A stretch of DNA of 20,408 nt from positions 1-20,408 of the IMG/VR virus record IMGVR_UViG_3300046559_000956; one strand, given 5' to 3'. The position numbers and the translations under genes were made by a program. Below, piece after piece: positions 1 through 20,408 of this stretch (positions are counted from its first letter, which is position 1; each line of letters opens with the position of its first letter). The stretch comes from a virus. Under the pieces are notes generated by a model. The model saw nothing but the letters and a program-made list of their open reading frames with translations. It was not told where the DNA came from and searched no databases.

Positions 1-580
1 ACGCCTCGATGACGGCGGTCAGCGCCGGGTCATTGTCGCAGACGCCGCCGTCCACAAAGTACGTGTCGCCCAGCTGCCAGGGCGAAAAGTACGTGGGCGC
101 GGCCGACGTGCAAAGCGCCGCGTCCCGCATGGTGACCCCGGGCGTGGCATAGCTGCTCAGAAAGTGTGGTGTGCGGTCGGTCAGGTTGTAGGCGGGCACC
201 ATCAGCTTATGCTCGGTGTCGCCCAAAGCCGTGGTGTCGCCGATGACACTGTGCACGCATTGATTGAGGGCTGCGCGGTCGTACTTGGGCCCGCTTATGC
301 GTCCCAACGTTTTGATACGCTGCCAGGCACTGCGGCTAAAAATCTGAGGCAAATAAGCACGGTAGATATCGCGCATCGCTTGGGCGCCAAAAGGATTGCG
401 CTTACCAACAGCCAGAGCAATGATGCCTCCTGTAGAGCAGCCTGTGATGTAATCAAAGCAAGAGGCGATGGGCGCGCCCAGTTGCTTCTCCAGGCTTATG
501 AGAATTTCTAAGGCGAGCAAGCCGCGCGCGCCGCCCCCGTCAATGGAAAGAATCCGAATCTTACCGTCAGGCGCTGGCAT
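1..580 (-). CDS. Patatin-like phospholipase, C-terminus beyond window edge
   Basis: Reading leftward from the ATG at 580, 193 codons are open and run off the window. All patatin landmarks are visible: the oxyanion-hole motif in ILSIDGGGARG (residues 10-20), the nucleophile elbow GCSTGG (47-52, Ser49), and the DGG motif in FVDGGVCDNDPAL (Asp177), preceded by the typical CTSAAPTYF. Ser49 and Asp177 should form the catalytic dyad. The family hydrolyses acyl esters of membrane phospholipids. The start overlaps the upstream gene by 14 nt, so it is the distal gene of the leftward operon and probably translationally coupled. Patatins occur as toxic effectors (CapV of CBASS) and as secreted lipases. 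No signal peptide is seen, so it should act inside the cell. No nucleotide cyclase is present in the window, so a CBASS role is only a guess. The family assignment is secure, the biological role open. Confidence 0.93.
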   Translation of the reverse strand, partial: MPAPDGKIRILSIDGGGARGLLALEILISLEKQLGAPIASCFDYITGCSTGGIIALAVGKRNPFGAQAMRDIYRAYLPQIFSRSAWQRIKTLGRISGPKYDRAALNQCVHSVIGDTTALGDTEHKLMVPAYNLTDRTPHFLSSYATPGVTMRDAALCTSAAPTYFSPWQLGDTYFVDGGVCDNDPALTAVIEA

Positions 581-782
581 GGGCCCCCTCGCTTATGCCC
601 TGGCTTATGCGTCTTTGCTTCCATTTGGCTCTTTGGGCGCACGCCCCACCGCACGCGATACGTTTTTGCCAGCGCACCATGGTGTCGAGCGACCCGCACG
701 GCCGCCTGCGAAAAAAGAAGTTGCCGCACTCCACACATTTTTTGACGGCATCGGGCGCGGTGTATTCAAACTTTGCGGGCAT
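567..782 (-). CDS. Small Cys-rich protein, putative zinc ribbon
   Basis: A 71-residue basic protein. Cysteines at 16 and 19 (CVEC), 29, and 44 and 48 (CGGAC) suggest one structural zinc site in the middle, with an Arg/Lys-rich segment between and after them. The start codon overlaps the upstream stop in a TGATG junction, and its end overlaps the patatin start by 14 nt, so it is the third gene of the leftward operon. I do not recognise a family. Nucleic-acid or protein binding through the zinc knuckle is plausible but inferred from composition alone. Confidence 0.7.
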   Translation of the reverse strand: MPAKFEYTAPDAVKKCVECGNFFFRRRPCGSLDTMVRWQKRIACGGACAQRAKWKQRRISQGISEGAHASA

Positions 783-1072
783 CAGTTCTCATTCCTCATG
801 CTGTAGGTTTTTTGCACGTGCTCCAAAAGGGCGTAAGCCTCATCGTCGTCGGCGGCCTCAAACCGCTTATGCGCATCGCTGTAAAACTGGGCCAACAAGG
901 CGCCAGGCTCATGCCGGCTCCACTGCGCCCGGCTCATCAGCCAGCGCTCAGGTTCTAAGCCGCGCAGGTGGCCGCCCAGGGCGACGATGTACCACACCGC
1001 GCCCTCGGCCACGGCGGCAAAGTCCTTTGTCTTGAGCATATTGCCCTGTATGAGCGTCCCGATGGCTGTCAT
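782..1072 (-). CDS. Hypothetical protein (96 aa)
   Basis: A 96-residue acidic protein, probably mostly helical and cytoplasmic, without a signal peptide or membrane segment. Trp, Tyr and His are frequent in the middle, and the C-terminal half contains an acidic helix with EAADDDEAYALLEH. The ATG at 1072 has a GGGGGGTAG element 4 nt upstream, the same GGGTAG-type ribosome-binding sequence used by the rightward genes, which supports this start. It lies between the membrane protein and the Cys-rich protein and is coupled to the latter by TGATG. No family recognised. Confidence 0.72.
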   Translation of the reverse strand: MTAIGTLIQGNMLKTKDFAAVAEGAVWYIVALGGHLRGLEPERWLMSRAQWSRHEPGALLAQFYSDAHKRFEAADDDEAYALLEHVQKTYSMRNEN

Positions 1073-1141
1073 GACCTACCCCCCTGTACCGTTATCGTCT
1101 ATCTATTGAGACATACACACAACCGTTGCCGGCTGGCTAAA

Positions 1142-1492
1142 TTAATACCGACCGCCGTCCACAAAAATTCCCGCCGCGTGCAGCACCACGAAAACAATCC
1201 CCAGCGACGCCATGGCCAAAAACATCGGGGGCGCCACCACGCCCCACAGCGCCCACAGCGTCACCGCCAATATCGGCGCCTTGACGGCCACATCGCCCAA
1301 GGCCAACTGCCAGGGCGCGCCCACATGCCGACGCATATACTCGACGTTGGCTTGCTCGCGTAGGTGATTAAGCACCGCATGGGCGTAAGCCATGGCGACG
1401 TGCGTGCCCCGCTGGGCCCGAAGTTCCATCATCCTAGCCTTGGCCTGCGGCGGCAGGGTCAAGGGGCCTTGTTTTTTGTTTTGAGTGTCCAT
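1142..1492 (-). CDS. Two-helix membrane protein, probably leaderless mRNA
   Basis: A 116-residue protein. The N-terminal 70 residues are polar and helical. The C-terminal third holds two hydrophobic stretches, roughly residues 72-88 (APILAVTLWALWGVV) and 90-111 (PPMFLAMASLGIVFVVLH), so it should be an inner-membrane hairpin with a cytoplasmic N-terminal domain. A TTG at 1498 could extend it by two residues, but the ATG at 1492 lies only 7 nt after the promoter element GATAAC, so transcription should begin at or next to the ATG. No ribosome-binding site fits between them. First gene of the leftward operon that ends in the phospholipase. It might be a membrane partner of that enzyme or a holin-like protein; no family recognised. 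Confidence 0.75.
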   Translation of the reverse strand: MDTQNKKQGPLTLPPQAKARMMELRAQRGTHVAMAYAHAVLNHLREQANVEYMRRHVGAPWQLALGDVAVKAPILAVTLWALWGVVAPPMFLAMASLGIVFVVLHAAGIFVDGGRY

Positions 1493-1499
1493 GCCCAAG

Positions 1500-1528
1500 G
1501 TTATCGGCGCACCCCTTCAAAGTGTTGT
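1500..1528 (-). promoter_or_regulatory. Promoter copy L (leftward), driving the 116-aa gene
   Basis: Minus-strand copy of the reiterated element: ACAACAC, 16-bp spacer ending in GCC, then GATAAC. It faces away from copy A, and the two -35-like boxes lie about 33 bp apart in the divergent region. The only copy followed directly by an ATG (7 nt) instead of a leader hairpin. Confidence 0.7.
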
Positions 1529-1561
1529 GTCTGCTAGATGCAAAAAAAAGACACATGACAC

Positions 1562-1590
1562 GCAACACTTGGCGGGGCCGGGCCGATACC
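1562..1590 (+). promoter_or_regulatory. Promoter copy A of the reiterated element
   Basis: GCAACAC (1562-1568), 16 bp, GATACC (1585-1590). Ten copies in the window share GCAACAC-N15/16-GATA[AC][CT] with GCC before GATA, and most have an A-tract upstream. Read as a bacterial promoter this is GCAACA, a 17-bp spacer, and GATAAC as the -10. The -35 lacks the TTG of the housekeeping consensus, and its AAC core recalls ECF sigma promoters. In this copy an A-tract at 1542-1549 precedes the box. A weak inverted repeat (1566-1573 with 1598-1605) encloses the -10. Confidence 0.75.
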
Positions 1591-1599
1591 CTTTGTTGC

Positions 1600-1618
1600 C
1601 AGGTGCACGTTGCGCCTG
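1600..1618 (+). promoter_or_regulatory. 5'-leader hairpin with ACGTT pentaloop (copy A)
   Basis: Stem CAGGTGC/GCGCCTG (7 bp, one wobble) closing loop ACGTT (1607-1611). The loop begins 17 nt after the end of the -10, so the stem should sit at the extreme 5' end of the mRNA. Seven other leaders carry the same loop type on different stems. Confidence 0.7.
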
Positions 1619-1642
1619 CCAACAAAAAAGTAGGGTATACAC

Positions 1643-1927
1643 ATGAGCACAATTTCATTTGACGTTATCGGCAAAACCGGCACCAAACTGACGACCATCA
1701 AGCTTGAGCCAGGGTTCAAGGATGTGGACGTTCAATTTGCCCTGTGGGATGCGGGCATCAAGGAGGCCAAAATCATGTCGCGGGTTGTGGTGCGTGACGC
1801 CACCCCGGGTAGCTTGAACCTGGACATTTACATCAAGGGCACGCGCACCCCAAGCTTTGGATTGAAGCAAAACCTTTCCAGTCAAACGTTTGGCGACGTG
1901 GCCAATCTTTTCAAAATCAACGGATGA
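1643..1927 (+). CDS. Hypothetical protein (94 aa), first gene of rightward cluster
   Basis: A 94-residue, probably beta-rich cytoplasmic protein. Short alternating strands (TKLTTIKLEP, VDVQFALWDAG, SLNLDIYIKG) suggest a compact beta sandwich or ferredoxin-like fold. The ATG follows GTAGGGTATACAC, the local version of the shared ribosome-binding element. It has its own promoter (copy A) and leader hairpin, and is followed after 4 nt by promoter copy B, so it is probably a single-gene transcription unit. No family recognised; its place next to the divergent promoters fits an early phage protein. Confidence 0.75.
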   Translation: MSTISFDVIGKTGTKLTTIKLEPGFKDVDVQFALWDAGIKEAKIMSRVVVRDATPGSLNLDIYIKGTRTPSFGLKQNLSSQTFGDVANLFKING

Positions 1928-1931
1928 TGTA

Positions 1932-1959
1932 GCAACACATGGGCAGGTGCGCCGATAAT
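1932..1959 (+). promoter_or_regulatory. Promoter copy B
   Basis: GCAACAC (1932-1938), 15-bp spacer, GATAAT, the closest match to a TATAAT -10 box. An 8-bp perfect inverted repeat, GGCAGGTG (1942-1949) with CACCTGCC (1974-1981), puts the -10 in its loop, and GCCGATA also pairs with TATCGGC inside. No ACRTY hairpin follows. Confidence 0.7.
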
Positions 1960-1999
1960 TAAGGTATCGGCAACACCTGCCGCATGTGAGGGTAGATAG

Positions 2000-2188
2000 A
2001 TGGATCGCAAGGACTTAATGGCAATGTGCGCACACCTGACCGTGGCCTGTATGGCCATGGCCAGCGACCTAGAGCACCTGGAAGGTGCCCTGGCTGTGGC
2101 TTTGCAAGATGCGCTGGCATCGTGCGAGGCAACGCAAGATGCCATACAGACCGTGCTACTGGCCCAAGATGACTTGGGCGTCAAGTAG
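2000..2188 (+). CDS. Hypothetical small helical protein (62 aa)
   Basis: A 62-residue, Ala/Leu/Met-rich acidic protein, predicted as one or two amphipathic helices (for example LEHLEGALAVALQDALASCEA), which fits a small coiled-coil or helical-hairpin protein. The ATG at 2000 follows GAGGGTAGATAG. Promoter copy B lies upstream and a strong terminator-like hairpin begins 7 nt after the stop, so this appears to be a one-gene unit. No family recognised; an inhibitor or adaptor of a host protein would fit the size, but nothing shows it. Confidence 0.68.
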   Translation: MDRKDLMAMCAHLTVACMAMASDLEHLEGALAVALQDALASCEATQDAIQTVLLAQDDLGVK

Positions 2189-2195
2189 CACGCTG

Positions 2196-2238
2196 CCCGG
2201 GGCAAGGTTAGCTACCCTCGCCTTGCCCCGGGTACTTT
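2196..2238 (+). terminator. Intrinsic terminator with anti-RBS loop
   Basis: Perfect 12-bp stem, CCCGGGGCAAGG (2196-2207) with CCTTGCCCCGGG (2221-2232), 13-nt loop, then TACTTT. The U-tract is short but the stem is very stable. The loop (2208-2220) ends in GCTACCCTCG, the exact reverse complement of CGAGGGTAGC, which is the ribosome-binding element before the gene at 5570; eight of these bases also match the leaders at 2542, 5070 and 5270. Confidence 0.65.
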
Positions 2239-2268
2239 CGACGCAACACTTAACATTAGAGGTAGATG

Positions 2269-2445
2269 ATGAAGCCTGAATTCAAAAAAGAGTATCTTAA
2301 GCGCCTGAAGGATATTGTAGCCCGCGTGCAAGCCGACGAATGTTATTGCGAGGACGTGCCGGAAGACGGGATTTGCGAGGATTGTCCGATTAACGGGGGT
2401 GACCTTGTAAACGCGATGATGGAAGAAATCGCCGCGCTGGAATAA
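2269..2445 (+). CDS. Acidic Cys-containing micro-protein (58 aa)
   Basis: A 58-residue acidic protein with four cysteines in two pairs, CYC and CEDC (about residues 25-40), able to hold one zinc ion or form disulphides. A basic N-terminal helix (KPEFKKEYLKRLKDIVARV) precedes it and an acidic helix (MMEEIAALE) follows. Two adjacent ATGs (2266, 2269) are possible; the second gives better spacing from GAGGTAG. The upstream region holds GCAACAC at 2243-2249 but no GATAA box at the expected distance, so its promoter is unclear. No family recognised. It closely precedes promoter copy D. Confidence 0.65.
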   Translation: MKPEFKKEYLKRLKDIVARVQADECYCEDVPEDGICEDCPINGGDLVNAMMEEIAALE

Positions 2446-2462
2446 AAAAAGACACATGACAC

Positions 2463-2491
2463 GCAACACTTGACGGCCACGCGCCGATAAC
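2463..2491 (+). promoter_or_regulatory. Promoter copy D, driving the DUF932 gene
   Basis: GCAACAC, 16 bp, GATAAC. The upstream flank (AAAAAAAGACACATGACAC) is almost identical to that of copy A, so these two copies share at least 28 bp. The inverted repeat around the -10 is weak here (4 bp). Confidence 0.72.
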
Positions 2492-2503
2492 TTAATCATG
2501 CAA

Positions 2504-2518
2504 CGTGCACATCGCACG
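2504..2518 (+). promoter_or_regulatory. 5'-leader hairpin with ACATC pentaloop (copy D)
   Basis: Perfect 5-bp stem CGTGC/GCACG closing ACATC (2509-2513), 18 nt from the -10 and 23 nt before the ATG. Confidence 0.62.
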
Positions 2519-2541
2519 GTAGCACACTAAAGGGTAGCACA

Positions 2542-3357
2542 ATGAGAATTATCAACGCCGAATATTTGAGCAAGAATCCCGTTCAAGCCACGCAAGCGCA
2601 CGCCGCCGTGAGCGACAAGTATCAATTCGTCAATAGCGAGCAAATCCTGGCCATCTTTGCCCAAGCCGGATGGACGCCCGTGTCGCAAACCGCCATCGTG
2701 CCCCGCAAGGAATCGCGTCAAGGTTTTCAAAAACACATGGTGCGCTTGGAGCACCCCGATTATCAAACCATGCCCGGCCTTGAAGGCGTGCACACCACGC
2801 GCCCCCAATTGTTAATGATTAACAGCCACGACCGCGCGTCAAGCTTGCGGCTAATGTGGGGCATGTTTCGCATGGCGTGCCTCAACGGCATCGTGACGGG
2901 CGAATCCGTCAATGAAGTCAAACTGACCCACAACACGAAGATGGCCGAACGTCTGCCCGCCGCCTTGCAACAGCTACTCAACGCCTTCCCGACCATGATG
3001 CAACAAGCCGAGCAGCTGGCCCGCACACAGCTAACAGACGCCGCCGTGCAGCAATTAATTAAGACCGTGTACGATGCCCGCCTTGAGGGAAGCGAGAAGA
3101 TTGTGAGTGTAGATTATCGGCTGCCCTACGTTCGGCGCAGCGCAGACACCGGCAACGACGCCTTCACCATCTTCAACCGCGTGCAAGAAGCAGCCATACG
3201 CGGCGGCATTGGCTACACGTACGAGCGCCAGGTAAAGGACCGTTATGGCGACACCTACGCGCGCCTTGCCTACGCTAGGAGCCGCGAGATTAAGGCCATC
3301 GACCAAAGTGTGAAAATCAATCGGCTCGCCTACAACGCCGCCTTGGCCCTAGTGTAA
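2542..3357 (+). CDS. DUF932 family phage protein
   Basis: A 271-residue protein that resembles DUF932, a family of unknown biochemical role found in phages and plasmids. Family hallmarks are the start (AVSDKYQFVNSEQIL, residues 22-36), the KHMVRLEHP segment (64-72), the core LLMINSHDRASSLRLM (90-105) and FRMACLNGIV (109-118). It is likely soluble, mixed alpha/beta with a helical C-terminus, and of typical length for the shorter members. The ATG follows AAAGGGTAGCACA. Promoter copy D and its hairpin precede it, and copy E begins 8 nt after the stop. The family often sits beside replication and recombination genes, consistent with the clamp gene nearby, but no activity can be assigned. Confidence 0.85.
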   Translation: MRIINAEYLSKNPVQATQAHAAVSDKYQFVNSEQILAIFAQAGWTPVSQTAIVPRKESRQGFQKHMVRLEHPDYQTMPGLEGVHTTRPQLLMINSHDRASSLRLMWGMFRMACLNGIVTGESVNEVKLTHNTKMAERLPAALQQLLNAFPTMMQQAEQLARTQLTDAAVQQLIKTVYDARLEGSEKIVSVDYRLPYVRRSADTGNDAFTIFNRVQEAAIRGGIGYTYERQVKDRYGDTYARLAYARSREIKAIDQSVKINRLAYNAALALV

Positions 3358-3364
3358 AAAGTAA

Positions 3365-3393
3365 GCAACGCCTGCGCCCGCCATGCCGATAAC
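3365..3393 (+). promoter_or_regulatory. Promoter copy E with -10 inside a 13-bp palindrome
   Basis: GCAACGC, 16 bp, GATAAC. GCGCCCGCCATGC (3374-3386) pairs over 13 bp (one G-T) with 3398-3410, leaving the 11-nt loop CGATAACTCAA that presents the -10. The 3' arm is also the 5' arm of the following ACGGT hairpin, so the two folds exclude each other. Confidence 0.75.
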
Positions 3394-3404
3394 TCAAGCA
3401 TGGT

Positions 3405-3421
3405 GGGCGCACGGTGCGCCC
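3405..3421 (+). promoter_or_regulatory. 5'-leader hairpin with ACGGT pentaloop (copy E)
   Basis: Perfect 6-bp stem GGGCGC/GCGCCC closing ACGGT (3411-3415). This loop deviates at position 4 from the ACRTY pattern of the other seven. Confidence 0.62.
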
Positions 3422-3443
3422 CCTGAAAATAGAGGGTAACACA

Positions 3444-3983
3444 ATGGGCACACGCAACTTGACCATGATTAAGCTAAACGGGGAATTGAAACTTGCCAAC
3501 TACGGCCAATGGGATGGATACCCCACAGGCCAAGGCGAGACCGTCGCCGCCTTCATCCAAGCCTACCTGTTAGATGACACGCTGCGCGCCGAGTTTGCCG
3601 CCAAGGTGGCCAAACTCAAATTTGCCACCGACGCCGAGTTAGAGGAATTGGAAGCCAGGGAGGTGGCCATGCTGGAAGCCCAACGCAATGGCGAGCACGT
3701 GGCCACATACATGCTAGATAAGTTTGTTGCCTTTGACCGCGACACTGGCGCGACCATCCTTCAAAAAATCTGGAACGGGCTGCACTGCCAGATTGTGAAG
3801 GATGATAGCGAGTTTTTGAAGGACACGTTGTTTTGCGAATGGGCCTACTGTGTGGACCTGGACACCTGCAAGGTGGACGTTTACATGAGCACGGTTGAGC
3901 CCGTCGCCTCTATCCCGTTCACCGATTTTACCGTTATCTCTATGCGCGCCCTTGAAGCGATGTTGCGGGTACGGGAAGGATAA
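3444..3983 (+). CDS. MGTRNLT-type phage protein of unknown function
   Basis: A 179-residue protein opening with MGTRNLTMIKLNGELK, followed by ANYGQWDGYPTGQGETVAAFI (residues 19-39, split in two strands). I recognise this start (GTRNL, then YGQWDGYP.GQG) from phage and bacterial hypothetical proteins without known function. The middle is an acidic helix (ATDAELEELEAREVAMLEAQ) and the C-terminal half is mixed, with four cysteines around residues 113-153. An in-frame GTG at 3414 lies within the leader hairpin and is rejected; the ATG at 3444 follows GAGGGTAACACA. Cytoplasmic. Own promoter copy E; copy F starts 5 nt after the stop. Confidence 0.82.
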   Translation: MGTRNLTMIKLNGELKLANYGQWDGYPTGQGETVAAFIQAYLLDDTLRAEFAAKVAKLKFATDAELEELEAREVAMLEAQRNGEHVATYMLDKFVAFDRDTGATILQKIWNGLHCQIVKDDSEFLKDTLFCEWAYCVDLDTCKVDVYMSTVEPVASIPFTDFTVISMRALEAMLRVREG

Positions 3984-3987
3984 GTAA

Positions 3988-4016
3988 GCAACACCTACGC
4001 GCCGCACGCCGATAAC
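3988..4016 (+). promoter_or_regulatory. Promoter copy F with -10 inside an 11-bp palindrome
   Basis: GCAACAC, 16 bp, GATAAC. GCGCCGCACGC (3999-4009) pairs with GTGTGCGGCGC (4021-4031), one G-T, with loop CGATAACTAAG. The stem sequence differs completely from copy E although the loop is nearly the same. Confidence 0.75.
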
Positions 4017-4024
4017 TAAGGTGT

Positions 4025-4043
4025 GCGGCGCACGTTGCGCTGC
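4025..4043 (+). promoter_or_regulatory. 5'-leader hairpin with ACGTT pentaloop (copy F)
   Basis: 7-bp stem GCGGCGC/GCGCTGC (one wobble) closing ACGTT (4032-4036), 16 nt from the -10. Confidence 0.68.
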
Positions 4044-4066
4044 CGACACAATAGAAGGTAGCACCC

Positions 4067-4651
4067 ATGAAACTCCCAAAACACGTTATCAACCTGTACC
4101 GCTTCACAAGCACCGATGAAATACGCGTCGCCCTGCAACACGTGTGCATTGAATACACCGCCGGCAATGCCATCGCCACCGCCGTGGCCACCGACGGCCA
4201 CCGCCTTGTCTACCTGGAATTTGACATGGGTGGCTTTCGGCCTACCGACGGCAAACTGTACCTGCACCGCGACGTTCTCAAAAACATCAAGTTAGGCAAA
4301 GACGGCGTGGCCAACCTTAACGACGGATACATCACGGCCACAGCCAAGGGTGCCACCACGCGCTATGATGCGAGCTATGACTTGCAAGGCTACAGCTACC
4401 CCACCTGGCGACGGTGCCTCGACGGCGCGCCAGACGATGATGCCACGCCGTGCAGCATCATCGGCGTCAATGCCCGCTACCTGGCCGACTTTGCCGACTA
4501 TCTCAAGGCGTGTGGTGTGGACTATCGTGTCGGCTTTGAGATGCCCGCCGATGATATATCTGTCATGGCCATGACCGCGCACGGTGACATCAACGGCACC
4601 GACGACAAGACCCAAGCCATCCGTTATCTGCTAATGCCCATGCGGCTGTAA
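4067..4651 (+). CDS. Shortened DNA polymerase III beta sliding clamp homologue
   Basis: A 194-residue protein, about half a bacterial DnaN (near 366 aa). ATDGHRLVYLEF (residues 41-52) matches the domain II signature ATDGHRLA; YSYPTWRRCL (109-118) matches the FPDYRRVL end of domain II; GVNARYLADFADYL (133-146) matches the FNVSYVLDVLNAL helix of domain III; and the C-terminus YLLMPMRL equals the YVVMPMRL ending of E. coli DnaN. Domain I and the first half of domain III are missing. The retained residues (T42, G44, H45, R46, L47 and M190-L194) are those that line the clamp's partner-binding cleft. It could be a reduced phage clamp forming a different ring, or a decoy for clamp-binding proteins. 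The ATG follows GAAGGTAGCACCC. Homology confident from remembered DnaN sequence; function inferred. Confidence 0.82.
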   Translation: MKLPKHVINLYRFTSTDEIRVALQHVCIEYTAGNAIATAVATDGHRLVYLEFDMGGFRPTDGKLYLHRDVLKNIKLGKDGVANLNDGYITATAKGATTRYDASYDLQGYSYPTWRRCLDGAPDDDATPCSIIGVNARYLADFADYLKACGVDYRVGFEMPADDISVMAMTAHGDINGTDDKTQAIRYLLMPMRL

Positions 4652-4654
4652 GGC

Positions 4655-4682
4655 GCAACACGATGCACGCCGCGCCGATAAT
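4655..4682 (+). promoter_or_regulatory. Promoter copy G with -10 inside a 13-bp palindrome
   Basis: GCAACAC, 15 bp, GATAAT, starting 4 nt after the clamp stop codon. TGCACGCCGCGCC (4664-4676) pairs with 4687-4699 over 13 bp (one G-T), loop GATAATCTAG. Confidence 0.75.
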
Positions 4683-4691
4683 CTAGGGCGT

Positions 4692-4710
4692 GGCGTGCAC
4701 GTTGCGCGCC
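4692..4710 (+). promoter_or_regulatory. 5'-leader hairpin with ACGTT pentaloop (copy G)
   Basis: 7-bp stem GGCGTGC/GCGCGCC (one wobble) closing ACGTT (4699-4703). Confidence 0.68.
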
Positions 4711-4728
4711 ACCGGCAAAGGAGCACCC

Positions 4729-4998
4729 ATGAAAACGATTGGCATTGGCTATTGCGGGCCCGAATACCCTGGCGATTGTGCTGACTGTGGCGAGCCGATT
4801 ATGAACGACGAATATTGGGGGCCCATCTGCCCGGACTGTAGCGCACCGCCTGAGCTGCGCGCCGAGCTGTCAGCGAGGTGCGCCGGATGTGGCGTGTCGG
4901 GCGATTACAGCGCCAATGAGCATGGCGAGTGTCACCGCTGCGCCGCCCTGGCGCCGACCGACAATGACTTTTATTTGCTGCGCGACAAAATAATCTAA
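4729..4998 (+). CDS. Double zinc-ribbon protein (89 aa)
   Basis: An 89-residue protein with two four-cysteine clusters. The first is CADCGEP with CPDCSAP (residues 17-37), the second CAGCGVS with CHRC (48-69); each pair spacing CxxC...CxxC is classical for zinc ribbons. The C-terminus (NDFYLLRDKII) may be a short helix or partner motif. The ATG at 4729 follows AAAGGAGCACCC, the only leader here with a strong GGAG core. An in-frame upstream GTG at 4690 lies inside the promoter palindrome and is rejected. Zinc ribbons of this kind usually bind nucleic acid or RNA polymerase; the partner here is unknown. Confidence 0.8.
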   Translation: MKTIGIGYCGPEYPGDCADCGEPIMNDEYWGPICPDCSAPPELRAELSARCAGCGVSGDYSANEHGECHRCAALAPTDNDFYLLRDKII

Positions 4999-5030
4999 CC
5001 ACGCCGCTACCATGCTGTGTATGTGATGAT

Positions 5031-5047
5031 GTGGCCACGTCGGCCAC
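5031..5047 (+). promoter_or_regulatory. Leader hairpin with ACGTC loop but no upstream promoter (copy H)
   Basis: Perfect 6-bp stem GTGGCC/GGCCAC closing ACGTC (5037-5041), 22 nt before the ATG at 5070. The 32 nt between the previous stop and this hairpin lack both GCAACAC and GATAA. The hairpin is therefore kept without the promoter, which points to a role in RNA. Confidence 0.65.
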
Positions 5048-5069
5048 CACAACACGGTAGGGTAGCACA

Positions 5070-5189
5070 ATGAACGGACACTTAATTAAGAAGGTATATC
5101 TCGAAAGCTTGAAGACGGTATCGCCCACACTTGAGCGCGACCTTGAAATCGCCCGGATTCTACTCAAGACCATGAACACCAAAAAGTAA
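5070..5189 (+). CDS. Micro-protein (39 aa)
   Basis: A 39-residue basic peptide, predicted as one long amphipathic helix (LIKKVYLESLKT, then TLERDLEIARILLKTM). The start is supported by GGTAGGGTAGCACA directly upstream, identical to the leaders at 2542 and 5270, and by the conserved leader hairpin. Without its own promoter it is probably expressed by read-through from the zinc-ribbon gene 71 nt upstream. Too short for family assignment. Helical phage micro-proteins of this size often bind and inhibit a host enzyme, but this one shows no recognisable target motif. Confidence 0.65.
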   Translation: MNGHLIKKVYLESLKTVSPTLERDLEIARILLKTMNTKK

Positions 5190-5197
5190 GCAGCCAC

Positions 5198-5226
5198 GCA
5201 ACACGTGCGCCCATGCCGCCGATAAC
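5198..5226 (+). promoter_or_regulatory. Promoter copy I with -10 inside a 13-bp palindrome
   Basis: GCAACAC, 16 bp, GATAAC. GTGCG plus CCCATGCC (5205-5217) pair with GGCATGGG plus CGCAC (5230-5243) with a single bulged C at 5238, loop GCCGATAACTAT. Confidence 0.75.
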
Positions 5227-5235
5227 TATGGCATG

Positions 5236-5252
5236 GGCCGCACGTTGTGGCC
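5236..5252 (+). promoter_or_regulatory. 5'-leader hairpin with ACGTT pentaloop (copy I)
   Basis: 6-bp stem GGCCGC/GTGGCC closing ACGTT (5242-5246). Both arms changed relative to copies A, F and G while pairing is kept, a compensatory pattern. Confidence 0.68.
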
Positions 5253-5269
5253 TAAGATAGGGTAGCACA

Positions 5270-5470
5270 ATGAAACTATACACCTTCACCGACGCTGACA
5301 ATGCATACATCTTCGGGACCGGGCCCGAGACTGTGGCAGCCAATACCGACACCGACGCCCCGGCTGACTACGCGGGCCCATGCCCCGAGTGTGCTGAAGA
5401 GATGACCCCGGACACCTGCTACCACGGCATGTGCCTGAGCTGCGCCCTGGCCATGGTGGGCGAGTACTAG
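5270..5470 (+). CDS. Small zinc-ribbon-like protein (66 aa)
   Basis: A 66-residue acidic protein. The N-terminal half (MKLYTFTDADNAYIFGTG) looks like two short strands. The C-terminal half carries CPECAEEMTPDTC (38-50) and CLSC (55-58), with His52 between, a likely single zinc site. The ATG follows ATAGGGTAGCACA. It resembles the 89-aa zinc-ribbon protein upstream only in cysteine pattern, so the cluster may hold a small family of zinc micro-proteins. Own promoter copy I and leader hairpin. Function unknown. Confidence 0.75.
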   Translation: MKLYTFTDADNAYIFGTGPETVAANTDTDAPADYAGPCPECAEEMTPDTCYHGMCLSCALAMVGEY

Positions 5471-5496
5471 GCCCGCTAAAAAAGTACGGTAGGCAC

Positions 5497-5525
5497 GCAA
5501 CACAACGGGCGTGCCTGCCGATACC
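5497..5525 (+). promoter_or_regulatory. Promoter copy J
   Basis: GCAACAC, 16 bp, GATACC. Here the inverted repeat is shifted upstream: GGTAGGCACGC (5488-5498) pairs with GCGTGCCTGCC (5509-5519), one wobble, enclosing the -35 side instead of the -10. An A-tract (5478-5483) lies upstream. Confidence 0.7.
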
Positions 5526-5534
5526 TTCTAGTGT

Positions 5535-5553
5535 GTGGCGCACATCGCGCCGC
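5535..5553 (+). promoter_or_regulatory. 5'-leader hairpin with ACATC pentaloop (copy J)
   Basis: 7-bp stem GTGGCGC/GCGCCGC (one wobble) closing ACATC (5542-5546), 17 nt from the -10. Confidence 0.65.
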
Positions 5554-5569
5554 CAGCGAGGGTAGCACA

Positions 5570-5740
5570 ATGAAGATGACCACCAGCCAACGCATCAGCC
5601 AAATCCAAGCCCAGATTGACCGCGCCATTGACCTGCGCCACCGCGCCGAGTTTGAGGGCATGTACGAGGCCGCCAGCCAGCTGGCCGACTTTGAGACCCG
5701 GGCCCGGGCTGAGGTGCAGCGACTCCTAAAGACGCTGTGA
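5570..5740 (+). CDS. Small coiled-coil protein (56 aa)
   Basis: A 56-residue protein that appears to be an antiparallel helical pair: ISQIQAQIDRAIDLRHRAE (residues 9-27) and a second helix from 30 to 55 ending in EVQRLLKTL, rich in Ala, Gln, Arg and Glu with heptad-like spacing. The ATG follows CGAGGGTAGCACA, the sequence exactly complementary to the terminator loop at 2211-2220. It is the last gene of the uniformly spaced cluster before the 270-nt gap. No family recognised; dimerisation is likely from the helix pattern. Confidence 0.72.
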   Translation: MKMTTSQRISQIQAQIDRAIDLRHRAEFEGMYEAASQLADFETRARAEVQRLLKTL

Positions 5741-5754
5741 CCTGACACGGTAAA

Positions 5755-5773
5755 GGGCCCAGTCAGAGGGCCC
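5755..5773 (+). terminator. GGGCCC hairpin after the 56-aa gene, possible terminator
   Basis: Two copies of GGGCCC (5755-5760, 5768-5773) flank a 7-nt spacer and can pair as a 6-bp all-GC stem, 14 nt after the stop codon. No U-tract follows, so intrinsic termination is uncertain; it may only stabilise the mRNA 3' end. Confidence 0.35.
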
Positions 5774-5779
5774 ACACCG

Positions 5780-5818
5780 CACGTGTGCCAGCGCCAGGTG
5801 CCACGTGTGCCTGCGCCA
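5780..5818 (+). repeat. Tandem direct repeats (iteron-like), spaced 22 bp
   Basis: CACGTGTGCCAGCGCCA (5780-5796) and CACGTGTGCCTGCGCCA (5802-5818) are identical at 16 of 17 positions and repeat every 22 bp, two helical turns. Degenerate GCCAGCGCC-type units continue to about 5860. A third copy lies at 6779-6795. Such phased repeats suit a protein-binding array such as a replication origin or operator. Confidence 0.55.
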
Positions 5819-5903
5819 ATGCCAGGGCCATGCCAAGTTACTTGCCAGCGCCTGCCACGCCGTGTGAGGGTAGCAGACGCGGCTGTGGGGGGAATCCTGA
5901 CCG

Positions 5904-5962
5904 CACTAGGGAGCGCCCAAGGCCGGTGTTTTGCACCAGACCCTAGTGGTAGGGCGCTTTTC
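5904..5962 (+). promoter_or_regulatory. Attenuator-like switch upstream of the 126-aa gene
   Basis: Two interleaved inverted repeats. CACTAGGG (5904-5911) pairs with CCCTAGTG (5941-5948). AGCGCCC (5912-5918) pairs with GGGCGCT (5952-5958), which is followed by TTTT as in an intrinsic terminator. A small GGTG/CACC hairpin sits between. The order a-b-a'-b' makes the two stems mutually exclusive or, less likely, a pseudoknot, because no nucleotide separates a from b. The start codon lies 47 nt beyond the T-run. Confidence 0.5.
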
Positions 5963-6009
5963 AAGGTATTGACGAATTCCACGATTCCACCTTCTCAAGG
6001 GCTGCCCAC

Positions 6010-6390
6010 ATGGCGCGCGATAAGACACCCAAGGCCGAGATTACCGTCGCACCCAGTGTGGCCCATGGCGTGCAAATCATGCGTCGCCACGTGGCCACCG
6101 CTGCCCGGGCCGAGTTCAGCGGCAAGGTGCAACGGCCACGCAACTACGCGGCTCTATTGAGTGAGGTGTGGGGCATGGCTGAAGACTTGATTCTATCCGT
6201 CAAACTGTCCGACGAGCCACTGCCTCGCAAGGTGGGCATGCTGCGCGACCTAACCAAGCTACTGCCTGCGCTCGACAAGGCCGAAAGCCGCCACCGCGTG
6301 CACATTGGCAAGCGCGTGGTGCAAGACATGACGGACCATGACCTGGAGCGGGCTGTCAGTGAACTGTTGAAGCGCAAAAAAGACACGTGA
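6010..6390 (+). CDS. Hypothetical helical protein (126 aa)
   Basis: A 126-residue basic, almost entirely helical protein with a basic N-terminus (MARDKTPKAEI) and a Lys/Arg-rich C-terminus (ELLKRKKDT). The middle (LPRKVGMLRDLTKLLPALDKAESRHRVH) is an amphipathic helix with charged faces. The size and character would allow a small terminase subunit or another DNA-binding protein, but no helix-turn-helix can be pointed to and the gene is 3.5 kb from the large subunit. Its leader is different from the others: no ACRTY hairpin, the ribosome-binding region is CTCAAGGG, and a putative attenuator precedes it, so its control probably differs from its neighbours. Confidence 0.72.
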   Translation: MARDKTPKAEITVAPSVAHGVQIMRRHVATAARAEFSGKVQRPRNYAALLSEVWGMAEDLILSVKLSDEPLPRKVGMLRDLTKLLPALDKAESRHRVHIGKRVVQDMTDHDLERAVSELLKRKKDT

Positions 6391-6394
6391 GCAC

Positions 6395-6423
6395 GCAACA
6401 CTTTGCGGGGTCGTGCCGATAAT
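6395..6423 (+). promoter_or_regulatory. Promoter copy K, orphan (no gene directly downstream)
   Basis: GCAACAC, 16 bp, GATAAT, with an AAAAAAGACACGTGAGCAC flank like copies A and D. A hairpin GGTGC/GCGCC (6435-6439 with 6448-6452) sits at the usual leader position, but its 8-nt loop is AGCTGTCG instead of ACRTY. No AGGGTAGCACA and no convincing ORF follow. Confidence 0.7.
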
Positions 6424-6429
6424 TATAGG

Positions 6430-6560
6430 TGTGGGGTGCAGCTGTCGGCGCCCGGATGAAGCAAAGGACGGGGGGGCCCTACTGGGGGTACCTACCAAGG
6501 GGGGAGTATTGGACGGCGCCGGCGCGGGCGCGCCCGATTCCCCCTGAGAGTTTATGTGTG
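6430..6560 (+). ncRNA. Candidate structured non-coding RNA from promoter K
   Basis: Downstream of copy K the sequence is G-rich with runs of 7, 5 and 6 G (about 6470-6504) that could form a quadruplex. It then folds into a strong hairpin: GGGGGAGT (6500-6507) pairs with ATTCCCCC (6537-6544) around a GC-only core that includes the palindrome CGGGCGCGCCCG (6525-6536). The 37-codon frame at 6456-6569 has no ribosome-binding site and an odd composition, so a structured RNA is the better reading. Untested. Confidence 0.35.
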
Positions 6561-6565
6561 GCGAG

Positions 6566-6688
6566 TTAGTAACGACCCTGTGATTTCATAATAGAAAATA
6601 ACAAAACAATGCCTGTGACCAGCAAAGGCAACGACACAACGAGAACGACCCACGTCAACATGAGATAGTAATACAGTGCCCGCGCCAA
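6566..6688 (-). CDS. Possible micro membrane protein (31-40 aa)
   Basis: The frame from ATG 6661 (31 aa) or TTG 6688 (40 aa) encodes one clear transmembrane helix (WVVLVVSLPLLVTGIVLLF) followed by a short basic tail (IMKSQGRY). No good ribosome-binding site is visible for either start, so expression is doubtful. The helix length and positive-inside tail are nevertheless typical of a single-span phage protein. It follows the small frame at 6695-6817 with a 6-nt gap, which fits a two-gene unit antisense to the gene-poor region. Confidence 0.35.
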   Translation of the reverse strand: MARALYYYLMLTWVVLVVSLPLLVTGIVLLFSIMKSQGRY

Positions 6689-6694
6689 ATCCGT

Positions 6695-6817
6695 CTACAA
6701 GCGCCGCGTCACAAAGCCCTCAAAAAGCGCCCAGCAAACGCAACAATCGACCGCCTCCCTGACGCGCCGCCCCTCGACCACGTGTGCCAACGCCAGTAGA
6801 ACAGTCAGCAGACCCAA
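6695..6817 (-). CDS. Possible small Cys-rich hydrophobic protein (40 aa)
   Basis: An open frame of 40 codons from TTG 6817. It starts with a signal-like hydrophobic stretch (LLTVLLALAHVVEG), continues with a basic turn (RRVRE) and ends with VDCCVCWALFEGFV. There is no convincing ribosome-binding site, and an overlapping frame from ATG 6867 stops after 20 codons nearby. The stop lies 6 nt before the next possible small membrane protein. I list it because 6391-6865 has no other coding candidate; it may be chance. Confidence 0.25.
   Translation of the reverse strand: MGLLTVLLALAHVVEGRRVREAVDCCVCWALFEGFVTRRL
6779..6795 (+). repeat. Third copy of the CACGTGTGCC repeat
   Basis: CACGTGTGCCAACGCCA differs at only one or two positions from the pair at 5780-5818, about 1 kb away. 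The gene-poor segments on both sides of the 126-aa gene therefore share a motif. Confidence 0.5.
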
Positions 6818-6865
6818 GGTGCCGCCGTTGCGACGCCGCCTTTACTCTTGAGCAGGAGTTTGACC

Positions 6866-7099
6866 ATGACCCGAGACAAAGACCGTGACGACCAACTCAA
6901 CACCCTCGTCAACGCCATGCTAAGCATCCGCGACGTGCTCGCTGACGCCTACAATTTTCAGGTGCGCCTCATCACCGACGACATCGAGCTGTTGCGCCAC
7001 ACCCTCGAGGACGAGGAGTTCGATAAGGAGTTCGAGGGCCTAGGCGAAAACCCCCTCGAGGACGCGCCCACGGAGCCGGCGCCCAAAAAGCACGACTAG
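6866..7099 (+). CDS. Small acidic protein (77 aa)
   Basis: A 77-residue acidic protein. The N-terminal two thirds are helical (DDQLNTLVNAMLSIRDVLADAY and ITDDIELLRHTLEDEEF); the C-terminus is disordered, Glu/Pro-rich and ends in PAPKKHD. The ATG at 6866 follows AGGAG with 7-nt spacing, a canonical ribosome-binding site unlike the AGGGTAG type of the left cluster, which suggests that a different expression class begins here. An in-frame TTG at 6848 would extend it by 6 residues but lacks support. No family recognised. Confidence 0.72.
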   Translation: MTRDKDRDDQLNTLVNAMLSIRDVLADAYNFQVRLITDDIELLRHTLEDEEFDKEFEGLGENPLEDAPTEPAPKKHD

Positions 7100-7179
7100 G
7101 CACGTGTTCTGGCTCAAAGTGCGGCCTCTGGCCCAAAACGCCTTGACGCATCGCATGGGCGCCTGCTAGGGCCAAACCC

Positions 7180-7383
7180 ATGAAAATCACCGTAGACCTC
7201 GAGCAAGACCCCAAAATGCCCATCGCCATCGCTTCACACGGCCAGGGCGAAGGGCGGGCCTCTGCCAAGATTTGCCTCAAAACCCTCAAAGTGCTCAAGA
7301 GCCGCAACTTTTCCGGCTCCCAGCTCATGGCCATCGAGCAAATTGTGACACCTCTTGCCAAGGCCAAGCCCCTCAAGCTATGA
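7180..7383 (+). CDS. Hypothetical small protein (67 aa)
   Basis: A 67-residue basic protein starting MKITVDLEQDPKMPIAIAS, with a beta-like N-terminus and a helical basic C-terminal half (KICLKTLKVLKSRNFSG, PLAKAKPLKL). The upstream TAGGG is weak and 8 nt from the ATG, so the start is moderately supported. It lies 80 nt after the acidic 77-aa protein; the opposite charges would allow an interaction, which is speculation. No family recognised. Confidence 0.6.
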   Translation: MKITVDLEQDPKMPIAIASHGQGEGRASAKICLKTLKVLKSRNFSGSQLMAIEQIVTPLAKAKPLKL

Positions 7384-7505
7384 GGCTTCTTGAGGGTGCG
7401 GGCTGTTTTCGGTGCCTTCAGGGCCCCCAGTCCGTGGGGCGCCGGATCTAGGCCAGCCTGCACCCTCACCCCTCAACAATACCGTGCAAGCGGTTGCGTC
7501 GCCGC

Positions 7506-7531
7506 TATACTCTCCCCATGTGCAAGGGGAG
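7506..7531 (+). promoter_or_regulatory. TATACT box and RBS-sequestering hairpin
   Basis: TATACT (7506-7511) is the best housekeeping-like -10 here, but no clear -35 lies 17 bp upstream. CTCCCC (7512-7517) pairs perfectly with GGGGAG (7526-7531), burying the GGGGAGG ribosome-binding site of the next gene. Transcripts starting about 7 nt after the box would lack the 5' arm and leave the site free; read-through RNA would hide it. Confidence 0.5.
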
Positions 7532-7536
7532 GTTCT

Positions 7537-7614
7537 ATGGTCGGATGGGTTATCGTTGTGTTGTGGGTTGCCTTGCTAATCCTCGGTGCGCGGGGTGGCT
7601 CTTGGCGTACCTGA
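7537..7614 (+). CDS. Single-span micro membrane protein (25 aa)
   Basis: Twenty-five residues that are almost all transmembrane helix (MVGWVIVVLWVALLILGA) with a short basic C-terminus (RGGSWRT). The start is well supported by GGGGAGG four nt upstream, the strongest ribosome-binding site in the region, itself inside a hairpin. Its 3' end overlaps the converging minus-strand gene by 39 nt. Small single-span proteins under tight translational control are often holins, antiholins or membrane regulators in phages. This is a hypothesis; size excludes homology evidence. Confidence 0.6.
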   Translation: MVGWVIVVLWVALLILGARGGSWRT

Positions 7615-7896
7615 GCGTGGCCCTGGTGACCTTTCGTCCTGAGTACGCCCAGAGGCGCCAGTCGATGGCCCAGCTGGTGCGCCTAGCAAGGCCGCCACCA
7701 CCGCTTGTTCAAATTTGCCCAGTGCCCGGCCCAGGCGCATGATTTCTTGCTCCACGGCCAACCGCTCGCCGGGCGCCGCCGTGACCCGGTGCCGATGCAG
7801 CATGTCGGCGTGATGCTTCAACGAGGCGCACACGGCCACCGCCTCGTCGCCATTGAGCGCCAGCTGTAGCCGCAAAGTCCCTTTGGGCATCTTCAC
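7576..7896 (-). CDS. Hypothetical protein (106 aa), last of minus cassette
   Basis: A 106-residue protein starting at GTG 7896 (or ATG 7890). GGGGGTAG, containing the upstream gene's stop, lies 3 nt before the GTG and supports that start. Residues 1-75 are helical (AVAVCASLKHHADMLH, LAVEQEIMRLGRALGKF) and may form a coiled coil. The C-terminus is disordered (Gly/Ser/Pro/Arg-rich, ending in PRATPRTED). It follows two tiny membrane proteins in the same direction, the order expected for a lysis-like cassette, though no spanin or endolysin motif is visible. No family recognised. Confidence 0.65.
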   Translation of the reverse strand: MKMPKGTLRLQLALNGDEAVAVCASLKHHADMLHRHRVTAAPGERLAVEQEIMRLGRALGKFEQAVVAALLGAPAGPSTGASGRTQDERSPGPRSGTPRATPRTED

Positions 7897-7899
7897 GGC

Positions 7900-7974
7900 C
7901 TACCCCCTGTCGAGCAAAAAGACGGTGAAGCAAATGACGCCCACCGAACAGAAGAAAGCTGTGGGCCAATCCAT
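7900..7974 (-). CDS. Micro membrane protein (24 aa), coupled
   Basis: Twenty-four residues forming one hydrophobic segment (TAFFCSVGVICFTVFLL) with ends MDWP and DRG. The ATG overlaps the TGA of the upstream membrane protein (TGATG at 7972-7976), the usual arrangement for translational coupling, and its stop lies in the GGGGGTAG ribosome-binding site of the next gene. Position between two coupled genes is the main argument that it is real. Function unknown; it may pair with the 47-aa membrane protein, as small holin-antiholin sets do. Confidence 0.5.
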   Translation of the reverse strand: MDWPTAFFCSVGVICFTVFLLDRG

Positions 7975-8117
7975 CAGTTGCCCATAAGCTTTCTGAGCAT
8001 GGCGCCGGCGGCCGCGCCCACATTGGGGGCAAGCCAGGCCAAAAGCTGCAGGGTCAAGACGCCCGCCACCACAAGACACACACCCCGAGCCATCAAAACG
8101 GCCACACGTTCACTCAT
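7974..8117 (-). CDS. Small membrane protein (47 aa), holin-like candidate
   Basis: A 47-residue protein with a short polar N-terminus (MSERVAVLMAR), one transmembrane helix (GVCLVVAGVLTLQLLAWLA, residues 12-30), an Ala/Gly-rich linker and a basic C-terminus (LRKLMGN). The ATG at 8117 is preceded by TAGGAGGGG at 4 nt, a strong ribosome-binding site; a longer frame upstream runs inside the 173-aa gene and is rejected. Size and topology fit a class III-like holin or a membrane anchor, but no sequence family is recognised. Confidence 0.65.
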   Translation of the reverse strand: MSERVAVLMARGVCLVVAGVLTLQLLAWLAPNVGAAAGAMLRKLMGN

Positions 8118-8127
8118 CACACCCCTC

Positions 8128-8649
8128 CTACTTACGCTTGCGCTCGAGCGCCAAAAGACGGTCTTCCACCCGAGCAATGAAGTCAAACACCTTGGCGAGC
8201 CGCTCGCCCAGGCGCTCTTTGACGGCCGCAAGTTCGACTGCCGACGCCACACCCTGGGCCAAGGGCGCCTCCTGGCTCTTCTGAGCGCCGAGCTCCTCCA
8301 CCTTTTGCATCAGCGTGATGACGTGGCCCTCGAGCGCCGACAGGCGCTTTGTGAGGTGGTCTGGCGGTTGCGGCGCCGCTTTGAGCTCTGGGGGCCCGGC
8401 CGACGCCACCAGGGGCGCGCCTTCCTGCTCGGGTAAAAGGTCGCGGAGCGCCTCAAAGGGGATTCTGTGGCCGACCTGGGGCGCGTCCGGGCTATGGCGT
8501 ACAAGGCGGCCGAGCTCGTCCAAAAGAAACTTGCCCGTCTGCCTGTCCCAGCCCGGGTTGTAGTGCTTGCCCCGGGCAAAAGCCTCATGGGCAAACCTGA
8601 GCCCCATCAGCGCGTGCGCCCACTCCTTGGCTCCGAATTTCAACCTCAT
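8128..8649 (-). CDS. Hypothetical protein with C-terminal coiled coil (173 aa)
   Basis: A 173-residue protein, first gene of the leftward cassette. The N-terminal 65 residues (MRLKFGAKEWAHALMGL, HYNPGWDRQTGKFLL) form a small globular domain with many aromatics. A Pro-rich linker follows (about 70-95). Two heptad stretches, LSALEGHVITLMQKVEEL and LGERLAKVFDFIARVEDRLLAL, make a coiled coil to the basic end ERKRK. The ATG at 8649 has GGGGGG 5 nt upstream; ATG 8706 would add 19 residues with weaker support. It stands divergent to the acetyltransferase gene. Coiled-coil ends suit a virion or scaffold-type oligomer, but the role is unknown. Confidence 0.68.
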   Translation of the reverse strand: MRLKFGAKEWAHALMGLRFAHEAFARGKHYNPGWDRQTGKFLLDELGRLVRHSPDAPQVGHRIPFEALRDLLPEQEGAPLVASAGPPELKAAPQPPDHLTKRLSALEGHVITLMQKVEELGAQKSQEAPLAQGVASAVELAAVKERLGERLAKVFDFIARVEDRLLALERKRK

Positions 8650-8741
8650 GTTGGCCCCCCAAGGCCCGCCGTACCACCTGTGTCCCGCAAGAGGCAAGAC
8701 CGCCATTTGGGCCGCCGCCAGGGGCGTGGTACGGTCTGGCC

Positions 8742-9398
8742 ATGAGCGACCGACCTGCCGCGACCCGTACGGGCCTAGCCTGGCAAAACACTGTGGTGCG
8801 CGAGTACAACGCCGCCGAGGCCCGCCGCGAGCGCCGGGAATTTAACAAAAAGCTGCGCGAGCAGGCCCGGGCCCGAGGCAAGTTTGACCCGCCGACCCCC
8901 GTCTCCATCCGGCCCATCAACATCGACGACGCCTCCCACGTCATCGACAGCTGGATTCGCAGCTTTAGGCCCAGCCCCACCGTGGGCCCTGTGGAATCGG
9001 CCGTATTCCACATCGAGCAGCGGGCCCGCATCAACCGGCTCATCAGCCGAAGCAAGACGTTCATGGCCTGCGACGCCGTGGACAAAAAGCTGATTCGCGG
9101 CTGGATCGTCTTTGAGCCGCCCAAAGCGGCCGAACACGCCCCGGTGGTGCATTTTGTCTGCGTCCACCCAAGCTATCAGCTGCAGGGCATCGGCACGGCT
9201 TTGGTGAATTTGGCCAAACAAACCCACCCAGACCCGGAAGCGCCCATGTGGTGTACCCACGACACCAGCCCCATGCGCCATATCCGGCCCAAGTGGAATT
9301 TGCTCTACAATCCGTATCTACTCGAGCTCGACTACTCGCAGCCCACCAAGGCTCAAAAGGGCATCGCCCAAGGAGCAATGAACTTCTATGGCTTTTAA
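8742..9398 (+). CDS. GNAT-family N-acetyltransferase
   Basis: A 218-residue protein. After a charged helical N-terminal extension of about 50 residues (REYNAAEARRERREFNKKL) comes a GNAT domain starting VSIRPINIDDASHV. The acetyl-CoA pyrophosphate loop is visible as VCVHPSYQLQGIGTALVNLA (residues 139-158, Q/RxxGxG/A pattern). The enzyme should transfer an acetyl group from acetyl-CoA to an amine; the substrate is not evident. It opens the rightward late operon and overlaps the next gene by 11 nt. No ribosome-binding site precedes the ATG, but TACGGT ends 6 nt before it, so a leaderless transcript is possible. Acetyltransferases near terminase genes occur in several phages with unknown targets. 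Confidence 0.82.
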   Translation: MSDRPAATRTGLAWQNTVVREYNAAEARRERREFNKKLREQARARGKFDPPTPVSIRPINIDDASHVIDSWIRSFRPSPTVGPVESAVFHIEQRARINRLISRSKTFMACDAVDKKLIRGWIVFEPPKAAEHAPVVHFVCVHPSYQLQGIGTALVNLAKQTHPDPEAPMWCTHDTSPMRHIRPKWNLLYNPYLLELDYSQPTKAQKGIAQGAMNFYGF

Positions 9399-9720
9399 CG
9401 ACCCGGTAACGCTGTCTTACGTCGCTTTTCGCCAACACGTGAACCTCGGCGGCGAATCCTCGCGCACCCTGAGCCGCCAAGGGGCCCTGTGCACCCTGGA
9501 ATTGCTGCCCAATGGCATGATTCGGGTGCAAAAGCTGGGCAAAACCTTCTTTGTGGCCTCAGTCGTGATTGAAAGCTGCGAAGCGGCCGAAAATCAGCCC
9601 AAAACGGCCCCAAACACCGTTACCGGCTCATCAAAAGGCGCCAAAAGCGGCAAAAGAGCCCATTTGGAGCCCGATATGAGCCGGGCCGACGCGATTTTGG
9701 CCGAATTGGGCCACAAGTGA
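9388..9720 (+). CDS. Hypothetical protein (110 aa) upstream of terminase
   Basis: A 110-residue protein. The N-terminal 60 residues look beta-rich and may bind DNA (SRQGALCTLELLPNGMIRVQKLGKTFFVASVVIE reads like a three-stranded sheet, split here by turns). The second half is a basic, disordered linker (KTAPNTVTGSSKGAKSGKRA) followed by a short acidic helix (SRADAILAELGHK). The ATG lies inside the acetyltransferase end (GGAGCAATGAACTTCTATGG context, AGGAG 16 nt upstream). The position two genes before the large terminase and the basic tail make a small terminase or DNA-packaging accessory possible, not demonstrated. Confidence 0.68.
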   Translation: MAFNDPVTLSYVAFRQHVNLGGESSRTLSRQGALCTLELLPNGMIRVQKLGKTFFVASVVIESCEAAENQPKTAPNTVTGSSKGAKSGKRAHLEPDMSRADAILAELGHK

Positions 9721-9878
9721 AGGTTTGGGTGGTGCTAAATCACGTCCCCAACGAGACCGTTGATTGGCACGATGAGATTGCCGCAGTATGCGCCAGCCAG
9801 GCCCTAGCCGAGAAGCTGGCGGCGGCATCAGAGTATTTTACACATATCGAGGAGCACGAGGTTCGCGCAGAATTATGA
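9717..9878 (+). CDS. Small protein (53 aa) bridging into terminase
   Basis: A 53-residue acidic protein starting at GTG 9717, which overlaps the preceding TGA (GTGA), and ending at TGA 9876-9878, which overlaps the terminase ATG (ATGA). Such stop-start overlaps at both ends argue strongly for a real, translationally coupled gene. The sequence has an N-terminal strand (VKVWVVLNHV) and a helix rich in Ala and Glu (EIAAVCASQALAEKLAAASEYF). No family recognised. Confidence 0.62.
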   Translation: MKVWVVLNHVPNETVDWHDEIAAVCASQALAEKLAAASEYFTHIEEHEVRAEL

Positions 9879-11458
9879 GCCGCCGCGATCTCGATTTGGA
9901 CAATCTGAGCCCCGTCGAGCAGCGGGCGCTGTTGGGCGACTACGTGCAGCGCCAAAGGGCGCGCCAAAAGCGGTTGGCCCAGTACGAGCCCACCGCCCGG
10001 GAGCTGTCCACCGCCCAGGAGCTCAGGCGCAAGTGGTTTCCCCAGCAGGCCGCCTTTTTTGCCAGCGGCGCCAAGCGCCGGTGCGCCTTTACGACCCGCC
10101 GGGGCGGCAAGACCATCGGCACGGCCATTTGGCTGGTCAGCTCCCTTTTGGAGCACCCCACGTCCCTGCACCTGTACATGGCTCAGACGGCGGGCATCTG
10201 TAAGCTGTACATGTGGAATGAGATTAAGAGGCTCATCTTAGAGTACCAGCTGCCGTTCAAAACCAATGAGACCGACCTCACCATCATCCATGAGCGAGGT
10301 TTGGGGGCCATTGTCCTCAAAGGCGCCGACAAGGCCGACGAAATCGAGAAGCTGCGCGGCCCCAAGTGGATTAAGGCGGCCCTCGATGAGGCGGCAAGCT
10401 TTGGCGTGTTCATCGAAAACCTCATCATGGAGGTGTTGGGCGCAGCCCTCATGGACCAAGGCGGCGAGCTCATTATGACGGGCACCGCCGGCAAGAAAAA
10501 GGAAGGCATCTTTTACGAGGCGTGCCACGGCCTGCGCCGGCGTAAATCCGATGGCAAGCCCGTCTGGGAGCTGCACAAGTGGAGTTTTCAGGACAATCCC
10601 TTCATCCCCCAGTCGGCCAAAAACGAAGACACCATCATTGACGACAATGGCTTCGGAGGCCCGGACGACCCGCGCTTTTTGCGCGAGTTTAAGGGCATCT
10701 GGGCCGTCGGTGAATCCGAGCGCGTCTTTGCCGGCTTTCAAAGCGACAAGAACGTCTACAAGGAAGATTTGCCGCACGTGCACGACTGGCGCTATCTGAT
10801 GGGCGTCGATTTTGGCTGGCACGACGAATCAGCCATTAGCATCGTCGCCTACGCCCTGACCTGCCGGCGCGTGTACGTGGTGGACAGCTGGGCGGCCCCG
10901 CAGCAATTTTCCGACGATGTGGCCCGCCAGGTGAACGGCTTTCGACAAAAGTACGGCCAGAGGATTCGGATTGTGGGCGACTTGGGCGGCTACGGCAAAG
11001 GCATCGCCGTACACCTGCAGCGCGACCACGGCCTTTACATTGAGCCGGCTGCCAAGCGCGACAAGCTGGACCAAATAGCTTTCATCAATTCCGCGTTTTT
11101 GCGCCGTGACCTGCTGGTGCATGAGCAAAGGTGTAAAGAACTCATCAAGCAGCTGCAAGAGGTGGCGTGGAATGCATCGAAAACTGACATGGGCAACCAT
11201 GAGCGTGATGATCGCGCTGCAGCCATGCTGTACGCCTGGCGCGCTGCCAAAAGCGGCGGTTCTGGCTCCAAAACCCTTAGCCAAGACCCTTATCAAGACC
11301 CCGGAACAGCCTTTGCCATCAAGGAGAAGCAGGATGCCCTCAAAAAACGACCCGAAGGTGATCCCAACGAACCCGCTTGGCTCCGAGGAGACGATGACCC
11401 AACTGACGCGCCTGCTCGAATCCGGCCGAGCATGTGGCGTGAAATCGTTGGCCTATGA
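9875..11458 (+). CDS. terL: Terminase large subunit
   Basis: A 527-residue DNA-packaging motor. The ATPase domain shows Walker A in CAFTTRRGGKTIGTA (TTRRGGKT at 73-80) and Walker B in KAALDEAASFG (ALDEAA at 169-174). The RNase H-like nuclease domain shows the first acidic residue in MGVDFGWHDES (Asp312), the second in RIVGDLGGYGKG (Asp369), and a C-terminal NHERDDRAAAMLYAWRA motif. It cuts concatemeric DNA and pumps it through the portal into the prohead. An in-frame ATG at 9788 would add 29 residues that overlap the 53-aa gene; the ATG at 9875, coupled by ATGA, is preferred. Its last 125 nt overlap the next gene in another frame. Confidence 0.95.
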   Translation: MSRRDLDLDNLSPVEQRALLGDYVQRQRARQKRLAQYEPTARELSTAQELRRKWFPQQAAFFASGAKRRCAFTTRRGGKTIGTAIWLVSSLLEHPTSLHLYMAQTAGICKLYMWNEIKRLILEYQLPFKTNETDLTIIHERGLGAIVLKGADKADEIEKLRGPKWIKAALDEAASFGVFIENLIMEVLGAALMDQGGELIMTGTAGKKKEGIFYEACHGLRRRKSDGKPVWELHKWSFQDNPFIPQSAKNEDTIIDDNGFGGPDDPRFLREFKGIWAVGESERVFAGFQSDKNVYKEDLPHVHDWRYLMGVDFGWHDESAISIVAYALTCRRVYVVDSWAAPQQFSDDVARQVNGFRQKYGQRIRIVGDLGGYGKGIAVHLQRDHGLYIEPAAKRDKLDQIAFINSAFLRRDLLVHEQRCKELIKQLQEVAWNASKTDMGNHERDDRAAAMLYAWRAAKSGGSGSKTLSQDPYQDPGTAFAIKEKQDALKKRPEGDPNEPAWLRGDDDPTDAPARIRPSMWREIVGL

Positions 11459-11693
11459 GGGCCTGGTCATCGAGTGGCACGGCCCCCAAGACGCCGGCGA
11501 CGACGACCAGCCCCTGGACGACGCCGGCGACCGACCCGGTGACGATTTGGGGGAGTACGTGCTGGCCCGGACGAAAAACGACGCCCCCCAAGGCCCCTTG
11601 CTGCCGGCTGAGGTGGCCGAGGTGGTAAACTTGGCGCAAGATTACGACCGCTGGGACCGCTACGAGGCGGGCCCGGTTTCAGAGGGTGACTGA
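11334..11693 (+). CDS. Acidic protein (119 aa) starting inside terL
   Basis: A 119-residue strongly acidic protein between terminase and portal. The ATG at 11334 has AAGGAG 8 nt upstream, inside terL, giving a 125-nt overlap. In the overlap this frame has more G/C third positions than the terL frame, supporting translation from 11334. Features: VKSLAYEGLVIEWHGPQ, then an Asp-rich stretch (DAGDDDQPLDDAGDRPGDD), then a helix ending in DYDRWDRYEAGPVSEGD. The stop overlaps the portal ATG (TGATG). The place in the operon suggests a packaging or head accessory protein; no family recognised. Confidence 0.72.
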   Translation: MPSKNDPKVIPTNPLGSEETMTQLTRLLESGRACGVKSLAYEGLVIEWHGPQDAGDDDQPLDDAGDRPGDDLGEYVLARTKNDAPQGPLLPAEVAEVVNLAQDYDRWDRYEAGPVSEGD

Positions 11694-13687
11694 TGAGCAC
11701 GTATACCGTCCACGACAGGGCCCAAAAGGGCCCGGGCACCATCGATCTCTCGGGGATTAGCCGGGGCACCAAAAAAGCGGCCGAGGAGGTGGCGGCCTGG
11801 CTTTTGGCCGACGACCCCGCCCAAGACCTGGTCAGCCACGCCCAAATGCTCATCACCAAGCAGGAGGGTCGGCTGCAGCGCAACATCCGCTACCTGTCCC
11901 TGTATGCCAACCGCGACTTTATGACCGATTTCGCCGTGGGCGTGCACCGGGGCAAGCCCTTGCCGCGCATGAGCGACAATCAGCTCAAAAAGCACTGCGA
12001 CACCACCGTCGGCAAGGTCATCCAGGCCAACTCCCGGGTCACCATGCTCACCCACAACGGCGACTTTGCCCTGTGGCAGCGGGCCCGCAAGATGGAGCAG
12101 GCGCTCAAGGGCGAGTGGGCCAGGATGCGCTTTTACCGCGAGGCCCAAAAAGCCTGTGTGGACGGCTTTGTCACCGGCACCGGCATCGTCAAGCTGCAGG
12201 TGGGCGAGGACGGCGACCGCATCGAGTGCGACCGCGTCTTCCCCAACGAAATCTTCGTGGACGAAATGGACGCCGCTTTTGGCCGCCCCACCAAAATGTA
12301 CCAGGTGCGCTACGTCCAAAAAGACACCCTGGCTGCCATGTTCCCCGAAAAGTGGGATATCATCCAGGGAGCCGCCACCGCCATCGCCCCCTCCTATCCG
12401 TGGTGCCTGTATGAGCCCGGTATGATTTTGGTGGTGGAAGCCTACGCCCTGCCCGTCGGTGACCGCCCCGGCCGCCACGTCATCGCTTTGAGCTCGGGCA
12501 CCCTCCAAGACGAGGAGTGGGAGGAAGATATCTTCCCCTACGTCGTGTTCAAGCCCTCGGACGCGCCCTTTGGGTGGTATGGCCAAGGCTGGGTGGAACA
12601 CACCATGGGCGCCCAAATCTTGCTCAACAAAACGCTCAATATCATGGAACAGGGGGCCAGGCTCGGCATCGCTCCCTTCTGGGTGGTCCAGGAGGCGGCG
12701 GGTCTCAACTTTCGGCACCTCGACAACATTCCGGGCCACATCGTGGAGACCAATGGCCCGGAACCCAAGTGGGTTACCAATGCGCCATTTCACCAAGCTG
12801 CCCCCGTCTACTGCCAAATGCTCCGCCAAATCATTGCCGATTTTTGGGGCAATAATTCGATGGATACAGGCGGCGATGTGCCCATCAACCGCATTGATTC
12901 CAAAAAAGCGCTTCGGGAGTACCAGGACTTGGGGGCCTCTCGGATTACCTCTGTGCTCGAGCGGTGGACCCAAGATTTCTTTCTCGACGCAGCCGAGCGA
13001 ACTTTCACGCTTGCGAAACGCATTGCAAAAGAAAAAGGCGCCTACCCCGTCCTCGTCCAGGACACGTATAAGAAGGCTGTGCAGCTAGACTGGAAAGACC
13101 TGGACCTGCAAAAGGACGCCTACCTGCTGACGCCTGCGCCCGCCAACCTCCTCTCCAACACCCCGGCGGGCAAGACCGACGATATCAAAGAGCTCATGGA
13201 CGCCGGGCTCATCACCCAAAAGCAGGGCCAGCGCATGATGCAAGGCCCCGATGACATCAACGCCGTGCTCAGTGAGAGCTCGGCCACCGAAGACCACTTG
13301 GATTGGGTCATCGAGCAAATCATCGAAAAGGGCCACTACATTTCGCCCACCTCCGTCCAAGACCTCTCCCGGGGATTGGTGCGGATTTCGGACGCGAGCC
13401 TGCAGTATGAAACGCTTGGCCTTGAGCAATCAAAACTCGATATGTTTGCCCAGTGGCTCGAGGAAGCCCAAGACATCATGCAACAGATGATGGCCCAACA
13501 CAGCCCGGCGGGCGCACCGCCGGCATTACCAGGAGCACCAGCAGATGGCGCAATCGCAGGCGGAATCCCAGGCGGACCCCAAATCAACCCAGCAACCGGA
13601 CCCATCCCCGTCAACGCCGGTGGGCTCCCTGCCCTCGGAGCAGCCCCCGCAGGTCCGGGACCGGGCCTCCCAGCAGGCGGCCCATGA
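11693..13687 (+). CDS. Portal protein
   Basis: A 664-residue portal, the dodecameric ring at one capsid vertex through which DNA passes and on which terminase docks. Recognisable parts: a helical start with RLQRNIRYLSLYANRDF, a clip/wing region (FVTGTGIVKLQVGEDGDRIECDRVFPNEIFVDE), a conserved HTMGAQILLNKTLNIMEQGARL stretch split across a helix near residue 303, NSMDTGGDVPINRIDSK, and a long C-terminal helix. The last 50 residues are Pro/Gly/Ala-rich and overlap the scaffold gene for 143 nt. There the scaffold frame has the more typical codon use, so this tail is probably a by-product of overprinting. Start coupled to the preceding stop by TGATG. Confidence 0.9.
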   Translation: MSTYTVHDRAQKGPGTIDLSGISRGTKKAAEEVAAWLLADDPAQDLVSHAQMLITKQEGRLQRNIRYLSLYANRDFMTDFAVGVHRGKPLPRMSDNQLKKHCDTTVGKVIQANSRVTMLTHNGDFALWQRARKMEQALKGEWARMRFYREAQKACVDGFVTGTGIVKLQVGEDGDRIECDRVFPNEIFVDEMDAAFGRPTKMYQVRYVQKDTLAAMFPEKWDIIQGAATAIAPSYPWCLYEPGMILVVEAYALPVGDRPGRHVIALSSGTLQDEEWEEDIFPYVVFKPSDAPFGWYGQGWVEHTMGAQILLNKTLNIMEQGARLGIAPFWVVQEAAGLNFRHLDNIPGHIVETNGPEPKWVTNAPFHQAAPVYCQMLRQIIADFWGNNSMDTGGDVPINRIDSKKALREYQDLGASRITSVLERWTQDFFLDAAERTFTLAKRIAKEKGAYPVLVQDTYKKAVQLDWKDLDLQKDAYLLTPAPANLLSNTPAGKTDDIKELMDAGLITQKQGQRMMQGPDDINAVLSESSATEDHLDWVIEQIIEKGHYISPTSVQDLSRGLVRISDASLQYETLGLEQSKLDMFAQWLEEAQDIMQQMMAQHSPAGAPPALPGAPADGAIAGGIPGGPQINPATGPIPVNAGGLPALGAAPAGPGPGLPAGGP

Positions 13688-14672
13688 CGCCATAGACAAG
13701 CGCAACCCTTTGTCGCCAGCCAACCGGGAAGCCAAGCGCCAGGCCATGTTGGCCAAGCTGCGCGAGGACCGCAACGTGCCGGAGCCCAAGCGTGCACAGC
13801 CCCCTGAGCCGACTGGAACTGATTCTGGCCATCGCGATGCTGGCGGTGGAGACCCTCAACCTGCTGGCGAACCTGGCGACGTTTCTGCACGTCAGGGGGT
13901 AGAGCCGCCGGCGGCCATCAGCGCCGAGCAGGCCCAGTGGATGCAGCAGCAGCAGGTGCTGCGCGAGGCCGAGCAGCGCGCCCGGGAAGCGACCTCGGCC
14001 ATCGAGAAGCGTAAAGCCGAGGCGGAAGCGGCCGAGGCAAGGGCGGCCGAGAAGATTAAGAAGATGGAGCTCGCCATGAGCAATCCGGCAGAATTTATGT
14101 CGGAAGCGGGCATGACCCAGGACGAGTGGAACGCCTTTTGGGCCAACGGCGGCAAACTGTCTCCCGAGCAGAAGCGGATGCGGGAGATGGAGGCCAAAAT
14201 GACCCAGTACGCCGAAAAGCTGGCGGCCATCGAGCGCCAGGCCCAGGCCGAGCGGGCCCACTCCCAGCGGCGCTTGGAGGATGCCGAGTTTACCGCCACG
14301 TTAAAAGACTACACCTTTTTGCCCGAGGTGGGCGGCATCGGCGCTGTGCGCAACAAGCAGCAGCAATTATCCACTCAGCAAAATAAATCCGTGACCCTCA
14401 AGGAGGCGGCCGACGCCCTCGAGCGCGAGGTACAAGAGGGTTTGAACGGTATGTTGAAGAAGAGTCATATATTGGCTAAGTTGGGACTTGCCACAGCGTC
14501 CAACCAGCCCCCGGCGGCACCAACGAAGACGCCCAAAACGCTCACGGCACGGACAGCAAGCGACAGCTCGCCCAAAGCAGTCACGGTCAAAGGACCGTTG
14601 GACTGGGCAGGCAAGCGCGCGCGCTATCTGGAACGTCTCGCCAGTGATCGTGCAGCGGCAAGAGACCGCTAG
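13545..14672 (+). CDS. Capsid scaffolding protein
   Basis: A 375-residue protein directly before the major capsid gene, with classic scaffold character. The N-terminus is disordered and Gln/Ser/Pro-rich (1-125). A long charged coiled coil follows (EAEQRAREATSAIEKRKAEA to IERQAQAERAHSQRRLEDAE, about 145-240). Then comes FTATLKDYTFLPEVGG and an Arg-rich, positively charged C-terminus (ARYLERLASDRAAARDR) of the sort that binds coat protein. Scaffold directs prohead assembly and leaves before or during packaging. The ATG at 13545 follows AGGAG inside the portal gene. Over codons 83-119 the third-position GC falls to 13 of 37, where another frame looks coding. Confidence 0.85.
   Translation: MAQSQAESQADPKSTQQPDPSPSTPVGSLPSEQPPQVRDRASQQAAHDAIDKRNPLSPANREAKRQAMLAKLREDRNVPEPKRAQPPEPTGTDSGHRDAGGGDPQPAGEPGDVSARQGVEPPAAISAEQAQWMQQQQVLREAEQRAREATSAIEKRKAEAEAAEARAAEKIKKMELAMSNPAEFMSEAGMTQDEWNAFWANGGKLSPEQKRMREMEAKMTQYAEKLAAIERQAQAERAHSQRRLEDAEFTATLKDYTFLPEVGGIGAVRNKQQQLSTQQNKSVTLKEAADALEREVQEGLNGMLKKSHILAKLGLATASNQPPAAPTKTPKTLTARTASDSSPKAVTVKGPLDWAGKRARYLERLASDRAAARDR
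13792..13902 (+). CDS. Nested hydrophobic ORF inside the scaffold gene (36 aa)
   Basis: In the frame one base ahead of scaffold, GTG 13792 opens a 36-residue ORF with GGAG 7 nt upstream. The product is MHSPLSRLELILAI followed by a hydrophobic helix to FLHVRG, long enough to span a membrane though it contains Glu, Thr and two Asn. Third positions are G or C in 32 of 36 codons, as in the strong genes here, against 13 of 37 for the scaffold frame over the same bases. The codon bias thus favours the nested frame. Possible roles are a holin, a pinholin-like regulator or an inner-membrane assembly factor. Not homology based. Confidence 0.5.
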   Translation: MHSPLSRLELILAIAMLAVETLNLLANLATFLHVRG

Positions 14673-14681
14673 GGGCATCCG

Positions 14682-14725
14682 GCCCCCGATCACTGAGACG
14701 TTTGGCGTCTTCACGTATCGGGGGC
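14682..14725 (+). promoter_or_regulatory. Stem-loop in the leader of the major capsid gene
   Basis: GCCCCCGAT (14682-14690) pairs perfectly with ATCGGGGGC (14717-14725) around a second small stem GACG/CGTC with loop TTTGG. The GGGGG of the 3' arm, 8-12 nt before the ATG, is the only ribosome-binding-like sequence of the capsid gene. The fold could therefore control translation. No U-run follows, so a terminator is less likely. Confidence 0.5.
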
Positions 14726-14732
14726 TTCTCAC

Positions 14733-16043
14733 ATGCCAGTTGGAATCACGAACTTTCAGGCCATCTTCAAGACTTACTACGACCAGGACACCCTGCCTTG
14801 GCTGGTGCCCAACAACCTGCCGTTTTTCAATCTCATCCCCAAGCAGGACGGCTTAAGCGGCGATGTGATTGACCACGTGTTCAAGTACGGCCCCTCCCAG
14901 GGTTTCAGCACCGACTTCAACACCGCCATGACCTCCGCCTCGTCGGCCCCCAAAGCCGCCCGGGCCGCCATCCGCTGCTCGCAGGCGTACGCCGCTGTCG
15001 AATTTTTCGACAAGGACAAGGCCCTCACCGATGGCGAGGCCGCCTACGCCGACCTCGTGACCGAGGTGATGACCGGCAAGCTGATGGACTTTTACAAGAA
15101 CCTGGACATGGAGTTTCACGGTTCGGGTACCGGCTGGCGCGGCACCGTGGCCGCAGGCCCCGGCCAGGCCAACCCCTTCAGCCCCAACGGCGCGACCCTT
15201 GCCGCCAACCAAGTCGCCATTGCCCAGGGCATGGCCTTGGAGACGGTGTTTGACCAGGACCAGATGCTGCAGCCGGCCACCTACGCGGGCTTCCCTGTGG
15301 CAGGTTCGGTGTTCCCGCCGTCCGACGGCCGCACCCCCACCTCGTTGGGCAGCGCTGTGCAGGTTATTGCCGTTGACGGCATCAACCGCACCCTGACCTT
15401 GACCGACGCCTCGGCCTTTGTTGCCGGCACCTTCATCTTGCAGGCCGGCGGAGCTGTGGGCTTCAACAGCAGCAACCTCAACGGCGCCATTATCGGCATG
15501 GACAGCTGGGTGCCCTACGGCGGCGTGACAGGCTCAGACTCGTTTTTGAGCATTAACCGCAGCCCTTATCCCACGCGTATGGCCGGCTACTGGCTGGACG
15601 GGTCAAAATTCGCCATTGAGGATGCCCTCAAGCGGCTGAGCGCCAAAATGAGCCAGGGCGGCGCGCGCGAGAGCAACGTGGGCCTCGTCAACCCCATGGA
15701 CTTTGACGCCCTGGATTCCAAGTTGGGCACCAACGTCCGCTACGGCACCGTGCAGACGGCCACCTACGGCTTTGACAGCATCGTCATCAACGGCGCCGCT
15801 GGCCGCATCGACATGGTCCCCGACCCCCATCAGCCCCAGGGCTACGCCCGTATCATCGACCCCTCCACGTGGATTTTGAACCACAAGTACGAGGTGCCGC
15901 ATATCGTGGACGTGGAGAACCGGACGATGGAGCAGGGCGCTAACTTTGACGGTAGAACCGCTCGTTTGCGCTTCTACGGCCAGTTGCGCTGCAAGCAGCC
16001 CCACAAAAACGGTGTTGTGAAGCTGCCTTCCGTCATCATCTAA
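14733..16043 (+). CDS. Major capsid protein (HK97-fold type)
   Basis: A 436-residue coat protein, identified by position after scaffold and by family-like features: N-terminal FQAIFKTYYDQDTLPWLVPNN split by FFNLIPK, the EFFDKDKALTDGEAAYADLVTEVM helix region (the long spine helix), an inserted beta-rich domain (about residues 150-260), and a C-terminal core with GLVNPMDFDALDSKLG, YGFDSIVINGAAG and DGRTARLRFYGQLRC. No N-terminal cleavable scaffold domain is present, matching the separate scaffold gene. The ATG at 14733 is preceded by a stable stem-loop. Expected to be the most abundant virion protein. Confidence 0.88.
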   Translation: MPVGITNFQAIFKTYYDQDTLPWLVPNNLPFFNLIPKQDGLSGDVIDHVFKYGPSQGFSTDFNTAMTSASSAPKAARAAIRCSQAYAAVEFFDKDKALTDGEAAYADLVTEVMTGKLMDFYKNLDMEFHGSGTGWRGTVAAGPGQANPFSPNGATLAANQVAIAQGMALETVFDQDQMLQPATYAGFPVAGSVFPPSDGRTPTSLGSAVQVIAVDGINRTLTLTDASAFVAGTFILQAGGAVGFNSSNLNGAIIGMDSWVPYGGVTGSDSFLSINRSPYPTRMAGYWLDGSKFAIEDALKRLSAKMSQGGARESNVGLVNPMDFDALDSKLGTNVRYGTVQTATYGFDSIVINGAAGRIDMVPDPHQPQGYARIIDPSTWILNHKYEVPHIVDVENRTMEQGANFDGRTARLRFYGQLRCKQPHKNGVVKLPSVII

Positions 16044-16143
16044 CCCAGGCTGCAAACGGGGTTGGTGACTGAGGGTTTTCCCACGCTTTCCCTCGGCCTC
16101 CGTAAAACCGGCGGGTCATCCCCAAATTGCGCAAGGAGCCACC

Positions 16144-16638
16144 ATGACCATGTTCAAAATGAACCCGATGTATTCGGGCGACGCCTCGATGTGCGTCGTT
16201 GCCGGCTCGGCGGTGTTCACCAACACCACGACCCCGACCTCCAACACCATCATCCCGGCGCAGGTTCTGCCGGTCACGCCCGCCGCCAACGGCGCCGCCA
16301 TCGGCCAGGGCGAGACTGTGGCGCCTATGGGCTGCAAGGTGACTGTCGTGGTCAACCCCACCACGGCCTACCACCCAGCGGTGGCGGCCAACGCCAGCTC
16401 GGCCGCCGTGGCGCTCATCGACCTGCGCGCCTACCCCAGCGATATCGTCTCGGTGCATGTGGGCGTCACCACGATTGCCAACGCCACACCGGGCGCGCTG
16501 ACGCTGTCGCTGCCCACGGCCAACGTGGTGGGCATCGACCAGACCAACAAGTTTGTCTACGTGTACTGCTCGCAGCAGTACATCAACAGCCTGGCTTTGC
16601 ATTACGCGGTGTTCTTCAAGGACAGCTACGCGCCTTAA
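16144..16638 (+). CDS. Putative capsid decoration or head accessory protein
   Basis: A 164-residue protein directly after the major capsid gene, rich in Ala, Val and Thr and predicted all-beta (AVFTNTTTPTSNTIIPAQV, VTVVVNPTTAYHP, IVSVHVGVTTIANATPG, KFVYVYCSQQYIN). Small beta proteins at this place in phage operons commonly decorate the capsid surface or stabilise it; the call rests on position and composition. The ATG follows AAGGAGCCACC, a strong ribosome-binding site suited to high expression. The 100-nt gap before it holds a weak inverted repeat (GAGGG/CCCTC, 16069-16096) and nothing else seen. Confidence 0.6.
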   Translation: MTMFKMNPMYSGDASMCVVAGSAVFTNTTTPTSNTIIPAQVLPVTPAANGAAIGQGETVAPMGCKVTVVVNPTTAYHPAVAANASSAAVALIDLRAYPSDIVSVHVGVTTIANATPGALTLSLPTANVVGIDQTNKFVYVYCSQQYINSLALHYAVFFKDSYAP

Positions 16639-16668
16639 TCCGCTGACTTTGCGCCAAAGGGGCCCCGT

Positions 16669-17388
16669 ATGCCGAACAGTGAAACCCTGAACTCTCTGAC
16701 AGCCAAGGTGCGGCAGCGGTCTGACCAGATCAACAGTCAGACTTTTGACGATACAAGCGAGCTCAAGGTTTGGATACGGGGCTCTTTGGCCCAGCTGTAC
16801 GATATGCTGTGTTTGCGCTCGGGGGACTATTACACCACCTGTCGCCCACTGAGCCTGATTGCTGGACAAGAGGCGTACGCCTTACCGAGTGATTTCAAAA
16901 ACCTGACGGACGTGTTTGTCCTGTACGCCGGCGGCAAAAACCGCCTGCAGCTCAAGCCGTTCTCGGCCGAGGAGTTTGGCCAGCTGGGCGACCTGACGGT
17001 CCCCTTGGTGCCTTTGGCCTACCGGCTGATGCGCAACCTTCTGTATGTCCAGCCCATCCCTGTGGCCGACTACTACAACGCCATCGAAATCCACTACGTG
17101 CCCCAGTACCGGGCGCCCTTGCTGGATTACTCGAGCATCGACGAGGTCATGCCCAACGGCTGGGACGAGTGGGTGGTCTTAGACGTCCTGCAAAAAATGA
17201 GCGTCAAGGCGCGCCTTTTGAACATGGACGACATTATTAAGAGCAAGCTGGCCCTCGAGCAGCGGCTGCTGCAAAGCGCCAGCATCCGAGACGCCTACGC
17301 GCCGGTGATGCGCGACGCCACCGTGCACCGCCCAAGCCCCCTGACCTTGGGCCCGCCGACCGGACCCATCTACTGGTCCATCCCCTAA
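16669..17388 (+). CDS. Head-tail adaptor protein (podovirus adaptor type)
   Basis: A 239-residue protein whose start, LTAKVRQRSDQINSQTFDDT then ELKVWIRGSLAQLYDMLCLRSGDYY (about residues 9-56, two segments), followed by LIAGQEAYALPSDFKNLTDV, matches a widespread phage adaptor family (xxVRQRADxENSxF, WINxSLAELYD, YxLPxDF) that sits below the portal and joins head to tail. The middle includes AYRLMRNLLYVQPIPVADYYNAIEIHYVPQY, a strand-rich segment, and a helical C-terminal part ending in a Pro-rich tail. Location after capsid genes agrees. The stop overlaps the next ATG (TAATG). Confidence 0.8.
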   Translation: MPNSETLNSLTAKVRQRSDQINSQTFDDTSELKVWIRGSLAQLYDMLCLRSGDYYTTCRPLSLIAGQEAYALPSDFKNLTDVFVLYAGGKNRLQLKPFSAEEFGQLGDLTVPLVPLAYRLMRNLLYVQPIPVADYYNAIEIHYVPQYRAPLLDYSSIDEVMPNGWDEWVVLDVLQKMSVKARLLNMDDIIKSKLALEQRLLQSASIRDAYAPVMRDATVHRPSPLTLGPPTGPIYWSIP

Positions 17389-18263
17389 TGGCCCTCAACC
17401 TCCCCCGCGTGGTGCAATCCTTGGTGACCTCGAGCCCAGAGGCCGACCGCGTGCGCCAAAACATCGTCACGGCCGTTCAGCCCGTTTTGGATTTTTTGGG
17501 CAACTACCTGGCGCCGGCAGCCGACGGCTCGCTGCAGATCCTGCGCAACGTCAAGGCGGCCGGCAACGTCATCCTCAACGGCAACGCGACCATCAACGGG
17601 ACGACCCAGGCCAACGGCGCGGTGACGGTGACCGGCGCCCAGACCCAAAACGGCAACCTGACCGTCAACGGCAACACGGCTTTTCGCAACCGCACGGACG
17701 GCGGCGTGTGCATTACCCCGCTGGCCAACACGACCGCCTTTTACACGACCGACGCCACAAACAGCGTGGTGAAGTTTGCGATTGACGATGCCGGAACGGT
17801 CATCTCTCGCGGCACCGTCACGGCAAACAACTTTGTCTCCTCGGTCGGCGGGTTCAAGACGTACGTGGACATGGGCACGTTCTGGCGGCAAACGACCCAG
17901 GGCGGCGTCTTGCGCACCGTCTTCCCAGTCGTCCGTACGGACACCAACGCTCTGGCGTGGATTGCCGCCGACCGCCAGATGCCTTTTTCAGGCTCCATCG
18001 TCGGCATCTCCATGGCCAACGATAGGTCGCTTGGGGGGGACATGACCGTCCAGGTTTTCAAAAACAACACCAGCGGCACAACGGGGCAAATCATCGACAC
18101 CATGGGCATCAAAGCCGGCAACCTCTACCCGGTGTCGCCCATTACGTTCCCCAAGGGTCAGTACCCGTTTAACGCTGGCGACTATTTGGGCGTGGGCAGC
18201 TACATCGGCACCGGCTATGTCGTCGCCACCTCCTTTGGCCTTATCGTAGAGTACGGAGCCTAA
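17388..18263 (+). CDS. Beta-helical tail or fibre-type structural protein
   Basis: A 291-residue protein. A helical N-terminus (VVQSLVTSSPEADRVRQNIV) leads to a repetitive beta segment of NG-turns (LNGNATINGTTQANGAVTV, TGAQTQNGNLTVNGNTAF; residues 63-103), typical of phage fibres and collar or tail whiskers in which trimeric beta-helices form. A globular beta C-terminal domain ends in SFGLIVEYGA. It starts at the ATG that overlaps the adaptor stop and ends 1 nt before the next gene, so it is co-translated with the tail proteins. Receptor binding or collar decoration is plausible, not shown. Confidence 0.68.
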   Translation: MALNLPRVVQSLVTSSPEADRVRQNIVTAVQPVLDFLGNYLAPAADGSLQILRNVKAAGNVILNGNATINGTTQANGAVTVTGAQTQNGNLTVNGNTAFRNRTDGGVCITPLANTTAFYTTDATNSVVKFAIDDAGTVISRGTVTANNFVSSVGGFKTYVDMGTFWRQTTQGGVLRTVFPVVRTDTNALAWIAADRQMPFSGSIVGISMANDRSLGGDMTVQVFKNNTSGTTGQIIDTMGIKAGNLYPVSPITFPKGQYPFNAGDYLGVGSYIGTGYVVATSFGLIVEYGA

Positions 18264-18264
18264 G

Positions 18265-20408
18265 ATGGCGACGACGAGCACGCAGACAAGTTTCGACCGC
18301 ATCGTCAACGCCGACGCCCAGGCCCAGGGGATAGACGGCGGCCTCAACGTCAAAATCGACGCCAGCAAGCTGCCGGCGCCGGCCACCACCCGGGCCGATA
18401 ACGCCAACTTTGCCCAGCTGGGCACCGTGCAGCAGCTGCCCCCCTTCCAAAGCACCCTGCCTCAAGGCTTCCAGCACGTTTACAACGTGGCCGCCAAAGA
18501 CACCGCCTCGCCGTCTTTGCAGGGCGACGTGATGGTGCACGGCGAGCTGCCCGACCCCGCAGGCCCCTTTACGACCCCCGTATGGGCCCACGCCAACGGC
18601 ACGGTCCCCAACCGGACCCAGCCGGTTTTGCCCTTCAGCCTGCGCACCCGCACCTTTGCCAGCGCCCTGCAGCGCAGCCAGCAGGACATGGCCCAGTGGC
18701 CCCTTTTGATGGCCCGCCAGGAGCTGGCCACCACCGGCGCCACCCGGCGCTTTGCCGCAGGCTATTACGACGGCACAAGCTTCAACCTGTCGTTTGGCAA
18801 CGTGGACGGCCTCACCGACACCGGCGAGACGCTGACCTTGGCACTGACGGCCCAGTGGGTGGACATGATTGGCCTGCAAGGTACGGGCAACTTGGCCATC
18901 GTGGCCCTAAACGCCGGCACCCTGACCCGCTACATTTACGACTTCTATGGCAACGTGGTGACGACAGCGACCGTGCTGACCACCGCTTGTTTGGCGGTGA
19001 CGGCGGCCGGTACCGGCACCACCAGCTCCCCGCCCATGACCCTGTTTCACCACAACCAGGTGACCTACGTGGGTTACGCGGCGCAGCTGTCCACGGTGCA
19101 GTCGGGCATCACGTCCTATGGCATCTACGTTCGCCCCCTGCTCACCAACGCCACGTCCTATTTCTTGTCGGGCATGGGCCCCGCCCAGGCCGGCGCCCCT
19201 TTGCAGGGCCTGGCCATCTCGAGCCCCACGACCCACCAGGCCCCAGGCGCTGCCAACTACCTGGCGGTGGCCTACGACGGCCGCCTTTACGTGGTCACCA
19301 ACCCTCTGGGCGGCGGCACCTACGCGGTCTCGTCGCCTCTGAGCCTGCAAAGCCAGGCCACGTCGGGGGTGAGCGCCGGCAGCCAGGGCTACAACAACGG
19401 GGTCACAACCCTGGTGGCCATGGCCGCCAACGACGGCCAGCAGGCAGCCACCCCCACAGCCCAGCTGGCCATCGCCGTCTACCGCCACCTCTCTGAGCAG
19501 GTGACCCCCCAAGGGCCCAACTCGAGCGGCGTCGCCTACCAGTACGTGGCCGTGGATGCGGCAAGCTTTGCAGGCGGCACCCTGACGCTGGTGGCCAGTA
19601 CGGCCTTTCGCACCCCCGCAGGCGCCGCCATCGCTGCCCACGCCTTTGCCGCCTGCCCGCCCGAGGCCAACTTTGCCGGCGCCAGTGCGGCCGTGCAGGG
19701 CTATTGCGTGGTGCGCCAGGGCGCCTGGCAGCCCTACCAGGGCTACGGCGGCGGCACCGGCATTGGCCAGTATTGGATCTATGACCAGCCCACCTACTTC
19801 TTGATTGACCACCGGGCCCGCATCGTCGCCCGCTGGGCCGAGGGCCAGGCCCCCATCGGCGGCACCACGGACCTGGCGGCGTGCGCCCAGATTTACGGCA
19901 CGGTCACCAACTACGCCCGCTTCCCCATGTGCACAGGGCTTGGCCGGGCGCTGGTCTCCGACACCTCGGGCACGGCCAACGACGTGTCGGTGCTGGATGT
20001 TATCTTGCCCACCTGGGTGATGACCCAGCAGGACCGACCCGCCAGCTACACCCTCAAATTGGGCAGCAGCACGGCGCAGATTGGCACCACCATCTTGGAT
20101 TACTACGTGGCCATGCCCCTGGCGGCGCACCTGAGCCTCTCGGCCAGCGCCTCCCAGCCGCCCACGGCATCGGGGCAGGGCTACACGGTCGTCAGTGGCC
20201 CGCTCACCTGCGTGCACGATGGCCGCGCCGTGGTGGAGGCAGGCTTTCACTCCCAGACCCACAACCTCATGGTGGCCGCCTACGCCCAGGGCGACAGCGG
20301 CGCCTCGTCCACGGCGCTGGGACCGGCGGGCTTTTACTTCTACGTGGCCACCTGGGAGTGGACGGACGCCCAGGGCCGGCTGCACCGCTCCAACCCCTCC
20401 CGGCCCAT
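18265..20408 (+). CDS. Large beta-rich tail protein, C-terminus beyond window edge
   Basis: 714 codons are open from ATG 18265 to the window end. The product is Gly, Ala, Thr and Ser-rich with many beta strands, short on charged residues and without membrane segments, as in large tail hub, nozzle or fibre proteins. The N-terminal 70 residues (DGGLNVKIDASKLPAPATT) may attach to the preceding protein. From about residue 200 the chain resembles propeller-like repeats of strand-turn-strand (TYVGYAAQLSTVQSGITSYG, LAVAYDGRLYVVTNPLGGG). The segment TWEWTDAQGRLHRSNPS near the end recalls a motif seen in other phage tail proteins. Virion structural role likely, precise part unknown. Confidence 0.75.
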   Translation, partial: MATTSTQTSFDRIVNADAQAQGIDGGLNVKIDASKLPAPATTRADNANFAQLGTVQQLPPFQSTLPQGFQHVYNVAAKDTASPSLQGDVMVHGELPDPAGPFTTPVWAHANGTVPNRTQPVLPFSLRTRTFASALQRSQQDMAQWPLLMARQELATTGATRRFAAGYYDGTSFNLSFGNVDGLTDTGETLTLALTAQWVDMIGLQGTGNLAIVALNAGTLTRYIYDFYGNVVTTATVLTTACLAVTAAGTGTTSSPPMTLFHHNQVTYVGYAAQLSTVQSGITSYGIYVRPLLTNATSYFLSGMGPAQAGAPLQGLAISSPTTHQAPGAANYLAVAYDGRLYVVTNPLGGGTYAVSSPLSLQSQATSGVSAGSQGYNNGVTTLVAMAANDGQQAATPTAQLAIAVYRHLSEQVTPQGPNSSGVAYQYVAVDAASFAGGTLTLVASTAFRTPAGAAIAAHAFAACPPEANFAGASAAVQGYCVVRQGAWQPYQGYGGGTGIGQYWIYDQPTYFLIDHRARIVARWAEGQAPIGGTTDLAACAQIYGTVTNYARFPMCTGLGRALVSDTSGTANDVSVLDVILPTWVMTQQDRPASYTLKLGSSTAQIGTTILDYYVAMPLAAHLSLSASASQPPTASGQGYTVVSGPLTCVHDGRAVVEAGFHSQTHNLMVAAYAQGDSGASSTALGPAGFYFYVATWEWTDAQGRLHRSNPSRP

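Follow-up and report, generated by a model that had tools for sequence, protein, structure and literature searches.

Can a single RNA loop encoded by a phage pair with, and so damp, the ribosome-binding sites of many of its early genes? The question is raised by hairpin B (2194–2234, +), found in a fragment of an uncultured phage; the virus record is 20,408 bases long and is referred to below as the window. The early genes of this phage lie at 1643–5740; the terminase gene is at 9875, the portal gene at 11693, and the major capsid protein gene at 14733.

Hairpin B and the early region

Hairpin B has a stem of 12 perfect base pairs on the + strand, formed by CCCGGGGCAAGG (2196–2207) and CCTTGCCCCGGG (2221–2232), which encloses a 13-nt loop, TTAGCTACCCTCG (2208–2220). 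Stem and loop are thus as the original prediction described them. The stem is extended by the pairs U2194-A2234, G2195-U2233, and U2208-G2220. Its fold is predicted at -32.4 kcal/mol (z -4.3), a stability that no shuffle equaled, and no other perfect stem of at least 12 bp exists in the 20.4-kb window (10 shuffles gave none). The loop is accessible, with a predicted opening cost of 1.7 kcal/mol. Hairpin B sits between two small open reading frames (ORFs): gene 2000 (2000–2188, +), a 62-aa ORF directly upstream whose product matched no known family, and a 59-aa ORF at 2266–2445. A further structure, hairpin A (2152–2192, +), overlaps the stop codon of gene 2000 and stacks directly on hairpin B; the predicted fold of the two together (2150–2240) is -56.7 kcal/mol. 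If a gene 2000 mRNA is made, it would have hairpin B within its 3' untranslated region (UTR).

Hairpin B had been labeled a terminator, and this label is not supported. The stem is GC-rich, but it is followed by TACTTTCGAC, without a U-tract, and its 3' tail, TACTTTCG, has four T in eight bases and no U-run. We therefore reject a canonical intrinsic terminator at this position. Hairpin B is also absent from a terminator scan, which takes only loops of up to 8 nt, while this loop has 13. Given the lack of a canonical terminator and the loop limit of the scan, a transcript end at 2238 is an assumption. A comparison with Rfam covariance models found nothing at the gathering threshold anywhere in the window, and nothing in 1500–6600 at an E value of 1. 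With a stem that lacks a U-run and no match to an RNA family, the sequence does not support the small RNA that had been proposed to end here.

The early region carries an array of sigma28-like promoters (CAACAC, then GCCGATA). The pattern AACAC/AACGC, 11–13 nt, GCCGATA occurs at one - site (1508) and nine + sites (1582, 1951, 2483, 3385, 4008, 4674, 5218, 5517, and 6415), where shuffles lead one to expect 0.005. Nine of the 10 sites stand directly in front of an ORF, which is a + strand gene in eight cases and a leftward gene in one; the site at 6415 has only a short 37-codon frame downstream. The promoter at 1934–1957 (+; AACAC...GCCGATA) is the presumed driver of gene 2000 and hairpin B. Gene 2266, which lacks its own promoter, has the ACGCAACACTT part only; gene 5070 has neither. 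Known sigma28 promoters have the layout TAAAGTTT-n11-GCCGATAA (PMC2859248). When the -35-like octamer of the phage is taken as CAACACTT, its spacer is 10–11 nt and matches this layout, whereas the octamer itself differs. A flagellar-type -10 box would be an unusual feature of phage early genes, and the 10 promoters nearly all precede single small early genes. This array around hairpin B may deserve more attention.

At many of these promoters, the -10 box is flanked by inverted-repeat arms that vary from site to site, and an arm pairs better with its own partner than with one swapped in from another site (permutation p 0.0009 and 0.002). The -10 box lies within the inverted-repeat loop at 3367–3410, 3990–4045, 4657–4705, 5200–5250, and other promoters. 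There is a loose likeness to the hairpin promoters of the N4 virion polymerase (PMC4496689), although the loop is 12–15 nt here and 3 nt in N4. Another possible role of the arms is to form 3' hairpins on the upstream mRNA. Several leaders have a possible second small hairpin after the -10 box, with the core GCA-CGT-TGC or close to it. In contig L131, which is 99.8% identical, the spacer of the 6415 promoter is CTTCGAGGCACGT instead of the TTTGCGGGGTCGT of the window, and the changes are clustered in one arm (6393–6440, L131/L139 comparison).

Two other observations concern the borders of the early genes. The gap at 5741–6009 has no convincing gene; it contains a further GAGGGTAGC (5866–5874) that lacks a suitable start codon, as well as an inverted repeat that ends, near 5953, in GGGCGCTTTT, and is possibly a non-coding RNA. 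A truncated patatin-like phospholipase (2–580, -; Pfam PF01734, E 8.5e-27) lies next to the early genes and is encoded on the other strand.

Complementarity between the loop and the early leaders

The loop is complementary to many of the early leaders. Among the 10 compared (1643, 2000, 2266, 2542, 3444, 4067, 4729, 5070, 5270, and 5570), the longest uninterrupted Watson-Crick complement is at 5570 (10 nt), followed by 2000, 2542, 5070, and 5270 (8 nt each) and 3444 (7 nt). Complements are shorter at 1643 and 4067 (6 nt each), 2266 (5 nt), and 4729 (3 nt). The original prediction had named the matches at 5570, 2542, 5070, and 5270, all of which we confirm as exact; the 8 nt in the leader of gene 2000, upstream of hairpin B, had been missed.

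The leader-complementary segment of the loop, GCTACCCTCG (2211–2220, +), occurs once on the + strand of the window and once on the - strand, at 5566–5557 in the 5570 leader, while 0.03 copies are expected from shuffles. The only + strand 13-mers with an equal number of 7-nt leader matches are those overlapping the loop of hairpin B. By mean duplex energy, the exact loop ranks 24th among the 20,395 + strand 13-mers, and the top rank goes to the 13-mer that begins at 2211. When the loop letters were permuted, 0.2% of the permutations did as well as the actual loop by mean energy and 0.04–0.12% did so by matches; these p-values assume one loop, chosen beforehand. Because many things were looked at, the window has seven perfect stems of at least 9 bp, and one motif is common to the leaders, we estimate that the corrected p is nearer 0.01. 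This suggests, without being conclusive, that the complementarity exceeds chance.

Pairing was also evaluated as net energy, that is, after paying the opening cost of both sides, with transcript starts assumed from the promoter boxes. The best predicted partner is the + strand leader of gene 5570 (5557–5566, CGAGGGTAGC, the 10-nt complement), at -12.2 kcal/mol. It is followed by the leaders of gene 2542, the DUF932 gene (2531–2538, +, AGGGTAGC; -11.8 kcal/mol), gene 2000 (1988–1995, +, GAGGGTAG, complementing loop positions 2212–2219 of the same mRNA; -11.2 kcal/mol), and gene 5270 (5259–5266, +, AGGGTAGC; -9.4 kcal/mol). Predicted pairing is less favorable for gene 3444 (3432–3438, +, GAGGGTA; -7.3 kcal/mol), for gene 4067 (4054–4062, +, GAAGGTAGC, with one mismatch to the loop complement; -6.8 kcal/mol), and for the ribosome-binding site of gene 2266 (2259–2265, +, GAGGTAG), where a bulge is needed (-5.7 kcal/mol). 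The leader of gene 5070 (5059–5066, +, AGGGTAGC) is buried in its own stem (5006–5066) on read-through, which leaves a predicted net of +0.2 kcal/mol. The fold that holds it (5000–5069) is predicted at -35.7 kcal/mol (z -3.8) and sets GCUACC (5006–5011) opposite GGUAGC. Promoterless, and with its ribosome-binding site inside this hairpin, gene 5070 is a candidate cis-controlled second gene.

The early leaders pair with the loop at a mean of -12.8 kcal/mol, and most late leaders pair more weakly. The late leader at 11693 is about as good (-14.9 kcal/mol before opening costs), so the specificity of the loop for early genes is not absolute. Of the original interpretation, in which the loop of a terminated transcript could silence many early leaders, the complementarity, the accessible loop, and the favorable net energies with several leaders stand; a 3'-end small RNA is not supported.

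Relatives of the phage

In IMG/VR, searches with the terminase large subunit (TerL), the major capsid protein (MCP), the early proteins, the loop DNA, and the promoter pattern yielded no relative that spans the loop, and joint change of loop and leaders is therefore not visible. An exact-match search of IMG/VR for the loop plus its closing stem bases found no copy. A DNA search of phages and plasmids gave no match; against phages, TerL reached only about 25% identity, and neither MCP nor gene 4067 had a match. Near-identical IMG/VR contigs start at window position 6201 or later. One distant IMG/VR relative of 45 kb (TerL 61%, MCP 66% identity) has neither the promoter pattern nor a repeated or common leader. 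The early-protein search of IMG/VR recovered remote relatives of the DUF932 gene or gene 3444, and none for gene 1643. In viral and bacterial contigs, the promoter pattern gave apparent chance matches, one per contig, the near-identical contig excepted. The TerL alignment had no match in bacterial genomes that would point to a host.

Possible roles of the loop

We tentatively propose, at somewhat less than even chances, that the 3' loop of gene 2000 is an anti-ribosome-binding element that damps its own and other early mRNAs. Hairpin B would be the 3' structure of a short early gene 2000 mRNA, and its exposed loop, GCUACCCUCG, would pair with GAGGGUAG directly upstream of the start codon in the same mRNA. 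The loop might also pair with this element where it recurs in other early mRNAs; the best partners would be 5570 and 2542, followed by 5270. Such pairing would lower translation initiation on the paired mRNAs, and the other early mRNAs would be masked only when gene 2000 mRNA is present in sufficient amounts. The synthesis of this mRNA, the pairing inside the cell, and its repressive effect are inferred. Since the gene 2000 leader is a near-equal partner (-11.2 kcal/mol, vs -12.2 for 5570), pairing between 5' and 3' UTRs and action in trans are equally likely, and being on the same RNA as the loop, this leader should gain from proximity. A cis contribution within one mRNA is no less likely, and no less economical as an explanation, than a free small RNA. 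A more far-reaching version, which we consider unlikely, is that the 3' loop of one early mRNA acts as a common brake on the whole early regulon, itself included, by reading the Shine-Dalgarno (SD) plus GUAGC leader element and so tying early translation to the abundance of a single transcript. A target of 8–10 pairs that includes G-rich SDs is modest, and the search-corrected significance is only moderate.

If real, the mechanism belongs to a class already known, in which a C-rich loop is aimed at SD regions. In Staphylococcus aureus, UCCCCUG in the 3' UTR of icaR mRNA pairs with its own SD (PMC3868564). Here too, a C-rich 3' UTR motif (loop positions 2212–2219) complements the SD region of the same mRNA (1988–1995; predicted net -11.2 kcal/mol), and cis and trans action are both possible. 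In contrast, the icaR 3' UTR is long and its cleavage by RNase III is proven, whereas the predicted phage 3' UTR is a short hairpin, and its target element is also present in other leaders. A second biochemical precedent is sX13: its C-rich loops repress mRNAs that carry G-rich motifs close to the start codon (PMC3771888). Hairpin B shares with sX13 of Xanthomonas and with S. aureus RNAIII a stable stem, an unpaired C-rich loop, and complementarity to G-rich start-codon motifs in the SD regions of several mRNAs; a 3' end defined by an intrinsic terminator is absent at hairpin B. Moreover, sX13 and RNAIII are free-standing host small RNAs with several loops, whereas hairpin B offers a single loop, in a phage gap, whose complement extends past the SD into the phage-specific GUAGC. 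In the available part of a review of phage-derived regulatory RNAs (PMC12197685), lambda OOP, 24B_1, and VpdS regulate phage genes by base pairing, as is predicted here. Unlike hairpin B, OOP is described there as a cis-encoded antisense RNA with long complementarity, and that part describes no loop aimed at a common early leader. What would be new, if real, is a phage with one common early-gene element and its complement in a single loop.

Nearly as likely as the proposed mechanism is that hairpin B is an ordinary 3'-end or gap hairpin (a transcript stabilizer, an RNase stop, or a weak terminator) whose loop resembles the leaders by chance. Strong hairpins occur in almost all gaps of 1560–5570, most with unrelated loops; C-rich loops tend to suit G-rich SDs; and this is a single case out of several hairpins and many looks. 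The expectation of 0.03 for the 10-nt complement per window and the rarity with which same-letter shuffles equal the match of the loop argue against chance.

The remaining explanations are considerably less probable. It is improbable that the loop controls gene 2266 in cis, pairing with its ribosome-binding site on read-through, as the site of promoterless gene 5070 would be held by GCUACC at 5006–5011. Both promoterless genes do sit behind a hairpin with a GCTACC segment, and the 5000–5069 fold buries the 5070 site, but the fit at 2266 is poor (GAGG-UAG with a bulge; -5.7 kcal/mol, compared with -9 to -12 for the best leaders) and GCTACC is a 6-mer also found in coding sequence. Slightly less probable still is a flip of the loop between the 12-bp inverted arms, by strand switching at the palindrome, in which case the complement was once a + strand ribosome-binding element and has no antisense function. 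Such an event would account for perfect arms, for a minus strand identical to the CGAGGGTAGC before 5570, and for the shortened leader of gene 2266 downstream; yet the flipped element would precede only a TTG, at 5 nt, GAGGTAG already serves gene 2266, and the opposite orientation was not found in any sequence. The original prediction had itself offered a minus-strand ribosome-binding site as an alternative. We reject this explanation, whose probability is close to negligible: GAGGGTAGC does lie 5 nt upstream of a TTG frame on the minus strand (2205–1882, 107 aa), but that frame is antisense to gene 2000, its codon-position composition is wrong (GC1/GC2/GC3 0.47/0.61/0.61 vs 0.69/0.39/0.68 for gene 2000), and no promoter-like -10 box lies upstream on the minus strand.

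If the proposed anti-ribosome-binding loop is real, it would provide a simple shutdown of many early genes by one RNA loop, acting through their identical ribosome-binding element. It would also be a phage example of the mechanisms known from bacterial C-rich loops and from 5'-3' UTR pairing. If it is not real, hairpin B illustrates how readily C-rich loops mimic regulators near G-rich ribosome-binding sites.

Follow-up and report, generated by a model that had tools for sequence, protein, structure and literature searches.

As described in an excerpt of PMC3014915, long early transcripts of gene e of phage T4 form an inhibitory structure that lowers lysozyme synthesis from them 100-fold, and the late promoters of the gene are located where the 5' strand of the stem is encoded; leaders of like kind are given in the same excerpt for soc, 49 and I-TevI. 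Promoters of phage-encoded sigma factors take the form GTAAtg-(16)-aCTA in phage 7-11 and tAATGTAtA in phiEco32 (excerpt of PMC8948821). In cluster K mycobacteriophages, the SAS/ESAS are repeated short sequences with inverted repeats, found just upstream of the starts of many small genes (excerpt of PMC3203893).

The locus compared here with these systems belongs to an uncultured phage, and the window, i.e. the whole stretch of DNA that was analysed (20,408 bases), is the entire virus record. Based on PHROGs matches, it carries a tailed-phage late block (terminase at 9788, portal at 11693), which is preceded by a block of small + strand genes (1643 to 6390). Genes of both strands come together in a mixed region (6400-8740), in which a 25-aa reading frame sits between a 67-aa + strand gene and a converging - strand ORF, with the following features:

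7180..7383, + strand, 67-aa ORF, the final + strand gene ahead of the 25-aa locus (codon score 0.409)
7391..7468, + strand, very stable hairpin of 28 pairs, just 3' of the stop of the 67-aa ORF (-52.8 kcal/mol)
7484..7511, + strand, box copy B, a candidate promoter of non-standard type: GTGCAA (7484-7489), a 16-nt spacer holding GTTGCGTCGCCGC (7493-7505), and TATACT (7506-7511)
7511..7532, + strand, hairpin masking the ribosome-binding site (RBS): UCUCCCC (7511-7517), loop AUGUGCAA (7518-7525), GGGGAGG (7526-7532); -12.2 kcal/mol
7526..7532, + strand, Shine-Dalgarno (SD) sequence GGGGAGG, with the ATG (7537-7539) 4 nt further on
7537..7614, + strand, 25-aa ORF MVGWVIVVLWVALLILGARGGSWRT, a putative single-span membrane peptide
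7576..7896, - strand, 106-aa ORF, reaching with its closing codons into the 3' half of the 25-aa ORF

Copy B resembles T4 gene e in that the SD would be held in a stem of the long RNA, with a local promoter (a candidate here) in the DNA of the 5' arm and a local RNA lacking that arm. T4 gene e has late promoters of the TATAAATA type, mapped starts and a measured 100-fold effect (excerpt of PMC3014915), whereas the arrangement described here is predicted from sequence alone. The products also differ (lysozyme in T4, a 25-aa putative membrane peptide here), as does the type of the box from TATAAATA. On paper, the T4 gene e arrangement would work at copy B, which is a candidate member. As with the promoters of phages 7-11 and phiEco32 in the excerpt of PMC8948821, the box is bipartite, has a 16-nt spacing and is repeated before phage genes, and a relative of the present phage encodes a sigma factor; unlike them, it exists in two copies only, has another sequence and is known solely from the letters of the DNA. 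Repeats of the form GCAACAC...GCCGATAAC, found in the window, are comparable to the SAS/ESAS described in the excerpt of PMC3203893, with different sequences; the element at 7484-7532 does not belong to this many-copy repeat. Of the readings considered, the best is a cassette that gates the translation start as in T4 gene e, present in two copies and weaker before a 77-aa gene; it is put forward tentatively, with somewhat less than an even chance.

The hairpin over the SD of the 25-aa reading frame

The preliminary description had placed a promoter inside an RBS-masking hairpin ahead of a small membrane protein. Reading of the sequence confirmed TATACT at 7506-7511 and the 25-aa single-span ORF, as well as the CTCCCC/GGGGAG pairing, whose 5' arm is one pair longer than claimed (UCUCCCC, 7511-7517); the stem UCUCCCC/GGGGAGG thus contains 7 pairs, one of them U-G. 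In silico, the proposed geometry of a start inside the hairpin also held, with a start 6-7 nt past TATACT falling at 7517-7518, the end of the 5' arm.

By itself, the hairpin is weak evidence, barely beyond what chance gives for so G-rich an SD (3-9%). Its fold stability was unexceptional (z = -0.73 for 38 nt and -1.21 for 81 nt). When the SD was kept fixed and the 36 nt upstream were shuffled, masking of the SD had a P of 0.039, and the same test at two RNA lengths gave P = 0.09 and 0.028, while the P for unmasking by a start at 7518 was 0.09. A composite, defined after the finding was known as an SD-led ORF of at least 15 aa with a stem of at least 6 pairs over the SD and a hexamer matching TATAAT at 5 or more of 6 positions that places the start inside the hairpin, was found once in the window, compared with an average of 0.0115 in dinucleotide shuffles (at least one in 21 of 2000 shuffles).

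On the + strand of the window, a stem of at least 6 pairs covered the SD at 2 of 53 SD-led starts (6866 and 7537, both behind the box), in a count that takes overlapping starts as separate; on the - strand, such a stem was present at 5 of 61 SD-led starts, corresponding to 3 distinct sites as two pairs share one hairpin each. That this stem, confined on the + strand to these two starts, lies exactly over the SD at both box copies argues against a somewhat unlikely alternative, in which a genuine, repeated regulatory box is followed by a hairpin of no consequence: with CTC-rich letters ahead of it, a G-rich SD would pair by chance and nothing would be gated. This alternative is favoured by the masking probabilities obtained with the SD fixed (0.03-0.09), by the fold z values and by the 7 masked SD-led starts in the window, most of which are in non-coding frames.

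Under the gating reading, the SD is expected to be paired in long RNA and free in local RNA. In the modelled read-through RNA of copy B, the SD was only 1-4% unpaired at all five 3' ends, and in RNA starting at 7516, 7518 or 7519 it was 44-83% unpaired. With a start at 7512, the SD stayed 13-15% unpaired, which makes the precise start position decisive. The ATG was re-paired with downstream sequence (6% free) in the longest of the local RNAs modelled, and this weakens the prediction of a freed start. Based on these models, the T4 gene e logic appears plausible for copy B and is possibly used twice.

The loop of the hairpin also contains an ATG (7518), and TATACT-CTCCCC-ATG may be read as the promoter of a leaderless RNA whose product would be a 74-aa ORF (7518-7742) instead of the 25-aa ORF. 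For a leaderless start, six nt from hexamer to ATG is the expected spacing. Six nt do separate TATACT from the loop ATG, and a GATAAC-N7-ATG arrangement exists elsewhere in the phage (- strand, 1527-1492); the 74-aa ORF, however, scored -0.365 for codon use, close to the lower quartile for open stretches of 74 codons, gave no family match (best E 0.32) and overlaps most of the 106-aa - strand ORF, and the leaderless reading is very improbable.

The repeated box and the 77-aa gene

In a local alignment of the 60 nt ahead of ATG 7537 against the whole window, the best of 1933 stretches was the region before 6866 (score 39), the next unrelated stretch scoring 32. Among 10,000 dinucleotide shuffles, the maximum score was 33 and none reached 39 (Gumbel P about 1e-5). 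This region, 670 nt upstream of copy B, holds a second copy of the box with an SD stem:

6819..6846, + strand, box copy A: GTGCCG-N16-TTTACT, with GTTGCGACGCCGC
6844..6859, + strand, weak SD-covering stem of copy A: ACUCUU / GAGC / AGGAGU, -4.1 kcal/mol
6866..7099, + strand, 77-aa ORF behind box copy A, soluble and acidic (codon score 0.563)

The spacers of both copies contain GTTGCG[A/T]CGCCGC, the spacing from GTGCNN to TWTACT is 16 nt in both, and the distance to the ATG is nearly equal. With both strands searched, GTGC-N18-T[A/T]TACT occurred in exactly two copies in the window (7484 and 6819); an ungapped pattern recovered copy B alone, copy A being seen with the gapped alignment and the GTGC-N18-TWTACT pattern. 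TATACT alone had two occurrences in the window. A third resemblance, at 8367 (GTTGCGGCGCC), was inside a - strand ORF and without GTGC or TWTACT, and was dropped. The pairing of box and stem, seen twice, makes pure chance less likely, and the repeated box, absent from the preliminary description, raises the standing of the finding. The two SD-covering stems cannot count as separate lines of evidence, since the letters that pair, ACTCT and GGAG, are those which the copies have in common.

The promoter itself had been proposed from one hexamer, and no sigma-70 site was recognised there. A sigma-70 scan of positions 1-20000 returned 3 sites, none of them at the locus, which is fewer than the shuffle mean of 5.1. 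At 7506, a -10 hexamer matching at 5/6 positions is accompanied, at 16 nt, by a best -35 of GTGCAA (3/6), short of the TTGACA-like -35 and TATAAT-like -10, 16-18 nt apart, that define a sigma-70 promoter, and no extended -10 TG was seen by eye at TATACT. In copy A, TTTACT lacks the key -10 A. The T4 gene e logic of the preliminary description is supported in part, in its geometry, which matches in silico, and not in a promoter of the sigma-70 type. As the TTTACT of copy A is a poor sigma-70 -10, the box, if a promoter, is probably read by another factor, e.g. a phage sigma factor.

The distant relative of the phage encodes an ECF-like factor of the sigma-70 family, matched in both region 2 and region 4 (L012:5104-5658, - strand; Pfam E 5e-12 and 3e-7), and an SLT-domain transglycosylase (L012 4598-5071, + strand) adjoins it. 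For the single-subunit RNA polymerase (PF00940), four related records gave no match, and the control matched nowhere either, a result that is silent on absence.

The codon score of the 77-aa ORF (0.563) compares with 0.315-0.540 for eleven reference genes; as this is the codon use of sound genes, at least one of the genes served by the box is likely to be real. The only relative of the 77-aa gene recovered was in the near-identical contig. The stem of copy A was displaced by an alternative fold once about 10 nt of the gene were included. In RNA ending near the ATG, the SD was modelled as 15% free in read-through RNA compared to 77% in local RNA; in longer RNA, the values were 36-38% and 37-49% respectively, with no real switch predicted. 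On these models, copy A would back the layout, but hardly the lock. A box with almost no stem in longer RNA fits an incidental hairpin; against an incidental origin, alignment with copy A showed extra C's in one arm of copy B and extra G's in the opposite arm, with pairing kept.

The putative 25-aa peptide between converging genes

Among the 343 ORFs of 18-45 aa in the window, the 25-aa peptide was the most hydrophobic, and its SD was among the strongest. Its codon score (-0.233) was indistinguishable from those of random open stretches and gives no support for a gene, and the peptide had no family match in PHROGs (best E 0.18). The suggestion that it is toxic, and possibly a lysis trigger, found no support: neither the peptide (PHROGs) nor the neighbours tested matched a lysis family, the SLT-domain lysin-like gene of the distant relative (at ~34.1 kb) is about 23 kb away from the matching region (~11 kb), and copy A serves a soluble 77-aa protein.

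Other tiny hydrophobic ORFs are present nearby, all on the - strand (6569-6661, 31 aa; 7900-7974, 24 aa; 7974-8117, 47 aa), and the stop of the 47-aa ORF overlaps the start of the 24-aa ORF. In the distant relative, a good SD precedes a hydrophobic + strand ORF of 18 aa (L008:2684-2740); at such length, homology of the 25-aa and 18-aa peptides cannot be claimed. The 106-aa - strand ORF had a codon score of -0.134 as a whole and of -0.909 in its 34-codon tail, and because of the latter value the tail may be unconstrained.

The hairpin at 7391-7468 had a z of -4.24, and none of 200 shuffles was as stable. By eye, no U-run follows it on either strand, the terminator scan listed neither it nor the hairpin at 7511-7532 as terminator-like, so that an intrinsic terminator was not found at either, and a search of 6500-8800 against Rfam, this hairpin included, gave 0 matches. 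It is possibly an attenuator, a terminator or a processing site between 7383 and 7537, and may end, cut or protect upstream RNA. Read-through RNA of the 67-aa ORF would run into 7537, and the RBS lock is relevant only if RNA does so; if the hairpin ends upstream RNA, the lock would act as an additional safeguard or have nothing to do.

The same hairpin enters into an unlikely alternative, according to which the 25-aa ORF is not a gene and 7383-7576 is a gap between converging gene blocks, where the hairpins at 7391-7468 and 7511-7532 serve to terminate transcripts or to make them stable. In its favour, the + strand genes do stop at 7383, facing a - strand ORF with its end at 7576; the first of the hairpins is very stable; and in codon score the 25-aa ORF equals an average open stretch. 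Yet neither hairpin has a U-run behind it or was returned by the terminator scan, and a strong SD 4 nt before the ATG of the most hydrophobic short ORF, as well as an upstream box common to a sound gene, would be unexpected for a terminator.

Relatives, other repeats and the proposed gating

The exact 27-nt element was found in one other contig of the viral contig collection (L002). Across 14,208 bases, this contig was 99.8% identical to the window, and none of the 27 differences fell in 7392-8325. A scan of the collection with a box pattern fitting copy A only returned the near-identical contig alone. At the DNA level, positions 6800-9800 had no match in the phage collection, and the best match there of the 63 nt around the element was at chance level (E 0.5). 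Searches with terminase, capsid and two-row alignments recovered near-identical contigs and one distant contig only, and a portal alignment search of genome contigs (562 stretches) gave 0 relatives. The distant relative, with 60-67% protein identity, has other genes at the matching place, and the loci searched in it contained no box and no ORF matching the 25-aa ORF.

A 24-nt non-coding match (GAGTTAG[T/C]AAC[GA/AG]CCCTGTGATTT, 21/24 identical by eye) links positions 6563-6586 of the window to L008 1596-1619 in the distant relative; it occupies the same place in both phages, after the 126-aa gene, in DNA that is otherwise strongly different, and is possibly a packaging or regulatory site. Another near-identical contig (L003; 1757-1766 compared to 9718-9874 of the window) is without 157 nt, among them the opening 87 nt of the terminase ORF as listed. 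As the L003 terminase match starts at residue 28, terminase may actually begin further inside this ORF, or else L003 may be a variant.

The gaps of the + strand early block harbour a bipartite element, GCAAC[AG]C-N12..14-GCCGATA, with the following copies in the motif scan:

1563, 1933, 2464, 3366, 3989, 4656, 5199, 5498 and 6396, + strand, nine repeat copies
1527, - strand, looser copy CAACAC-N16-GATA, ending 7 nt ahead of an ATG (GATAAC-N7-ATG)

Across the nine + strand copies and the L002 version of one of them, GCAAC, a C and GCCGATA were invariant, and the element has the look of a -35/-10 pair read by a phage or ECF-type sigma factor. The strict form was found once each in 43 stretches elsewhere in IMG/VR, and the 42 newly fetched loci contained no second copy of the looser form. 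The box of the 25-aa locus was considered as a copy of this repeat and rejected, as its spacing and sequence differ and the motif scan did not return it; the best score of the box region against the upstream regions of the repeat genes was 22.

In four of the nine copies (3366-3420, 3989-4035, 4656-4705 and 5199-5245), GATAAC is in the loop of a hairpin of 10-14 pairs, the arms of which differ between copies yet remain complementary (P 0.002-0.008 against shuffled arms). The other five had no such stem by the arm-shuffle test, the 1933 copy (1933-1990) folding well in another register. Local RNA begun after GATAAC would have its first base in the 3' arm and would lose the 5' arm, which is the geometry proposed for the 25-aa locus. 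Of the 27 differences between the window and L002, 7 are within 22 nt (6402-6423), 6 of these in the spacer of the repeat at 6396, which looks replaced, perhaps via recombination between copies.

In the proposed gating, read-through RNA from the genes at 6866-7383 is modelled to fold UCUCCCC onto GGGGAGG, which would block translation. The box GTGC-N18-T[A/T]TACT, as a phage-specific promoter, would start RNA at about 7517-7519; lacking the UCUCCCC arm, this local RNA is modelled to leave GGGGAGG free, and the 25-aa membrane peptide would be translated. A weaker version of the layout would operate at 6819-6868, ahead of the 77-aa gene, and both genes would be switched on together when the box is used and be silent in read-through RNA. 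A bolder and quite unlikely form of the proposal holds that GTGC-N18-T[A/T]TACT is a promoter class of its own whose start always lies inside an SD-masking stem. Promoter and lock would then be joined in one compact unit, some 50 nt long, by which a gene is readable only from its own promoter; two neighbouring genes would each have received a copy, and the arms would have diverged in parallel.

If true, the strategy of T4 gene e would exist in an unrelated phage, as a cassette short enough for copying from gene to gene. Tiny hydrophobic ORFs in dark phage genomes would be marked as genes kept silent until a set time, and the leader would allow such genes to be recognised where the peptide is too short for homology.
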